From positions 1 to 64,000 of the forward strand of contig JANYFE010000012.1 in NCBI GenBank assembly GCA_025362795.1: a DNA stretch of 64,000 nucleotides, in the 5' to 3' direction. How positions within the stretch are numbered: the first letter of the stretch is position 1; each line of letters opens with the position of its first letter. Shown piece by piece: positions 1-64,000 of the stretch. This DNA is from Rhodobacterales bacterium (GTDB taxonomy: Bacteria; Pseudomonadota; Alphaproteobacteria; Rhodobacterales; Rhodobacteraceae). The notes under the pieces were generated by a model. That model did no database searches. It was not told the DNA's origin and was given only the letters and a program-made list of their open reading frames with translations. Both the position numbers and the translations under genes were made by a program.

Positions 1-77
1 CGCATTCATCGCTTGACGGTAGAACCCCCGATCAGGCCTACTTCAACCTGCCGCCGCCTGTAACGCTGGCGGCGTAA
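1..77 (+). mobile_element. C-terminal end of an IS3-family transposase (integrase-core OrfB), cut by the window edge
   Basis: Reading from base 3, the only open frame gives HSSLDGRTPDQAYFNLPPP and stops at TAA 75-77. The phrase HSSLDGRTPDQAY is the hallmark tail of IS3-family OrfB (DDE integrase core). Only the last 24 codons are inside the window, so completeness cannot be judged. The bases after the stop, to about 140, would be the insertion sequence end; the terminal inverted repeat cannot be fixed without the other end. Confidence 0.8.
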
Positions 78-224
78 TCGAGGCGGAAAACCACTTAGAA
101 AACGCCCAGAACCTGTTCAGATAAACCGAACCACCTCTGTACGTTTCATGACGGAAATTCCTTGTTAATGTACGGCAACATCTGAGTTGCTTGCACTTAC
201 AACCGCCGCGACGGCAATTCGTTC

Positions 225-241
225 CGTGGTTGCCACGTTTT
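225..241 (+). terminator. Small hairpin with T-tract after the IS end
   Basis: CGTGG (225-229), a 3-base loop, CCACG (233-237) and TTTT (238-241) form a short intrinsic-terminator-like structure on the + strand. It lies between the transposase remnant and the convergent kinase gene. The stem is only five pairs, so the call is modest. Confidence 0.35.
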
Positions 242-247
242 GGTCAA

Positions 248-1636
248 TCACGAAGCCGGCACCGCCTGCGGATCAGAGAAAATCACATCAACGCGCAAGC
301 CAGGTGACGCGTCGGACAATTGGACTTTGGCGCCGATACGGTCGGTGATGGCCTTGACGAGCGCCAGACCCAGCCCGTTGCCACTGCCACTGCGGTTGGG
401 GTCGCTGCGGTAAAACAGGTCAAAGACCCGGTCGCGTTCGGCAGGGGCGACGCCAGGGCCGTTGTCAGTGACGCTTAGCCGGGTCAGGCCATTGGTGGTC
501 GTTGCAGAAAGGGCAATGCGGGTGCCGGCCGGACAATGGGTGATGGCATTTTGAACCAGATTGGCAACCATTTGCGCCAGCATATCCCGATCGCCAGAGG
601 CCGTGATTGTGCTGGTCAGTGGCACCAAAATCAGAGTCTGGCCATGTTCCTCTGCAATAGGCCCGAAGGTTTCAGCCATTTCGGCCAAAAGTGGGGCCAA
701 GGGAACTGCGACAAGGCCACCAGGGGAAGCAGAGCTTTCCAGATGCGAAATCCGCAAGATCGCGTCGAATACGCTGCGCAGGCGGCCCAACTCGCTGGCG
801 ATATCATCCAGAGCGGGCGTGGGATCAAGCCCCTTGTCCAGGGCCGCATAGGCGCCATCCACCGACAGAAAGGCGCGGCTCAGCGGGGTGCGCAGGTCAT
901 GGGCGATGGCGGCAGCCGAGGCTTTGGTGACAGCGAGCAGCTGTGACAGCCGGTCAAGGTGGCGGTTCATGCCACGGGCGATGCGGTCGATCTGGTCGTT
1001 GCCGTCCGATACATCGGCGCGGGCCGAGGGGTCGCCCTGTGATACTTTGTCCAACGTGGTCGATATCCGCTCCAGCTTGATTTGGGTTTGCAGGCTGGTG
1101 AAGTAGCCGATGGCGAGGACAACCGCGCTGAACACCACGCCCATAAGGGCAAAGGCCCACAGCATCCGATTTTCTTGCAACTCGATCAGGGTAAGGTTGC
1201 GTCCGACCACCAGAACGAAAGGGCCAAGCGCAGCGGTGTTCAGGTAGAATTCCTCGGTCACCTTTTGAGTCGGCGTCGATTTGGCCACCATCGTAACACT
1301 TTGCCGCAACCATCCCATCGTTGCGGGGGCGGCGTCGATATTGCCTGCCAGCTTGCCGCCAATGGGATCGAACAATGCGACGGCGCGAAATTCGGTGCGC
1401 AAGGTGTGGCGCATGGAGTTGATGGCATCGACGAGGCCCACCGCCCCGGAGTCGGCATAGATTTGTGCCAGCAGTCCGCGATCTTCGACGATCTCGTTTT
1501 CCAGCGTGGTGGCCATTTGTTGCTGAATGTAAAAATATGAAGTGACTGCGGCCAGGACAAGAACGGCGGCAAAGACCAGCGTGGCCCGGACGGCCGTTTT
1601 GAACGCCGCCCCTGAAGTGACGCTACCGCGGTCCAT
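248..1636 (-). CDS. Two-component sensor histidine kinase (HAMP-HisKA-HATPase)
   Basis: This 462-residue membrane kinase has an N-terminal membrane segment at about residues 15-37, a periplasmic sensor of about 120 residues, a second membrane segment at about 158-180 and a HAMP linker. The H-box is IAHDLRTPLSRA (about residue 244). The ATP-binding domain has NLVQNAITH, DNGPGV and GNGLGLALV. It autophosphorylates and passes phosphate to a regulator, clearly the upstream gene, since its ATG lies 14 bases inside that gene's end. The input signal cannot be read from the sequence. It sits just inside an IS end, so the pair may be accessory. Confidence 0.9.
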   Translation of the reverse strand: MDRGSVTSGAAFKTAVRATLVFAAVLVLAAVTSYFYIQQQMATTLENEIVEDRGLLAQIYADSGAVGLVDAINSMRHTLRTEFRAVALFDPIGGKLAGNIDAAPATMGWLRQSVTMVAKSTPTQKVTEEFYLNTAALGPFVLVVGRNLTLIELQENRMLWAFALMGVVFSAVVLAIGYFTSLQTQIKLERISTTLDKVSQGDPSARADVSDGNDQIDRIARGMNRHLDRLSQLLAVTKASAAAIAHDLRTPLSRAFLSVDGAYAALDKGLDPTPALDDIASELGRLRSVFDAILRISHLESSASPGGLVAVPLAPLLAEMAETFGPIAEEHGQTLILVPLTSTITASGDRDMLAQMVANLVQNAITHCPAGTRIALSATTTNGLTRLSVTDNGPGVAPAERDRVFDLFYRSDPNRSGSGNGLGLALVKAITDRIGAKVQLSDASPGLRVDVIFSDPQAVPAS

Positions 1637-2300
1637 GCATCGTATACCCGGTACTGCGGACGGTGTGGATCAGGGGGCAGTCGAAGGGTTTATCGACCTT
1701 GGCGCGCAGGCGGCTGACATGTGTTTCCACGACGGTTGTGTTGGGTTCGAAGTTGAAATTCCAGACCCGCTCCAACAGCATGGTCCGGGTGACGACCCGG
1801 CCCGCATTGCGCATCAGAATTTCCAGCAGGGCAAATTCCTTGGATTGCAGGTCGATCTGCTGGCTTTGCCGCCGGGCGGTGCGCGAGAGCAGATCAAGGG
1901 TCAGGTCGTAGACTGCCAAGTTGGCGATTTCTGCCATATCGCGGTGGCGGCGCGCCAACGCAGTGACACGTGCAATGAGTTCGGAAAAGTGAAAGGGTTT
2001 GACCAGGTAATCATCACCACCCGCCGCCAGCCCCTCGACCCGCTCGGTGACATCACCCATTGCGGTCAGGAACAGCACCGGCGTGTCGTTGCGCGCCGCA
2101 CGCAGGGCCTTGACCAGCGACAGGCCATCCATGCCCGGCATCATGCGATCCAGAATGGCCAGATCGGCGTTGTTGTACAAAAGGTATGTCAGCGCTTCAC
2201 GACCATCGGTGACATGATCGACGGAGTGGCCATTTTCGCTCAGGCCGTTTGTGATGAATTCGGCAACTTTGCGGTCATCTTCCGCCAGCAGGATTTTCAT
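1623..2300 (-). CDS. OmpR/PhoB-family response regulator
   Basis: This 225-residue protein has a receiver domain (LLAEDDRKVAEF at the N-terminus, phospho-acceptor Asp in LAILDRMMPGMDG near residue 51, Lys in LVKPFHFSEL near residue 101) and a C-terminal winged helix (KEFALLEILMRNAGRVVTR, then VETHVSRLRAKVD). It is the cognate partner of the overlapping histidine kinase downstream. Phosphorylation should control DNA binding and transcription, but targets are unknown. No metal-transport target gene is adjacent on this strand. Confidence 0.92.
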   Translation of the reverse strand: MKILLAEDDRKVAEFITNGLSENGHSVDHVTDGREALTYLLYNNADLAILDRMMPGMDGLSLVKALRAARNDTPVLFLTAMGDVTERVEGLAAGGDDYLVKPFHFSELIARVTALARRHRDMAEIANLAVYDLTLDLLSRTARRQSQQIDLQSKEFALLEILMRNAGRVVTRTMLLERVWNFNFEPNTTVVETHVSRLRAKVDKPFDCPLIHTVRSTGYTMHGPR

Positions 2301-2373
2301 ATTCGACTCAGGAATGAGGTTTCAGATCAGGCATGAGGCCTCGGTTGGAAAATGGCCAGTCGAATTGACGTGA

Positions 2374-3516
2374 TCACGACAGGGCCGTTCTGATCCAATC
2401 AAGCCGAGCGGGCGGGACGAGGCCCAGGCAGTAGAAGTTAAGTCCGTCGGCGTAAGGTTTTGTCCGGGCGACCTTGTCCGCGAGGTCGGCACGGTCGCGC
2501 TGGCTTGGGTGAAACAACTGAAAGCCTGCGATCAGGGTCTTGTTCGGTCCAAGCAGGGCTTTGGTGGCCGCCATCTGGTTGGGGATGTTTTCGGATTGGG
2601 TCCTGTAGGCACAGTGCAGGATGCCGTCAAGAAACGGGACCAAATCGGGCAGTTTGATGCCAGTCTCCTCGGATCCGGCGGCGTCAATCAGCAGCAGCCG
2701 CGTAGATTTGGGCACAACGGCGCGAATCTCGGCGATAAGGGCGGTGACACCTGTGCTTCTCCACTTGAGGTAGGATTGCAGGGCAGGGGAAAACGTTGTC
2801 GCCGCCGGGCTGGGAATTTCTCGGGCAAAGGCATTGTCCAGAAGGTTGCAAACGATTTGACGGGCCTCTTCGGCGGGAATGCCCGCTTGGATCGCTGCGC
2901 GCCGGCAATGATTGCAAAAACAGACACCAAGCAGAAAGTCCTCTTCACGGGTCAGCGGCAGTCCGTCTTTTTCGTGATGATAGCCGTGGGAGAATGCCAT
3001 GAAGTCAGGAGATTCGATTTCGATGCGGTCAGGTGCATAGGTTTCCGCGATTTCTTGCACCATCGTCGTGACATAGGCACGCGCGGCAGGGCTGGAGGGG
3101 CAAAGGCCATAGAAACTCGGATTGTCATGGGCAGTGCGCAGGCAATGGTCGGGATGAAGTATGCCGAGGCGGGTGTTGTGCAGGCAAACGGTCCATGCAG
3201 AGACTTTTAGCCCGCGTTTGTCGCGGCGGCGAATCATTTCGGCCAGGATATCGCCCTCTGTGGCTACGATGTCGGCTTGGAGGGGTTGGATTTCCTGACC
3301 CTGCCAGCGGGCAGGGTCGGGGCGGTAGTAGACGGTGCCGTCTTGCGGGAAATACACGCGGCGCTTGGGATTGCCGGGTTGGACAAAGCGACCGGCATGA
3401 TAGGAGACGGCGAGGCTGATCATATTGGCCCCGGCTGCAGTGATACGGTCGGTGGTGGTGGCGGGCGTCAGATCGTGCAAATCCCACGGGTATGCCCAGA
3501 TCGAGATGTCAGTCAT
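2374..3516 (-). CDS. Uncharacterised protein, probably TIM-barrel/glycosidase-like
   Basis: The 380 residues show no signal peptide. The opening ISIWAYPWDLHDL, the segment IEIESPDFMAFSHGYHHEKDG and a CFCNHCRR motif (about residues 195-202, possibly metal-binding) are the notable features. Alternating strand and helix texture with acidic residues after hydrophobic strands suggests a barrel similar to family-10-type glycoside hydrolase-like proteins. I do not recognise an experimentally defined family. Its ATG overlaps the end of the upstream amidohydrolase by 8 bases, so the two are translationally coupled and probably act on the same compound. Confidence 0.6.
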   Translation of the reverse strand: MTDISIWAYPWDLHDLTPATTTDRITAAGANMISLAVSYHAGRFVQPGNPKRRVYFPQDGTVYYRPDPARWQGQEIQPLQADIVATEGDILAEMIRRRDKRGLKVSAWTVCLHNTRLGILHPDHCLRTAHDNPSFYGLCPSSPAARAYVTTMVQEIAETYAPDRIEIESPDFMAFSHGYHHEKDGLPLTREEDFLLGVCFCNHCRRAAIQAGIPAEEARQIVCNLLDNAFAREIPSPAATTFSPALQSYLKWRSTGVTALIAEIRAVVPKSTRLLLIDAAGSEETGIKLPDLVPFLDGILHCAYRTQSENIPNQMAATKALLGPNKTLIAGFQLFHPSQRDRADLADKVARTKPYADGLNFYCLGLVPPARLDWIRTALS

Positions 3517-4633
3517 GCCAGACCCCGTTCAGGACGCGGCCATTGGCAGTCAGCAGATGGTCGTGAGTGAGGATTTCGCCCAGGACATCTTCTAGGTCGA
3601 TTGGGCGGCGCTCGAGACTGACTATGCTGGCATCGCCGGTCGCACCGATGGCGAAAGTGCCAAGGTCGGAGCGGCGAAGGGCTTTGGCGGGGGCCGTAGT
3701 CGTGGCGGCGATGAGCTGCGGAAGCGCCATGCCGAGGGCGTGGAATTTGGTCATCGTCCGCAGCAAATCCCATGCCGGGCCGTTGATACAAAGGGCGTGG
3801 ACGTCGGACGAAATGCTGTCGGGCCAGAAGCCCTGCGCTGCCATCGCGCGGGCGGTCGCCCATGAAAAGCTTCCCATGCCGTGCCCGATATCGAAGAGGA
3901 CACCGCGCTGGCGAGCGTGCAGAACTGCCTCGCGGATGGTGCCGTTTTGCAGAACCGGGGCGTTGGGGAAAGGGCGGTAGCAATGGGTCAGAACGTCGCC
4001 GGGGCGCAGCAGGTTGACCGCCTCTGAATAGGTCGGCGGGGCTTCATCGATGTGGCACATCAGTGGCAGATTGCAGCGGTCAGCAACTTCCAAGGCAATT
4101 TGCAGGGGGGCGGTGCCGGAGGTGCCACCCGCGTGTTTGCCGATACGGACCTTGATGCCGATAATGGTTTTGGGATGCGCCAGAGCTACGTCGACGGCGT
4201 CGCGGGCGGCCATCAGGCGCATGTCCTGCGCCTCGCCAACAGAAATCCGGTGGGAAAAGCCGTAGATGCCCGCAAAAGAGATGTTCAGGTAGGCGAGGAC
4301 GCGGGTCCGGGAGGGCGCTATGACGTGTTTTTGGAAACCTGCAAAATTGCCGGGGCCCGCACTGCCGGTATCAACACAGGTGGTGACAGCGCACGCGCGG
4401 CCATAGGCGTCGGCGTCCACGCCCAGCGAAGTGCCGCCCCAGTAGACATGGGTATGCAGGTCAATCAGCCCGGGGGTGACGATCTGATCCGCGACTTCTC
4501 GGATGTTTTGTCCCTCCAGGTTGTCACCCAAAGCCGAAACACGCCCAGAGGTGAAGGCGACATCGGTGACGCGGTCGATGTCTTGGGAGGGGTCGATGAC
4601 GCGGCCACCGTGCAGGATCAGGTCGTGGGGCAT
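3509..4633 (-). CDS. Amidohydrolase-superfamily enzyme (dihydroorotase-like/deacetylase type)
   Basis: This 374-residue metallohydrolase has the HxH metal motif in LIDLHTHVYWGG (His60, His62), a candidate carboxylated lysine in IIGIKVRIGK, further metal-ligand histidines in CHIDEAP and LTHCY, and a late Asp in SSDVHA. This matches the dihydroorotase-like amidohydrolases used on cyclic amides or N-acyl groups. It lies far from pyrimidine genes and is coupled to an unknown TIM-barrel-like protein, so pyrimidine synthesis is unlikely to be its job. The substrate is not known. Confidence 0.8.
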   Translation of the reverse strand: MPHDLILHGGRVIDPSQDIDRVTDVAFTSGRVSALGDNLEGQNIREVADQIVTPGLIDLHTHVYWGGTSLGVDADAYGRACAVTTCVDTGSAGPGNFAGFQKHVIAPSRTRVLAYLNISFAGIYGFSHRISVGEAQDMRLMAARDAVDVALAHPKTIIGIKVRIGKHAGGTSGTAPLQIALEVADRCNLPLMCHIDEAPPTYSEAVNLLRPGDVLTHCYRPFPNAPVLQNGTIREAVLHARQRGVLFDIGHGMGSFSWATARAMAAQGFWPDSISSDVHALCINGPAWDLLRTMTKFHALGMALPQLIAATTTAPAKALRRSDLGTFAIGATGDASIVSLERRPIDLEDVLGEILTHDHLLTANGRVLNGVWHD

Positions 4634-4793
4634 ATGGCCTCGCTGGGTTGGATGATCTGCATATCACGCCTGCCTGGCGCGCCGGACAATGGCCCTTCGT
4701 GCCTGACAGACAATTTTTACTGGATTCAATCGGACAAAAGCGAGGATGACTGTTTGAAGGCTTTTGCCAGTATGGGCAACTGGCGAGAGGCCG

Positions 4794-7046
4794 TCATGCC
4801 TTTTCCGGGTCCATGCGCAGCATGCGCAAAGCGTTCAAGGTGACAAGGACAGTAGCGCCGGTATCTGCCAGGATCGCGATCCACAATCCGGTGACGCCGA
4901 GGATTGTTGTCACCAGAAACACAGCCTTCAGCCCAAGCGCGATGGCGACGTTCTGGCGAATGTTGGCCATAGTGGCGCGGGCCAGCCGGATCATCGCAGC
5001 GATGTCTGTCACCCGGTCGCGCAGCAGGGCGGCGGATGCCGTCTCCAACGCCACGTCGGTGCCGGAGCCCATCGCCACGCCGACCGTCGCGGCCGCCAAA
5101 GCGGGTGCATCATTGATACCATCGCCGACCATAATTACGCCACCCAGGCCGGCCATCGCTTTGAGGGCCGCGACCTTGTCGTGAGGCATAAGATCGGCGC
5201 GATAGTCCATGCCCAAGGCACCGGCAATCGCGGCACCAGTGCGAGCATTGTCACCTGTCAGCATGACGGCGCTGACGCCCATAGCTTTCAATTGGGCGAC
5301 GGCGTCTCTGGCGTCGCTGCGTGGCTCGTCGCGCATTGCGATCAGGCCAAGCGCATGGGCGGCGCGAAACACCACGACAACGGTCTTGCCCTCGCCTTCC
5401 ATTTTGGTCGCAAGGCGCAGGCCCGCATCGTCCAGCGCTCCGTTGTCCCTGGCAAAGCGCGGTGAGGCAACCCAAGCAAGTTGCCCTTCCACCAGCGCCT
5501 CTGCACCCTTTCCGACCAGTGCCTTTGCACCACTTGCGGCAAGGGCCGGCACACCGGCCTGTTCGGCACGGCGCAGGATAGCTGCGGCCAAAGGGTGGCT
5601 CGAGTCACTTTCGACCGCGGCAGCGACCGCCAGCAAATCGGACTCCGTGCCGTCCAGAACCACCAGATCCGTCACTGCAGGCCGGCCCGCGGTCAGGGTG
5701 CCGGTTTTGTCAAAGGCCACCTGCGTGACGCGGGCCGCTGCCTCGATCACCGAGCCGCCTTTCATCAACATCCCACGCCGCGCACCAGTTGAAAGTGCAG
5801 AGGCGATCGAGGCCGGAACCGAAATTACCAGGGCGCAGGGACAGCCGATCAACAGCAGCGCCAGCCCGCGATAAATCCATGTGCCCCAAACCTGGCCAAA
5901 GAACAGCGGAGGCACAAGCGCGACCAACAGGCCAAGGCAGGTGATGGCCGGCATGTAGTATTTGCTAAATCGGTCAATGAAGCGTTCGGTCGGGGCGCGG
6001 GCACTTTCCGCTTCTTCCACCAGGGCAATGATGCGCGAGATGGTGTTGTTTTCGGCGGATTTGGTAACGGTAACGCGCAAGGCCGCCTCGGCATTGATCG
6101 AACCGGCAAAGACCGGGTCGCCCGGCGCTTTGGTTTTGGGCATGGACTCACCCGTCACCGGGCTTTCGTCTATGCCAGAGGTGCCATCGGAAATCGTGCC
6201 GTCTGCCGGAATGCGATCGCCGGGGCGGACCAGAACAATCTGGCCGATTTCCAGTGTGGCAGCGTCAACTTCGCGCGTCATGCCGTTATCGTCCAGCAGC
6301 GCGGTTTTGGGCACCAGACTCGCCAAGGCGCGGATCGAGGCGCGGGCGCGGTCAGCAGCGACGCCCTCCAGTACTTCACCAACTGCGAACAGAAACACCA
6401 CCAGCGCCGCTTCTTCTGCAGCGCCAATGAACAACGCGCCGACGGCAGCAATCGTCATCAGCGCTTCGATGGTGAAGGGAATTCCTGCCCTAAGGGCAGC
6501 CAGCGCACGCAGGGCCACTGGCGCGACCCCGATAAGGCAGGCCGCAACAAAGGCCCAAAGCGCCACCTGTTCCGACGCTAAATGCTTCACCAAGGTGGCC
6601 CCAGCCAACAAAATCCCGGTTCCAATTACCAGTCTGCCTTTGGCGGTCTGATGCCAACGATTGTCCGGCTCTTTCGCCGCGATTGCATGTGTGTGGCCAG
6701 GCCCGACGTGGCTGGAATGATCCGCAACGGCTGCCGCTTTGGAGTCGTGATCATGGCCCTTGCTGCCTATATCGACTGCCGCGGTGGGCCGGATAAACTT
6801 GCGTTTGGTGGCCGCGGCCCCCTTCGCTGCAATGCCGTATCCCAGCTTTTTCACCGTCGCCTCAACCGCGTCCCGCGAACTTGCTTGGGGGTTCAGTACC
6901 AAGCTCAACCGCTCTGACAGCACGCCGACCTGCACATCCGCGACACCCGGCAAGCGTTCCAGCGCCGTGGTGATCTTGGCAGCACAGGCCGCGCAGTCCA
7001 TGCCTGTTACGGTCCAGTCGTGGCGCTCGTTCGGATTGCCCGTCAT
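4794..7046 (-). CDS. zntA: Zn/Cd/Pb-exporting P1B-type ATPase
   Basis: This 750-residue heavy-metal pump has an N-terminal HMA domain with GMDCAACA (Cys19, Cys22), a His/Asp-rich linker at about 95-125 (HDHD, HSSH, GHTH), membrane helices, the transport motif CPCALVIS, the phosphorylation motif DKTGTLTAG and the hinge GDGINDAPALA. The CPC motif and His-rich linker fit divalent Zn2+/Cd2+/Pb2+ export. I start it at ATG 7046, because AAGGA lies just upstream; a GTG one codon earlier is also open. It is divergent from a MerR-type regulator, with the expected operator between them. Confidence 0.92.
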   Translation of the reverse strand: MTGNPNERHDWTVTGMDCAACAAKITTALERLPGVADVQVGVLSERLSLVLNPQASSRDAVEATVKKLGYGIAAKGAAATKRKFIRPTAAVDIGSKGHDHDSKAAAVADHSSHVGPGHTHAIAAKEPDNRWHQTAKGRLVIGTGILLAGATLVKHLASEQVALWAFVAACLIGVAPVALRALAALRAGIPFTIEALMTIAAVGALFIGAAEEAALVVFLFAVGEVLEGVAADRARASIRALASLVPKTALLDDNGMTREVDAATLEIGQIVLVRPGDRIPADGTISDGTSGIDESPVTGESMPKTKAPGDPVFAGSINAEAALRVTVTKSAENNTISRIIALVEEAESARAPTERFIDRFSKYYMPAITCLGLLVALVPPLFFGQVWGTWIYRGLALLLIGCPCALVISVPASIASALSTGARRGMLMKGGSVIEAAARVTQVAFDKTGTLTAGRPAVTDLVVLDGTESDLLAVAAAVESDSSHPLAAAILRRAEQAGVPALAASGAKALVGKGAEALVEGQLAWVASPRFARDNGALDDAGLRLATKMEGEGKTVVVVFRAAHALGLIAMRDEPRSDARDAVAQLKAMGVSAVMLTGDNARTGAAIAGALGMDYRADLMPHDKVAALKAMAGLGGVIMVGDGINDAPALAAATVGVAMGSGTDVALETASAALLRDRVTDIAAMIRLARATMANIRQNVAIALGLKAVFLVTTILGVTGLWIAILADTGATVLVTLNALRMLRMDPEKA

Positions 7047-7093
7047 CACAGTCCTTTCGCCGCCAAAGCGGTCCTTGTATCTCTCGATTCACA

Positions 7094-7124
7094 TACCTAA
7101 TGTCTCTAGTAACTATAGGTTCAA
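7094..7124 (-). promoter_or_regulatory. MerR-type zntA promoter and operator
   Basis: On the minus strand, a -35 box TTGAAC (7124-7119) and a -10 box TAGGTA (7099-7094) are separated by 19 bases, the over-long spacer typical of MerR-family activated promoters. Inside the spacer is an imperfect dyad, 7-base arms around one central base (7104-7118, CTCTAGT/ACTATAG). This is where ZntR/CadR-type regulators bind and untwist DNA on metal binding. Confidence 0.8.
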
Positions 7125-7133
7125 GGGGTTTTC

Positions 7134-7574
7134 ATGCTGACTATCGGAAAACTTGGTGCGGCGACGGGCGTCAAGGTACCGACCATCCGTTACTACGAAC
7201 AGATTGGCCTGCTGCCCGACGCTGAACGCTCTTCCGGCAACCAGCGGCTCTACGGGCGGACCGTGCAAGACCGGCTTGCCTTTATTCGGCACGCCCGCGA
7301 ACTGGGTTTTCCTCTGGAGGCGATCCGGGATCTGTTGAGCCTGTCGGACCGCCCCGACCAGTCCTGCACAGAAGTAGATGCGATTGCTCAGGCTCAGTTG
7401 CAGGCGGTGAAAGGTCGGATTGCGCGCCTGCACGCGTTGAAGGGTGAACTGGAGCGGATGATTGGACAGTGTGCGGGTGGCAGCATTGCCGACTGCCGCG
7501 TGATCGAGGTGCTGGGCAACCATCTGCATTGTTCGGCCGATCATGGCCGCGATCTGCTTGCCGTGTCGGAGTAA
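7134..7574 (+). CDS. MerR-family metal-responsive regulator (ZntR/CadR-like)
   Basis: This 146-residue activator has the N-terminal MerR helix-turn-helix (TIGKLGAATGVKVPTIRYYE), a dimerisation helix and metal-ligand cysteines at SCTEV (about 79), CAGG and DCRV (about 115-124), with a His/Cys tail HLHCSADHGRD. The pattern is that of Zn/Cd/Pb sensors rather than Hg or Cu sensors. It should activate the divergent zntA gene through the 19-base-spacer promoter. The MFS gene begins five bases after its stop and is likely co-transcribed. Confidence 0.9.
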   Translation: MLTIGKLGAATGVKVPTIRYYEQIGLLPDAERSSGNQRLYGRTVQDRLAFIRHARELGFPLEAIRDLLSLSDRPDQSCTEVDAIAQAQLQAVKGRIARLHALKGELERMIGQCAGGSIADCRVIEVLGNHLHCSADHGRDLLAVSE

Positions 7575-7578
7575 GCCC

Positions 7579-8892
7579 ATGCTGCGCATTCTCTCCAACG
7601 GGACTTTCCGCCACCTCTATGTCGCTCAGGTCACTTCGCTGATCGGCACAGGACTGGCCACCGTGGCGCTCGGTCTGCTCGCCTGGCAATTGGCGGGCGC
7701 AAATGCCGGATTGGTGCTTGGGACAGCGCTGGCAATCAAGATGGTCGCTTATGTGACGCTTGCTCCGGTCGCGTCGGCACTGGCGGCACGGCTGCCGCGC
7801 CGGGCTTTTCTGGTCTCGCTGGATTTGATCCGCGCCGTTGTCGTGCTGTTCTTGCCGTTCGTCACGGAAGTTGGCCAAGTCTACTTTCTGATCTTCCTGC
7901 TGCAAGCCGCCTCTGCCGGGTTCACACCGGCATTTCAGGCGACGATCCCGGATGTGTTGCCGGAAGAAGCAGATTACACCAGCGCTTTGTCTCTGATGCG
8001 GCTGGCTGAGGATATGGAACAAGTGTTTAGCCCTATGCTTGCTGCTGGTTTGCTGACGCTGGTCAGCTTTCCCGTTCTGTTTGGCGGCACGGTCGCGGGC
8101 TTTGCGGTCTCGGCTGCGCTGGTGTTCAGTGTCAGTCTGCCCGCGCGCGTCCAAAGCCACGCTGAGCCTTTCTTCACGACCACCACCAAGGGCCTGCGAA
8201 TTTATCTGGCAACACCCCGGCTTCGCGGATTGATGGCGATGGAACTGGCTGTCGCCGCGGCTGGCGCGATGGTTTACGTCAACACAGTCGTGTTGGTGCA
8301 GGTGCGTCTGGGGCTGGGAGCGCCGCAGGTTGCGCTTGCGTTTGCGGCGTTTGGGGCGGGGTCGATGGCGGCGGCAGTGTTGTTGCCGCGTGTGTTGGAC
8401 CGGATGCCGGACCGTCCCGTGATGTTGGCTGGGGCGGCGGTAATGGTCGCGACGGTTGCAGTGCTGCCATTGGTCAGCGGGATGGCCGGATTGCTGCCGC
8501 TATGGTGTTTGGTCGGGTTCGGATTTGCACTAAGCCAGACTCCGATCGGTCGCATATTGAACCGATCCGCGCAGCCCGAAAATCGGCCGGCGATCTTTGC
8601 AGCGCAATTCGCACTGTCGCACGCCTGCTGGCTGGTCACTTACCCGCTGGCTGGGTGGCTGGGCGCGGCTTTCGGTTTGAATGTCGCTGCACTAGGCTTG
8701 GCAGGGCTGGGGTGTGGGGCGATGGCGATAGTATTCTGGGTGTGGCCTGCCGCCGACCCCGCCGAGTTGGCGCACTGCCACCCTGAACTCGCGCCCGATC
8801 ATCCCCATCTGGCAACAACCGCACACGGGCCGCACCGCCACAAATTCACGATCGACGCTTTGCACCAGCATTGGCCAAAGCTGACGGCCTGA
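7579..8892 (+). CDS. MFS transporter with His-rich cytoplasmic tail
   Basis: This 437-residue protein has about 12 hydrophobic segments, with the MFS_3/enterobactin-exporter-like layout. I start it at ATG 7579, right after the regulator stop; the longer frame from 7543 lies inside merR. The C-terminus is rich in His (AHCHPELAPDHPHL, then HGPHRHKF), which suggests metal binding or export. It forms a likely operon with the MerR regulator and is linked to zntA. Substrate is inferred from context only. Confidence 0.8.
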   Translation: MLRILSNGTFRHLYVAQVTSLIGTGLATVALGLLAWQLAGANAGLVLGTALAIKMVAYVTLAPVASALAARLPRRAFLVSLDLIRAVVVLFLPFVTEVGQVYFLIFLLQAASAGFTPAFQATIPDVLPEEADYTSALSLMRLAEDMEQVFSPMLAAGLLTLVSFPVLFGGTVAGFAVSAALVFSVSLPARVQSHAEPFFTTTTKGLRIYLATPRLRGLMAMELAVAAAGAMVYVNTVVLVQVRLGLGAPQVALAFAAFGAGSMAAAVLLPRVLDRMPDRPVMLAGAAVMVATVAVLPLVSGMAGLLPLWCLVGFGFALSQTPIGRILNRSAQPENRPAIFAAQFALSHACWLVTYPLAGWLGAAFGLNVAALGLAGLGCGAMAIVFWVWPAADPAELAHCHPELAPDHPHLATTAHGPHRHKFTIDALHQHWPKLTA

Positions 8893-9093
8893 AAACCATT
8901 TGCAATTTATGGCAAGTAGTCCGAACAAACCGTCACCACCCAACGCAGATCTCTCTTGGCGCGTTGAAAGCCATTTCTTCCTGAACGAAGTTTGGGGGGG
9001 GCTGATTTTTCCAGAGGTTTCCCGGTTTCCGCGCGATTAATACAGCCCTTGGCAAGCCACCGTCGTCGCGCCAGCGGTGGAGCGACGCGTGGT

Positions 9094-9520
9094 CAGTATC
9101 GCCGTGCCTTCTTTTCGGCGATCAAGCGGGACGGGTATACATTTATCGACGGGGGGATTTGGGCGAACAACCCCGTCATGGTCGGGCTGGTCGATGCACT
9201 TACATGCTTTGATATCGACAGACGGCAGGTCCGAATTCTGAGCCTTGGAACGGGCCAAACAAGGTTCCGTACAGGGCGTCGGCTCAACTTTGGGGGGCGG
9301 CTATTCTGGGCGAAAGGGTTCTACGACGCGGCAATGCGGTCAGAAGTCACACAATGCCCTCGGCCAAGCCTATCTGCTGGTGGGTAGGAACAACGTGCTA
9401 CGGCTGGACGCGCCGGAAACATCGAATTGGATTGAGATGGACGATGTTCGACGCGCAATCTCCGAACTTCCGGGCGTGGCTCGATCTCTGGTTGACGGTG
9501 CAGATCAACAGATCAACAGA
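9094..9520 (+). pseudogene. Broken patatin-like phospholipase (CapV-like) remnant
   Basis: One frame reads IKRDGYTFIDGGIWANNP, then VDALTCFDIDRRQ and VRILSLGTG. This is the C-terminal half of a patatin domain with its catalytic Asp in the DGG motif. Near 9345 the match jumps one frame and continues as SHNALGQAYLLVGRNNV and ELPGVARSLVDG. The N-terminal GxSxG nucleophile region is absent and the stretch before IKRDG is scrambled. The WANNPVMVG/SLGTG wording is like the phospholipases used as CBASS effectors, but no cyclase is nearby. It is dead as it stands. Confidence 0.7.
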
Positions 9521-9533
9521 TCAACAGATCAAC
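9502..9533 (+). repeat. Four perfect tandem copies of the octamer AGATCAAC
   Basis: The octamer AGATCAAC occurs four times in a row without interruption. It lies at the very end of the patatin remnant's second frame. Since eight is not a multiple of three, each gain or loss of a unit shifts the reading frame. Confidence 0.95.
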
Positions 9534-9682
9534 AAAGACTTCTTGGCGGTGGATATTGCCGTCAACTGACCCACAGAGGGCGGACAATTGAATTCAAGCC
9601 ATTTCGAACTCTCGTTGATGTGGTTTGGCCTGCGCTATGAAGCCGCGCTCAAGCGCACAACATACTGAAGTTATTAGGATAA

Positions 9683-9729
9683 CTGGTGCCGCTGAAGAGA
9701 CTCGAACTCCCGACCCCATCATTACGAAT
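9683..9729. repeat. attL: direct repeat of the tRNA-Thr 3' half
   Basis: These 47 bases match 20878-20924 at 46 of 47 positions (the difference is T9693 versus C20888). The right-hand copy is the 3' half, anticodon loop to CCA end, of tRNA-Thr(CGT). A duplicate of a tRNA 3' half at the far end of an integrase-bearing segment is the standard signature of tRNA-targeting integration. Confidence 0.92.
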
Positions 9730-9932
9730 TGTAAACTTGACCTGTTGGACAGGGTTGCCTTGGGTAGGCTAAATTTAGCTAACATATTACAAAAAAAGCA
9801 CTTTCTGAACCAGTGGTGTTGGACGGGCTTCGATGGAGTTTGCTGCGCTTTGACTCCGCTCCCCTACTAACGCCCTACTAGCAAAACTTGGCGCGATGCG
9901 GATCGAACTGGCGGCTGCACCCCCTGCACCTA

Positions 9933-10013
9933 CCCCCCCCATCAACGGCTTTTCGGGCTTCTAGCCCATGGCGCGCCCTCGGTCCACCCACGTTGGCGAG
10001 CTAAGGGGGAGTC
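9933..10013. repeat. Imperfect direct repeat, copy A
   Basis: About 80 bases starting with a C8 tract, then TCAACGGCTTTT, CTCGGTCCACCC and GGGGGAGTC, reappear in diverged form at 11136-11218. The two copies face the same way and bracket the zinc-ribbon gene and the controller-type XRE gene. The rest of 9730-10039 shows no gene I can support. Confidence 0.6.
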
Positions 10014-10039
10014 TTGGGAAGCAAGCGGGGCGGTATTTG

Positions 10040-10561
10040 CTAGCCGAGTTTCCCCGCCTTCCAACTGTGACCGCACTGTAGGCAAGTCACCATGACTGCA
10101 TTGCTGCCCATGAACCCGGCGAGCAGACCCACGCCACCGGTCACTACTCCGCCGATCAGCGCCTTGCCTAAGCCGAAACCCTTCTTGTTTGCTGTCACGT
10201 GCTGCGACGCGCATTTTGGGCAAAAGGGGCCCGAGACTCTATCCAATGTTGACGGAACCGACCTAGACACTCGATCCACCATCCGGTGTTGACCGCCACC
10301 GTCGTCGAGTTCATGCCCACAAAATCTGCAAAGCTTCGCCTCAAGCCTGATATCCTCGGCGCACCACGGGCATTGCTTCATAGCCGGAGCGACTAGGGAT
10401 TCACGCCCGGCAAGGGCGGTCGAAGCAGTTTTGTCCGACATCCGAGGACAAGGCAGGCGGTAGGCCCATTGGCTGGTCGTACTGATCCCACAATGGATGC
10501 ACCGATCCAGTTCAAACTCGTGCCCCCGATGGGTGGTCGCGGCGTGGTCTGTGTTCTGCAC
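10040..10561 (-). CDS. Zinc-ribbon protein with a Gly-rich hydrophobic segment, function unknown
   Basis: This 173-residue protein begins at a GTG with AAGG/GAAGG upstream. It carries three Cys clusters: CIHCG near residue 22, a double zinc ribbon QCPWCAEDI...KLCRFCGHEL at about 62-83, and a split pair FCPKC (about 113) with CLQCGHSW near the C-terminus. The last pair is interrupted by a hydrophobic Gly-rich stretch (LIGGVVTGGVGLLAGF) long enough to cross or insert into a membrane. It is divergent from the controller gene and may be repressed or activated through the shared C-box region. No function is assigned. Confidence 0.75.
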   Translation of the reverse strand: MQNTDHAATTHRGHEFELDRCIHCGISTTSQWAYRLPCPRMSDKTASTALAGRESLVAPAMKQCPWCAEDIRLEAKLCRFCGHELDDGGGQHRMVDRVSRSVPSTLDRVSGPFCPKCASQHVTANKKGFGLGKALIGGVVTGGVGLLAGFMGSNAVMVTCLQCGHSWKAGKLG

Positions 10562-10601
10562 TTGCCTTCACCTTGCTAGCCGAATTCAGAATAGGTCTCG
10601 A

Positions 10602-10661
10602 AACTTATAGTCTACAATACGGCCTTCCTATGTCTCATGTCTGAAAATGAGACTCATAGTC
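10602..10661. promoter_or_regulatory. C-box operators between the zinc-ribbon and XRE genes
   Basis: Controller proteins of restriction-modification systems bind GACT-N3-AGTC boxes. Here 10651-10661 reads GACTCATAGTC, a perfect match, and 10602-10612 reads AACTTATAGTC, one base off. A half-match CTCATGTCTG lies at 10634-10643, and an inverted repeat GTCTCAT/ATGAGAC spans 10632-10653. The perfect box ends 37 bases before the XRE start codon, suitable for autoregulation of both divergent genes. Confidence 0.75.
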
Positions 10662-10698
10662 TGTAGATTCATAGGCAGCGCCAGCCTTTGCCACGTGC

Positions 10699-10917
10699 AT
10701 GGATATCAGGCGGGTTGTCGGGGAAAATCTGCGGGAAGAACGGGAGCGCCAACGCCTCTCGCAAGAAGAGCTTGCCTTCCGCGCTGAACTCCACCGCACT
10801 TACGTCAGCGGCGTCGAGCGCGGCGTCCGCAATCCCACCGTAAAGATCGTGGCACGGCTGGCTGAGGCCTTGGGGGTTGAGCCTTCTGCTCTTCTTGAAC
10901 GCCGACCAGAACGCTAG
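10699..10917 (+). CDS. XRE-family regulator resembling a restriction-modification controller (C) protein
   Basis: This 72-residue protein is essentially one helix-turn-helix domain: REERERQRLSQEELAFRAEL, then HRTYVSGVERGVRNPT and LAEALGVEPSALLERR. Size and wording match C proteins, which bind C-boxes as dimers and time restriction enzyme expression, and matching boxes lie directly upstream. No clear ribosome-binding site precedes the ATG, as in many leaderless C genes. The likely restriction and methylation genes are 7-10 kb away, so it is an orphan in position, or it controls the zinc-ribbon gene. Confidence 0.85.
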   Translation: MDIRRVVGENLREERERQRLSQEELAFRAELHRTYVSGVERGVRNPTVKIVARLAEALGVEPSALLERRPER

Positions 10918-11459
10918 TTCTGAAACTTGGGGCGTCGCGTCGCGACTGGGCTTGCGGTGCATTTGAGGTTGCTTTTACTTTGCCTCGACGCGCTGCCACT
11001 TCGGACAGATGGCACTATGCATTCTCTGCATACAGCCCAACTCCCGGAACGATCAGATCAGTAAGTAAACCGGTGCAGTAGGCAAAGTGCGCTTTTTGCA
11101 CATTGCCCGCCGAGCCCCCCCCCCCCCCGCTACCACCCCCCCCCCGTCAACGGCTTTTGGGCTTCCACGGCAGGCAGGCGCTCTCGGTCCACCCCCCTTG
11201 GAACGCTTACGGGGGACTCATAGGTGAACCTGAATCGTGGTGCGGCGAAGCGCCCTTGCCCGGCGTTTTAGGCGGCAGATCCCGCCCACGGGACAAAAGT
11301 CAACTGTTAATATCCCCTTCCAAACCATTGCTTGTTCGCGTGCGCGCGTTGGACGGGTTTAGCTACGTTTGGATGGCGCTACATGAAGATAACTATCTGA
11401 TTTTGATTGTAAATTCATGATTTTTGACCTAAGTTGAGTTGAGGCCAAGGGAGGTCTCA
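10918..11459. other. Non-coding stretch with C14 and C10 tracts and repeat copy B
   Basis: No convincing gene is present. The stretch holds a run of 14 C (11115-11128), a run of 10 C (11136-11145) and the second copy of the 80-base repeat (11136-11218; first copy 9933-10013). The 3' portion becomes AT-rich (11380-11440) just before the integrase and probably carries its promoter. A ribosome-binding site GGGAGG ends about five bases before the integrase ATG. Confidence 0.6.
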
Positions 11460-12653
11460 ATGTCAGCTTTCAAGTTCACCAAGCGCTCAGTTGAAAATGT
11501 GGAACTGCCCCAATCTGGGCAAGTTCTTTACCGCGACACCATGCTTCCGGGGTTCGGCCTTCGGGTTGGACAGCGATCCAAGGTTTTTGTTGTTGAGGGT
11601 CAGGTCAACCGGCGCACCAAGCGCGTCACCATCGGGCGCACCGATGTTATGTCTGTGGATGACGCGCGGAAACGTGCGATGGCCACCCTCAGCGAAATGG
11701 CCGCTGGCAAAGACCCTGCGGCAGAGAAGCGCAAAGCGGCAATGGAGGCGATCACCCTCGACCAAGCCTTCAACGCATTCTTCACAGCGCGGACGGCACT
11801 CGCCGCCCACACGGTCGACCTCTACAGCCGCACCCAGAAACTTTACCTGAAGGACTGGCAGAAGACCGCGATGGTCAAGATCAGTCGGCAGATGGTGCTG
11901 AAAAGGCATCAGCGCATTGCGAAGGAAAATGGCGAGGTCACGGCCAACAACGTCATGCGGCATCTGCGTTCGGTCTACAATTTCACCGCCGCAGGCTTCG
12001 AAGAGTTTCCGGCCAACCCCGTCACCATCCTGACGCAGGGCCGCGCATGGTATCCAGAGAAGCGTCGCCGGGGCGTAGTCAGCGCCCAAAACCTGCCTGA
12101 CTGGTGGGCCGCTGTCATGGAAGAGCCGGACTACTCCCGCGATTTTCTGTTCGTCGCACTGTTTACCGGAATGCGCCGCGCTGAAGTCGGTGGCCTCCGC
12201 TGGGAAAACATCAACCTCCCAGCCCGAACGCTGCACATCCCTACGACCAAGAACGGCGATCCTCTGGACTTGCCGCTGTCCGATTTCTTGGTTGACCTGT
12301 TGAGGGCGCGCAGGGCTTGGGTTGCGGCCTCACCTTGGGTATTTCCCAGCGTCAGCAAGGCCGGGCACATTGTCGAAACCAAGAAGTTCACCGCGCGGGT
12401 GACGGAACGTTGCGGGTTGGATTTCACCATGCACGACCTGCGCCGCACGTTTATCACCATCGCCGAAAGCCTCGACATACCGCACTATGCGTTGAAGCGG
12501 CTTCTGAACCATAGGATAAGCGGCGATGTTACGGGCGGCTATATTGTGATCGATTCGGAGCGGCTGAGAGGGCCGGTCGAGAAGGTTGCCGCTGCGATCC
12601 TACGCTCCGTTCAAAGTTCCGAACCCAAAACCGCTCTCCTTGCTGCCGAGTAG
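11460..12653 (+). CDS. int: Tyrosine-type site-specific integrase
   Basis: This 397-residue recombinase has an N-terminal arm-binding domain of the DUF4102 type (GFGLRVGQRS, RVTIGRTDVMSVDDAR), a core-binding domain at about 95-190 and a catalytic domain. Catalytic residues visible are Arg239 (FTGMRRAE), His325 and Arg328 (HDLRRTF), His351 (LLNHR) and nucleophile Tyr361 (GGYIVID). I start it at ATG 11460 with GGGAGG upstream; a TTG at 11439 is also open. It should integrate and, with the AlpA-like protein, excise the element at tRNA-Thr. It looks intact. Confidence 0.93.
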   Translation: MSAFKFTKRSVENVELPQSGQVLYRDTMLPGFGLRVGQRSKVFVVEGQVNRRTKRVTIGRTDVMSVDDARKRAMATLSEMAAGKDPAAEKRKAAMEAITLDQAFNAFFTARTALAAHTVDLYSRTQKLYLKDWQKTAMVKISRQMVLKRHQRIAKENGEVTANNVMRHLRSVYNFTAAGFEEFPANPVTILTQGRAWYPEKRRRGVVSAQNLPDWWAAVMEEPDYSRDFLFVALFTGMRRAEVGGLRWENINLPARTLHIPTTKNGDPLDLPLSDFLVDLLRARRAWVAASPWVFPSVSKAGHIVETKKFTARVTERCGLDFTMHDLRRTFITIAESLDIPHYALKRLLNHRISGDVTGGYIVIDSERLRGPVEKVAAAILRSVQSSEPKTALLAAE

Positions 12654-12931
12654 TTTCTCTGTTTTGGACCGCGTTGGACGAGCAGAAAAACCAAACCAAA
12701 ATTGCTTGGAACCCTGTGCCGCATGCGCTAGGTTTTGACTACCTGCAACTGAGTGACCCAAAACGCGTGTGACAAAACGCTGAGGCCAGTTAAAGTCTGG
12801 TAGTAGGTCGGTGAGATCGTAAACGTGAAGTGATCTCTTAAACGAACGGAAACCCCGGGCCGCGTCATCCCCTTTAACCTGCAATGCAGCTCCTGCAACT
12901 GGGCCTGCTTGCGCATCCCTTGGAGATGACA
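12654..12931. other. Intergenic region between integrase and AlpA-like gene
   Basis: There is no gene of convincing quality in these 278 bases. It should contain the promoter for the AlpA-primase operon. Short AAAACGC repeats (12761-12781) are visible, and GGAG lies at 12922-12925 as ribosome-binding site for the next gene. Confidence 0.5.
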
Positions 12932-13144
12932 ATGGCCCTTGACCTCAAAGAGCGTGGGCATCTTTTGTCCACGAAACAAGTCGCTGACCGAACAGGGCTC
13001 AGCAAATCATTCTTCGAAAAAGGCCGCATCTATGGGTACGGCCCGAAGTTCTTCAAGCTACGCAGCCGCGTCTTCTACGGTGTTGGCGACGTCGAAGCAT
13101 GGGTTGCAAATGGCATGAAGAATCCGGGAGGCATGAATGTCTGA
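12932..13144 (+). CDS. AlpA-like helix-turn-helix regulator/excisionase
   Basis: This 70-residue protein has a winged helix-turn-helix of the HTH_17/AlpA type: LLSTKQVADRTGLSKSFFEK, then RIYGYGPKFFKLRSRVFYGV and DVEAWVANG. AlpA-type proteins in P4-like elements regulate or assist excision. I start it at ATG 12932, six bases after GGAG. Its end overlaps the primase-helicase start by 8 bases, so the two are coupled. Confidence 0.8.
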   Translation: MALDLKERGHLLSTKQVADRTGLSKSFFEKGRIYGYGPKFFKLRSRVFYGVGDVEAWVANGMKNPGGMNV

Positions 13145-15491
13145 CTCGCGTGAAGAAAAACTAAATGAGATCATGGACTTTCTGCTCTCCCTCCGCAACT
13201 TCGTGCGCAGCGACATGTACAACACCTTCAAAGTCAGCGAAGGAAATGGCTATGGCCATGTCAAATCTGCCGTCTCGGACCTAGTGGTTAGACGCCATGC
13301 TGAAGGCGTTCAGCCCATCGCAGTTTTCTTTTTGAAGGGCGACTTAGTGCGCGCCGCTGCGCTCGATCTCGACTCGCACGATGGCAGCATGGATTGGGAT
13401 ACGATGACTGCTTGGGCGCTGCCAATCGTCATGCGGCTGCGCGAACTTGACCTCAAACCTATGTGCTTCAGGTCTGGCGGGGGTGCAGGAATGCACATCT
13501 GGGTGCTGTGGAAGGAGCCGCAATCAGCAGCTCGTGTTCGCAAAGTGCTGGCGGCTGTTTTGGCGGAATTTGGAGCAAGAACTGGCACAGGCGGTGTTAT
13601 TGAACGAACGGTTGAAATCTTCCCAAAAGCCGATGTGCTGGCACCGGGAGGTGTCGGGAGCTGCATTGCGCTGCCCTTAGCGCGCAAATCCGTCGTGCTA
13701 GGCGAGAACCTTGAAATCATACCGAAGGATGAATTCCAAAAACCCGACCTCGCAGCGATGTGCTCAAAACCGATCGCTGAGGTGAGCATCCTGTTGCGCG
13801 ACGAGGCACCAAGGAAGGCAACTGATACGCCCCGTCGAGCCCATCCCGACATTATTATGGACGGGGATGAACAAGAGGCGCGAGGTGCACTTATGGTTGT
13901 GCCCTCAGATGACTACGATACATGGATAAAGGTCGGCCTAGGACTAAAGAATGCCTTCGGAAATGCCGGATATACTGCTTGGGAAGAGTGGTCCGCGCGC
14001 TCATCCAAGTTTGGCGGCGCTGAATTGACGAGAGAGGTGTGGGACAGCCTCAAGCCCGACGGCACGTTGACGCTCGGAACGGTCTTCTTCCTCGCGCAAC
14101 AGCGTGGGTGGAACGGCCCCAGTGATCCGCAGATTCGGCAAATGAATCGGGAGTATGGGGTGCTGGCACAAGGTAAGCGGACTCAAATCATTATCAAGAA
14201 TCCCGGGCCAGAATCCATGGAAGTGGTCGAATTTCTTAGCAAAGAAACCCTGAAGGATAGGCTGGCGGGAAGCTTTGCAAGGGCTGAGGGTGTCAGCAAG
14301 GAGCCCCTCGCAGACCATTGGCTGCGTCACGCCAAGGCGGCACGTTACACCCGGCTGGAGTTCGACCCAGAAAAACCACCGGGCCACAACGGAACCACCT
14401 GGAACGTTTGGTCGGGCTTTGCATTTACGCCAGAGCCGGGAGATTGGAGCCTCTTGAACCGGCATATCCATGAGAACATCGCACGTGGCGACGATGAGCT
14501 TCACGCTTGGTTGGTAAACTGGCTGGCGCTGGGCGTTCAGCAACCGGGGCTGGTGATCGGCACGGCGCCGACTCTCAAGGGCCTGCCCGGCACAGGCAAA
14601 GGCGTGCTCGCCCACGCCTATGGTCGGTTGTGGGGACCGCACTACGCCAGCATCACCCATGACGCACATGTCAAAGGCAGGTTCAACTCCCACCTTTTTG
14701 GACGGCGCTTTGTCTTCATTGATGAAGGCATCTTTGGAGGCGACAGGCGTGATGCCGGGGTGCTGAAAACCCGCATCACGGAACCTGAACTGATGTTGGA
14801 AATGAAGGGGGTTGACGCCATCAAAGTCAAGAATCGGACCATTCACATGGTCGCTTCGAATGAAGATTCGGTGGTTCCAGCCGATATGGGCGACCGCAGG
14901 TGGCAGGTCATCGAGGTGTCGGCCGCGCGCCGCGAAGATCACGCTTACTTCGGAGCAATCGAACAACAGCTACGCGCCGGTGGTTTCGAAGCAATGCTCT
15001 TCGATCTTGTAACGCGGGATATTTCGACTGGGCCGGACCCACGCAAAACGATCAAAACACCCGAGTTGTTCGAACAAATTATTCGTGCGGGCAGCCCGGG
15101 CTTGCGCTATGTTTACGAACTCCTCGACGAGGGCCGCTTACCCCAGCCAAGTGTTCGAGGGAACGGACCGGGTCGGACCACGATCGGGGCCTTGCACGCC
15201 GAAATGATGCAGCGGTTTCCCCGTGGCGGCTTCACGTCGCCCAGTGAGTTGGGACGTTTTATATCGCGCCTGTTTCCCACTATAAAAACAGTGCAGAGTG
15301 GCACATTCACTGAGCGAACGTCAGGCCTTGTCGAAAATCACCGTTCGACACGGTATACCTTTCCGCCACTCGCAATCGCGCGTCGGCAATTTGAGGCGCA
15401 CATGCGTCAAATCATTCCGTGGACGCGAACAATAGATGATTGGGACGATGATTCAGACCACGAGACAATTTCGGACGAAATACCGTTTTAG
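13137..15491 (+). CDS. Primase-helicase replication protein (AEP-type primase, PriCT-2, SF3-like ATPase)
   Basis: This 784-residue protein has three parts. Residues 1-200 resemble an archaeo-eukaryotic primase of the TOTE type: LDLDSHDG (76-83), RSGGGAGMHIW (112-122), EIFPKAD (160-166) and CIALPLARK. Residues about 250-320 match PriCT-2 (DYDTWIKVGLGLKNAFGNAG). The ATPase has Walker A GLPGTGKG (482-489) and Walker B FVFIDEG, as in phage/satellite helicases (DUF5906). It probably starts replication of the excised element. The C-terminus ends in an acidic cluster (DDWDDDSDHE). It appears intact. Confidence 0.88.
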   Translation: MSDSREEKLNEIMDFLLSLRNFVRSDMYNTFKVSEGNGYGHVKSAVSDLVVRRHAEGVQPIAVFFLKGDLVRAAALDLDSHDGSMDWDTMTAWALPIVMRLRELDLKPMCFRSGGGAGMHIWVLWKEPQSAARVRKVLAAVLAEFGARTGTGGVIERTVEIFPKADVLAPGGVGSCIALPLARKSVVLGENLEIIPKDEFQKPDLAAMCSKPIAEVSILLRDEAPRKATDTPRRAHPDIIMDGDEQEARGALMVVPSDDYDTWIKVGLGLKNAFGNAGYTAWEEWSARSSKFGGAELTREVWDSLKPDGTLTLGTVFFLAQQRGWNGPSDPQIRQMNREYGVLAQGKRTQIIIKNPGPESMEVVEFLSKETLKDRLAGSFARAEGVSKEPLADHWLRHAKAARYTRLEFDPEKPPGHNGTTWNVWSGFAFTPEPGDWSLLNRHIHENIARGDDELHAWLVNWLALGVQQPGLVIGTAPTLKGLPGTGKGVLAHAYGRLWGPHYASITHDAHVKGRFNSHLFGRRFVFIDEGIFGGDRRDAGVLKTRITEPELMLEMKGVDAIKVKNRTIHMVASNEDSVVPADMGDRRWQVIEVSAARREDHAYFGAIEQQLRAGGFEAMLFDLVTRDISTGPDPRKTIKTPELFEQIIRAGSPGLRYVYELLDEGRLPQPSVRGNGPGRTTIGALHAEMMQRFPRGGFTSPSELGRFISRLFPTIKTVQSGTFTERTSGLVENHRSTRYTFPPLAIARRQFEAHMRQIIPWTRTIDDWDDDSDHETISDEIPF

Positions 15492-15519
15492 TGCGCAATA
15501 TAGGTGAGCTATGCAACAT

Positions 15520-15560
15520 GGCCTATTGGCAGTACACAGCCAGTAGGCCATCTTTCTTTG
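15520..15560 (+). terminator. Intrinsic terminator after the primase-helicase
   Basis: GGCCTATTGG (15520-15529) pairs with CCAGTAGGCC (15540-15549) across a 10-base loop with a single G-T wobble. TCTTTCTTT follows. It lies 29 bases after the primase-helicase stop codon. Confidence 0.75.
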
Positions 15561-16043
15561 TAGTTCCTAGAACCACCATATTGGTTATACATCCCATATT
15601 GTCATCTTACTGCTGACTAAGACAATAATGCAGCCGCCCACTGCCCAACTCGATCCCCTATCTAGCGCCGGTGCGTGCCCATGGCGGGGCTTGGCGTGGT
15701 GCCCGCTACCCCAGTGGCCAAAACGCCATACAGGCCCCCAGCGGCCCGCCTACGGCGTTTGCGGGGCAGCAGCGCAAATTAGGCTATATTAAAATGTGCG
15801 ACGTTCGAAATAGAGCGAGAATGAACGTCACCTGAGATCAGACTTCGGACTTTGACCGCACCCTGCTCGTCTGGCAGTTGCCCCCTGTTCGTAACCATAA
15901 ATGTGCTGTTCTGATTGTTCTCTGGTTGCGCCCGCTTGAGCCACCCCTTAGGCTGACACAGCCGAGAGTCTTCCAGAAACCGGAACTCATTAGCTTGACT
16001 TGTTAACAGTTGAGGCGGGCCATCACAGCCCGCCCAAAAATTA
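15561..16043. other. Gene-poor spacer, candidate replication origin of the element
   Basis: About 480 bases without a credible gene. An AT-rich part (15575-15630) is followed by a GC-rich block (15670-15775) with several G4/C4 runs and an inverted repeat AAACGCC/GGCGTTT (about 15720-15762), then another AT-rich piece (15775-15800). Directly downstream of the replication gene, such a patch is where satellite or plasmid origins often lie. Function is inferred only. Confidence 0.35.
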
Positions 16044-16178
16044 CTAGCGCTTGCGATCCGGTGCCTGCGTCAGTGCTGAAGCCGCCACCCTTTTGACCGC
16101 CTTTGGCGTCTTGGGGTTTGCAAGCAACTTGGCGGCCTTGGATGCCACATTGATGGAAGTATTCTCGCTCTTCGCCAT
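16044..16178 (-). CDS. 44-residue basic helical protein, unknown
   Basis: The protein reads MAKSENTSINVASKAAKLLA and continues with a Lys/Arg-rich, Ala-rich helix ending APDRKR. GAGAGGAA precedes the ATG at a good distance. It starts 13 bases after the stop of the 61-residue gene, so the two form a small operon. The composition suggests a soluble DNA- or RNA-associated peptide. No function is known to me. Confidence 0.65.
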   Translation of the reverse strand: MAKSENTSINVASKAAKLLANPKTPKAVKRVAASALTQAPDRKR

Positions 16179-16190
16179 CACACATTCCTC

Positions 16191-16376
16191 TCAGGCGTAC
16201 TGGATCAGGGACCAGGTGACCGCATTACCGCCATATGGCGGCATGCGGTTGCCCTTGGCGATAGGTGCGGTCGTGCTGGGCGTGCCCGCCACCTTCCACA
16301 CGCCGCTTTCGGGGCAGACTTCGCCGGTTCTGGCTGTGGTGCCCAGCGGCACGCGGCTTTTGGCAGTGTAGTTCAT
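16191..16376 (-). CDS. 61-residue protein with CPESG motif, unknown
   Basis: The protein has the order TARTGEVCPESGVWKV, then TTAPIAKGNRMPPYGG and ends AVTWSLIQYA. A perfect AAGGAG lies seven bases before the ATG. The single Cys in a CPxSGxW context and the compact size suggest a small folded domain rather than a chance frame. It is first in a two-gene unit with the 44-residue basic protein and divergent from the XRE-ImmA operon, so all four genes may share one control region. Confidence 0.7.
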   Translation of the reverse strand: MNYTAKSRVPLGTTARTGEVCPESGVWKVAGTPSTTAPIAKGNRMPPYGGNAVTWSLIQYA

Positions 16377-16487
16377 CAGTCAACTCCTTGATAGCGGGCT
16401 GTCCGTGTTTGGTTGCCCGATTTCGTATAGATATATCGAATGCTTCCATCCGTCAACCTCTGTGGTATGATTGCGTATCATCTAACC

Positions 16488-16519
16488 TGACGGCGCGCCG
16501 AGCCCGTGGCGCGCCGTCA
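16488..16519. promoter_or_regulatory. Perfect 12-bp inverted repeat in the XRE leader
   Basis: TGACGGCGCGCC (16488-16499) and GGCGCGCCGTCA (16508-16519) are exact reverse complements across an 8-base loop. The repeat ends nine bases before the GGGAGGGAG ribosome-binding site (16528-16536) of the XRE gene. It can be an operator for the XRE repressor, a leader hairpin, or both. There is no T-tract, so it is not a normal intrinsic terminator. Confidence 0.7.
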
Positions 16520-16539
16520 TGATTCTGGGAGGGAGTTGC

Positions 16540-16875
16540 ATGTCTCTTGCCACAAGGCTGAACCAGCTAAGGCTGCGAAGAACGCAGTCATTACAGCAGG
16601 TTGCTGATTCGATCGGAGTTTCAAAGACGCACATTTGGGAACTGGAGAAAGGGCGCAGCGACAATCCATCGCTTGAAATGCTGACGAAGTTGGCGAACCA
16701 CTTCGGCGTCACAATCCGCAGCATTATTGGGGAAGACCCCGACTCGTCTGCCGATGACAAGCTGGCCATGATGTTCCGACAGGCCGGTGATCTAGGCGAA
16801 AATGACCGCGCTGTCTTGGAGGTTATGATCCGTGAAATGTTAAACAGGAACCGCACCCGTGGCACTGACAATTGA
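16540..16875 (+). CDS. XRE-family transcriptional repressor
   Basis: This 111-residue protein has an N-terminal helix-turn-helix (LQQVADSIGVSKTHIWELEK, then NPSLEMLTKLANHFGVTI) and a short helical tail. I start it at ATG 16540, because the ATG at 16519 lies in the hairpin and GGGAGGGAG precedes 16540. Its end overlaps the ImmA-like gene by 17 bases. Such pairs work as a repressor that its partner protease cleaves on a DNA-damage or other signal, which releases the element. Confidence 0.88.
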   Translation: MSLATRLNQLRLRRTQSLQQVADSIGVSKTHIWELEKGRSDNPSLEMLTKLANHFGVTIRSIIGEDPDSSADDKLAMMFRQAGDLGENDRAVLEVMIREMLNRNRTRGTDN

Positions 16876-17725
16876 TCGTATGGAAATCGACGACGCCGGA
16901 GCCAATCCCAAGAAATTGGCCGAAGCGATTGTAAAGCAGCTACCGCAAGGCGTTCGCGCCATTCCGGTCCGCGAAATCGCGTCAGCAATCGACATCTATG
17001 AAATTCGGGAAGCGGTTCTGGACGGGCTAGAGGGCGGCCTGATCGTTCCTGAAGACAAATCCCATGGGGCCATCCTTGTTCATTCGGACCGGCATGAAAC
17101 CCGCAAGCGATACACCATTGCGCACGAAATTGGCCACTATGTGAACCCAACGCACCTCTCCAGCAGCCCGAACGGCTTCATGTGTTCGCGGAAGGACATG
17201 AATGTGGATTCCGCGAAAACGGGCGATCAACACGCCAAGATGGAATTGGAGGCTAATCAGTTCGCCGCCGACCTTCTGATGCCCGGTGCGATGGTCAATG
17301 CGTTTCTTAGCAGAAAACTTGGCGCGGACCTTGAACACATCTTTGCGCTTGCCGACTGGTTCGAGGTGAGCAAGGAAGCGGCGGCGCGGCGTTATGTCGT
17401 CCATTTGGATGTGCCTGCGGCAATCGTGTTTTCCTTTAAGGGCATCGTCCGCTATATAAAGACGAGCGGCAGCTTTCCGCGTCTGTCAGTCTGGAACGAC
17501 GTCGCGATCCCCGGCGACTGCCTCTCCGCCACAAGCCGCGCCGAAGTAGGCAGAGTGACAGACACAGTGGAGACCCCCGGCCACCTGTGGCTGGAAAGGT
17601 CAGCGGGGCTATCGTTGGGTGAACAGACCGTCGCACAACAGAATGGTTACCGCATGACCTTGCTCACCGTTGAGTCGACTGAGAGTGAAGAAGAGGAATG
17701 GGAAGCGCCCCGGTTCCGGAGTTAG
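16859..17725 (+). CDS. ImmA/IrrE-family metallo-endopeptidase
   Basis: This 288-residue protein has the zinc-protease motif TIAHEIGHYVNP (His89, Glu90, His93) and a conserved ELEANQFAADLLMP segment. It starts with GTG 16859 inside the XRE gene; ATG 16880 is an alternative start. In ICEBs1 the homologue cleaves the XRE-type repressor, and in Deinococcus IrrE triggers the damage response. Here it most likely inactivates the coupled XRE protein. The C-terminal 100 residues, beyond the protease, are of unknown role. Confidence 0.9.
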   Translation: MALTIDRMEIDDAGANPKKLAEAIVKQLPQGVRAIPVREIASAIDIYEIREAVLDGLEGGLIVPEDKSHGAILVHSDRHETRKRYTIAHEIGHYVNPTHLSSSPNGFMCSRKDMNVDSAKTGDQHAKMELEANQFAADLLMPGAMVNAFLSRKLGADLEHIFALADWFEVSKEAAARRYVVHLDVPAAIVFSFKGIVRYIKTSGSFPRLSVWNDVAIPGDCLSATSRAEVGRVTDTVETPGHLWLERSAGLSLGEQTVAQQNGYRMTLLTVESTESEEEEWEAPRFRS

Positions 17726-17813
17726 CACGCTCAGTTTCAAGGAACTTTTTTGTGCTCGCTTGCCGCGCGCAAATCGGATAGCGAAGAGATAATCCGCCAT
17801 CCAGGAACTGCGT

Positions 17814-18959
17814 ATGAGGCGTTTTTTGCTGCAAGCTGTGCAGGAAGAAGATCACCTTGCGCCAGCGCGCGAGGTCTTTGGCCTTGCAGATTTGGACCGC
17901 GCGATAATCAGTACGGCATTTATGACAGCGTCCGGGCTATTGCTGTTGAAAGAAGTTCTTGAGCCTATTGCAAATAGAACCAAGCTCTTTGTCGGCATCC
18001 GAAACGGCGTCACCACTGTCCAGTCCATCCAAAAGGCGCTTGAAATAGGGTGCGAGACATATCTGGTGGATACCGGAACGCGGACACGCATTTTCCATCC
18101 AAAGTTATACTATGCGCACAGCACGGCGCGCGCCAAACTGCTGCTCGGGAGTGCCAATTTGACTATGGGCGGACTGCGAACCAATATTGAGGCGAGCGTA
18201 TTGCAGACCTTCGACCCCGCAATTGCTGACGACGCCGGGTTTCTGGTGGACTTGGAAACCAAGCTTAACGCTATGATCACGGACTTCCCAGAACATGTGA
18301 TCCGTGCGACGGACCACGATCAACTCGCTGTGTTGCTGCGCTCAGGTCGCCTGCTAGACGAAAGAAAGGTGCGCGCACCTGAACCGGCAGGAAGTTCCGC
18401 AGATCGCGATTTGGACACCGTGCCACGCATGAAGCTGCTCACGGCACCAATTTCAGTTCCAAGGGCAGCACTGCCCCCGGTGCCGACAGCCGCGCCAACC
18501 GCGCCGGTCGCGCTGGCACGGCAGGAGCTAGTCTGGGAGAGCGACGGGCTTACCGAACGCCATCTCAATATTCCGACGGGTTCGAATACCAATGCGACTG
18601 GGTCAATGCTCTTCGGACTTGGCGCTTGGAGTGGTATTGATCATCAGTTTTATTTCCGGGATGAGGTGTTCAAGGCCCTCAATTGGACAAACGATACTGC
18701 ACTCGAAAAGTCACACCTCGAGCGAGCGTGGGCAACATTTCGGCTGATAATTAAGGATTTGGACTACGGCGAAAAACCGCTCAAACTGACCCACAATTCC
18801 TTGACCAGCGCAAGAATCATCAAGGCACGAAACAGCAAGACCCAGTTGCATTGGGGCTTGGTAAAGCCTCTGGTTGCGCGCAAAGACCTTCTTGGGAGTG
18901 TCCTCAAGCTGTTCCGCGACACTGACGATCCGACCCGATTCACGCTTGAAATCGACTGA
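17814..18959 (+). CDS. PLD-family restriction endonuclease candidate (BfiI/NgoFVII-like)
   Basis: This 381-residue protein has one phospholipase D catalytic motif: His95 and Lys97 in FHPKLYY, Asn115 in LLLGSANLTMGG and Glu126 in NIEASVL. A single motif means two subunits make one active site, as in the metal-independent restriction enzyme BfiI. A Pro/Ala-rich linker (about 205-235) leads to a C-terminal domain of about 140 residues, possibly the DNA-reading part. The adjacent convergent methyltransferase makes a restriction-modification pair likely. Alternative: a PLD effector of another defence type. No close relative was checked. Confidence 0.75.
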   Translation: MRRFLLQAVQEEDHLAPAREVFGLADLDRAIISTAFMTASGLLLLKEVLEPIANRTKLFVGIRNGVTTVQSIQKALEIGCETYLVDTGTRTRIFHPKLYYAHSTARAKLLLGSANLTMGGLRTNIEASVLQTFDPAIADDAGFLVDLETKLNAMITDFPEHVIRATDHDQLAVLLRSGRLLDERKVRAPEPAGSSADRDLDTVPRMKLLTAPISVPRAALPPVPTAAPTAPVALARQELVWESDGLTERHLNIPTGSNTNATGSMLFGLGAWSGIDHQFYFRDEVFKALNWTNDTALEKSHLERAWATFRLIIKDLDYGEKPLKLTHNSLTSARIIKARNSKTQLHWGLVKPLVARKDLLGSVLKLFRDTDDPTRFTLEID

Positions 18960-18960
18960 A

Positions 18961-20589
18961 TCACTCAGCCGAAAGACGTTGACGCCGGTCTCGCAAGAGC
19001 ACCCATCCGGCCAGCAAATCGAGCTGATCACCCTTGGATATTCCCAAGCTGCCCAACACCGACTCCGACTGCTTTTCAAGCGTTTCAATAACCGAGTTCT
19101 GGCGCACCATGTGATCGAGCGACTCCAATTTCGGCTCGGTCTTCTCGGAGGAAGGGAGTAGTAACTTTTCGATCTCTGAGGGCACCAGCTCCAGCACTCC
19201 TCCGCCGTAATGCCTGCCTTCCAGTTCCGCGCTTAGGGCCGTTAGGCTATTCACGAAACTGTAAACAAGTTGTTCGGCAGTCCCGCGCAGCGGTCTGATT
19301 CGGTATGCGGTATCCGTGGTGTAAGCGTTCGCTCGGTTTAGGATTAGGCGCGGAGTATCATGGCTGCGCTTAAGCATTCCGACCTCAGTAGAATAAACCG
19401 ATGGCACCGTGTACCACGGCTTTCGAATGCCACACTTATACCGCGTATGCAGATTTTCCCGCTCACCAGCTTCGATGTATGAGCGCACCTTTCGGGAATC
19501 CTCGACTCCTTCACCCCTTAACCATAGGAAGTTTGTTGGCTTTCCCGTTGCGGCGTTTCTAGCATGTTGCTCTTCGTCGTAAATGATCCCAGGACAATGA
19601 TCGCTCCGCCCGAACATTGGATGCGCCCACTCTGACAGGCCGTGAAGAGCAACCACGTCATCCGTCACCAAAAAGAATTTGTTCGCGCCAGTAACAATAC
19701 CGACGTCCACCGACGCCACGTCTTCAAATCTGTAAATGTCGTTTCGCGCTTCTAGCTCATCCAGAATGGAGAGCGCCTTAGTTGAGATTAGGGCACGGGT
19801 CCATTTACCCACGACGGTTTTGCCGTTGATGGCGCGAGGGGTGTTGAATATCGTCTCCGGGTCTTGGCGCAGGAACTTCCTGCCGCTCACGCGGAGGATT
19901 CCCAAGCCTTCGCCGTGAGTTTCGGGTGTCATCTTCTTCTCGGCCAAAAGCAGCACCGCGCCTTGTAGGGTGCCTTCAAACCAGATTTCTTGTGGATCGA
20001 CTATTACGATCCGCCGACATTCCTTTCCAAGATAGGTGCGCAGCGACTGTGCGTGCATCACGTGGACAATTTCGGAAGGAACGACCATCGCCAGCCTGCC
20101 GCCGGGCCGAAGTAGCTCCAGAGACGCCAGAATAAACGGAACCCAAGCATTGGTATGTTTGGTGAATTTGCACGAGAGCGCAGAAAAGATTGCTTCTGAA
20201 TTTGCCTGAAACTCGGGCGGCAGGTATTGGTAACGAACAAAGGGAGGATTCCCGAGGACTGCATCAAAGCCCGATGGTGCCTCCCGAACCCGGCCAAGTG
20301 CCCAGCCTAGGAAATCCGTTTGTGTCACGTTGCACTTTACAAGGTGGAGTTGTTCTGCCCTTCGTGCGGCCTTTGACGCCTCTTCCAAATCAAGTTCAAA
20401 AGCCGTGATGTCCGCATTGGGAGCATGGTCTGCTAACGGCGAAAAGAAGGCTCCGTCACCGCAACTAGGTTCGAGAATTTTTTCTTCGCCTGTCGGACAG
20501 GCCCAGCGCACCAAGAAGTCTGCAAGGTCGAGGGGCGTGTAGTATCCGCCTCTAAGTTTCTGCGCCGTTTCTTGTCCAATGAAGTTCAT
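18961..20589 (-). CDS. N6-adenine DNA methyltransferase (TaqI/Eco57I class)
   Basis: This 542-residue methyltransferase has GGYYTP (14-19), the S-adenosylmethionine motif LEPSCGDGAFF (39-49) and the catalytic NPPF (114-117) in VLGNPPFVRYQ. This is the gamma arrangement, with a long C-terminal target-recognition region. It converges on the PLD nuclease with one base between the two stops. It should protect the element's host DNA from that nuclease. No separate specificity subunit is present, so recognition is built in. Base composition is visibly more AT-rich than the core genes. Confidence 0.9.
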   Translation of the reverse strand: MNFIGQETAQKLRGGYYTPLDLADFLVRWACPTGEEKILEPSCGDGAFFSPLADHAPNADITAFELDLEEASKAARRAEQLHLVKCNVTQTDFLGWALGRVREAPSGFDAVLGNPPFVRYQYLPPEFQANSEAIFSALSCKFTKHTNAWVPFILASLELLRPGGRLAMVVPSEIVHVMHAQSLRTYLGKECRRIVIVDPQEIWFEGTLQGAVLLLAEKKMTPETHGEGLGILRVSGRKFLRQDPETIFNTPRAINGKTVVGKWTRALISTKALSILDELEARNDIYRFEDVASVDVGIVTGANKFFLVTDDVVALHGLSEWAHPMFGRSDHCPGIIYDEEQHARNAATGKPTNFLWLRGEGVEDSRKVRSYIEAGERENLHTRYKCGIRKPWYTVPSVYSTEVGMLKRSHDTPRLILNRANAYTTDTAYRIRPLRGTAEQLVYSFVNSLTALSAELEGRHYGGGVLELVPSEIEKLLLPSSEKTEPKLESLDHMVRQNSVIETLEKQSESVLGSLGISKGDQLDLLAGWVLLRDRRQRLSAE

Positions 20590-20877
20590 GTTCGCTGCCC
20601 CAGCCCCGTCCTGCTTTGGCCACCGCGTGACCCTGTTGACTAGGTTCCTTGTCGCACTGTCACTCTGAACCCGTGGTTAATCTGGGCAAACAGGTCTATC
20701 TGCCAACCGTGCAGCATGTAACGCCTAGCCGGAATCGTGGGCAAGGATATTTTGTGAGTGGCGAAGTGCTTCACACATCATGTCGTGGTGTGGTAGGCAG
20801 TGGACTCAACCGCGCCCACACCTACTACTTCTAACGGTAAACCGTTCGCATCCCCGCAGCCTAGATTTTGTTGATTT
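20590..20877. other. Spacer between methyltransferase and tRNA-Thr
   Basis: No gene is supported. It must hold the methyltransferase promoter on the minus strand. I see no C-box here, which argues against direct control by the element's controller-type XRE protein. Confidence 0.5.
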
Positions 20878-20924
20878 CTGGTGCCGCCGAAGAGACTCGA
20901 ACTCCCGACCCCATCATTACGAAT
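20878..20924. repeat. attR: 3' half of tRNA-Thr matching attL
   Basis: Same 47 bases as 9683-9729 with one difference. In tRNA numbering the repeat runs from nucleotide 31, the edge of the anticodon loop, through the encoded CCA plus one base. This places strand exchange at the anticodon loop, a common choice for tyrosine integrases. Confidence 0.92.
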
Positions 20925-20954
20925 GACGTGCTCTACCAGCTGAGCTACGGCGGC
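20879..20954 (-). tRNA. tRNA-Thr(CGT)
   Basis: The 76 bases fold as acceptor GCCGCCG/CGGCGGC, D-stem GCTC/GAGC, anticodon stem CGTCA/TGATG with loop TTCGTAA, T-stem GGGAG/CTCTT, then A and encoded CCA. The anticodon CGT reads ACG (threonine). The 3' half is now supplied by the element end, so the gene stays intact after integration. Confidence 0.93.
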
Positions 20955-21049
20955 ACTTTTCTGGTGTGGCCCCTACTATGGCCCTACTATTTCCAAGTCA
21001 AGCCCCGTAAGCGACTGGTTTTACGCGTCATTCCGGGGCGGACCCAACA

Positions 21050-21087
21050 ATTACGAACGACGTGCTCTCCCAACCGAGCTACAGTGG
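21050..21087 (-). pseudogene. Orphan 5' half of a tRNA-Thr-like gene
   Basis: On the minus strand the bases read GCCACTGTAGCTCGGTTGGG, then AGAGCACGTCGTTCGTAA: acceptor strand, D-arm and anticodon stem-loop with the same CGT anticodon. Similarity stops right after the anticodon loop; what follows cannot form the rest of a tRNA. It lies 95 bases upstream of the intact tRNA-Thr. Confidence 0.75.
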
Positions 21088-21131
21088 CTTGGTGAAGGGC
21101 TCCTAGCATTCCGCAAACGGGCTGGGTAGTG

Positions 21132-22580
21132 CTAATTTGCGTTGCGCACCACAGCTTCCAGATCGATCGGTTCTTCTGGGGTCGGCGGTTTGGCGATTGG
21201 GTCGGGGCTAGCAACCAGCAGCGGCAAAAGTTCTGCGCCAGTCGTGCTGCTGCCACTGGTCTCGATCGGCTCACGCCAGCTTAGCGTATCGAAACCACCA
21301 CAATTTTCGCAGATCGGTTGCCAGTTAGCATGGATCGCCTGGCACTTATCGCAGCACCATTGTGGGCCGCGCGGGGCCGTCAACGCCTTGGAAAGCCAGG
21401 CGCGAACGGTGGCGTCATCTGACCCTTCGCCACGCTCCACGGCTGCCATGATTGCCAGTGAACGCCGGGTCGGGTGGCTGGTGGGCAAGTCGCCAAGCGC
21501 ACGCCGGGCGGCAGGGAAATCCTCGGCGGCGATGTTCAATTCCGCCACCAACTGTTTGGTTTCCGAATCTTCTGGGTGGATCGCGGTCAGGATCTTGAAC
21601 CGTTTCACACGCTGGGCCGGCGATTCCTCTGGCTCTATTTCGGCGAAGGCAGCGGCGAGGTCTGGATGCGGCTTGGCGTCCCAAGCTTTTCTCAAAACAC
21701 GGCTGGCGTTTTTCTTGTCACCTTTGGCGATATAGCTGCGGGCGGCCATTGATGCGGCGGGGATCAGGTCTGGCGACATTTTGTTGGCTGCAATCGCCGC
21801 TTCTCGCGCTTCGATGCTGGCGTTTTCATCAACCACGATGCTCGCCTCTTGCAAGGCTAGAACAGCATCGCGACGACGGTAGACCTCGCGCGGCAGGGCG
21901 CCGGATTTCAACTGCGCGCCGAGGGTAGAGCGTGCCCCTTTCCAATCAGCGCTTTCGGATTGTAGCTTCAACAGGATGTCCTGAGACTCCGCGTGACGTG
22001 GTTTCATCTCAAAGGCCTTCTCGGCCAATTTCAGCGCGGTCTCCGTGTCGCCCTCGGCCAACTTTTGCTTTAGCAAGCCGCGGATCCCGACAAAGCGGGT
22101 GCGCGGATCGGCCAGGAGGGCTTTGTAGGCTTCGCCCGCGCGGTTCACATCACCAGCGGCTTCCGCAGCCTGCGCCACCAAAAGGTTGGTCAGTTCGGGC
22201 CGATCCAGATAACCAGCAGCGCGCTGCGCCTTGATCAGCGCCAGTCGCCCCTCACCTGACGCCAAGGCAAGCATCCCGTCGGCCAATGCCTGATAGCCGC
22301 GGCGTTCGCGGTTCTGGTCGAAATAACGCGAGATGGCAGTTTCGTCGCCATTCAGAAACCGCAGGGCAGCAATGCAGAGGCCCAGCGCTTTCAGAACCAG
22401 CCAGAGGAAAAGGACCAACAACAATATCGCAACGACGGTTTGCAGCGGCCCCGGCGAAAACTCCCAGCCCGCCAAGGTCACACGAATGCCGCCACCGCTG
22501 TCCATCAACCGGCCTGCACCAAAAGTAGCGGCGACCACGAGCAGAACGAAAAGCAGTATTTTGAATAGGGACCATATCAT
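21132..22580 (-). CDS. hemY: HemY-like membrane protein of the heme block
   Basis: This 482-residue protein starts MIWSLFKILLFVLLVVA at ATG 22580; the longer frame runs into the upstream gene. Two N-terminal membrane segments (about 1-22 and 42-65) precede a long helical TPR-like region. The C-terminus carries a rubredoxin-like zinc ribbon CCDKCQAIH...CENCGG, as in alphaproteobacterial HemY. It belongs to the HemY N-terminal family (not the protoporphyrinogen oxidase). It follows the mitofilin gene by five bases and is last in the hemD-mic60-hemY run. Confidence 0.88.
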   Translation of the reverse strand: MIWSLFKILLFVLLVVAATFGAGRLMDSGGGIRVTLAGWEFSPGPLQTVVAILLLVLFLWLVLKALGLCIAALRFLNGDETAISRYFDQNRERRGYQALADGMLALASGEGRLALIKAQRAAGYLDRPELTNLLVAQAAEAAGDVNRAGEAYKALLADPRTRFVGIRGLLKQKLAEGDTETALKLAEKAFEMKPRHAESQDILLKLQSESADWKGARSTLGAQLKSGALPREVYRRRDAVLALQEASIVVDENASIEAREAAIAANKMSPDLIPAASMAARSYIAKGDKKNASRVLRKAWDAKPHPDLAAAFAEIEPEESPAQRVKRFKILTAIHPEDSETKQLVAELNIAAEDFPAARRALGDLPTSHPTRRSLAIMAAVERGEGSDDATVRAWLSKALTAPRGPQWCCDKCQAIHANWQPICENCGGFDTLSWREPIETSGSSTTGAELLPLLVASPDPIAKPPTPEEPIDLEAVVRNAN

Positions 22581-22585
22581 CTCTG

Positions 22586-23659
22586 TCACCCGCCAATCGC
22601 GGCAGACAGGCTCTGTACAGCCGAAACAGCCTCCTGCCGCTGGTTGCACAGGGCTTGCCATTCCGCCATCGCGGTCAGACCTGCGGGCGGCAGCGCAGTC
22701 AGTTCCTTGAGAACCGTGACCAGGTCTCCCGCATTCAGCGCGGCCTCGACCCGCGACAGCACGGCATCAGGGTCATTGCCTTCGTGAGGCGTCAGAGAAC
22801 GGGCGCCGGTTTGATTGCGCAGAAAGGCGCTGACACGATCCGTCCAGCTTTCACCCATATTGGTGCGCAGGGACGCTTCCAAGGCAGCACGGGCGGCTGC
22901 GGGGAAGCTGGCTCTCAGGCTTTGCAGGGTCGGCAGCCCGGTTTTTGCCCCATCGGAAAGAACACTTGGCAGGTCAGGTAACACTGCCGTTGCCGCCACA
23001 AACGGTGCGCCGCTGTCCAAAGCAGCGGCGATCTGCTGCACGGCCGCGCGGGCGGCGGCAGCCTTGGCCGTTGCCTCGGCCTCGGTCTTGATCGCTGCGA
23101 TCTTGGCATCCGCCTCGGCCAGTTTGGCGTCAATGGCACTGGCAGCTTGCTGCACTACGTCGCCGCCCAGCCCGCCGGATTTCAATGCGGCCACATCAGA
23201 TTGCAGCTGCGCCAGGGCCGCGGTTGACGCGCCGCTGCCATCCGCAGGCAGTGCCTCGATGGCAGTCAGGCGCTGTTCCAGGACGGTAATGCGTTGGTCA
23301 AAGGCAGACAGATCAGGGGCGGTTGCCGATTCCAACGCCGTGACCCGGTCAGCCAGCGTCTGATCTGTCGGCGTGGCTTTGGGAAACTCAGCTACTTTGG
23401 CGGCCAGAGCATTGGTTTGATCTGCCTGTGCCGCGAGCTTTGTCTCAAGGGCAGAGGTATCGGCGATTGGCCAGCCGTTCGGCACAAATTGCACCAGACC
23501 AAAACCAAGTGCCGCCGCAAGGACGCCACCGATCACGGGGCCGACTGGCGAGGCGCGGCGCACCCTCGTGCTGGCGTGTACAGCAGGCTCCGCGTGTTCC
23601 ACGCTGGGCGCGGGTTGCAGGTCAACCCGTTCGGCACTCGAGTCTTCGGATTCTGCCAT
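22586..23659 (-). CDS. Mitofilin/Mic60-family inner membrane protein
   Basis: This 357-residue protein starts at ATG 23659 with GGAAGGAT upstream. After a short cytoplasmic, acidic N-terminus comes one membrane segment (about 42-60), then a long coiled coil (Ala/Glu/Lys-rich, 75-200) and a C-terminal mitofilin-like domain. In alphaproteobacteria these proteins shape internal membranes and are the ancestors of mitochondrial Mic60. Position between hemD and hemY is the conserved arrangement. Confidence 0.85.
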   Translation of the reverse strand: MAESEDSSAERVDLQPAPSVEHAEPAVHASTRVRRASPVGPVIGGVLAAALGFGLVQFVPNGWPIADTSALETKLAAQADQTNALAAKVAEFPKATPTDQTLADRVTALESATAPDLSAFDQRITVLEQRLTAIEALPADGSGASTAALAQLQSDVAALKSGGLGGDVVQQAASAIDAKLAEADAKIAAIKTEAEATAKAAAARAAVQQIAAALDSGAPFVAATAVLPDLPSVLSDGAKTGLPTLQSLRASFPAAARAALEASLRTNMGESWTDRVSAFLRNQTGARSLTPHEGNDPDAVLSRVEAALNAGDLVTVLKELTALPPAGLTAMAEWQALCNQRQEAVSAVQSLSAAIGG

Positions 23660-23713
23660 AAGTCGATCCTTCCTAACGCTTGCCTCCAACCTAATGCGCG
23701 ACCGGGGGGTGGT

Positions 23714-24451
23714 TCAAGGTTCACACCACTTGGCCAGCACGGAAGTCACTGCATCCACCATAGCCTCGGCGTCGGGGCGGCGCGCTAGGCTGGCGCTGGT
23801 GCTCAGCGGCGCGGCGACCGTGGCGACGGCGTCGCTCAACGCAACTATCGTCAGCGGGGCGACCCGGTTGATCCGGATACATTCCGAAACAAGGATCTGG
23901 GCGGTTCGCGGTGAGAACAGCGGCACGATAACTGGCGCGATCGCGACGAGAATCGCCTCGGCTTCTGGCGACAGGTCTTGGGCATCCTGGGAGTAAACAA
24001 CGGCTTGAAATGTCTCTATACCGCTGAAATTGAGCTTTTTGGCGATATCTCCCCGGCTATGATCGCCATGCAGATGCAAGTGGGGTCCGGAGGTATTGTG
24101 CTGCAGGATCAGCGCCACAAGCCCAGCGGCATCGCTTTGCGCAGACATGGCTTCAAAGCCAGCGGCGCGTGCGGTTTCGGCGGTTCGGTCACCTACACAA
24201 AAAGCAAGACTCGGTAGGCGCGACCCGTCGGCAACAATCCGCCCCGCAGACAGGGCAGCGGTTTCAGAGGTCAGGATAATCGCGGCCCAGGTCCGGTCTG
24301 GCAAAGTCGGCGACAAATACCGCGGCGCTATCAGCGGCGAGCACAGGATGCGAATCCCTTCAATGCGTTGCCGCAGCACCTCGGCAAACCGCAAAGACTG
24401 CGCGGCAGGGCGCGTCAGCAAGATCGTGGGGGAGCGGGATTGCAGGACCAT
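23714..24451 (-). CDS. hemD: Uroporphyrinogen-III synthase
   Basis: This 245-residue enzyme, with start ATG 24451, closes hydroxymethylbilane to uroporphyrinogen III in heme, cobalamin and bacteriochlorophyll synthesis. Recognisable parts are [43 protein letters not shown] and the [11 protein letters not shown] segment. HemD diverges in sequence, but length, these markers and the mic60-hemY neighbours agree. It is divergent from tsaD with 46 bases between starts. Confidence 0.87.
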
Positions 24452-24497
24452 GACCTTGGTGTTACCTGCCAAGGGAACACTGGGCAACAGGCGGCTG

Positions 24498-25598
24498 ATG
24501 GGCGACCGGGTTCTGACCTTTCTGGGCATCGAAAGCAGTTGCGACGATACGGCGGCGGCTGTGGTGCGCTACATCCCCGGTCAACTGGCCGAAATCCTGT
24601 CGTCAGAAGTTGAAGGTCAATCCGCATTGCATGCCAATTTCGGCGGTGTAGTCCCAGAAATTGCGGCTCGGGCACATGTCGAACGGCTGGATCATTGCGT
24701 CGAGCGGGCGTTGGCACAGGCCGGTTTAGGCTTGGCCAATCTGGACGCGGTGGCGGTGACGGCAGGACCGGGGCTGATTGGCGGCGTTTTATCGGGCGTC
24801 ATGCTGGCCAAGGGTATCAGTGCTGCAACCGGATTGCCGCTGATCGGCGTAAACCATCTGGCGGGGCACGCTTTGACACCCCGCCTGACCGACGGCCTGA
24901 CCTTTCCCTATTTGATGCTCCTTGTGTCTGGCGGGCACTGTCAATTTCTGATCACGCGCGGCCCCGAACAGTTTCAGCGGCTTGGTGGCACTATCGACGA
25001 TGCGCCCGGCGAGGCATTTGACAAGGTCGCCAAGCTACTTGGTCTGGCCCAACCCGGTGGCCCGCTGGTCGAGGCCGAAGCGCGGTTGGGAGATGGAAAG
25101 CGATTCCGGTTTCCCCGACCGTTGCTCGACAGGCCGGGATGCGATCTGAGTTTTTCGGGGCTAAAGACTGCTGTCCTTCGGGCGAGGGATGCCCTGATAA
25201 CCGCGCAGGGCGGCATCACAATTCAGGACCGGCGCGACCTTTGCGCCGGGTTTCAGGCGGCGGTCGCCGACGTTCTGGCGGAAAAGACCCGGCGGGCCCT
25301 GGCCATCTATCTGGATGATAACCCCACCGATCCCGCCTTTGCGGTGGCGGGTGGCGTCGCTGCGAACGTGGTGCTACGGGATGCGCTCCGCAAGGTTTGT
25401 GCAGAACGGAACGTCCGCTTTACCGCGCCACCGCTGGCGCTTTGCACCGACAATGCTGCAATGATCGCCTGGGCCGGGATCGAGCGGTTCCGGAATGGCG
25501 GGCAGGATGGGATGGACCTGCTGGCGCGCCCTAGGTGGCCACTGGATGCAACCGCGGCACCAATGATCGGATCTGGCAAAAAGGGGCCCAAGGCATGA
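24498..25598 (+). CDS. tsaD: tRNA threonylcarbamoyladenosine transferase, TsaD subunit
   Basis: This 366-residue protein starts [20 protein letters not shown]. It has the metal-binding [11 protein letters not shown] motif, [10 protein letters not shown] and the ATP motif [15 protein letters not shown]. It transfers threonylcarbamoyl to A37 of ANN-reading tRNAs, with TsaB and TsaE. The open frame extends 134 codons further upstream, but that part is antisense to hemD and not conserved. Its stop overlaps the gpsA start by 4 bases. Confidence 0.95.
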
Positions 25599-26554
25599 TT
25601 GGCGTCGTCGGGGCCGGGGCATTTGGGACGTCGCTGGCGATTGCACTGGGGCGCGATGGCCATGATGTGCGGCTTTGGGCGCGCGATGCTGCGCAGGTCG
25701 CGGCAATGGGGCGCGAGCGGTGCAATACAGCGCGGTTGCCGGGGATACGGTTTCCGGAAAGTGTCTCTATGACTGCAGAAATTGCCGATCTTCGGGATGC
25801 GCAGGCCGTGCTTTTGTCTCTTCCAATGCAGGCGCTGAACGGGTTTTTGGTCGCGCATGGCAGTGTTCTGGATGGAACGCCGTTGATCGCCTGCTGCAAA
25901 GGGGTCGATTTGATGGCCCTGAAAGGGGCCTCGGCATTGATTCAGGCCGCCTGCCCTGCCTCGGTTTCTGCCGTGCTAACCGGACCAAGTTTTGCGTCTG
26001 ATATCGCAAAGGGATTGCCGACCGCACTGACATTGGCCTGTGCGGTGGATGCGGGCGAGGCGCTCCAGCGCTTGCTGTCGACCCCGACCCTGAGGCTTTA
26101 TCGCAGCACGGATGTCATCGGCGCGGAACTGGGCGGTGCGTTGAAAAACGTCATCGCGATTGCCGCAGGCGTCGTGGTCGGCGCTGGGCTCGGTGACTCG
26201 GCACGCGCCGCCGTCATGACGCGCGGCTATGCGGAAATGGCGCGGTTTGCCACACGGTTAGGCGCCAGGGCAGAAACTCTGGCCGGCCTGTCGGGCTTGG
26301 GCGATCTGGTCTTGACCTGCACTTCCCAACAATCCCGGAATTTACGATTTGGGGTGGCGTTGGGCTCGGGTCAAGCGTTCGATTTCCGTGTCACGGTCGA
26401 AGGTGCCGCAACCGCGAAGGCCGTCGTCCGAATGGCCGGTGACATGGCGGTCGACATGCCGATCGCTCAAATGGTTTCTGCTTTGATTGACAAGAAAATC
26501 TCGTTGGATCAGGCTGTTGCAAGCCTGATGTCACGACCTTTGAAACAGGAGTAG
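25595..26554 (+). CDS. gpsA: NAD(P)-dependent glycerol-3-phosphate dehydrogenase
   Basis: This 319-residue enzyme makes sn-glycerol-3-phosphate for phospholipid synthesis. It has the Rossmann motif [12 protein letters not shown], the GPSFA segment, the catalytic-lysine region [12 protein letters not shown] and [12 protein letters not shown]. It starts at ATG 25595, overlapping tsaD by 4 bases; the YciI-type gene follows after three bases. Confidence 0.95.
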
Positions 26555-26557
26555 GCG

Positions 26558-26830
26558 ATGCGTGTGGCTTTGGTTTGCCGTGATAAACTTGGCGCCTTGC
26601 AGGTTCGTATCGACAGTCGAACTGCCCATCTGGGCCATATTGAGTCAACGGGTGTGGTCGAAATGGCAGGCCCGTTTCTGGACGAAGCCGGGCAGATGTG
26701 CGGATCGCTGATCATTCTGGACGTTGCGGATCTGCAATCTGCCAAGGACTGGGCGGCTGCGGACCCCTATGAAAAGGCTGGCCTTTTTGCCAGCGTCACA
26801 ATCACTGAGTGGAAAAAGGTGGTGGGCTGA
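26558..26830 (+). CDS. YciI-family small protein
   Basis: This 90-residue ferredoxin-like protein has the YciI pattern RVALVCRDK, GPFLDEAGQMCGSLIILDV and DPYEKAGLFASVTI. The family may include enzymes acting on small cyclic compounds, but this member's role is unknown. ACAGGAG precedes the ATG and the gene is part of the tsaD-gpsA-yciI-EVE run. Confidence 0.9.
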   Translation: MRVALVCRDKLGALQVRIDSRTAHLGHIESTGVVEMAGPFLDEAGQMCGSLIILDVADLQSAKDWAAADPYEKAGLFASVTITEWKKVVG

Positions 26831-27249
26831 TGGCGCATTGGCTGTTCAAATCGGAACCGGATGCGATCAGTTTCCAAAGTCTTTTGGACAAGTTGCCGGC
26901 GGATGAAGAGTGGCACGGCATCCGCAACTATGGTGCGCGCAACAACATGCGGCTGATGAAACTGGGCGAACGGGGGTTCTTCTACCACTCCAACGTCGGC
27001 AAAGAGATCGTGGGCACCGTCGAGATCACGCGACTGTCGCAGCAAGACAGCCATACGGACGACCCGCGGTGGGACTGCGTTTGTTTCCGGCCCGTGGCGA
27101 CGTTGGCAAAGCCGCTGTCTTTACAAGACTGCAAAGTAATTCCGGGGTTAGAGCAGATGGTGCTGATCAACAACTCTCGGCTGTCGGTGCAGCCCGTGAC
27201 AGACACGGAGTGGCGGATCATCTGCGAGATTGGTGGCATCAAGGCGTGA
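26830..27249 (+). CDS. EVE-domain protein
   Basis: The 139 residues form one EVE domain (PUA-like): MAHWLFKSEPDAISFQSL, WHGIRNYGARN, GFFYHSNVGKEIVGTVEI. EVE domains bind modified bases in RNA or DNA. The start ATG 26830 overlaps the previous stop (TGATG). It is a common chromosomal copy near gpsA in this group, not evidence of a defence system. Confidence 0.92.
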   Translation: MAHWLFKSEPDAISFQSLLDKLPADEEWHGIRNYGARNNMRLMKLGERGFFYHSNVGKEIVGTVEITRLSQQDSHTDDPRWDCVCFRPVATLAKPLSLQDCKVIPGLEQMVLINNSRLSVQPVTDTEWRIICEIGGIKA

Positions 27250-27301
27250 CGAACCTCGCGCGAGGCGATATCTTGCTGCCACGGGACAGCAGGAGGATGA
27301 G

Positions 27302-27697
27302 ATGGGTTTTTTGATTGTAATTGTGGCGGCTGTGGCGGCCTATGCCTTTGGCGCGGTCTGGTACACGACAATGTCGAAACCGTGGAGCAAAGCAGCGGGG
27401 CTTGCCGTTGACGCCAACGGCAAGCCGGTGGGCAGCGGCAATGCCATGCCATTCGTCGTTGGCTTTGCAGCAGAGGTGCTGGTGGCGGGCATGATGCGGC
27501 ACATCTTCGCCATGTCAGGGCTGGATACCTTGCCAGAAGGGATCATGGGTGGCTTCGGGATCGGCGCTTTCCTGATCACACCCTGGGTGGCCATGAACTA
27601 TGCCTTCGCGGCGCGGCCGTATCGGCTGACGGTGCTGGACGGTGTCAACAGCGTCGTCGGTTGCACGTTGATGGGCGTGGTTCTGACGCTGCTTTGA
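27302..27697 (+). CDS. DUF1761-family membrane protein
   Basis: This 131-residue protein has about four membrane segments: FLIVIVAAVAAYAFGAVWYT, a central FVVGFAAEVLVAGMM, GGFGIGAFLITPWVAMNYAF, and a C-terminal VVGCTLMGVVLTLL. A perfect AGGAGG (27291-27296) precedes ATG 27302, while the longer frame to 27230 overlaps the EVE gene. Function of DUF1761 is unknown. Confidence 0.88.
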   Translation: MGFLIVIVAAVAAYAFGAVWYTTMSKPWSKAAGLAVDANGKPVGSGNAMPFVVGFAAEVLVAGMMRHIFAMSGLDTLPEGIMGGFGIGAFLITPWVAMNYAFAARPYRLTVLDGVNSVVGCTLMGVVLTLL

Positions 27698-27901
27698 AAC
27701 TGTGGCTGTGGAAATGGGGGCCCGCACCCCTACGGTACCCCCATCCACCCCACGTGCTCCCATAGCACCACACGTGTCTGATAAAGGTCCGGGACATGAT
27801 GTCCTTGGGTAGACCATAGGGCAGAATCGCGGGGCGTGGCAAAGGCTAAGCCAAGAAAAATTAATGCAAAGCCGGGGTTTGACGTGCCTGCGGTTTGTCT
27901 C

Positions 27902-27948
27902 CCTGCTCAGCTGTGCCGCCCGCAATCTGGGCGGCCCACCTGAGCAGG
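27902..27948. terminator. Long hairpin between convergent genes
   Basis: CCTGCTCAG (27902-27910) pairs with CTGAGCAGG (27940-27948), and GCCGCCC (27915-27921) with GGGCGGC (27929-27935) inside it. It lies just past the end of the DUF2853 gene and downstream of the convergent DUF1761 gene. No T-tract is present, so it may end or protect transcripts without being a classic terminator. 27698-27901 shows no gene. Confidence 0.55.
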
Positions 27949-27957
27949 CCGCGCAAC

Positions 27958-28299
27958 TTACTTGTAGACGGCTTCTTTGCCAAAGTGTTTGGTCAGCATG
28001 TAATAGACCACGGCGCGGTACTTGTTGCGCTCTGACCGGCCATAAGTCTCGACAACGGCACTGATGGCTTCATCCAGCTTCACGCCTTCAGCAAGGCCAA
28101 GCTTTTTGATGAGAAAATTCTTCTTGATCGTCTCGATTTCGCTGGCGTCCGAACCCGCGACGGTCGAGGCGTCGGTATCATAGATCGCCGGACCGCAGCC
28201 AATCGCCACTTTGGTCAACAGGTCCATGTCTGCGTTCATTTTGCATTTGTTCTTCAGATCGTCAGCGTATTTCGCAATCAATTCGTCGCGCTTACCCAT
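27958..28299 (-). CDS. DUF2853-family protein
   Basis: This 113-residue soluble helical protein starts MGKRDELIAKYADDLKNK and contains VAIGCGPAIYDTDASTV and a basic RSERNKYRAVVYYMLTKHF tail. The pattern matches DUF2853, whose function is unknown. It stands alone on the minus strand between DUF1761 and ahcY. Confidence 0.85.
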   Translation of the reverse strand: MGKRDELIAKYADDLKNKCKMNADMDLLTKVAIGCGPAIYDTDASTVAGSDASEIETIKKNFLIKKLGLAEGVKLDEAISAVVETYGRSERNKYRAVVYYMLTKHFGKEAVYK

Positions 28300-28428
28300 T
28301 TTTCACTCCCTCTGTTGTGAGCCGTCCCCGTCCGCGCGTTACACAAGAGGCGCGGTTGCCGTGGCAGCCTAGGCCATGGGCTGGGCGGCACAAAGGGAAA
28401 TGTTGCCGCAGCTTCCCCCTAGAATGCG

Positions 28429-28458
28429 CCAAAGACCCGGGGCTACCCGGGCCTTTGG
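28429..28458. terminator. Symmetric hairpin after ahcY
   Basis: CCAAAGACCCGGG (28429-28441) and CCCGGGCCTTTGG (28446-28458) pair over 13 bases with a single mismatch and a four-base loop. It lies 19 bases past the ahcY stop. The A-stretches in the stem ends make it usable in both directions. Confidence 0.65.
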
Positions 28459-28476
28459 GCTAGGCGGGACTCGGGT

Positions 28477-29865
<1,389 letters not shown>

Positions 29866-29939
29866 GCGCCGCACTCCTTGAATATTGGGTTGCCGGGCAG
29901 ATAGCATTGCCCAGTCAGTTCGGCAACCGAGGCGAGGCA

Positions 29940-30527
29940 ATGAAACAACCGCGCGCGTGGCAAAGGATGTTATCTGGGCGCAGGTTGGACCTGCTGGACC
30001 CGACGCCTGTGGATATCGAGGTCGAGGATATCGCGCATGGTCTTGCGTTTGTGGCGCGATGGAACGGCCAAACCCGGGGCGACTGGCCCTATTCGGTGGC
30101 AGAGCATTCGCTGCTGGTGGAACAGATTTACGCGCGGCTGGGCGATCCTCCTGCCAAGTGGCGGCTGGCAGCACTGCTGCATGATGCGCCGGAATATGTG
30201 ATTGGCGACATGATCAGCCCGGTGAAATCAGCGGTAGGGCCGGGCTATGGCGAGTTGGATCTGCGGCTGACGGCGGCGGTGCATCGACGCTTTGGTCTGC
30301 CCGCGGTGTTGCCTGTCGCCATCAAGAAGGCGATCAAGGTCGCTGACAAAGTTTCGGCTTGGGCAGAAGCCGTGCAGATCGCCGGGTTTACCGAAGGCGA
30401 GGCGGACAAGTTTTTCGGGCGTCCGGCGGATACCATGCTGCGAGGACTGGAAATACGGCTGCGCCCGCCCGCTGTGGTGCGGGCGGACTATATTGCACGG
30501 CACAGCGCGTTGCTGCTGGCGATGTAG
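29940..30527 (+). CDS. HD-domain phosphohydrolase (YfbR-like)
   Basis: This 195-residue protein starts at ATG 29940 after GAGGCGAGG. Metal ligands of the HD fold are visible in [25 protein letters not shown] and [13 protein letters not shown]. The family includes 5'-deoxynucleotidases, so dNMP turnover is likely. It is divergent from ahcY. Confidence 0.87.
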
Positions 30528-30528
30528 C

Positions 30529-30702
30529 TTACCAATTCAGGTCGCGCTTCGGGTTGAAGCTATGGCCCTGATAGTCCAGCCCCTGCATCCGCGCCGAAAT
30601 GAACCGGCTGTTCCAATCGGCATCGGCATGGCGGGTGGGGTCCTTGTGGGCAGGGGTCTGCCCGGTCGCAATCAGCAGGGCATCTGCAAGAATGCTTAAC
30701 AT
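30529..30702 (-). CDS. Small protein (57 residues), unknown
   Basis: It begins MLSILADALLIATGQTP and ends SFNPKRDLNW, with GGAAA eight bases before ATG 30702. The composition (His/Asp/Arg-rich middle, DADWNSRFISARM) and clean ribosome-binding site support a real gene. It is divergent from the LysR regulator, which may control it. The function is unknown. Confidence 0.65.
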   Translation of the reverse strand: MLSILADALLIATGQTPAHKDPTRHADADWNSRFISARMQGLDYQGHSFNPKRDLNW

Positions 30703-30741
30703 GGCGTGTTTCCTTTTTGGGTTGAACTGCAACTTGTTTAT

Positions 30742-30754
30742 GCAGAAATTCTGC
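30742..30754. promoter_or_regulatory. Palindrome in the LysR regulator's control region
   Basis: GCAGAAATTCTGC is a perfect 13-bp palindrome, 49 bases before the LysR start and 40 before the divergent small gene. An extra half-site TTCTGC follows within ten bases. This is where a LysR-type autoregulator would be expected to bind. Confidence 0.5.
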
Positions 30755-30802
30755 CTATTCTGCGAGTCAGCGATTTTTTCAATATGTTAGGTAGACTATC
30801 AT

Positions 30803-31678
30803 ATGGTGATAGACTGGCGCAGCTTCCCTTCGTTAACCTCGCTGCGGGCTTTCGAGGCCGCTGCGCGATTGCAAAGCTTCACTTTGGCGGCAAAGCAACT
30901 GAACGTGACCCATGCCGCTGTGGCGCAACAGGTGCGTGGCCTGGAAGATCATCTGGGCCGCGAACTGATCTACCGTGACGGGCGCGGACTGGCCCTGACG
31001 GCAGAGGGCGCAAAGCTGTCTGGTGCTTTGGCCGAAGGGTTTCGCACCATCGCGCTGGGGCTGGCCGAAACCCGGGCGACCGGGCCTGCCGCGCCGCTGC
31101 GCGTTACACTGACCCCGGCGTTCGCGGCACAATGGCTGATGCCCCGCCTGAAAGGCTTCTGGTCAGCGCATCCCGAAGTGCCGATCTCTTTGCATCCCGA
31201 CAAAAAGGTCGTGGATTTGCGGCGCGAGGGGATTGATCTGGGGATCCGGTTTGGCAACGGCCGCTGGCCGGGTCTGGATGTGGAGCTTTTGACGGCGGCG
31301 GATTATGTGATTGTCGGCGCACCTGCCCTGCTGCAAGGCCGCAAGAACCTGACCAACGCAGAGCTGTCGGCGCTGCCTTGGGTGATCGAACAGGACTGGC
31401 CAGAAGCGCTGACCTGGTTGCGCAGTTTCGGGCTGCAACCCGACGTGTTGAACATCGCCTATATCCCGACCGAAGAATTGGCCTTGTCAGCGGCGCGACA
31501 GGGCTATGGCCTGCATGTCGAGGCGGCGGCGCTCTTGGAACAGGATGTGGCGCGGGGAACGCTCGAAATTGTTGGACAGGTCAGGGATGACAGTCTGGCC
31601 TATTACATGGTCACGCGGCCGGGGCCAAAACGGCCGGAGCTGAGGATTTTCACCAGATGGTTGAAGGCCGCCGTTTGA
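30803..31678 (+). CDS. LysR-family transcriptional regulator (GcvA-like)
   Basis: This 291-residue protein has the N-terminal helix-turn-helix SLTSLRAFEAAARLQSFTLA, NVTHAAVAQQVRGLEDHLG and a periplasmic-binding-like effector domain from about residue 90. The wording resembles GcvA-type regulators. The target is unclear; the divergent 57-residue gene is the nearest candidate. Confidence 0.88.
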   Translation: MVIDWRSFPSLTSLRAFEAAARLQSFTLAAKQLNVTHAAVAQQVRGLEDHLGRELIYRDGRGLALTAEGAKLSGALAEGFRTIALGLAETRATGPAAPLRVTLTPAFAAQWLMPRLKGFWSAHPEVPISLHPDKKVVDLRREGIDLGIRFGNGRWPGLDVELLTAADYVIVGAPALLQGRKNLTNAELSALPWVIEQDWPEALTWLRSFGLQPDVLNIAYIPTEELALSAARQGYGLHVEAAALLEQDVARGTLEIVGQVRDDSLAYYMVTRPGPKRPELRIFTRWLKAAV

Positions 31679-31709
31679 CGCGGCGGCCCCTGATAGGGGT
31701 TCGGTCAGT

Positions 31710-32024
31710 TCAGATCGCGACATCTTCCGGGCGCTTGCCAGCAGCCAAAGCAGCCACGAACCAGCGGGGCTTGCGGCCGCGGCCAGACCAGGTGTCAGTC
31801 GCATCCGCCGGATTGGCGTATTTCGCGACGGCGGGCGAACGCTTGCGGGTCAGGGCCGTGCCAGTCAGTTCTGCCAGTGTAAAGCCACTTGCCCGTGCGG
31901 TTTCTTCCAGGGCGGCAATCGCTTCACGCTTCTTGCGATCTTCGAACGAGGAAACGGCCTTTGCCACTTGCGATTGAAGATCCTTCAACTCTTTAAGTGA
32001 AAGGCTGTTTAGATTAAAATCCAC
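31710..32024 (-). CDS. hvrA: H-NS-family nucleoid protein HvrA
   Basis: This 104-residue protein starts at GTG 32024 after AAAGGA. It has an N-terminal coiled-coil dimer part (LKELKDLQSQVAKAVSSFED) and the H-NS AT-hook-like DNA-binding core TWSGRGRKPRWF. In Rhodobacter capsulatus HvrA modulates photosynthesis and nitrogen genes and lies beside regA, as here. Confidence 0.92.
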   Translation of the reverse strand: MDFNLNSLSLKELKDLQSQVAKAVSSFEDRKKREAIAALEETARASGFTLAELTGTALTRKRSPAVAKYANPADATDTWSGRGRKPRWFVAALAAGKRPEDVAI

Positions 32025-32091
32025 GGCGTTTTTCCTTTTTATTGCCTACGCCCATCTAGGACTCGACAAAACGGAAATCAAGCCAATCCAA

Positions 32092-32646
32092 CTATTTGGG
32101 GCTGCGCTTGGCAAGAATCCTCTGCAAAGTCCGCCGGTGCATCGACAGCTGGCGCGCCGTCTCTGAAACATTGCGATCGCACATCTCGTAGACGCGCTGA
32201 ATGTGTTCCCACTTGACCCGGTCGGCCGACATCAGATGGCCCGGCAAAGGCGGATGTGTATCAGGTTTGGCCAGCAGCGCGGAAACGATATCATTAGCGT
32301 CGGCAGGTTTAGCCAGGTAATCGATGGCCCCAATCTTAACGGCAGCGACCGCTGTGGCGATTGCACCATACCCGGTCAGCACGACCACCCGGCAATCCGG
32401 GCGGCAGGCATGCAATGCCTCGACCACCTCAAGGCCATTGCCATCTCCCAAGCGCAAATCGACCACTGCATAGGCGGGCGGATTGGCAATCGCCATGGTG
32501 CGACCAATTGTCACACTTTGGGCGGTCTCTGGCAGAAATCCGCGTTTCTCCATCGCCTTCGCCAGCCGGCGGACAAAAACCTCGTCATCATCGACCAAAA
32601 GCAGGCTGCGATCCGGGCCAAGATCGGCGGCGATGTCATCGTTCAT
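32092..32646 (-). CDS. regA: Redox response regulator RegA/PrrA
   Basis: This 184-residue regulator has a receiver domain (LLLVDDDEVFVRRL, phospho-acceptor Asp in VVDLRLGDGNG near 63, Lys in YLAKPADAND) and a Fis-type helix-turn-helix (NVSETARQLSMHRRTLQRIL) at the C-terminus. RegA controls photosynthesis, respiration, CO2 and N2 fixation genes in response to redox state. It follows senC, with a hairpin over its ribosome-binding site, and is divergent from regB. The nearly fixed helix-turn-helix sequence makes the call very safe. Confidence 0.97.
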   Translation of the reverse strand: MNDDIAADLGPDRSLLLVDDDEVFVRRLAKAMEKRGFLPETAQSVTIGRTMAIANPPAYAVVDLRLGDGNGLEVVEALHACRPDCRVVVLTGYGAIATAVAAVKIGAIDYLAKPADANDIVSALLAKPDTHPPLPGHLMSADRVKWEHIQRVYEMCDRNVSETARQLSMHRRTLQRILAKRSPK

Positions 32647-32653
32647 GTCTGAT

Positions 32654-32679
32654 CCCCCTGAAACGCGGCCTTCAGGGGG
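32654..32679 (-). promoter_or_regulatory. Hairpin that pairs the regA ribosome-binding site
   Basis: On the minus strand CCCCCTGAA pairs with TTCAGGGGG over nine bases with an 8-base loop. The second arm includes AGGGGG, the only Shine-Dalgarno-like sequence before the regA ATG (32646). Folding would hide it, coupling regA translation to translation or folding of the senC message. Confidence 0.55.
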
Positions 32680-32694
32680 TCACGCCTGCCAATC

Positions 32695-33309
32695 TTAGCT
32701 TGCCTTGAGGAAACAGCCAGTGCGATCCGCCATTTCTTCGGGCGTTGTCTCTCGGGTGAAAAACTCTGCAAAGCCGGTTTTGGGCAACATCAGATAGGTT
32801 AGCGTGGTGTGCGAAACCTCGTAATCCTTGTCGGCGTTGGTGGGCACTTCGTAGTACACCTTGAACGCCGTGGCGACGGCCTTGACCTGCTCCGGCGTGC
32901 CGGTCAGATCCACCAGCTTTTCGCTGAAATTGGCGCTGTATTCGGCAAGAACCGGCGGCGTGTCCCGCGCCGGATCAACCGAGATGAAGACCGGCGTCAC
33001 ATCCAGCCCGGACTTGGCCAGAAGGTCCGCCGCCTGGGCGTTGCGGGCATTGTCCAGCGGGCAGACATCGGGACAAGAGGTGTATCCGAAATAGACCAGC
33101 GCCGGCTTGGCAAAGATCTGTGCATCGGTGACGGTCTTGCCGGTCTGATCGGTCAAAGTGAAGCCACCGCCGATCGGACCACCGGCCACCGCGCCGCTGC
33201 GACAGCTGGCAAAGGGATCGCCGGCCGCGACTTGTTGCACCCTGTAAAGCTGCCAGCCCAACAGCGCCGCGATCGCAACCGCACCCGCCGTCACATAGAT
33301 TTTGCCCAT
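32695..33309 (-). CDS. senC: SenC/PrrC Sco1-family copper protein
   Basis: This 204-residue protein has an N-terminal membrane anchor (about 5-25) and a thioredoxin-like domain with the Sco copper site CPDVC (Cys79, Cys83) and His in VSHTTLTYLM. It delivers copper to cytochrome oxidase and influences RegB signalling. It starts at ATG 33309. The pair senC-regA divergent from regB is the classic Rhodobacter arrangement. Confidence 0.95.
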   Translation of the reverse strand: MGKIYVTAGAVAIAALLGWQLYRVQQVAAGDPFASCRSGAVAGGPIGGGFTLTDQTGKTVTDAQIFAKPALVYFGYTSCPDVCPLDNARNAQAADLLAKSGLDVTPVFISVDPARDTPPVLAEYSANFSEKLVDLTGTPEQVKAVATAFKVYYEVPTNADKDYEVSHTTLTYLMLPKTGFAEFFTRETTPEEMADRTGCFLKAS

Positions 33310-33397
33310 TCTTCGCCCCCCTGCCAATCGGCTGCATTGATCCTTGAAGACTTGGCTTCTAACAATACCATCTTCCACGAATTCTGGCAGGCACCCG

Positions 33398-34768
33398 ATG
33401 GCTCACGCAGATGTGCAGACAAGATTGCGCGAAGTCCGCGGCGACTGGGTTCGGCTGCGCACCCTGATTGTCCTGCGCTGGATGGCGATCGGCGGTCAAA
33501 TTGCCGCTTTGGTGGCCGCACCGCTGTTCCAGTTGCATCTGCCGATGGGCCTGTGTTCCCTGGTGGTGGGCGCGTCGGTCACCGCCAATCTGGCGTTCAT
33601 GTTCGTTTATCCCGCAAACAAACGCCTGACCGAGACAGAAGTCATGCTGATGTTGCTGTTCGACCTCGGCCAACTGATCCTGTTGCTGTCGGTCACGGGC
33701 GGCACCACCAACCCGTTTTCGCTGCTGATCCTGGCTCCCGTCACCATCGCCGCCTCTGCCCTGGACCTGCGGGCCGCCCTGATCGTGGCGGGGTCCGCCG
33801 TCGCGCTGGTAACTGTCATCGCCTTTGTGAACTTGCCGCTGACGCGTGTGAACGGCGCAGAGTTTCAGATGCCGATGCTGTTCCGCTTTGGCCTCTGGCT
33901 CTCTTTGGTCATCGCGATCGTCTTCATGGGGCTGTATTCGCGCCGGGTCGCAACCGAGATCGGGGCCATGTCGAACGCCCTGTTTGCCACGCAGTTGGCG
34001 TTGTCGCGCGAACAAAAGCTGACCGATCTGGGCGGCGTTGTTGCTGCGGCGGCGCATGAACTTGGCACCCCTTTGGCCACGATCAAACTGGTCAGTGCCG
34101 AGATGATGGCGGCGCTGGAAGGGCAAAGTGAACTGCAAGAAGATGCGCGGCTGATCTATGGGCAGGCCGACCGCTGTCGCGACATTCTGCGGGCGATGGG
34201 GCGCTCTGGCAAGGATGACCTGCAGGTCAAACAGGCGCCCTTCGCCGCGGTGGTGCAGGAGGCCGCCGAACCACACCTGCACCGTGGCAAGCTGGTCGTG
34301 TTCGCGGTGCCAGACGGCAGCCAGCCAATGATCCTGCGACGGCCCGAAGTTATTCACGGCCTGCGCAATCTTGTGCAGAACGCAGTCGATTTTGCCAGAA
34401 TGCGCGTTTGGGTCGATTTGGAATGGACTGATCGTTCCATCACGGTTCGCATTATCGACGATGGCAGCGGCTTTCCCGCCCCTCTGATCGGGCGCATTGG
34501 CGATCCTTTTGTCCGGCTGCGCAAGGCGCCGCTACAATCCAGTCTCCGCCCTGAATACGAGGGTATGGGACTGGGCCTGTTCATTGCTAAGACATTGCTG
34601 GAACGCACCGGAGCGGATCTGACCTTCGCCAACGCCGCCGACCCATTTCTATTGCCGGGCGAACGACCCGAACGCTGTGGCGCGGTGGTCGAGGTGACTT
34701 GGCCGCGCAGTGCGCTGTTGGCGCCGCCCGACATGGTGCAGGGTGAAAACCTGCCAAATCAGGGCTAG
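33398..34768 (+). CDS. regB: Redox sensor histidine kinase RegB/PrrB
   Basis: This 456-residue kinase has six membrane segments in the first 180 residues, the quinone-binding motif GGTTNPF (101-107), the H-box AAAHELGTPLATIK (His220) and the redox-active Cys260 in QADRCRDILRAMG. All signature residues of RegB are present. It starts at ATG 33398, where the frame could begin 18 codons earlier. It signals through RegA, transcribed from the divergent operon. Confidence 0.97.
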   Translation: MAHADVQTRLREVRGDWVRLRTLIVLRWMAIGGQIAALVAAPLFQLHLPMGLCSLVVGASVTANLAFMFVYPANKRLTETEVMLMLLFDLGQLILLLSVTGGTTNPFSLLILAPVTIAASALDLRAALIVAGSAVALVTVIAFVNLPLTRVNGAEFQMPMLFRFGLWLSLVIAIVFMGLYSRRVATEIGAMSNALFATQLALSREQKLTDLGGVVAAAAHELGTPLATIKLVSAEMMAALEGQSELQEDARLIYGQADRCRDILRAMGRSGKDDLQVKQAPFAAVVQEAAEPHLHRGKLVVFAVPDGSQPMILRRPEVIHGLRNLVQNAVDFARMRVWVDLEWTDRSITVRIIDDGSGFPAPLIGRIGDPFVRLRKAPLQSSLRPEYEGMGLGLFIAKTLLERTGADLTFANAADPFLLPGERPERCGAVVEVTWPRSALLAPPDMVQGENLPNQG

Positions 34769-34800
34769 TATCGGTTTCGATACTCTTTTCCTTTTCTTTC
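34768..34800 (+). terminator. Intrinsic terminator after regB
   Basis: GTATCG (34768-34773), a GTTT loop and CGATAC (34778-34783) are followed by TCTTTTCCTTTTCTTT. The stem begins on the last base of the regB stop codon. Pyrimidine-rich sequence continues to about 34860. Confidence 0.85.
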
Positions 34801-34903
34801 CATTTGTTTCTATTTGTTTTGATTTGATTCGCTTCTGGTTTAACTTTTCATTAACCGTCTCCTCTCTAAGTTGATACAACCTGCTCGTGGGGACGGAGAT
34901 CCA

Positions 34904-36484
34904 ATGTCGATGGACTGGCTTTTGGCGACCCTTATGGTGATGACCGCACTGATGGCGGCGGCGCTGGGCAGTACGGGAATAGTGTTGGTAGAGCGTCATC
35001 TGCGCAAAACCCCGGTCAGCCTGTTTACCGAAGCAACCACCGGCGCGGTCTTTCTGTTTGACGGCGAGGTTCTGATAGACAGCACCCCCAGCGCGCGGGC
35101 CCTGATCAGCACCAACCAGACCCGTGGCACCCCGCTGGTCAAGTTGAAGTCGTTTCTGTCCAGCCACTTCGCCGATCTGGATGAACAGCTGTTGCGTCTA
35201 CCGCACGAGGGGGCGCTGACGCTGGCTTCAACGTCTGGCCCGGGTCAGCCCCTTTTGCTGATGGCGGAACTGCGTGGCGGGTTGACCAAGCTGGTGCTGA
35301 TCGACCCTGAACAGGATGATCACGTCACCGGCCATGACGCCATGTCACAACGTGCTTTGGTAGAAGAGCTGGACCTGTTGCGCACCACCATGGCCAAGGC
35401 ACCGATCCTGATCTGGCGCGAGGCCGGCAACGGCGACGTGACCTGGGCCAATGCCGCCTATCTGTTGCGGGCGGGTGATGTGCTGGGGCCGTCACAAGAC
35501 CTGACCTGGCCGTTGACGCGGTTGTTTGAACGCACCGCGATTGCGCAGGGGTCTTCCGGTCAACGGCAAAAGCTGGTGCTGTTTGGCGGCAAGACGCACT
35601 GGTACGATCTGATCAGCTCTGGCGAGGGCGAAACGCGGCTGGTTTTCGCTCTGCCCGCCGATGCCGCCGTTCAGGCCGAGTTGGCACTGCGCGACTTCAT
35701 GCAGACCCTGACCAAGACCTTTGCCCACCTTCATGTGGGTCTGGCGATCTTTGACCAGCAGCGCCAGCTGCAACTCTTCAACCCGGCGCTCTTGGACCTG
35801 ACCGGGCTTCCGGTGGACTTTCTGTCGATGCGCCCCTCGCTTCTGTCGGTGCTGGATGCGATGCGCGACCGCAACATGGTGCCAGAACCCAAAGATTACC
35901 GCGACTGGCGCCGACAGCTGGTCGATATGGAGAAAGCCGCCGCATCCGGCCTTTACGAAGAAACCTGGAGCCTGCCGGGTGGCCAGACCTATCGGGTGGT
36001 TGGCAGGCCGCACCCCAATGGTGCGCTGGCCCTGATGATCGAGGATATTTCAGGCGAGATGTTGCGAACCCGTCGCTACCGCGCCGACCTCGAGCTTGGC
36101 CAGTCGGTGATCGACGAGCTAAGCGAGGCGATTGCCGTGTTTTCGCCTGCGGGCCAACTGGTCATGTCAAATGCTGCCTATGCCGGGCTGTGGGGCAACG
36201 ATCCTCTGGCGACCCTGGGCGACGCCAATTTACGCAACCAGTGTGCCGATTGGCGCAAGCTGTGCGCCCCGAGCACGATCTGGGCCGATCTCGAAGACTA
36301 TGCGCTGAACACCGCAGACCGCGCCATGTGGCGGGCCGAGGCGCGGCTTCTGGATGGGCGATTGTTTGACTGCCGTTTTGCGCCGCTGGCGGGCGGCTTT
36401 ACCCTGACCGCGTTCCAGCTGCGCGATGCCAACGCGACGCCGAAGTCGTTGATCAGTGACGAGGCTGATCGCCGCACGGCCTGA
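34904..36484 (+). CDS. Multi-PAS protein, DivL-like, without a kinase domain
   Basis: This 526-residue protein starts MSMDWLLATLMVMTALMAAA at ATG 34904, giving one N-terminal membrane anchor. Three or four PAS-like units follow (for example PILIWREAGNGDVTWANAAY, then VGLAIFDQQRQLQLFNPALL and AIAVFSPAGQLVMSNAAYAG). No H-box or ATPase is seen, so it cannot be a kinase. This resembles the DivL described in Rhodobacter capsulatus CtrA regulation, but I infer this from architecture and location. It precedes tsaE by 40 bases. Confidence 0.7.
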   Translation: MSMDWLLATLMVMTALMAAALGSTGIVLVERHLRKTPVSLFTEATTGAVFLFDGEVLIDSTPSARALISTNQTRGTPLVKLKSFLSSHFADLDEQLLRLPHEGALTLASTSGPGQPLLLMAELRGGLTKLVLIDPEQDDHVTGHDAMSQRALVEELDLLRTTMAKAPILIWREAGNGDVTWANAAYLLRAGDVLGPSQDLTWPLTRLFERTAIAQGSSGQRQKLVLFGGKTHWYDLISSGEGETRLVFALPADAAVQAELALRDFMQTLTKTFAHLHVGLAIFDQQRQLQLFNPALLDLTGLPVDFLSMRPSLLSVLDAMRDRNMVPEPKDYRDWRRQLVDMEKAAASGLYEETWSLPGGQTYRVVGRPHPNGALALMIEDISGEMLRTRRYRADLELGQSVIDELSEAIAVFSPAGQLVMSNAAYAGLWGNDPLATLGDANLRNQCADWRKLCAPSTIWADLEDYALNTADRAMWRAEARLLDGRLFDCRFAPLAGGFTLTAFQLRDANATPKSLISDEADRRTA

Positions 36485-36524
36485 ACTGGCTTGCAGCAGC
36501 GGGACTTGCGGCTAGAAAGGGGCG

Positions 36525-37982
36525 ATGAGCGTCCTGACCTTTCACCTTGCCACCGAGGCCGACACAAACCGCCTGGCTCGCGCCTTCGCCGCCTTGCTTT
36601 TGCCCGGCGACACGGTGTTGCTGGAAGGGTCGATAGGTGCCGGCAAAAGCCATTTCTGCCGCGCCCTGATCCAGACCCGTCTTGGCAGGACCGAGGATGT
36701 GCCCTCCCCCACCTTTACCCTGGTGCAAACCTATGAGGCGGATGTCGAAATCTGGCATGCCGACCTATACCGGCTGACCCACCCGGACGAGGTCCTGGAG
36801 CTTGGCCTGGATGCGGCGTTTGCCGACGCGATCTGCCTGATCGAATGGCCGGACCGATTGGGCAACCACCAGCCAGACCGCGCCATCCGCCTGCGTCTTG
36901 CGACCGAAGGCGAAGGCCGCCGCGCCGACATTGATTTCGGCGCACGGCCGCAATTTGCGCTGGCACTGCTAGCAGAGTGGCGGGCCGCGACGATGGATGA
37001 CTTTTTGGCGCAAAGCGGCTGGGGTGACGCAAAACGCAAACCACTGGCGGGTGACGCTTCTGCCCGCCAGTATGAACGGCTGACACTCGGGTCCAGAACC
37101 GCCATTCTGATGGACGCACCACCGGGTCAGGCTGATGATGTGGCCGATTTCGTCAAGATAGACCTGCATCTGCGCCGCATCGGCCTGTCGGCGCCCGAGG
37201 TTCTGGCCCAGGATCTGACGCAGGGTCTGCTGCTGCTCGAGGATTTCGGCGATGAGGTCTTTGCCAAACGGCTCGTCGCCCATCCCGATCAGGAAATACC
37301 GCTGTATCAGTCCGCGACCGATGTCCTGCTGCATCTTCAATCGCAACCAGCTCCGCCCGGCCTGACCGACCTGACCGCGGCGGATTGGGCAGATGCCGCA
37401 GGCATGGTGCTGGACTGGTACCGCTTTGCCATCACGGGCGACAAAATCGACGCAACGGCCTTCACCACTGTTTTGCGGGATACACTGGCGCGGTGGGCTG
37501 ATGGGCCGCGCGTCTTGATCTTGCGCGACTATCATGCCGAAAACCTGCTGTTGCTGCCCGACAGGCAGGGCTTGGCGCAAGTCGGCTTGCTGGATTTTCA
37601 GTTGGGCCAGATGGGCCAACCCGGCTACGATCTTGTGTCATTGTTGCAAGACGCCCGACGCGATGTGCCCCCTGTGGTAGAAACTGAAATGATCCGGCGG
37701 TTTGTCGCCTCTCGCGGCGCGGCCGAGGCAGAGTTCCTGCCCGCATATGCCGCTTTGGGGGCCCAGCGCGCCTTGCGGATTCTTGGCATTTTCGCCCGAC
37801 TTTGCCTGCACTCCGGCAAGCCGGACTACATCACGCGGCTGCCCCGGGTCTGGGCGCAGTTGCAGCGCAACCTTGTGCGGCCTGAACTGAAAGGTCTGGC
37901 CAAAGTCTGCACCGAACTGCTGCCGATACCCACACCCGCCACCCTGCAACGACTCGAGGCGCAATGCGGCAGTTTCCGCTGA
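36525..37982 (+). CDS. Fusion of TsaE and N-acetylmuramate/N-acetylglucosamine kinase AmgK
   Basis: This 485-residue protein joins two enzymes. Residues 1-150 are TsaE, the ATPase for tRNA t6A synthesis: Walker A GSIGAGKSHF (35-44), SPTFTLVQTYE and HADLYRL. Residues about 160-485 are an aminoglycoside-phosphotransferase-type kinase: DASARQYERL, LLLEDFGDEVFA and the catalytic RDYHAENLLLL with GLLDFQLG. It matches AmgK, which phosphorylates anomeric carbons of recycled amino sugars. MurU follows with a 19-base overlap. No frame break separates the two parts. Confidence 0.9.
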   Translation: MSVLTFHLATEADTNRLARAFAALLLPGDTVLLEGSIGAGKSHFCRALIQTRLGRTEDVPSPTFTLVQTYEADVEIWHADLYRLTHPDEVLELGLDAAFADAICLIEWPDRLGNHQPDRAIRLRLATEGEGRRADIDFGARPQFALALLAEWRAATMDDFLAQSGWGDAKRKPLAGDASARQYERLTLGSRTAILMDAPPGQADDVADFVKIDLHLRRIGLSAPEVLAQDLTQGLLLLEDFGDEVFAKRLVAHPDQEIPLYQSATDVLLHLQSQPAPPGLTDLTAADWADAAGMVLDWYRFAITGDKIDATAFTTVLRDTLARWADGPRVLILRDYHAENLLLLPDRQGLAQVGLLDFQLGQMGQPGYDLVSLLQDARRDVPPVVETEMIRRFVASRGAAEAEFLPAYAALGAQRALRILGIFARLCLHSGKPDYITRLPRVWAQLQRNLVRPELKGLAKVCTELLPIPTPATLQRLEAQCGSFR

Positions 37983-38662
37983 TGCTGTTTGCCGCCGGGT
38001 TTGGCACCCGCATGGGTAGCCTGACCCGTGATCGTCCGAAACCGCTGATCAGTGTGGCCGGGCGAAGTCTGCTGGACCACGCGATGGCACTTGCTCAAGC
38101 GCCCTGTGTTGCACAGCGGGTGATCAATCTGCACTACCGCGGCGACCAGATCGCAGCACATCTGTCCGGTCAGAATGTGGCTCTGTCATGGGAGATAGAG
38201 ACGATTCTCGAGACAGGTGGCGGCTTGCGGGCCGCTCTGCCGCTGTTAGGACCGGGTCCGGTGCTGACTCTCAACACCGATGCCGTCTGGACAGGGAAAA
38301 ACCCGCTGACCGAGCTGGCAACTGCATGGGATCCGGTGCGGATGAGCGTATTGTTGCTGTTGGTGCCGACCTCACGCGCCTTTGGCCATGGCGGGGTGGC
38401 CGACTTCGTTCTTGGCGCCGATGGCCGGATCAGCCGGGCGCTGGGCGGTCCGGGCTATGTCTATGTCGGCGCGCAGATTGTTGACCCCGCCGGGCTGCAT
38501 GAAGTTCCCGCACAGGTCTTTTCGCTGAACCTCCTGTGGGACCGGTTGATTGCAGAAGGTCGCGCCTTTGGCCTGATCCATAAAGGGAACTGGTGCGATG
38601 TCGGCCACCCCAAGGGCATTGCGCTGGCCGAAGCGATGCTGGCACAGTCCGACGATGTTTGA
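37964..38662 (+). CDS. murU: N-acetylmuramate 1-phosphate uridylyltransferase MurU
   Basis: This 232-residue nucleotidyltransferase has the signature LFAAGFGTRMGSLT, RPKPLISVAGRSLLDHAM and ETGGGLRAALPLLG. With AmgK it makes UDP-MurNAc from recycled MurNAc, a route that bypasses MurA and so gives intrinsic tolerance to fosfomycin. The start at 37964 follows CGAGG; ATG 37982 is an alternative. It overlaps addB by 8 bases. Confidence 0.88.
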   Translation: MRQFPLMLFAAGFGTRMGSLTRDRPKPLISVAGRSLLDHAMALAQAPCVAQRVINLHYRGDQIAAHLSGQNVALSWEIETILETGGGLRAALPLLGPGPVLTLNTDAVWTGKNPLTELATAWDPVRMSVLLLLVPTSRAFGHGGVADFVLGADGRISRALGGPGYVYVGAQIVDPAGLHEVPAQVFSLNLLWDRLIAEGRAFGLIHKGNWCDVGHPKGIALAEAMLAQSDDV

Positions 38663-41606
38663 CGCCGGCAGCCCGCATGTCTTTTTCTTGCCTCCCGGCG
38701 TGGATTTCGCCACGGAACTGGTGCGCGGGCTGCAAGAACGGATGGCAACGGGCCAACCGGACGCAATGGCGCGGCTGCGGCTGTATCTCAACAGCCAACG
38801 GATGCGGCGGCGCGTTGTACAGGCCTTCACTGCCTCGGGCGCACATTTCCTGCCGCAAATTCGGGTCGTGACAGAGATTGACACAGACCCGATGCCGGCG
38901 GATTTCCCAAAAAAGACCTCGCCCCTGCGGCGGCGGCTTGATCTGGCGCGGCTGATTGGCCGACTGTTGGACGCCCAGCCTGATCTCGCGCCGCGCTCTG
39001 CCCTGTTCGACCTGGCCGACAGCCTTGCCAGCTTGTTGGGCGAGATGCAGGAAGAAGGGGTTTCTGCCGAAACAATCGGGCTTTTGGATGTTTCAACCCA
39101 TTCGGCGCATTGGGCGCGGGCGCAGGAATTTCTAAAAATCGTGGCCCCGCTGATGGCGGACCCTGGCGACGCGCAAGCGCGGCAACGGGCGGCGGCCCTG
39201 CGGCTGGCCGCACAATGGCACGCAGGGCCGCCGGCTGACCCGATCATTATCGCCGGCTCAACCGGATCACGCGGGGCGACCGCAATCTTGATGCAGGCGG
39301 CGGCGCGAATGAAAAATGGGGCCGTTGTCCTGCCGGGGTTTGACACCGATTTGCCGGATCCGGTCTGGCGGGCGATGGATGACGCGCTGACTGCCGAGGA
39401 TCATCCGCAATTCCGCTTTCGCAAACTGATGGATGCGCTGAGCCTTTCTGCCGCCGACCTGATGCCATGGCGCAGCACGCAGCCTGCCAAACCCAGTCGC
39501 AACCAGCTGATTTCGCTATCCTTACGCCCCGCACCGGTAACGGATCAGTGGCTGGTAGAGGGCGCAGCATTGCCCGATCTTCGGCATACGACCCAGGACA
39601 TGACCTTGATCGAGGCCGCCAGCCCGCGCGAAGAAGCGCTGGCGATCGCGCTGATCCTGCGACACGCGGTCGAGAGCGGCACCCGCGCCGCGCTGATCAC
39701 GCCGGACCGTGGCCTGACCCGCCGGGTGGCGGCAGTGCTGGATTTGTGGCGGATTACGCCAGACGATTCCGCTGGTCGTCCTTTGGCATTGTCTGCGCCC
39801 GGTCGCCTTTTGCGCCATATCGCGCTTGGCTTTGGGCGGACGATGACCGCGGACGGCTTGCTGACGCTGTTAAAGCATCCATTGGTCGGTTCAGGTGCGG
39901 CGCGGGGTGTGCACCTGCGCTTGACCCGCGAACTGGAACTGGACTTGCGCCGCAAAGGTCCGGCGTTTCCAACCGGTGCTGCGGTGCTGGATTGGTCAGC
40001 CAAGCGAAAAGATACCGGCGTCGGTCCTTGGGCGGCCAGTCTGGCGCAGGCGCTTGACCTGTTTTTGGTTCCCGAAATCGACAGTCTGGAAAACCACATC
40101 CTGCGCCATGTCACAGTCGCCGAGCTGCTGGCACGCGGCACCGATCCGGCGGGCACCGGCAAGCTGTGGCTGGGCGTCGAAGGCGCGGCTGCACTGGAAT
40201 TGATGCAGGCCCTGCAGATCGAAGCCCCGCATGGCGACGCGATTACGCCCGCCGGCTATTGCGACCTTTTTGAGATGCAAATTCAACCGGGCGAAGTGCG
40301 CGAAGCGTTCTCCGGCCATCCGCTGGTTGCCTTTCACGGCCACCGTGAGGCCCGTGAAATTCGGGCTGATCTGGTCATTCTGGGCGGTTTGACCGATGGC
40401 ATCTGGCCCGCTGCCGCAGATCCCGACCCCTGGCTCAATCGTCAGATGCGCAAAGATGCGGGACTTTTGCTGCCTGAACGGCAGATCGGCCTTGCGGCGC
40501 ATGACTATCAACAGGCCGTGGCGGCTAAAACCGTAGTCCTGTCAAGATCGGTGCGGGACGCAGAGGCGGAAACCGTGCCGTCGCGCTGGTTGAACCGGCT
40601 GTGCAACCTGATGGCGGGGCTGCCCGACAACGCCGGGCCGCTTGCGCTTGCTTCGATGCGAGAGCGGGGCCAGGTTTGGCTGCACCGGGCAGCGGCGCTG
40701 GAGCGCCCGACGGCGATGCAACTTGCCGACCCAGGGTTGCGCACCGCGCTGCGTCCGGCACCCAGGCCACCGGTGAAGGACAGGCCGAAAAAGCTGTCGC
40801 TGACCCGGATTGCAACCCTTATCCGCGATCCTTATGCCATTTATGCGCGGTACATGCTCAACCTTCAGCCGCTCGACCCGTTGCGGCCCAAGCCGGATCA
40901 GCGCGACCGGGGCAATGCGTTGCACGAAATTCTGGAAATGTTCGTCAAGAACCGCCCAGCTGCCGAAGGCTTGGGGGCCGCACGCATCCGACTGATGGGG
41001 ATTGCATCGCGGATTCTGGCGGATCACACGCCGTTCCCATCAGCGCGCCTCTTGTGGCTGGCGCGGCTGGAACGGGCTGCCGACCACTTTCTGCGACAGG
41101 ACAGCAAACATGGTGGCGTGGCACTAATGATTGAAGAAACCGGCTCTATCCGGCTGACAGAGACTGATTTTATGCTATTCGGCACGCCCGACCGGATAGA
41201 CGAGCTGGCAGATGGGCGGCTGCATCTGATCGACTACAAATCCGGCGCACCGCCGACCAAACAGCAGCAAAAGATGTTCGACAAGCAGTTGTTGCTGGCG
41301 GCCGCGATGGCCGAAAAGGGCGGATTTGCCAGTTTGGGGCCGCGAGACGTGGCACGGATCAGCTATATCGGGCTGGGAACCGCGGAGAAGGTCGAAGAAA
41401 CCGAGATGGACTCTGCCGACCTTGACGCGCTCTGGCAGCGTTTTGTGACGTTGATTCAGCGTTACGCGCAGCCGGGCACCGGTTACGCAGCCCGCCGCGC
41501 GATTTTTGAATCCCGGTTTTCTCTGGATTATGACCACCTGTCGCGTTTTGGCGAATGGCAAATGTCAGACCGCGCCGTGGGCTTCGATGTCGGGACGCCG
41601 CAATGA
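38655..41606 (+). CDS. addB: AddB nuclease/helicase-like subunit of the AddAB repair complex
   Basis: This 983-residue protein starts MFDAGSPHVFFLPPGVDFA at ATG 38655. Its C-terminal RecB-type nuclease has HEILEMF-like helix LHEILEMFVKN and catalytic LIDYKSGAPP. N-terminal residues are an inactivated helicase fold. It works with AddA in double-strand-break end processing. The addB-addA overlap is 4 bases (ATGA). Confidence 0.93.
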   Translation: MFDAGSPHVFFLPPGVDFATELVRGLQERMATGQPDAMARLRLYLNSQRMRRRVVQAFTASGAHFLPQIRVVTEIDTDPMPADFPKKTSPLRRRLDLARLIGRLLDAQPDLAPRSALFDLADSLASLLGEMQEEGVSAETIGLLDVSTHSAHWARAQEFLKIVAPLMADPGDAQARQRAAALRLAAQWHAGPPADPIIIAGSTGSRGATAILMQAAARMKNGAVVLPGFDTDLPDPVWRAMDDALTAEDHPQFRFRKLMDALSLSAADLMPWRSTQPAKPSRNQLISLSLRPAPVTDQWLVEGAALPDLRHTTQDMTLIEAASPREEALAIALILRHAVESGTRAALITPDRGLTRRVAAVLDLWRITPDDSAGRPLALSAPGRLLRHIALGFGRTMTADGLLTLLKHPLVGSGAARGVHLRLTRELELDLRRKGPAFPTGAAVLDWSAKRKDTGVGPWAASLAQALDLFLVPEIDSLENHILRHVTVAELLARGTDPAGTGKLWLGVEGAAALELMQALQIEAPHGDAITPAGYCDLFEMQIQPGEVREAFSGHPLVAFHGHREAREIRADLVILGGLTDGIWPAAADPDPWLNRQMRKDAGLLLPERQIGLAAHDYQQAVAAKTVVLSRSVRDAEAETVPSRWLNRLCNLMAGLPDNAGPLALASMRERGQVWLHRAAALERPTAMQLADPGLRTALRPAPRPPVKDRPKKLSLTRIATLIRDPYAIYARYMLNLQPLDPLRPKPDQRDRGNALHEILEMFVKNRPAAEGLGAARIRLMGIASRILADHTPFPSARLLWLARLERAADHFLRQDSKHGGVALMIEETGSIRLTETDFMLFGTPDRIDELADGRLHLIDYKSGAPPTKQQQKMFDKQLLLAAAMAEKGGFASLGPRDVARISYIGLGTAEKVEETEMDSADLDALWQRFVTLIQRYAQPGTGYAARRAIFESRFSLDYDHLSRFGEWQMSDRAVGFDVGTPQ

Positions 41607-44600
41607 GCCGGGACGAGGCTAGCGAACGGCAGGTTCTGGCCGCGAACCCGGAGGCCTCGACCTGGCTCTCCGCCAATGCCGGGTCGGGAAAGACGCGCGT
41701 GTTAACCGACCGCGTGGCGCGTTTGCTGCTGCATGACGTGGCGCCGCAACACATCCTGTGCCTGACTTACACCAAATCCGCCGCAAGCGAGATGCAGAAC
41801 CGCCTGTTCAAGACGCTTGGGGTCTGGGCGATGAAACCGGACGCAGAGCTTGCGACCGAACTTGCCGCATTGGGCGAAGTGGCGCGGCTGGATGCCGCCC
41901 ATATTGCCCGCGCCCGCCGGCTTTTTGCCCGCGCCATCGAGACACCGGGCGGCTTGCGAATTCAGACCATTCATTCATTTTGCGCGACCCTGTTGCGGCG
42001 CTTTCCCTTGGAAGCCGGGGTTTCGCCGCAGTTCAGCGAACTGGACGACCGTGCGGCACGCCTGCTGCGCGAGGACATTGTGGAAGAGATGGCCGCGACG
42101 CTGGCGCCTGCGGTGATGGCAGAAATTGCGCTCGCCTACACCGGCGAGGATTTCACCAAGCTGATGGAACAGGTGGCGGCACGGCGCGGCAGTTTTGCGA
42201 CCGGGCTGGATGTGGCGCGGGTGTTTGATCTGGCGGATGGTGAAAGCGAAGCGCGGCTTTTGGGCGACGTGTTTTTGGGGGATGAGGCGGAGTGGATGGC
42301 AGATGTGCTGGCGGTGCTGGCACAAGGTTCGACCAATGACGCAAAGGCGTTTCGCTTGTTGACCGGGCTGAACCTGACCATCCCCACCCTTGCGACACTC
42401 GAGGGGTTGGAGGCGGTTTTGTTGACGGGCCCTGCCGCCAAAGTTCCATTTTCGGCCAAGTTAGGCTCTTTTCCAACCAAGGCCAGCCAGGTACGCCTTT
42501 CCAACACGATGCGCTATCTTGAAGATCTGATGCGTCGGGTCGAGGCGGTGCGCGGGCGGCGTCTGGCTTGGCTTGCCACGCGCAAAACGCAGGCTCTGCA
42601 CCGGTTCGCCGCGGCCTTCCTGCCAATCTATGCAGCCCGCAAGACGGCGCGCGGCTGGCTTGATTTTGACGACCTGATTAGCTGCGCCAAGACCCTGCTG
42701 TCTGATCCGTCGGTCGCGGCTTGGGTCTTGTTCCGGCTGGACGGCGGGATCGATCACGTTCTGGTGGACGAGGCGCAAGACACCAGCCCGGACCAGTGGC
42801 GGGTTATCGAACATCTGACCGCGGAATTCAGTGCGGGCGAAGGCACGCGCACCGGCGGGCGGACGCTGTTCGTGGTCGGCGACAAAAAGCAGTCGATCTA
42901 TTCGTTCCAAGGCGCCGATGTCGCCGCATTTGATGGCAAGCATCAAGAGTTTCGCCAACGGTTCCAGCAGGCGAAACAGCCGTTTCAGAGCCTGAAACTG
43001 GAATACTCGTTTCGGTCGGCCCCGGCGATCCTGACGCTGGTCGACGCGACGTTTGGCGATCGGTTTCCGCAGGCGTTGGGGCCGGATGTTGCGCATCTTG
43101 CCTTTCGCAACAGGTTGCCGGGGCGGGTCGATCTGTGGCCTCTGATCGAACCAGAAACTGACCCCGCCGATGAGAATTTCGAAGACCCGGTTGATCTGAT
43201 CAGCACGACCCATCATGCGGCACGGTTGGCTGCGAAAGTCGCAACGCAGATCAAGGCTACGCTGGACGCCGGGTTGCAAATTGTCACCCAGGACGGACCG
43301 CGCCCGGCCCATGCGGGTGATTTCCTGATTCTGGTTCAGCGGCGTTCGGCCCTGTTTGCCGAGATCATCCGCGCCTGCAAGCAGATCGGCCTGCCAATCG
43401 CCGGTGCGGACCGGCTTAAACTGGGGGCAGAACTGGCCGTCAAGGATCTGGCGGCGCTGCTGGCGTTTCTGGCAACGCCAGAGGATGACTTGTCGCTGGC
43501 GGCCCTGCTGCGGTCGCCCTTGTGTGGCTGGTCCGAGGCCGAACTTTACGGATTGGCGCATGGTCGGCCGGGTTATCTGTGGGAGGCGTTGCGCGAACAG
43601 GCTGACCGCTACCCGGACACCAGCGCTTATCTGACCGACCTGCGGGACCAGACCGACTATCTGCGGCCCTACGATCTGATTGAACGCGCCCTGACCCGGC
43701 ACGATGGTCGCCGCCGCCTGATCGCCCGGCTGGGGACAGAGGCGGCGGATGGGATCGACGAATTGCTCAATCAGGCCTTGGCCTATGAACGCGGCGAAGT
43801 GCCCAGTCTGACCGGGTTTCTGGTCTGGCTGGAAACCGACGAGATCGAGGTCAAGCGGCAAGCCGATTCTGCCGGGCAGCGGATCAGGGTGATGACGGTG
43901 CATGGCGCCAAGGGGCTGGAATCGGAAATCGTGATCCTGCCCGACACGGCAGACCGCAACCCGCAGGATCGGGACGAAATCTATTTGACCGAGGATGGCA
44001 GCCCCCTGTGGAAAACCGGTAAAGAAGACAGCCCGCCGTTGGTCGCCGCGTTGCGCCAACGCAAGGCCGAGCGCGAGGCGGCCGAAAATCTGCGGTTGCT
44101 GTATGTCGCGCTGACCCGGGCGCGGACCTGGCTGATCGTGGCGGGGGCCGGCACGGTGGCCAAACCGAACTGCTGGTACAATCTGGTCGCCGCCGGGATG
44201 GCTGCACTGGGGGCAAACGCAGTCGGTGATACGCTTCGGCACGAGACGGGCGATTGGCCGGGGCCTGCAGGTCCGCCGGCGGCTCTGGAAACGGCAAAAC
44301 AGCCCGCAGAACCCTGGATGCTGGACATTGCCGCGCCGCCTTTGCGCCAGGCAGAGCCGCTGTCGCCATCGGTTCTGGGTGGGGCAAAGGTTCTGCCCGG
44401 CGAGGTGGAGGAAGGTGACGAGGACGCCGCCAAGTCGCGCGGCTCGGCACTGCATCTGTTGTTGGAACACCTGCCACAGCAGGATCAGGCGTCCTGGCCC
44501 GATCTTGCGGCACGGCTGGTGCCCGAAAACCTGCGGGAAACCCTGCTGGCAGAGGCAAGGGCGGTTCTGACTGCACCGGCGCTTGCGTCCCTGTTCGGGT

Positions 44601-44929
44601 CAGGTTCGCTTGCCGAGGTTCCCGTCACGGCGGATTATGACGGGTTGCGGCTTTTCGGGGTGATCGACCGGCTGGTAATAGCACCGGATCGCGTGCTGGC
44701 GGTGGATTACAAATCCAACCACAGGGTTCCTGCAAGCGCCGCTGCCGTGCCCGAAGGCTTGCTCCGGCAAATGGGTGCCTATGCCCATATGCTCGCGCAG
44801 ATCTATCCCGACCGGGCCATCGAGGTCGCCATTCTGTGGACGCGCACCGCACAGCTTATGCCACTGGATGCCGATATCGTGAGGACGGCCCTGCAACGCG
44901 CCGCAAGGGATAGTGGCAGCGCCCCTTGA
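41603..44929 (+). CDS. addA: AddA helicase-nuclease
   Basis: This 1108-residue UvrD-like helicase has Walker A ANAGSGKTRVL (24-34), the DEAQDTSPDQW motif, VGDKKQSIYSFQGA, VMTVHGAKGLESEIV and YVALTRARTWL. The C-terminal nuclease has AVDYKSNHRV. It is the motor subunit of AddAB, which loads RecA at double-strand breaks. Start at ATG 41603; the frame open to 41555 is inside addB. Confidence 0.97.
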   Translation: MSRDEASERQVLAANPEASTWLSANAGSGKTRVLTDRVARLLLHDVAPQHILCLTYTKSAASEMQNRLFKTLGVWAMKPDAELATELAALGEVARLDAAHIARARRLFARAIETPGGLRIQTIHSFCATLLRRFPLEAGVSPQFSELDDRAARLLREDIVEEMAATLAPAVMAEIALAYTGEDFTKLMEQVAARRGSFATGLDVARVFDLADGESEARLLGDVFLGDEAEWMADVLAVLAQGSTNDAKAFRLLTGLNLTIPTLATLEGLEAVLLTGPAAKVPFSAKLGSFPTKASQVRLSNTMRYLEDLMRRVEAVRGRRLAWLATRKTQALHRFAAAFLPIYAARKTARGWLDFDDLISCAKTLLSDPSVAAWVLFRLDGGIDHVLVDEAQDTSPDQWRVIEHLTAEFSAGEGTRTGGRTLFVVGDKKQSIYSFQGADVAAFDGKHQEFRQRFQQAKQPFQSLKLEYSFRSAPAILTLVDATFGDRFPQALGPDVAHLAFRNRLPGRVDLWPLIEPETDPADENFEDPVDLISTTHHAARLAAKVATQIKATLDAGLQIVTQDGPRPAHAGDFLILVQRRSALFAEIIRACKQIGLPIAGADRLKLGAELAVKDLAALLAFLATPEDDLSLAALLRSPLCGWSEAELYGLAHGRPGYLWEALREQADRYPDTSAYLTDLRDQTDYLRPYDLIERALTRHDGRRRLIARLGTEAADGIDELLNQALAYERGEVPSLTGFLVWLETDEIEVKRQADSAGQRIRVMTVHGAKGLESEIVILPDTADRNPQDRDEIYLTEDGSPLWKTGKEDSPPLVAALRQRKAEREAAENLRLLYVALTRARTWLIVAGAGTVAKPNCWYNLVAAGMAALGANAVGDTLRHETGDWPGPAGPPAALETAKQPAEPWMLDIAAPPLRQAEPLSPSVLGGAKVLPGEVEEGDEDAAKSRGSALHLLLEHLPQQDQASWPDLAARLVPENLRETLLAEARAVLTAPALASLFGSGSLAEVPVTADYDGLRLFGVIDRLVIAPDRVLAVDYKSNHRVPASAAAVPEGLLRQMGAYAHMLAQIYPDRAIEVAILWTRTAQLMPLDADIVRTALQRAARDSGSAP

Positions 44930-44985
44930 CGCGGACCCGGCCCGACCATAGCTTTACCACCTAACTTGTCCTCAGGAGAACCATA

Positions 44986-45312
44986 ATGGGCGCTGCCACC
45001 ATTGCCGTGACCGATGCCACTTTTGACGCGGAAGTCCGCAAATCGGACGTGCCGGTTGTCGTCGATTTCTGGGCGGAATGGTGCGGCCCGTGCCGTCAGA
45101 TCGGCCCGGCCTTGGAGGAAATTGCTGCCGAAATGGGTGGCCGGGTCAAGATCGTCAAAGTGAACGTTGACGAAAACCCCGACAGCCCGGCGATGTTGGG
45201 CGTGCGCGGCATTCCTTCGCTGTTCCTGTTCAAGAATGGTCAGGTCGTGGCAAACAAAGTCGGCGCTGCACCCAAGGCCGCGCTGGCCAGCTGGATCAAT
45301 GCCTCGATCTGA
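44986..45312 (+). CDS. trxA: Thioredoxin
   Basis: This 108-residue protein has the active site [11 protein letters not shown] (Cys34, Cys37 region) and the cis-Pro in [11 protein letters not shown]. It reduces cytoplasmic disulfides. AGGAGA precedes the ATG and a strong terminator follows. It is downstream of addA, with 56 bases between. Confidence 0.97.
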
Positions 45313-45334
45313 GCCGATTTGATTTTTGCGCACA

Positions 45335-45363
45335 GGGGCACCCATCCGGTGCCCCTTTTGGTT
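45335..45363 (+). terminator. Intrinsic terminator after trxA
   Basis: GGGGCACC (45335-45342), loop CATCC, GGTGCCCC (45348-45355), then TTTTGGTTT. The 8-bp perfect GC stem and T-tract are textbook. Confidence 0.93.
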
Positions 45364-45423
45364 TGGCCGGGTTGTGCGGCTCTGGGCGGAGAACCATATT
45401 AGGGCAAATACCGGAGGCGGACG

Positions 45424-45981
45424 ATGGCGGAAGACAAATTTCCCGGCTGGCATGGCACCACGATTCTGGCGGTCCGGCGCGGCGGGGCGGTGGTGGTGGC
45501 CGGGGATGGTCAGGTCAGCATTGGCCAGACCGTGATCAAGGGCACCGCCCGCAAAGTGCGGCGGCTGTCGCCGGGTGGCCATGATGTGGTGGCCGGGTTT
45601 GCCGGGTCGACCGCCGACGCGTTCACCCTGCTGGAACGGCTGGAGAAAAAGCTGGAGGCGGCTCCGGGGCAACTGGCCCGCGCCTGCGTCGATCTGGCGA
45701 AGGATTGGCGGATGGACAAGTATCTGCGCAACCTCGAGGCGATGCTGATCGTCACGGATGGCGATGGCTTGTTCGTCATCACCGGCGCAGGCGATGTGCT
45801 GGAACCGGAACACGACGTGGCTGCGATCGGCTCTGGTGGCAACTATGCGCTGGCCGCCGCGCGCGGGCTGATGACAACCGATCTGGCGGCAGAGGATATC
45901 GCCCGGCGGGCCATGGCGATTGCGGCCGATATCTGCGTTTACACCAACGGCAACCTGACGGTGGAGACCATCCGTAAATGA
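45424..45981 (+). CDS. hslV: ATP-dependent protease peptidase subunit HslV
   Basis: This 185-residue threonine peptidase has a short propeptide [11 protein letters not shown], after which Thr12 of TTILAVRR becomes the N-terminal nucleophile. [20 protein letters not shown] is the conserved core. It forms the HslUV protease with HslU. The partner gene lies 460 bases downstream, separated by an antiparallel gene. Confidence 0.97.
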
Positions 45982-45999
45982 CCACCACCACGGGCAAAT

Positions 46000-46027
46000 C
46001 GGGCGTCAGACCCAAAGGCGACGCCCG
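46000..46027. terminator. Hairpin between hslV and the antiparallel PPOX gene
   Basis: CGGGCGTC (46000-46007) pairs perfectly with GACGCCCG (46020-46027) across 12 bases. It lies 18 bases after hslV and 13 before the end of the convergent gene. No T-tract follows. It can serve both directions. Confidence 0.55.
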
Positions 46028-46040
46028 TTCGCGCTTTGGT

Positions 46041-46352
46041 TCAGCGCAGCTGCACTTCGGCCACGTTGTCGCGGTGCGACGTTTTGGGATCAGTGCCGAC
46101 CAGCAGCTTTACGGCAGACAGCAGGTCCGACGGATCGTACCAGATCTCTGCCTCTGCCGCATCGCAGCGCAGCAGCGCGAGTTTCGGGTCGCTCTCGCCG
46201 CCCGCAAACCAGATCGGCCCTTCGTCGCCATCCAGAACCGCCGCCATCGCGCGGGTGTGGGCGCCGTCAACGCCCGTCAGTCCCAGCATCATGGTGCGGT
46301 CAGATTTGACGGCGGCCCAGAGTTTATCCTTCATCTCAGCAGGGGTCGGCAT
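46041..46352 (-). CDS. Pyridoxamine 5'-phosphate oxidase-family protein with an internal deletion
   Basis: The 103 residues read MPTPAEMKDKLWAAVKSDRT, VMLGL-type strand MMLGLTGVDGAHTRAMAAVL, DEGPIWF, then jump to GGESDPKLALLRCDAAEAEI and end VGTDPKTSHRDNVAEVQL. In family members I know of, about 50-60 residues with the FMN-binding strands and the FVAAWYEGG loop lie between PIWF and GGKDDPKLALLR. Here that block is missing in frame. It is probably non-functional or reduced to a partial fold. ATG 46352 fits GGGAG upstream; the frame extends to 46424. Confidence 0.7.
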   Translation of the reverse strand: MPTPAEMKDKLWAAVKSDRTMMLGLTGVDGAHTRAMAAVLDGDEGPIWFAGGESDPKLALLRCDAAEAEIWYDPSDLLSAVKLLVGTDPKTSHRDNVAEVQLR

Positions 46353-46441
46353 GGTCGCTCCCCAGGTTGGGGTCTGGTCATACAACCAGCGAGCGGCGAT
46401 TGGGCTCCCCCTGATGGCCATCAATTTAGTGCGAGACCCTT

Positions 46442-47737
46442 ATGACCGACCTGACCCCCCGCGAGATCGTCTCTGAACTTGACCGCTATATCATCGGCCA
46501 GACCGCTGCCAAGCGGGCAGTCGCGGTGGCTTTGCGCAACCGCTGGCGCCGCAAACGCCTGCCTGATGATCTGCGGGACGAGGTTTATCCCAAGAATATC
46601 CTGATGATCGGGCCGACCGGGGTGGGCAAGACAGAGATTGCCCGCCGTCTGGCCAGGCTGGCGAAAGCGCCGTTTCTGAAGGTCGAGGCGACCAAATTTA
46701 CCGAGGTTGGCTATGTCGGCCGCGATGTGGACAGCATCATCCGCGATCTGGTCGATGCCGCGCTGATCGAAACCCGCGCCCGCATGCGGGAGGACGTCTC
46801 GGCCAAGGCAAAGAAGGCGGCGGAAGAACGGGTGATTGACGCGCTGGCGGGCAAAGATGCGCGGGAACAGACCCGCGAAATGTTCCGTGGCAAGCTGAAG
46901 CGCGGCGAACTGGATGAGACGCTGATCGAGCTGGACATTGCCGACGCGGCCCCGGCCATGCCGATGATGGGCGGACAGGGCATGGAACTGCAGATGCAGG
47001 GCTTGCAGGATTTGTTCAAATCCTTCGGCCAGCGGACAACGCGCAAGAAGGTCACGGTGGCGGAAAGCTATGACCTGCTGATCGGGCAAGAGGCCGACAA
47101 GCTTTTGGATGACGAGGCGGTCAAGACCGCCGCGCTGGACGCGGTGCAACAGAATGGCATCGTCTTTCTCGATGAAATCGACAAGATTTGTGCCCGCTCC
47201 GATGCGCGCGGCGCCGATGTCAGCCGCGAAGGGGTGCAGCGCGATCTGCTGCCGCTGATTGAAGGGACGACGGTTTCGACCAAATACGGCCCGGTCAAGA
47301 CCGATCATATCCTGTTCATCGCCTCAGGCGCATTTCACATCGCGAAACCGTCGGACTTGCTGCCAGAGCTGCAGGGCCGCCTGCCGATCCGGGTAGAGTT
47401 GCAGCCCCTGACCGAGCGGGATTTCGTGCGGATATTGACCGAGACCGACAACGCGCTGACGCTGCAATATACCGGCCTGCTGGCGACCGAGGCCGTCACG
47501 GTCAGCTTTACGCCAGACGGGATTGCGGCGCTGGCCCGCATTGCGGCAGAGGTCAATCAATCGGTGGAAAACATCGGGGCAAGGCGGCTTTACACGGTGA
47601 TGGAGCGGGTGTTTGAAGAGCTGTCCTTTTCGGCCCCGGACCGCGCGGGCGAGGCCGTCATCGTCGATGCGGGGTTTGTCGAGGCCAATCTGGGGGCCCT
47701 GTCCCGCTCTGCCGACCTGTCGCGCTATGTGCTGTGA
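46442..47737 (+). CDS. hslU: ATP-dependent protease ATPase subunit HslU
   Basis: This 431-residue AAA+ unfoldase has Walker [14 protein letters not shown] (57-69), Walker [11 protein letters not shown] and the C-terminal LSRYVL tail that docks into HslV. It includes the I-domain (about 110-240) with the Met/Gln-rich [16 protein letters not shown]. It forms HslUV with the upstream hslV, but its transcription has to pass the antiparallel gene or use its own promoter. Confidence 0.97.
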
Positions 47738-47836
47738 TGCGGGGTCGCCCTGTGCGACACTCTGCCAAGAGGTCGGTGCTGCTTGTTGGTCTTTTTTCGG
47801 TGGGGATGTGTATTCCATGATCTTCGGCCCGTGCAC

Positions 47837-48940
47837 ATGAGGCGGCTTTCGGCGCTTTGCCTGATTTTCCTGATGTCCTGCACCCCGCGCGGCGCCGTGA
47901 CGCTGGATGCCTCTGCGGCGGGGGTTGGCACGGTGGAAAAGATCTTCATCGGCACCACCCGCATTCAAGAGCAGGATGGGAGTTTTGGCAGCCACCGATC
48001 CGAAGAGGTGCATTTCGCCCGGTATGACGTGTCGGTGCCCCCGAACCGCAAACTGGGAGAGATCACCTGGCCAAAGCGGGGTGGCAGGATCGATCCGACA
48101 ACCCAGTTTCTGACCACCGATGAAGAGGTCTATCAATCCGGCGCGGCCTTCCGCGCCGACTTGAGGCGTCAGATGACGGCGACAGATGGCGAGGCGGTGA
48201 TTTTCATCCACGGCTACAATACCAACTTTGCCGAAAGCACCTATCGTGTGGCGCAGTTCACCCATGATCTGCAACTGCCGGGCGCGGTCATACAGTATTC
48301 CTGGCCCTCTGCCGCCGAACCGCTGGGCTATGCCTATGACCGCGATTCTGCCTTGTTTGCGCGGGACGGGCTGGAAAGTTTGATCCACGAGGTGGCGGCT
48401 GCCGGTGCTAAGCGGATCTTGCTGGTGGCACATTCGATGGGTGCCGGCCTGACGATGGAGGCGCTGCGCTCGGCGGCAATCCGGGGCGACAAACGGACAC
48501 TGGGGTTGATCGGCGGGGTGATCCTGATCTCGCCCGATATTGATGTGGACGTGTTTCGCGAACAGGCCCGCTCGATGGGCAAGCTGCCGCAACCATTCGT
48601 GATATTCGGCTCGGACCGCGACAAGTTTCTGCGGTTGTCAGCGTTGCTGACCGGGCAGCCGGCGCGGCTGGGGTCGCTGACCGATGTGTCACGCGTCGCG
48701 GATCTGAAAGTGACTTTTCTGGACGTAAGCGAGTTCAGCAAGGGCGCCGGCCATTTCCTGGTCGGCGACTCTGCGGCGCTGATCACCCTGCTGGACCGGA
48801 TTGCCGACGTTCAGGGCGCGTTTGAACGGGACCGCCGATCGCGGCTGGGCCTGTTGCCGGGCGTGGTTCTGACCGTGCAGAATGCGACGCAGATCGTGTT
48901 GTCGCCGCTGGCCAACGTGGCGAGTGATTTCACGCGGTAG
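47837..48940 (+). CDS. Alpha/beta hydrolase lipoprotein (DUF900 family)
   Basis: This 367-residue protein begins MRRLSALCLIFLMSC, a lipoprotein signal with lipobox LMSC, so the mature protein should be membrane-anchored. The hydrolase core has FIHGYNTNFAEST and the nucleophile VAHSMGAGL. It starts at ATG 47837; the longer frame begins before a poor start. Substrate unknown. Confidence 0.88.
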   Translation: MRRLSALCLIFLMSCTPRGAVTLDASAAGVGTVEKIFIGTTRIQEQDGSFGSHRSEEVHFARYDVSVPPNRKLGEITWPKRGGRIDPTTQFLTTDEEVYQSGAAFRADLRRQMTATDGEAVIFIHGYNTNFAESTYRVAQFTHDLQLPGAVIQYSWPSAAEPLGYAYDRDSALFARDGLESLIHEVAAAGAKRILLVAHSMGAGLTMEALRSAAIRGDKRTLGLIGGVILISPDIDVDVFREQARSMGKLPQPFVIFGSDRDKFLRLSALLTGQPARLGSLTDVSRVADLKVTFLDVSEFSKGAGHFLVGDSAALITLLDRIADVQGAFERDRRSRLGLLPGVVLTVQNATQIVLSPLANVASDFTR

Positions 48941-49046
48941 TGGCTGCGTATCGTCGGCCTGCCCCAACACTGTGTGCGGGGTTTCGCATCCCCGCTGACC
49001 CGTGGGATAATTTGACCAATGAGTATGACCGTGTGCCGGCCGCCGC

Positions 49047-49637
49047 TTAGCGGTTGCGCCGCAGGTAGACGTAATACGCCCCTGATCCGCCGTGTTTCAG
49101 GTGGGATTCGCTGATTTGCAAAACCGCCGGGCCAAGCGGCGACTGCCGTAGCCACAGCGGGGTCTGGTGCCGCAAGACGCCCATGCGCTGCGGGATCGGG
49201 CCATAGTCAGGACCGGCCTTGCCCTTGCCGGTGATCACCAGAACCAGCCGCAACCCGGCGCTTTGGGCATTCAGGATAAAGTGGATCAGTTCGGGGTGCG
49301 CCTCTGCCAGGGTCATTCCGTGCAGGTCCAGCCGGGCCTCGGGCTGCAATTTGCCGCGCGACATGCGGGCAAAGGCCTTGGCGTCCATTTGCAAGGGTGC
49401 ATCCGGCTGCACGGTGGTGCCAAGCTCGTGGGCGCGCAGGCTGCGCGCCTTTTCGCCCAGGCGGAAGGGCGCAAGCGGCGGCTGGGGCGCAGGGTCGGGC
49501 AGCTTGGGGTGCGTCAGGATCAGCACGGGTGGCTCGACCTTGCGGCGCAGTTGCAGGGCGTGCATCGGTCTGGCGGTGCGGGCGACGGCCTGCCACAACG
49601 CCTCTTCTTCGGGGTGGAGCGAACGGCGGCGCGACAT
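49047..49637 (-). CDS. Smr-domain protein
   Basis: This 196-residue protein has a C-terminal Smr nuclease domain: LDLHGMTLAEAHPELIHF, LVLVITGKGKAG and HGGSGAYYVYLRR. The Smr domain nicks DNA or cleaves RNA. Residues 1-100 are basic and low-complexity. It lies in line with mltA and the Tim44 gene, three bases after mltA. Confidence 0.92.
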   Translation of the reverse strand: MSRRRSLHPEEEALWQAVARTARPMHALQLRRKVEPPVLILTHPKLPDPAPQPPLAPFRLGEKARSLRAHELGTTVQPDAPLQMDAKAFARMSRGKLQPEARLDLHGMTLAEAHPELIHFILNAQSAGLRLVLVITGKGKAGPDYGPIPQRMGVLRHQTPLWLRQSPLGPAVLQISESHLKHGGSGAYYVYLRRNR

Positions 49638-49640
49638 CGC

Positions 49641-50660
49641 TCAGGTGCCGTCCAACATGGCATAGGCGCGGTCGATCGGCATCAGCAGCAACAGGCGGCC
49701 ACCGTCCTTGATCTCGCCCGCCGCCTGCCCCGCCGCATGGCCGGTGCCGAAGAATATGTCGGCGCGCTGGGCGCCCTTGATGGCGCCACCGGTGTCTTGT
49801 GCGATCATAAGGCGGTGCAGCGGATCGGTCCCGGTTTTTTCGACCCAGACCGGCGTGCCCAGTTTGATATGGGCGGGATCGACAGCGACCGAACGCATCG
49901 TGGTGATTGACCGGCCCATCGCGCCAATAGGACCGGCGCTGTCGGCAAGATCGGACAGTTTGCGGAAAAAGACATAGGACGGGTTGGTGTTCAGCAGATC
50001 CATCCCGGCGTCCGGATTGTTGCGAACCCACTGCCGGATGGTTTCGGCACTGACCTGCGACAGGCTGAAGATGCCGCGACGCACCAGCTCCTGCCCGACC
50101 GAGCGATAGGCATAGCCGTTGCGTCCGGCATAGCCCACCCGGATGGTGTGGCCGTTGGTCAAATGGATGCGGCCGGACCCCTGGATATGCAGGAAGAACA
50201 CCTCGACCGGATCGTCGAGCCAGGCAATTTCCAGACCCCTGCCGCGCAGGATGCCCCGTTCGATGGTGGCGCGGTCATACCAGACCGAACCGTCGCGCAA
50301 CTCGGGCGGGCGGCGGTAGACCGGATAAGCAAAGCGCGGGGTGCGCACCGGCGAGCCTTCCAGTTCGGGTTCGTAATAACCGGTGAACAGCGCGGGCGGC
50401 GTGCCGATCAGCACCGGCTTGAACAGCAGTTCAAAGAACTGGCGGGCGGCGGCTTCATTGGCTTCGACGTCCTGCGCAAGCCGACACACCGGAGTCCAGT
50501 CCGGGTCATCCATCAGATCGCACGTCGAACGGAAGGTTTTCAGCGCCGCCAGATGGTCATCCTCGGCCCAGCCTGCCAGGCTTTCATAGTCAAAGACCTG
50601 TGCCGCGGCAGGCACAATCATGGCGACCAGCAGCAAAACGGCGCGGAGGGTCGCACCCAC
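49641..50660 (-). CDS. mltA: Membrane-bound lytic transglycosylase A
   Basis: This 339-residue protein starts at GTG 50660, one base after the previous stop, and begins with a Sec signal (ATLRAVLLLVAMIVPAAAQ). The MltA domain shows LFTGYYEPELEGS, QGSGRIHLTNG and the 3D-domain KLGTPVWVEKTG with AQDTGGAIKGAQRADIFFG. It cuts peptidoglycan glycan strands to 1,6-anhydro-MurNAc, feeding the amino-sugar recycling genes amgK-murU upstream in the window. Confidence 0.93.
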   Translation of the reverse strand: MGATLRAVLLLVAMIVPAAAQVFDYESLAGWAEDDHLAALKTFRSTCDLMDDPDWTPVCRLAQDVEANEAAARQFFELLFKPVLIGTPPALFTGYYEPELEGSPVRTPRFAYPVYRRPPELRDGSVWYDRATIERGILRGRGLEIAWLDDPVEVFFLHIQGSGRIHLTNGHTIRVGYAGRNGYAYRSVGQELVRRGIFSLSQVSAETIRQWVRNNPDAGMDLLNTNPSYVFFRKLSDLADSAGPIGAMGRSITTMRSVAVDPAHIKLGTPVWVEKTGTDPLHRLMIAQDTGGAIKGAQRADIFFGTGHAAGQAAGEIKDGGRLLLLMPIDRAYAMLDGT

Positions 50661-50661
50661 A

Positions 50662-51315
50662 TTAGTCCCCGGTGGCCGCAAGCTGCCAGTTCGGGTCGCC
50701 CGCCCCCATGCGCCGGGCAAAAGTCCAGCTGTCCCGTTGACGGGCAATGGCACTTGGACCACCCTCGACGACGACCCCCGATTTGTCGCGGACGGTGCGG
50801 GTCAGCTCGCCCGTGAACCGCACGGCGATCTCTGCGACTTTGCTGGTGGCGTCAAAGGTCGCTTCGGTCAGGGCCATATCGCGGACGCCGGCGAAGACCG
50901 ACTCGATCTTGAGGCCCTGATTTTCGCGGTCATTGATGGCGGCGGTGAAGGTGTGCAGCACATCTTCACCAAGGAACGGCTTGATCTGCGCCAGATCGCC
51001 CTTGTCGAACGCCATCAGGATCATCTCATACGCCTGCCGCGCCCCTTTCAGAAACTCTCCGACGTTGAAACTGGGTTCAGCGGCCTTCATCGCTGCCAAA
51101 GCGGCGGCCGCGGCGGGGTCGCTGGTGTTGTCGGTAATGTCGCGGTCCGGGCCGCCGTCGATCACCTCGAACTTCGGGCGCGGCGCGGCGCCGGTGGTGT
51201 CGGTCACGGCTGGCTTTTCAAAACCATCGCGGGTGCCCAGCACCGAGCGCAGCTTCAGGATCAGGAAAATCGCGATCCCGGCCAGAACGAGCAGTTGGAT
51301 CAAAGAGGAATTCAT
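50662..51315 (-). CDS. Tim44/TimA-domain membrane-associated protein
   Basis: The 217 residues start MNSSLIQLLVLAGIAIFLIL (one membrane anchor), then a Gly/Asp-rich linker, and a C-terminal Tim44-like domain (FKGDLAQIKPFLGEDVLHTF-type segment, then SWTFARRMGAGDPNWQL). It starts at ATG 51315; the longer frame to 51927 is antisense to fxsA. Alphaproteobacterial homologues are ancestors of mitochondrial Tim44, with a role in protein export. Confidence 0.9.
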   Translation of the reverse strand: MNSSLIQLLVLAGIAIFLILKLRSVLGTRDGFEKPAVTDTTGAAPRPKFEVIDGGPDRDITDNTSDPAAAAALAAMKAAEPSFNVGEFLKGARQAYEMILMAFDKGDLAQIKPFLGEDVLHTFTAAINDRENQGLKIESVFAGVRDMALTEATFDATSKVAEIAVRFTGELTRTVRDKSGVVVEGGPSAIARQRDSWTFARRMGAGDPNWQLAATGD

Positions 51316-51439
51316 GCGGAACCTCGGATGGGCAATGACTGCCTCTGGGGTTGGTATTTTCAAGCGTCGGTGCCTATGTAAGGTCTTGGGGGGGCCAAGT
51401 CCACCAGCCCCCTCGAATTTGGCCAAAGGAGGCCCAAGG

Positions 51440-51910
51440 ATGCGGGTTTTATTGCTGTTCTGCGGCTGGTCGCTGATAGAGATCGCGCTTTTCGTCACCG
51501 TGGGCGGCTGGCTGGGCCTGGGGCTTACGCTGGTCTGGGTGATTGCGACCGGCATGCTGGGGGTTGCGCTGATCCGCTGGCAGGGCGCACGGATGGGGAT
51601 GAACCTGCGGCAGGGTATGGGAGCGGCACGGGATCCGCTGTCAGGGGCGGCGCACAGCGGGCTGATCATGCTGGCGGCGGTGCTGTTGATCCTGCCGGGC
51701 TTTCTGACCGATGCCGTGGGGCTGGTGCTGTTGATCCCGATGGCGCGGCGGGCGATCCTGTCGGCGATTGCGGGGCGCGGCATTGGGGCGGGCCCGCGCC
51801 GGGGCGGGCCATATGCCGGGGATCCCTTTGACGTGATTGACGCCGAAGTGGTTGAAGATGTGCCGCCAGCCCGCACCCCGCACAAGCCTTCGGGATGGAC
51901 CCAGTCCTGA
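51440..51910 (+). CDS. FxsA-family membrane protein
   Basis: The 156 residues start at ATG 51440 after AGGAGG. FxsA-type membrane segments are FCGWSLIEIALFVTVGGWLG, LTLVWVIATGMLGVALI and MLAAVLLILPGFLTDAVGLV. It ends with an acidic and Pro-rich tail. FxsA of E. coli overcomes phage F exclusion by T7; here the role is unknown. Confidence 0.9.
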   Translation: MRVLLLFCGWSLIEIALFVTVGGWLGLGLTLVWVIATGMLGVALIRWQGARMGMNLRQGMGAARDPLSGAAHSGLIMLAAVLLILPGFLTDAVGLVLLIPMARRAILSAIAGRGIGAGPRRGGPYAGDPFDVIDAEVVEDVPPARTPHKPSGWTQS

Positions 51911-51954
51911 TCGCCTGCTAGGAACACGGGCTACGGGCTTTGAGGGAGAGTATG

Positions 51955-52464
51955 ATGGCCGAAGAGAGCAATGGCGCGGCACCGCAGGCGGCAGCAGCCG
52001 TCAAGATGCAGGTTCTGGCGCAGTTCGTGCGAGACATGAGTTTTGAGAATTTGGTGGCGCAAAAGGGCCTGACCGGGACCGAAATGCTGCCGGATATCCA
52101 GGTTGGCGTGTCTCTGGACGCGCGCAAACGCCCGGTCGAGCATCAGTATGATGTGATCGCCAAGTTCAAGATCACCTCGAAGAACAAGGCGAATGACGAC
52201 ACGCTGTTCCTGATGGAACTGGAATATGGTGGGGTTTTTCTGGTCGAGGGCGTGCCGGATGATCAATTGCATCCGTTCCTGCTGATCGAATGTCCGCGCA
52301 TGCTGTTCCCGTTTGTGCGGCGGATCATTTCGGATGTGACGCATGACGGTGGATTCCCGCCCCTGAACATCGACAATGTCGACTTTCTGGCTCTGTACCG
52401 GCAGGAAATGGCGCGGCGGGCGCAACTGGCGGCAGGGGCTCCAGCAGCAGCCCCGATGAACTGA
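51955..52464 (+). CDS. secB: Export chaperone SecB
   Basis: This 169-residue chaperone starts MAEESNGAAPQAA (ATG 51955, with a second ATG directly before it). It has VLAQFVRDMSFENL, VEHQYDVIAKFKI, YGGVFLVEG, PFLLIECPRMLFPFVRRII and GGFPPLNIDNVDFLALY. It holds precursors unfolded for SecA. Gene order fxsA-secB-dnaQ-coaE-aroE-maf is typical of the origin flank. Confidence 0.96.
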   Translation: MAEESNGAAPQAAAAVKMQVLAQFVRDMSFENLVAQKGLTGTEMLPDIQVGVSLDARKRPVEHQYDVIAKFKITSKNKANDDTLFLMELEYGGVFLVEGVPDDQLHPFLLIECPRMLFPFVRRIISDVTHDGGFPPLNIDNVDFLALYRQEMARRAQLAAGAPAAAPMN

Positions 52465-53118
52465 GCAGGAGTGGGTGGCAGCATTTCACCCTGCCCCCCG
52501 CTTTCGATCCCTCTTTGTCGACCCGTCAAAGGTAGCGAAGCCATTTTATAACAAAGGGCGTTGTGGGACTTCTGGCAGCACTTGCTTCAGACTGGTCGCC
52601 TGCCGCCGCCGAAGGCCTTCAAGCGGCGCCGCCCCCACCCAGCTTGCCCCTCCCGGCTGGCTAAGATGCGCCCTTGTGCCGGGAGATCCCCGGTTTCAGT
52701 GAAGACTACGTTACGGCCCTTGGCGTCAGCAAAGACTGGCTCCTCACGGATTGCGACGATGGCGCGAGCGGCTACATGAGGATTGTGGACAAGACATCAG
52801 GCGCGGATATCTTCGAACTGATGATCCGCTACCGCGAGGGGATCTTGGACGCGGGCGTCCAGCCAAAGTTCAAGGCGATCACCCACCACATGCAGGCCGC
52901 CGGAGCGAGGGCATCACACTTCAATTACGTCCCGACATTGGAAAACCTTTAATCCCACTGTGCGTCCGATGTGGAGGCCGGTCCATGCACCTCGATCCAG
53001 AGCCTGATCCACTGACTGCTCAAGTGGGTTAAAGCCATAGTTGCGCGGCGTCAGTGGTTTGCCCACATGACCGATTTGCGGACAGGCGGCGGAATATCCG
53101 TCAGGCCCAACCCCTTTT
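52465..53118. other. Intergenic region between secB and dnaQ
   Basis: There is no fully convincing gene; an orphan open frame is listed separately at 52674-52952. The rest is GC-rich with no repeats or hairpins I can support, apart from secB's and dnaQ's own ends. Confidence 0.4.
52674..52952 (+). CDS. Short open frame, possible gene fragment
   Basis: The frame has protein-like composition (FSEDYVTALGVSKDWLLTDC, SGADIFELMIRYREGILDAG, KAITHHMQAAG) and runs up to TAA 52662-52664, with no ATG near its start (TTG 52674; first ATG 52776). That looks like a truncated gene. I do not recognise the family. It could be a chance frame in GC-rich DNA. Confidence 0.35.
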   Translation: MCREIPGFSEDYVTALGVSKDWLLTDCDDGASGYMRIVDKTSGADIFELMIRYREGILDAGVQPKFKAITHHMQAAGARASHFNYVPTLENL

Positions 53119-53799
53119 TCAGATGCGCTTGAGCCAGATCGCAGCGTCGCCCAGTTTGGTCACAAAGGCCTGATGGTCGGCGCTTTCTTCTGCAGTCAGG
53201 CGGGGCGGCAGCGGGGTGGGGCGCGGTTGGGGCCGCCAGGCGGGTTCGCTCGACTGGCTTTGTGCGGCGTTCAGCGTCAGGTCGGGTTGGCGACCACCAA
53301 TCAGCTCGAGATAGACCTCGGCCAGGATTTCACTGTCCAAAAGTGCCCCGTGCTTGGTGCGGGCAGAATTGTCGATGTTGAAGCGGCGGCACAGTGCATC
53401 CAGTGAGGCGGGCGAACCGGGGTATTTCTGCCGCGCGATGGCAACAGTATCCAGCGCCCGGGTCATCGGCAGCAGCGGCAGGCCGGCGGTCTTGAGTTCG
53501 GCATTGAGGAATTTCATGTCAAAGCCGGCGTTGTGGATCACCAATGTGGAATTGCCCACGAAGGCCAGAAAGTCGGCGGCAATGCTGGCGAAACGCGGCT
53601 TGCTGCGCAGGAAGTCATCGGACAGGCCATGTACCTCGAACGCCTCTTTCGGCATCATGCGGTCGGGGTTGAGGTATTGGTGCCAGGTTTTGCCGGTCGG
53701 CAGGTGATTGATCAATTCCACCGCGCCGATTTCAACGATGCGGTCCCCGGTGGCGGGATCAAGCCCGGTGGTTTCGGTATCAAGCACGATTTCACGCAT
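53119..53799 (-). CDS. dnaQ: DNA polymerase III epsilon subunit (proofreading exonuclease)
   Basis: This 226-residue 3'-5' exonuclease has the DEDDh motifs [11 protein letters not shown] (Asp7, Glu9), [16 protein letters not shown], and [18 protein letters not shown] near the end. It proofreads replication. Its start overlaps the coaE end by 8 bases. Confidence 0.96.
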
Positions 53800-54385
53800 G
53801 GTGGGCCCTTAAATAGAAAACAAGATCAGACACATAGGCCGAAACGGTGCCCAAGCTGAGCGTTTCGACGATATGGGTGGCGCGGCGGCGTTTTTCGCTA
53901 TCCGGCATTTGCCGGGCCAGAAGTGCCGCAAACCGCGCCTCTGTCATCCCGGGCCGGGCCATGACGCGGGCGCGCTGCACGTCAAACGGTGCCGTCACCA
54001 GCAGCGTCGCGTCCATGTCGGCATCCGCACCTGTTTCAAAGAGCAAGGGCATGTCAAGCAGCACGATCGCGCCGCGTTGGTTCTGCAGGAAAGCCGCGCG
54101 ATCGGCGGCAACCAAAGGATGCACCAACGCCTCGATCCGGGCCAGCGCAGCAGGGTCGGCAGCGATGATCGTCTTGAGCGCGGGTCGGCTGATGGTATCA
54201 CCGGCGAGGGCTGACGGAAAGGCCGCGGCGAGCGGCGCCACCGCGGCGCCACCGGGCGCATACAGACGGTGCACGGCAGCGTCAGCGTCCCATACCGGGA
54301 TATTCTGCGCCCCGAAAAACGCGGCGGTGGTCGATTTGCCCATGCCGATCGAGCCGGTAAGGCCCAGCTTGAAGGGCGGTCTCAT
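53792..54385 (-). CDS. coaE: Dephospho-CoA kinase
   Basis: This 197-residue kinase, with ATG 54385, makes the last step of coenzyme A synthesis. Walker [30 protein letters not shown] and [10 protein letters not shown] are visible. It overlaps aroE by 4 bases. The much longer frame running to 55138 is antisense-register to aroE and not part of the protein. Confidence 0.95.
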
Positions 54386-55221
54386 GCGCCCAGCACGGCG
54401 GCGCGGGTGGCGTCGTCCACCTCTGGCCGGTGGTTGAACCAACGCTCGAACCCCGGCGCGGCCTGATGCAGCAACATGCCCAGGCCATCCACAATATGTG
54501 CCCCGCGGTCCTGCGCCTCGATCAGGAACTGGGTGGCGAGCGGGGTGTAGACAAGGTCGATGACAAGGGTGCCGGGTTGCAGGGCGTCCAGCGGCACGCG
54601 AAAATCCGGCTTGCCGGTCATGCCAAGCGAAGTGGTGTTGACGACAAGCGCTGCTCCTTCCAGCATGTTGGCGGCCTGGACCCAGTCGTAGACTTGCAAT
54701 TTGGTGCCGAAATCGTTGCGCAGGCTTTCGGCGCGGGGCCGGGTGCGGTTGGCGAGGCGAATCTCCGGGCAGCCGACCTCGATCAACGCGACAATGACGG
54801 CGCGGGCGGCACCACCCGCACCGAACACTGCGGCCGGGCCAGACTGCGCAGTCCAGTGCGGCGCATATTGCCGAAGATTTGCCATGAAGCCTGCGCCATC
54901 GGTATTGTCGGCGTGGATAAGGCCATCTTTGCGAAAGATCAGCGTGTTGGCGGCCCCGATCAAGGCGGCGCGGTCGGTGACGACATCGGCCAGCGCCAGC
55001 ACGGTCTCTTTGTGCGGAATGGTGACGTTCACGCCGACGAAACCCAGCTTCGGCATGGCATGCAGGGCTTCCTTGAGGTCCGCCTGACCAATGTCCAGCG
55101 GGATGTAATGGCCCTTGATACCATAGCGTCGCAACCAATAGCCGTGCAGCGCGGGCGAGCGGCTGTGCGCGACGGGATGGCCGATAACACCGGCAAGCGG
55201 GATGCGGGGCAGATCGGTCAC
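54382..55221 (-). CDS. aroE: Shikimate dehydrogenase
   Basis: This 279-residue NADPH enzyme has PVAHSRSPALHGYWL, VTIPHKETVLALAD, the Rossmann FGAGGAARAVI and NTTSLGMTGK. It catalyses the fourth step of chorismate synthesis. Overlaps of 4 bases at both ends (maf before, coaE after) show one operon. Confidence 0.97.
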   Translation of the reverse strand: MTDLPRIPLAGVIGHPVAHSRSPALHGYWLRRYGIKGHYIPLDIGQADLKEALHAMPKLGFVGVNVTIPHKETVLALADVVTDRAALIGAANTLIFRKDGLIHADNTDGAGFMANLRQYAPHWTAQSGPAAVFGAGGAARAVIVALIEVGCPEIRLANRTRPRAESLRNDFGTKLQVYDWVQAANMLEGAALVVNTTSLGMTGKPDFRVPLDALQPGTLVIDLVYTPLATQFLIEAQDRGAHIVDGLGMLLHQAAPGFERWFNHRPEVDDATRAAVLGA

Positions 55222-55817
55222 GACGGGATGAAACCTCGCAATGTCAGATAATTGAGCAGTGGCAGCATCGGCAGCCCGAGAATGGCAAAGTAGTCGCCTT
55301 CGATGGCAGAGAAAAGCCGGATGCCTTCGGATTCCAGCAGATAAGCGCCGACCGCATCGGCAAGGGCGGGCCAGTTGCGGGTAACGTAGTCGTCGAGGAA
55401 GGCGTCCGAGACGGGAAGCATCGTAAGTTTTGCGGTGGAAAGGTGACGCCAGATCGGTTTCGCCTCATGATAAAGAACGATGGCGGCGTAAAGGTGATGG
55501 GTGTGGTTGCGCAGGGCCCGAAGCTGGCGGCGGGCGTCGTCGGCGGAAACCGGTTTGGCGAAAATCTGGTCGCCCAGGGCAAGCACCTGGTCGCAGCCGA
55601 GGACAAGGGCGGTGGGATGTTTGTCTGCGACCTTGCGGGCCTTGAGTTCGGCAAGCGTGTCCGCGATGTCGCACGGTCTGACAAGGTCCGACAGGAGGGA
55701 AACTTTGATGAGGTCTTCATCAATGCGGGCGGCACGGGCGGTCACCGTGAGACCGGCGTTTTGCAAAAGCGTCAGCCGGATCGTGGAGGACGACGCGAGA
55801 ATGAAGTCAGGCGGCAT
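55218..55817 (-). CDS. maf: Maf-family nucleotide pyrophosphatase
   Basis: This 199-residue protein starts at ATG 55817 (MPPDFILASSSTIRLTLLQN). It hydrolyses non-canonical or canonical nucleoside triphosphates. The core VLGCDQVLALGDQIFAKP is conserved. It is the first gene of maf-aroE-coaE-dnaQ, and its 5' side faces the candidate oriC, as in Caulobacter. Confidence 0.94.
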   Translation of the reverse strand: MPPDFILASSSTIRLTLLQNAGLTVTARAARIDEDLIKVSLLSDLVRPCDIADTLAELKARKVADKHPTALVLGCDQVLALGDQIFAKPVSADDARRQLRALRNHTHHLYAAIVLYHEAKPIWRHLSTAKLTMLPVSDAFLDDYVTRNWPALADAVGAYLLESEGIRLFSAIEGDYFAILGLPMLPLLNYLTLRGFIPS

Positions 55818-56189
55818 GGGGGGAACCCTGTGGAAAGACTTGCTTTGTTCTAGAGGGGGAGAACGGGGGTAAGCCTGCGTTGGCGGCAATGAGGTGGAAA
55901 CCGGGGTGGTTTGTCAAGGCTGAGGGCTTGTTGCCCACATGGGGATGGCGGTGAAGAAAGGCTGGGGAGAAGTACGCTGTCCAGTGCCTGTGGAGAAAGG
56001 GAGCTTTCCTATAATCCCTTGATTCCCCTATGTTGTTCTTGGTTCCTGGTCAGCAGGGTCGAATTATCCACAGGGGCCTGGCTGTGGAAGGAAGGCTGGA
56101 CGAAAGGGGAAATTCTCTTATCCACGGGGCCTACATCATCATCATCTTTAATTATATATCTTCTTTAAGAAGTAGAGAGGCGGGACAGG
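55818..56189. other. oriC: Candidate chromosomal replication origin (oriC)
   Basis: The 372-base gap between maf and hemJ holds a perfect DnaA box TTATCCACA (56064-56072), a one-mismatch box TTATCCACG (56118-56126), a one-mismatch box on the other strand (TGTGGAGAA, 55989-55997), and weaker ones at 55829-55837 and 56083-56091. An AT-rich tract (56146-56172) follows the boxes. Neighbours match the Caulobacter origin flank (maf-aroE-coaE-dnaQ), and parAB and parS are within 7.6 kb. Confidence 0.85.
56146..56172. other. AT-rich tract, candidate DNA unwinding element
   Basis: About 27 bases of mostly A/T (TTTAATTATATATC, then TTCTTTAAGAAG) in otherwise GC-rich DNA, preceded by ATC triplets (56134-56146). 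They end 17 bases before the hemJ ATG. Next to the DnaA boxes this is the likely melting site. Confidence 0.7.
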
Positions 56190-56642
56190 ATGGGTGAGTT
56201 TCTGGCGGACTGGTATGTGTGGATCAAAGCCCTGCATGTGATTTCGGTTGTGGCCTGGATGGCGGGATTGTTCTATTTGCCGCGGCTTTTTGTCTATCAT
56301 GTCGAACAGGTGCAGGCCGGATCACCGACCGATCTGATGTTTCAGATTATGGAGCGGCGGCTGTCGCTGGGCATCATGATGCCGGCGGCAGTGGCGAGCT
56401 GGGGGTTCGGGCTGTGCCTGGTGTTCAATCCGGCGAGTGTGGTGGACTGGGGCATGATCTGGCCCTGGACCAAGGCAGTGTCGGTGCTGGCGATGACGGC
56501 ATTTCATCTGTGGCTGGGGCTGCGGCGCAGGGATTTTGCCACGCGGCGCAATCGGCTGACGGGGCGGCGATACCGGATGATGAACGAAGTGCCGACCTTG
56601 CTGCTGATGGTGATCGTGTTCTCTGTGATCGTCAAATTTTGA
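56190..56642 (+). CDS. hemJ: Protoporphyrinogen IX oxidase HemJ
   Basis: The 150 residues form four membrane helices. WYVWIKALHVISVVAWMAGL at the N-terminus (with His16) and MNEVPTLLLMVIVFSVIVKF at the end are conserved HemJ parts. It oxidises protoporphyrinogen to protoporphyrin. Its promoter must lie within the candidate origin, so its transcription could affect origin melting. Confidence 0.93.
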   Translation: MGEFLADWYVWIKALHVISVVAWMAGLFYLPRLFVYHVEQVQAGSPTDLMFQIMERRLSLGIMMPAAVASWGFGLCLVFNPASVVDWGMIWPWTKAVSVLAMTAFHLWLGLRRRDFATRRNRLTGRRYRMMNEVPTLLLMVIVFSVIVKF

Positions 56643-56800
56643 CTGGGGCTGGGGTGAAGATGGGCTGTCGCCCCGCGGATGGTTGACTTTGTGCGGTTCA
56701 CGTCTTAATTGGGCGGCAGCGCGGCCATTCGGCCATCCCGCTTTCCATTGAAATTTCGCTGATGCCCGGGATTCCGGTGCTCGCCTGAGGATATCCCCGC

Positions 56801-58084
56801 ATGACGTCGACCACGCCCGTTGAACATCTCAATCTTGCTGATCTGAAAGCCAAGACTCCCGCCGAACTGCTGGCGATGGCGGAAGAATGGGAAATCGAGA
56901 ATGCCCCTTCGATGCGGAAGGGCGAGATGATGTTCTCAATCCTCAAGGAGCATGCCGAAGAGGGTTGGGAAATCGGCGGCGACGGCGTGTTGGAGGTGTT
57001 GCAAGACGGGTTCGGGTTCCTGCGCTCGCCTTCCGCGAATTATCTGTCGGGGCCGGATGATATTTATGTCAGCCCCGAGATCTTGCGGCAGTTCAGTTTG
57101 CGCACCGGTGATACGATCGAGGGCACGATGGCGGCCCCCCGCGAAGGCGAGCGTTACTTTTGTTTGACCAAAGTGACGAAGATCAACTTTGACGACCCTG
57201 AAAAGGCGCGGCACAAGGTGCATTTTGACAATCTGACGCCGCTTTACCCTGACGAGCGGTTCAAGATGGAAGTTGAAGATCCGACGATCAAGGACCGTTC
57301 GGCGCGGATCATCGATCTGGTGGCTCCGATCGGCAAGGGACAGCGCGGGTTGATCGTGGCACCGCCGCGGACCGGCAAAACCGTGCTGTTGCAGAACATC
57401 GCGCATTCGATCGCGACCAATCACCCGGAGTGTTACCTGATCGTGCTGTTGATCGACGAACGGCCCGAAGAGGTGACCGATATGCAGCGGTCCGTTAAGG
57501 GTGAAGTGGTCTCTTCGACATTTGACGAACCGGCGACGCGGCATGTGGCCGTGGCCGAGATGGTGATCGAAAAAGCAAAGCGGCTGGTCGAACACAAGCG
57601 CGATGTTGTGATCTTACTGGATTCGATCACCAGGCTGGGTCGGGCGTTCAACACTGTCGTGCCATCCTCTGGCAAGGTTCTGACCGGTGGCGTCGATGCC
57701 AATGCGCTGCAGCGGCCGAAGCGGTTCTTTGGTGCCGCGCGGAACATCGAAGAGGGCGGCTCCTTGACGATTATCGCCACCGCGCTGATTGATACCGGCA
57801 GCCGGATGGACGAGGTCATTTTCGAAGAGTTCAAAGGCACCGGTAACAGCGAAATTGTGCTGGATCGCAAAGTGGCGGACAAACGGGTGTTCCCGGCGAT
57901 TGATATCCTGAAGTCAGGCACCCGGAAGGAAGAATTGCTGATCGAGAAGATGGATTTGCAGAAAACCTACGTGCTTCGGCGGATCCTGAACCCGATGGGA
58001 ACGACCGATGCCATCGAATTCCTGCTGGGAAAGCTGAAACAGACCAAGAGCAATACGGAATTCTTCGATTCGATGAACGCCTGA
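56801..58084 (+). CDS. rho: Transcription termination factor Rho
   Basis: This 427-residue hexameric helicase has the RNA-binding N-terminus ([16 protein letters not shown]), Walker [16 protein letters not shown] and [16 protein letters not shown] 158-base leader (56643-56800) without a gene precedes it; Rho usually controls its own leader. Confidence 0.98.
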
Positions 58085-58102
58085 CGGGGCTGATTGTTCG
58101 CA

Positions 58103-59386
58103 ATGGATACGATCTTTGCCTTGGCCTCGGCGCGGGGGAAAGCCGGCGTGGCGGTGTTCCGTCTGTCCGGGCCGCTGGCGCATGACGCCGTGCGCGCACT
58201 TTGTGGCAGCCTGCCAGAGGTGCGGCAGGCTTCGGTGCGGCGGCTGGTCTGGCAGGGCGATGTTCTGGACGATGCGCTGGTCTTGATCTTTGCCGAGGGC
58301 CGCAGTTTTACCGGCGAGGCCGCGGCGGAATTGCAGGTTCATGGCAGCACTGCCGTTATTCAGGCAGTTGCGCGGGCCTTGTCTGAAATGCCCGGATTGC
58401 GGCAGGCGGATCCAGGTGAGTTTACCCGACGGGCGCTGGAAAACGGGCGGCTGGATCTGGCGCAGGTCGAGGGCCTTGCCGATTTGATCGAAGCCGAGAC
58501 CGAAGCACAGCGCCGTCAGGCACAGCGGGTTCTGTCGGGGGTCATTGGCAAGCGGGCCGAAGGCTGGCGGAAAACGCTGATCCGGGCGGCGGCCTTGAAC
58601 GAGGCCACGATTGATTTTGCCGACGAGGATGTGCCGGCGGATGTCGCGCCGGAAGTGACAAGGCTGCTTGGGGAATTGATCGGCGACTTGCAACGAGAGG
58701 TCGAGGGTTCGCGAGTCGCAGAGCGCTTGCGGGACGGGTTCGAAGTGGCGATAATCGGCAGCCCGAACTCTGGAAAGTCAACACTTATCAATGCTTTATC
58801 TGGTCGGGATGCGGCAATCACATCCGATAGTCCCGGCACGACTCGGGATGTTATCGAAGTTCGGATGGATTTGAACGGCCTGCCGGTCACGTTTCTGGAC
58901 ACCGCGGGCTTGCGGGACACAGCGGACAAGGTGGAACTGATCGGCATAGAGCGGGCGCTGAGCCGGGCCCAAGCTGCGGATTTGCGGATCTTTCTATTGG
59001 ACGCCCCCGGCGAAGCCTTGCGCTTGGACCCGCTGCCGGAGGACCTGATTGTGCTTGGCAAGGCGGATTTGCGCGCTGGAATGCCCGGAGTTTCGGGATT
59101 GACGGGGCTTGGTCTTGACACGTTGATCGGCGCGGTGGTGCAAGTCCTGAGCCAGCGGGTGGCGCGAACCGGCGTCATGACGCGGGCGCGCCACCGGATT
59201 GCAATCATGCGTGCGATCGAGGCTATGGAATCAGCACAGGCTGAGATAAACAAACCGGGCGGGCGATCGGAGTTGGTTGCAGCAGATTTGTGGATGGCTA
59301 TACGGGCGCTGGATATGCTGGTGGGTCGTCTGGACGTCGAAAATCTGTTGGACGAGATTTTCGCCAGTTTCTGTATCGGCAAGTGA
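58103..59386 (+). CDS. mnmE: tRNA modification GTPase MnmE
   Basis: This 427-residue protein has the folate-binding N-terminus ([20 protein letters not shown]), GTPase motifs [19 protein letters not shown] and LGKADL, and the C-terminal FCIGK motif with its catalytic Cys. With MnmG it makes cmnm5U34 in tRNA. It begins at ATG 58103; mnmG follows two bases after its stop. Confidence 0.97.
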
Positions 59387-59388
59387 GG

Positions 59389-61263
59389 TTGTTTCACGTG
59401 AAACATTGCGATGTTCTGGTCATTGGTGGCGGACACGCCGGCGCGGAGGCTGCCGCCGCCGCCGCGCGCGTGGGCGCCCGGACGGTTCTGGTGTCGATGA
59501 CGCTTGCGGGGATCGGCGTGATGTCGTGCAATCCGGCGATCGGCGGGTTGGGCAAGGGCCACCTTGTGCGCGAAATTGATGCCCTTGACGGCTTGATGGG
59601 GCGCGCAGCGGACGCAGCGGGCATACAGTTTCGTCTGCTGAACCGGCGCAAGGGGCCCGCAGTACAAGGGCCGCGGACCCAGGCGGACAGAAAGTTGTAT
59701 CGGCGGGCGATTCAAGGGCTTCTGGCTGCGCAGGTGGGGCTTGAGATTGTCGCGGGTGAAGTGGTGGACCTGCTAGAAGGCCCGGGCGGCCGTATTGTGG
59801 GCGCTGTGCTTGCCGATGGTACCGAAATCGGTGCGCTGGCCGTCGTGCTTACCGTCGGCACGTTTTTGAACGGGATCATCCATGTCGGCGATCAACGGCG
59901 CACCGGGGGACGGGTCGGCGACGCGGCGTCGCAGCGGCTGGCGCAGCGGCTTGCTGCGCTTGGTCTGGATCGCGGACGACTGAAGACAGGCACCCCGCCG
60001 CGTCTGAACGGGCGCACGATCGACTGGAGTGGGCTGGAGCAGCAACCCGGCGACGAAGAGCCGGTCATGTTGTCGTTTATGAACGATGCCCCGACCGTGC
60101 GGCAGATTTCCTGCGGTATCACACATACCAATGAGCGCACCCATGACATCGTTCGACGCAACCTTGGCAAATCAGCAATGTACGGCGGTCATATCGAGGG
60201 TGTCGGGCCGCGCTATTGCCCTTCCATCGAGGATAAGGTGGTACGTTTCGCCGAAAAGACCGGCCACCAGGTCTTTCTGGAACCAGAAGGCCTGGATGAC
60301 GACACGGTATATCCGAACGGCATCTCGACCTCGTTGCCGCTTGATGTTCAGATTGACTATGTCCGCAGCATAGCGGGGCTGGAGCGGGTAGAAATTCTGC
60401 AGCCTGGCTATGCGATTGAATATGACTATTTTGACCCGCGTGCATTGCGCCCCACCCTTGAGTGTAAGGTGGACGGGTTGTATTTTGCGGGGCAGATCAA
60501 CGGCACCACGGGTTACGAAGAGGCGGCGGCACAGGGGCTGGTCGCGGGCAGCAATGCTGCAGCCGCTGCCTTGGGCCGGCCTATCCTCCAGTTTGGCCGG
60601 TCCGACAGCTATGTCGGCGTGATGCTGGATGATCTTGTTTCCCGCGGTGTGACCGAGCCCTACCGGATGTTTACATCGCGCGCCGAATTCAGGCTCGCAT
60701 TGCGGGCAGATAATGCCGATCAGCGGCTGACCCGGAAAGGCGTCGCGGCGGGGCTTGTTTCTGCGTCGCGCGCCGCTGCCTTTGAAAGAAAATCTGAGGC
60801 GCTCTCGGCGTCGCGCGCGTGTCTGTTGGCGCAAGAATACACCCCGCACGAGCTTGCGGACCTGGGGATCAAGGTGAGTCAAGATGGCGTGCGGCGCAGT
60901 CTGCTACAGACCTTGGCGTTTCCGGACGTTTCTCTGGACCGCATTGAGGCGCTTTCGCCCGATTTCAAGGCATTCGCGCAACCGGTGAAACAGCAAGTTG
61001 CACGTGACGCCTTGTACGCGCAATATCTTGACCGCCAGTTAATAGAAGCTGCGGTAATGCGCCACGAAGAAGAAATTCAGATCCCGGCCGAGATTGATTT
61101 CTCCACGCTTCCTGGCCTGTCAAATGAATTGACAGGCAAGTTGATGCGACGCAGGCCTGCCAGCCTTGCCGAGGCGGGTCGCATAGAGGGGATGACGCCG
61201 GCAGCCCTGACGCTGATCCTTGCCCATTGTCGACGCGTTGGGCGCGGGAAAGTGGCGATTTGA
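59389..61263 (+). CDS. mnmG: tRNA modification enzyme MnmG (GidA)
   Basis: This 624-residue FAD protein has [20 protein letters not shown] and, further on, [15 protein letters not shown] and [18 protein letters not shown] place the start at TTG 59389, giving [10 protein letters not shown], the usual MnmG opening; no ATG is close. The parS site covers these first codons, which may explain why the start codon is fixed by the parS bases. It ends one base into the rsmG ATG. Confidence 0.96.
59390..59405. other. parS: parS centromere site 1 (perfect)
   Basis: TGTTTCACGTGAAACA is the exact 16-bp ParB recognition palindrome. It covers codons 1-6 of mnmG, about 3.3 kb from the AT-rich part of the candidate oriC. 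Confidence 0.97.
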
Positions 61264-61892
61264 TGGAAGTGGAGGACGGCAGATCGCTGCCCGACTGGCT
61301 GGATGTTTCACGTGAAACGCATGCCAGGCTTTGTGACCTTTTGGCAATGGTTGCAAAATGGAATCCCGCGATCAATTTGATTTCGCAGGGATCGCTGAGC
61401 ACCGCTTGGCAGCGCCACGTCCTGGATTCGGCACAGCTTTTCCATTTGACGGCTGCGAATGGCGGGCTTTGGGCCGACTTTGGCAGCGGCGCTGGTTTTC
61501 CCGGGCTGGTGCTGGCGATTATCGCAGCTGAAAAAGCACCCGATACACGCTTTGCCCTTGTGGAATCGGACCGTCGGAAGGCCGTTTTCCTTAAGCAGGC
61601 AAGCCGCGATCTTGGGGTTGCGACCCAGGTTATTTGCAACCGCATGGAGCAGGTCGATCCGCTGCTTGCCGACGTGGTGACGGCCCGCGCCTTAGCGCCA
61701 CTGCCTGATTTGTGCGGTTATGCCAATAGACACCTAACACCAGCGGGCGTTGCGATTTTCCCAAAAGGCGGCCGCAGCGATCGGGAATTGGCGCTGGCAC
61801 AGAAGGCTTGGGAGTTTGACTGTCAGACGATTCAAAGCCTGACAGATCCCGCCGGTGCCATTTTTGTGTTGCGGAACATCCGGCATGCCTGA
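61263..61892 (+). CDS. rsmG: 16S rRNA G527 methyltransferase RsmG
   Basis: The 209 residues have WADFGSGAGFPGLVLAI (AdoMet site) and DVVTARALAPLPDL. It methylates G527 of 16S rRNA. ATG 61263 overlaps the mnmG stop by one base and the end overlaps parA by 8. A parS copy is inside its fifteenth to twentieth codons. Confidence 0.95.
   Translation: MEVEDGRSLPDWLDVSRETHARLCDLLAMVAKWNPAINLISQGSLSTAWQRHVLDSAQLFHLTAANGGLWADFGSGAGFPGLVLAIIAAEKAPDTRFALVESDRRKAVFLKQASRDLGVATQVICNRMEQVDPLLADVVTARALAPLPDLCGYANRHLTPAGVAIFPKGGRSDRELALAQKAWEFDCQTIQSLTDPAGAIFVLRNIRHA
61304..61319. other. parS: parS site 2 (15 of 16)
   Basis: TGTTTCACGTGAAACG differs from the ideal palindrome only at the last base. It encodes VSRET in rsmG. 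It is 1.9 kb from site 1. Confidence 0.93.
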
Positions 61893-62703
61893 CATTGCCC
61901 GAAGCACAGAGCCGCGCATCATCGCGATTGCCAACCAGAAGGGTGGCGTTGGCAAAACTACGACCACAATCAACCTTGCGGCGGGCCTGGTCGGTCTTGG
62001 GGCCCGGGTGCTTCTGGTCGATCTTGATCCGCAAGGCAATGCCTCTACCGGTTTGGGAATTGCCGCCGACAAGCGCAACCCGTCGACCTATGACCTTCTG
62101 GTCGAAGAGGCTGCAATAGCGGATGTCGTCCAGAAGACCGCCTTCACCGACCTGCTGATCTGCCCGGGAAATTCCGATCTGGCCTCGGCTGACATCGACC
62201 TCGTCGCCAACGAAAAGCGCCGTTTTTTGCTGCATGACGCGCTGCGCCAACCAGCAATCGACGCTCTTGCGCTGGACTACATTTTGATAGACTGCCCGCC
62301 ATCGCTCAGTCTTTTGACGGTGAATGCATTGGTCGCGAGCCATTCTGTTCTGATTCCGCTTCAGGCAGAATTCTTTGCGCTCGAGGGACTTTCGCAGTTG
62401 ATGCTCACAATTCGCAAAGTGCGGCAGTCCGCCAATCCGGCGTTGCGCACAGAAGGCGTGGTGATTACGATGTTCGATGGCAGAAATCGGCTTTGCCATC
62501 AGGTGGAACAGGATGTACGTGACACTTTGGGCGACCTCGTGTTCAAGGCAGTCATCCCCCGAAACGTTCGGGTAAGCGAGGCGCCGTCCCACGCTTTGCC
62601 GGTCTTACAATATGATCCGAATTCGAAAGGGAGCGAAGCGTATCGTAACCTTTCGGCAGAAATCGCGGCGCGTCATCCGATAGCGGTCAGGAGCATAAAA
62701 TGA
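61885..62703 (+). CDS. parA: Chromosome partitioning ATPase ParA
   Basis: This 272-residue deviant-Walker ATPase has ANQKGGVGKTTTTINLA, DLDPQGNASTGLG and IDCPPSLSLLTVNALVAS. It moves ParB-parS complexes. Start ATG 61885; overlaps rsmG by 8 bases and parB by 4. Confidence 0.97.
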   Translation: MPDIARSTEPRIIAIANQKGGVGKTTTTINLAAGLVGLGARVLLVDLDPQGNASTGLGIAADKRNPSTYDLLVEEAAIADVVQKTAFTDLLICPGNSDLASADIDLVANEKRRFLLHDALRQPAIDALALDYILIDCPPSLSLLTVNALVASHSVLIPLQAEFFALEGLSQLMLTIRKVRQSANPALRTEGVVITMFDGRNRLCHQVEQDVRDTLGDLVFKAVIPRNVRVSEAPSHALPVLQYDPNSKGSEAYRNLSAEIAARHPIAVRSIK

Positions 62704-63620
62704 TGGAAAAAAAGATGGAAAAGCGCGGCCTTGGGCGCGGATTGTCGGCTCTGATGGCTGATATAGAGCCTGGTTTTGACCAAAGCGCCGATTCCATACG
62801 CCGCACCTACCAGCTGGTGCCGGTGGACAAGATTTCCCCCAATCCAAACCAGCCGCGGCGTGACTTCCCTGAAGCGGCACTAGCCGAACTTGCCGATTCG
62901 ATACGCCAAAAAGGTGTCGTACAGCCGCTTATCCTCCGCCCGACCGTTGACCTCGCCAGATTCGAAATTGTCGCTGGAGAGCGCCGCTGGCGTGCTGCGC
63001 AAATCGCCGGCCTGCACGAGGTGCCGGCGATTATTCGGGATCTCGACGATGTCGATGTCATCGAAATCGCTATCATCGAAAACATTCAACGCGCAGACCT
63101 GAATGCGGTCGAAGAGGCATTGGCCTATCGCCAATTGATTGATCGATTTGGCCATACTCAGGACAAGCTTGCCGCGGCGCTTTCCAAAAGCCGCAGCCAT
63201 GTCGCAAACCTGTTGCGGCTCCTGTCCTTGCCGAACGAAGTGCAGGATCTGCTGCGGCGCGGGGAACTCACGGCCGGCCATGCGCGTGCCTTGATCACCA
63301 GCGCAGAGCCGGCGCAACTTGCCCGGCGGGTGATCAAGGCAGGCCTGTCGGTTCGAGAAACCGAACGGTTGGCCAAGGCCGCGTCATCGGCCGGGCTCAA
63401 GGGCGCCGGGCAGCGCCGCAACAAACCAGAGAAAGACGCGGACACACGGGCGATCGAAGCCGATCTTTCCGCAAATCTCAAGATGCTGGTGCGGATAGAT
63501 CACAAAGGGCCGGACGATGGCGGCACGATCACGATCAATTACCGCTCGCTGGACGACCTCGATCTGATCTGTGACGTGCTGTCCAAGATCCCGCGGGACA
63601 TCCTGCCGTCGCGGGCCTGA
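62700..63620 (+). CDS. parB: Chromosome partitioning protein ParB
   Basis: This 306-residue CTPase and DNA-binding protein has KRGLGRGLSALMAD at the N-terminus, GERRWRAAQIAGLHEVPAII, ENIQRADLNAVEEA, a helix-turn-helix with SKSRSHVANLLRLLSLP and a C-terminal dimer domain. It spreads from the parS sites 1.4-3.3 kb upstream. Confidence 0.97.
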   Translation: MMEKKMEKRGLGRGLSALMADIEPGFDQSADSIRRTYQLVPVDKISPNPNQPRRDFPEAALAELADSIRQKGVVQPLILRPTVDLARFEIVAGERRWRAAQIAGLHEVPAIIRDLDDVDVIEIAIIENIQRADLNAVEEALAYRQLIDRFGHTQDKLAAALSKSRSHVANLLRLLSLPNEVQDLLRRGELTAGHARALITSAEPAQLARRVIKAGLSVRETERLAKAASSAGLKGAGQRRNKPEKDADTRAIEADLSANLKMLVRIDHKGPDDGGTITINYRSLDDLDLICDVLSKIPRDILPSRA

Positions 63621-63650
63621 AAACACCCGGCCGCGTTTGGCGCGAAGGCT

Positions 63651-64000
63651 CTATGTCGGGGACAGTGTTTCGATGACCTTGTTGAGGATCATTCGGCCGG
63701 CGTCGGTGGCTCTGATATTGCCGTCGGCCAATGCGACAAACCCGTGTCGCACAAGTCCATTGACAGCGTCCGGGGCGAGTGTTGCGCCCATCATATCCTC
63801 AAGTCGCTGCAGATTTATGCCATCCCGCAAGCGCAGACCCATCAGAAGATATTCGGCGCCACGGTCTTTGGGCAGCAACCGCTGTCGGGCGAGCTCACCC
63901 GGCCGGCCTGATTCAATCATTCTAAGCCAAAGCTCGGGGGACTTGGGTGCCTCCGTCGCATCACGAAACCCGCCGTGCGTCAGTCTGCCATGAGCGCCGG
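63651..64000 (-). CDS. hemW: Heme chaperone HemW (radical SAM), C-terminal part
   Basis: The frame enters at the window edge as AHGRLTHGGFRDATEAP and continues with LWLRMIESGRPGE, RGAEYLLMGLRLRDGINLQ and a short tail. This is the HemW C-terminal HemN_C domain. The radical SAM Cys cluster lies beyond the window. It converges on parB with 30 bases between. Confidence 0.88.
   Translation of the reverse strand, partial: GAHGRLTHGGFRDATEAPKSPELWLRMIESGRPGELARQRLLPKDRGAEYLLMGLRLRDGINLQRLEDMMGATLAPDAVNGLVRHGFVALADGNIRATDAGRMILNKVIETLSPT

Follow-up and report, generated by a model that had tools for sequence, protein, structure and literature searches.

Satellites of the PICMI type sit at fis, a site called their hallmark, and average 6.7 kb in Vibrionaceae; the census in the source counts 135 elements in complete genomes, 67 of them in Vibrionaceae, and reports complete PICMI in Vibrio only, with incomplete PICMI-like variants elsewhere (PMC10803314). 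Defence islands with IntY and AlpA, inserted at tmRNA, are moved by jumbo phage, and the main text that describes them does not use the word "primase" (PMC12595487). Here, we report an element at positions 9683-20924 of a window (the whole 64,000-nucleotide stretch of Rhodobacterales DNA that was analysed), which by its sequence is one member of a mobile island family at tRNA-Thr(CGT) in roseobacter-like bacteria. Sequence comparison establishes its boundaries, its target and a predicted integrase, excisionase-like protein, self-priming replicase and interchangeable defence cargo.

The element is bounded by 47-bp direct repeats identical at 46/47 positions, a match that 0/100 shuffles gave. 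The distal att copy (9683..9729) forms the left end, and the other (20878..20924, located by repeat comparison and the tRNA call) lies inside an intact tRNA-Thr(CGT), the integration target (20879..20954, minus strand; ARAGORN, Rfam RF00005), so that the right repeat is the 3' half of this tRNA. Both ends and the target had been named in an earlier note, made from the DNA alone, and are borne out. GC content is 0.54-0.58 within the element and 0.60-0.64 across 3 kb on its right. The same note named the lack of a clean empty tRNA-Thr site as a refutation, and this did not come about: five genomes (G012, G017, G020, G025, and G031) have tRNA-Thr(CGT) next to hemY, oriented as in the window. In all five, the 8-10 kb 3' of the tRNA gave no integrase match, and a search for a second partial att copy at E 1e-11 came up empty. 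Their left flanks are unlike that of the window, and an empty allele with the same flanks was thus not seen.

The integration and replication core contains a tyrosine integrase (11460..12653, plus strand; PF00589 and PF13356) with relatives at 66-71% identity, a candidate AlpA/HTH_17-like excisionase, or recombination directionality factor (12932..13144, plus strand; PHROG 66, alignment A5, AlphaFold model), and a primase-polymerase fused to a helicase-like domain (13137..15491, plus strand). The last matched AEP-TOTE (PF22548), PriCT_2 (PF08707), and DUF5906 (PF19263, 3.6e-20), as well as PDB 6k9c (1.6e-12) and 7nqf (1.3e-8). The earlier claims of an integrase and a primase-helicase are thus confirmed, and that of an AlpA-like gene holds by an indirect route: the Pfam search matched the window protein to neither AlpA (PF05930) nor HTH_17 (PF12728), but the protein has a weak PHROG excisionase match (7e-5), its homologues match HTH_17 (8e-12 in G432; 6.5e-6, just below the cut-off, in G435), and the fold closest to its predicted structure is the excisionase RdfS (8dgl; TM 0.69, E 0.006; no fold below 0.001). 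Inspected by eye, the motifs HExxH, HxK, NPPF, Walker A, and H-R-H-Y, which we take to be catalytic, are all intact in the window. A single-protein search found no close primase relatives in genome contigs or viral contigs, and the primase profile hit 71 loci in viral contigs, mainly along a short segment around the PriCT domain, which were not used further. Some primase match occurred in 84/394 genomes of the window's bacterial family, and a near full-length match, within the draw of that search, only in G130 and G150.

The window's integrase was found in 14/394 genomes of the same bacterial family and, at E 1e-90, in 0/336 other genomes drawn across the class; a seventh match in an integrase scan of genome contigs, an Idiomarina MAG at 25%, was excluded. 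We examined 17 carriers, the window and 16 others. Culturable carriers include Ruegeria marina, Ruegeria arenilitoris, Actibacterium mucosum, and Albibacillus kandeliae. tRNA-Thr(CGT) lies on the integrase's contig in 16/17; in G150, the distal copy shares a contig with the integrase, and the tRNA is on a different contig, 0.6 kb from its end. A partial second att copy is present in 14/17 carriers (11 on the tRNA's contig and 3, in G150, G433, and G217, on another), and none above threshold was found in G028, G304, and G081, the last of which has a 79% match only. The att copies end at the identical base in 14/17 carriers (the window and 13 others). When 61 genomes were searched as a control, 49 gave any match, and a partial copy outside the window appeared only in G010, where a different insertion has split a tRNA and the copy is part of it.

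Members of the family measure 11-35 kb, and across those compared the core is constant and the cargo varies. The AlpA-like gene sits between int and primase in 7/7, and the same slots hold unrelated primases and varied defences: BREX, type I restriction-modification (R-M) with PrrC or Septu, DndH-like genes, and C5 methylases. The integrase-site pair is thus the constant part, with primase type and whole defence systems exchanged. BREX genes of G217 and G435 are 89-90% identical, and their integrases 70%. No primase was seen beside the integrase in the stretches fetched from G375, G166, G028, and G304. A pattern search of IMG/VR gave no integrase relative, and among the 15 matches listed for each, none exceeded 35% identity in phages or 41% in plasmids. 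A partial literature search found no description of a tRNA-Thr(CGT) island family.

On the right side of the element, a CapH repressor (16540..16875, plus strand; PADLOC PDLC04142, 4e-23) and a CapP protease (16859..17725, plus strand; PDLC04141, 1.9e-50; solved CapP 7t5t, E 8e-10) start a defence operon on the same strand as the PLD gene. The earlier note had read them as an XRE-ImmA pair; the HTH repressor and M78 peptidase are there, and CapH-CapP is the more precise name. A perfect 12-bp inverted repeat found by sequence search (16488..16519) is a candidate CapH operator. Two small ORFs on the minus strand, one read from the sequence (16044..16178) and one from the ORF list (16191..16376), have no Pfam match. 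The PLD-family nuclease (17814..18959, plus strand), a candidate restriction enzyme, matched PLDc_2 at 1e-4, below Pfam's cut-off, and the restriction endonuclease PDB 2c1l, presumably BfiI, at E 0.003; its AlphaFold model had a pLDDT of 53, and the structure was not used. Its gene is convergent with that of an N6-adenine methyltransferase of the Eco57I type (18961..20589, minus strand; PF22837, 1.5e-88; PDLC03267, 2.5e-189), and the nuclease and methyltransferase named earlier are accordingly both present. By sequence the two pair as in type II R-M, and the pairing appears conserved: it was present in 2/2 plasmid loci inspected (out of 6 matches) and in 2/4 loci inspected in other genomes (L203 and L204; out of 7 matches), and it was not seen in the short loci L205 and L206. 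Homology makes CapH-CapP a candidate controller of the restriction enzyme; if confirmed, CapH-CapP ahead of such an enzyme would be damage-inducible R-M. CapH-CapP is not supported as part of the element core, because capHP had no match in those stretches of other elements searched with it.

The left zone carries a zinc-ribbon cargo protein (10040..10561, minus strand; DZR PF12773, just over the cut-off) and a homologue of R-M controller (C) proteins with no adjacent R-M pair (10699..10917, plus strand; PADLOC PDLC03665, 9e-21), a pair that recurs in G166. Two C-box-like sites (GACTNATAGTC, matched exactly once and once with 1 mismatch) lie in a divergent promoter (10602..10661, plus strand), a count not above chance (25/100 shuffles reach 2). 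The earlier note mentioned neither these two genes and sites nor the 80-bp repeats described below. A role of the C protein as regulator of the element's own R-M is unsupported, C-box-like sites occurring only at 10602-10661.

An 80-bp repeat flanks these genes on the plus strand (copy 1, 9930..10003, model R1, 56 bits; copy 2, 11134..11207, 39 bits, 2.2e-13; both training copies of the model) and recurs along the family's zone between distal att and integrase. It was rejected as a structured RNA (consensus fold of -0.4 kcal/mol, no covariation), and derivation from att is weak (summed score reached by 36/1000 shuffles). Homology ends fall within 150 bp of the repeat in 10/26 cases against 2.4 expected under free placement (p 0.0006) and 5.3 expected with placement limited to inter-ORF gaps (p 0.026; median p 0.064); since homology ends are mutually dependent, an association of the repeat with homology breakpoints is no more than suggestive. 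It is distinctly unlikely that the same-strand repeats are functional recombination or end sites, with defence cassettes captured and swapped as an array, integron-like or by end-stacking, run by the tRNA-targeting integrase and riding on phages. The repeat nonetheless offers a concrete DNA feature for the question of how defence cargo is exchanged on such islands.

The earlier note's picture of an integrative element with defence genes and no recognised transfer genes is well supported by the 16 further integrase carriers at or near the same tRNA, and no virion or transfer family above the cut-off was found in the ten main ORFs. Its further suggestion of a phage satellite or similar dependent element is plausible, as read here from the genes, because PICMI has the same core genes; the analysis turned up no helper, packaging site, or particle. 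We consider it reasonably probable that this is a site-specific integrative element of the tRNA-Thr(CGT) family with an Int/AlpA/PrimPol cycle, delivery by a helper that is most likely a tailed phage, and defence cargo. Int would insert the element circle into the tRNA 3' half, AlpA would upon induction shift Int toward excision, and the excised form would be copied by the PrimPol-helicase. By analogy with the accounts of PICMI and of the jumbo-phage islands, this helper would package and deliver the element; the family probably depends on such a helper for movement between cells, and it is by this analogy that we infer helper-phage transfer. The cargo would benefit the host and defend the niche: ssDNA may activate CapP, CapH would be cleaved and expression of the PLD restriction enzyme would rise, with the opposite-strand methylase shielding self DNA. 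Against this reading stand sizes reaching 35 kb versus the PICMI average of 6.7 kb, the four members with no primase by the integrase, the empty IMG/VR search, the low integrase identities among the listed phage and plasmid matches, and the confinement of capHP to the window among the stretches searched.

A size range of 11-35 kb and insertion at a tRNA are also compatible with a mobilizable element that excises, replicates, and is passed on by a conjugative element via a hidden origin of transfer, a reading we hold to be doubtful given that the ten window ORFs yielded no relaxase or mobilisation family above the cut-off, the C-protein HTH having weak sub-cut-off matches to the MobT and TrbA models. 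That the locus is an immobile defence island, formerly mobile and now a fixed hotspot whose cargo turns over by homologous recombination, would fit cargo common to members with diverged integrases, the repeat duplicated at the window's left end, the missing recognised primase in some members, and the two stops in the integrase of a further carrier, G380; open integrases in 17/17 carriers examined and the shared end base of the att copies in 14/17 make it unlikely. Rhodobacterales produce gene transfer agents, and movement by these, by vesicles, or by natural transformation in place of a helper phage is a very improbable route, the heads of gene transfer agents holding about 4-5 kb, too little for an element of 11-35 kb. 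With target, core, and boundaries defined, excision and helper dependence are directly testable, and roseobacters, important marine bacteria, gain a defence-island family for which all three are known.

The earlier comparison with P4-like satellites does not hold as a claim of membership, which we reject: at E 0.01, none of the ten main ORFs matched any P4 marker family listed in PMC8628076 (Psu PF07455, delta PF04606, AlpA PF05930, epsilon PF10554, and alpha PF03288). P4-like satellites as described there share with the element an integrase, an alpA-type gene (a candidate here), a primase-helicase, and a defence hotspot, and differ from it by their Psu, delta, epsilon, and P4 alpha families. 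Tycheposons likewise have a tRNA at one border, a tyrosine recombinase, and cargo, and are set apart by descriptions in which that cargo is mainly for nutrients (PMC10872708, PMC11389934). The tmRNA islands, as described, resemble the element in targeting an RNA gene and in having direct repeats, a tyrosine integrase, AlpA (recognised in the window through homologues and predicted fold), defence cargo including type II R-M, and no transfer genes, and differ in the tmRNA target, the frequent YqaJ, RadC, and Gp2-like genes, and hosts that are Pseudomonas and others (PMC12595487). With PICMI, the element shares the integrase (PF00589) and primase of the core, with a candidate AlpA-like gene beside them, the DUF5906/DUF3987 primase being represented by the PF19263 domain that is part of the PICMI model, the described absence of capsid-remodelling and packaging genes, and accessory or defence genes in a variable region from prim to the insertion site; unlike PICMI, the family sits at a tRNA and not at fis, is 11-35 kb long, exchanges one type of primase for another, and has entire BREX or type I systems as cargo (PMC10803314). 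The predicted int-alpA-prim core thus recalls PICMI and the architecture recalls the tmRNA islands, with a site and genes that differ from both.

The element (window positions 9683 to 20924) is bounded by 47-bp repeats at 9683-9729 and 20878-20924 with a single mismatch; 100 shuffled versions of the window contained no such 47-bp repeat pair. tRNA-Thr(CGT) (20879-20954, minus strand) supplies the right copy with its 3' half, and the earlier note's att repeats, one of them formed by this tRNA half, are thus borne out (46/47). GC content was 0.54-0.58 within the element versus 0.60-0.64 in the 3 kb on its right side. When att copies were compared by eye between genomes (G numbers; draft contigs), the tRNA-side copy tracked the host tRNA in the window and in G136, G375, and G432. 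For G136 and the window, this copy forms pairs with the 5' acceptor strand at positions that would be mismatched with the distal (left-end) copy. Distal copies of G000, G130, G136, G150, G375, G432, G433, and G435 had one type in common, CCGCTGAAG (also by eye). The distal copy was therefore probably carried in by the element, and exchange probably takes place close to the 3' end of the tRNA. In the window, the distal copy agrees in all of 46 bases with the intact tRNA of G009, a genome of the same genus, which fits a previous host within that genus. Just before the intact tRNA, on its upstream side, is a degenerate second tRNA-Thr 5' half (21041-21088) that many relatives also have, and a short tandem repeat of CAGATCAA (9501-9532) lies close to the distal att.

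From the left, the element encodes a zinc-ribbon protein, a C-protein homologue, the integrase, an AlpA/HTH_17-like protein, a 784-aa primase-polymerase-helicase (its start overlapped by the AlpA-like gene), two small ORFs, CapH, CapP, a PLD nuclease, and a convergent Eco57I-type N6 methylase. The AlpA-like identity is supported by an alignment with nine relatives and by a fold prediction (pLDDT 77) that is closest to excisionases in the PDB (top match RdfS, E 0.006, TM 0.69; none below 0.001). The helicase part of the primase matches PDB primase 6k9c, its N-terminal part matches 7nqf, and CapP matches the solved CapP structure 7t5t. Virion, terminase, relaxase, and secretion families gave nothing above cut-off among the ten main ORFs, in agreement with the earlier note's claim of no virion or conjugation genes. 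Directly outside the distal att, a patatin-like phospholipase-like fragment (8992-9387; Pfam 0.008, below cut-off) is possibly the remnant of an older defence gene. Positions 4794-8892 hold a P-type ATPase, a MerR-like regulator, and an MFS transporter (named from their sequence); some of this DNA is also present at other places in the genus but had no match beside tRNA-Thr in loci fetched from 15 relatives.

The PLD nuclease and methylase stand tail to tail in the window, on a Yoonia plasmid, on a Roseobacter litoralis plasmid, and in G485 and G050. CapH-CapP had no match in the 4-kb loci of G485 and G050 and was not annotated next to the pair on either plasmid, so by gene arrangement nuclease and methylase form one unit, before whose nuclease CapH-CapP stands here. 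The short loci of two weaker nuclease matches contained no methylase. PDB 2c1l, a structural match of the nuclease (E 0.003), is the restriction enzyme BfiI. A perfect 12-bp inverted repeat just upstream of capH is a candidate capH operator, and restriction in this element may be damage-inducible. At the left end, the divergent zinc-ribbon/C-protein pair (10040-10917) lacks R-M genes; its shared promoter holds C-box-like sites. G166 has this pair next to its tRNA end and G136 a match to the C-protein, a hint that a second element, now fused, makes up this left end in the window.

A profile built from three integrases (E < 1e-90) found the integrase in 14/394 genomes of the family (approximately one genome per genus), and across the class (337 genomes) it found only the window's own. 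The collection scan named six carriers with integrases 66-71% identical: Ruegeria marina (G432), Actibacterium mucosum (G150), Albibacillus kandeliae (G130), Roseovarius marisflavi (G433), Nioella sediminis (G434), and Ruegeria arenilitoris (G435). Seventeen carriers were examined (the 14 minus G380, plus G432-G435), 16 of which had tRNA-Thr(CGT) on the integrase contig; the G150 element spans a contig break. A second partial att copy ending at the same base was on the tRNA's contig in 11/17 (85% identity in G434), on a different contig in 3/17 (G150, G433, G217), and absent above threshold in 3/17 (G028, G304, G081; 79% match in G081). G375 had one additional partial copy on another contig. 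Copies sharing a contig were 11.0 to 35 kb apart. The arrangement of G028 and G304 differs, since their integrases abut the tRNA (on its 5' side in G304). In a control search of 61 relatives (49 with a match at E 1e-11), a partial att copy was found, besides the window, only in G010. In this same-genus genome, another insertion of ~13.9 kb (L037, G010:C15:210605-224582) splits tRNA-Thr, with halves overlapping by 13 bases; the adjoining 424-aa ORF, a putative integrase by look, does not match the window's integrase. The earlier note had called for tRNA-Thr loci with and without the element; besides the 17 carriers, there are five genomes in which tRNA-Thr is next to hemY and the integrase had no match within 8-10 kb, in a sample of one genome per species that holds no strain-level empty allele.

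The AlpA-like gene lies between integrase and primase in 7/7 first-set members, and the primase itself is interchangeable: window-type (47-50% identical) in G130, G150, G432, G433, and G435; Prim-Pol PF09250 type in G434, with homologues (53-63%) in G217, G178, G404, and G136; VapE type in G235; and an untyped 789-aa ORF in G081. None was recognised in the fetched stretches of G375, G166, G028, and G304; other G304 contigs matched the window type. Next after the primase comes an exonuclease-I-like gene in G130, G432 (Pfam checked), G433, G434, G435, G217, and G178; in G404 this gene is fragmented.

Defence cargo was scanned with PADLOC (30 ORFs of six relatives). On the tRNA side of the primase, G435 carries brxA, brxB, brxC, pglX, pglZ, and brxL, the full type I BREX set; G432, type I R-M and PrrC; G433, type I R-M and PtuA; G130, type I genes (read from sequence) and a PtuA-like ATPase; G150, a C5 methylase and a protein with a DndH-like C-terminal part; and G434, a C5 methylase and a SNF2-type helicase. 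The integrase's opposite flank holds multiubiquitin, E2, and E1-like genes (a Bub-like operon; L166:6596-9104) together with a type IV enzyme in G432, and an EVE-HNH protein in G130. Cargo was more alike than integrases in three pairs: G217/G435 (BREX stretch, 89-90%; integrases, 70%), G304/G130 (shared block, 88-91%; integrases not alignable as DNA), and G178/G130 (type I genes, 77%; integrases, 70%). On these sequence comparisons, cargo passes from backbone to backbone.

An 80-bp repeat between distal att and integrase brackets the zinc-ribbon/C-protein pair in the window (9930-10003 and 11134-11207, + strand). A model trained on nine copies (G000, G130, G178, G432, G433, G435) matched below 1e-7 in 5/295 genomes (G000, G130, G178, G217, G304), all with the integrase (on a different contig from the repeat in G304); three gave training copies, leaving G217 and G304 as independent finds. 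Weaker matches in 16 further genomes (E up to 0.01; best G309, 6e-6), most not known carriers, were taken as mostly chance. Across 43 loci (E up to 1), 22 matches, nine of them training copies, fell in 16/28 element sources and in 0/15 control loci; one of the 22 (L171, E 0.25) is outside the element. The repeat, which has no RNA structure, may be an arm site at the element's end: in G000, G136, G235, G404, and G433, copies are ~180-310 bp inward of the distal att (weak in G136 and G235). It may also be a scar of stacked elements, a cassette recombination site, or a regulatory site. In nine cargo zones, 15 copies (E up to 0.02) occurred in 7/9 zones, 15/15 on the integrase strand and 14/15 between ORFs. 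Homology blocks common to two elements often begin or end near a copy, an association weakened by a control with placement confined to gaps (p 0.026).

From their protein families, Int would integrate and excise the element with AlpA as directionality factor, PrimPol would replicate it, and the cargo would give protection. Of the earlier phage-satellite reading, the lack of a recognised transfer gene stands; delivery by a helper phage is inferred from that lack and from two characterised precedents, PICMI, phage satellites of Vibrionaceae (PMC10803314), and tmRNA genomic islands moved by jumbo phage (PMC12595487). Judged by the insertion sites that define these two groups, the element belongs to neither.
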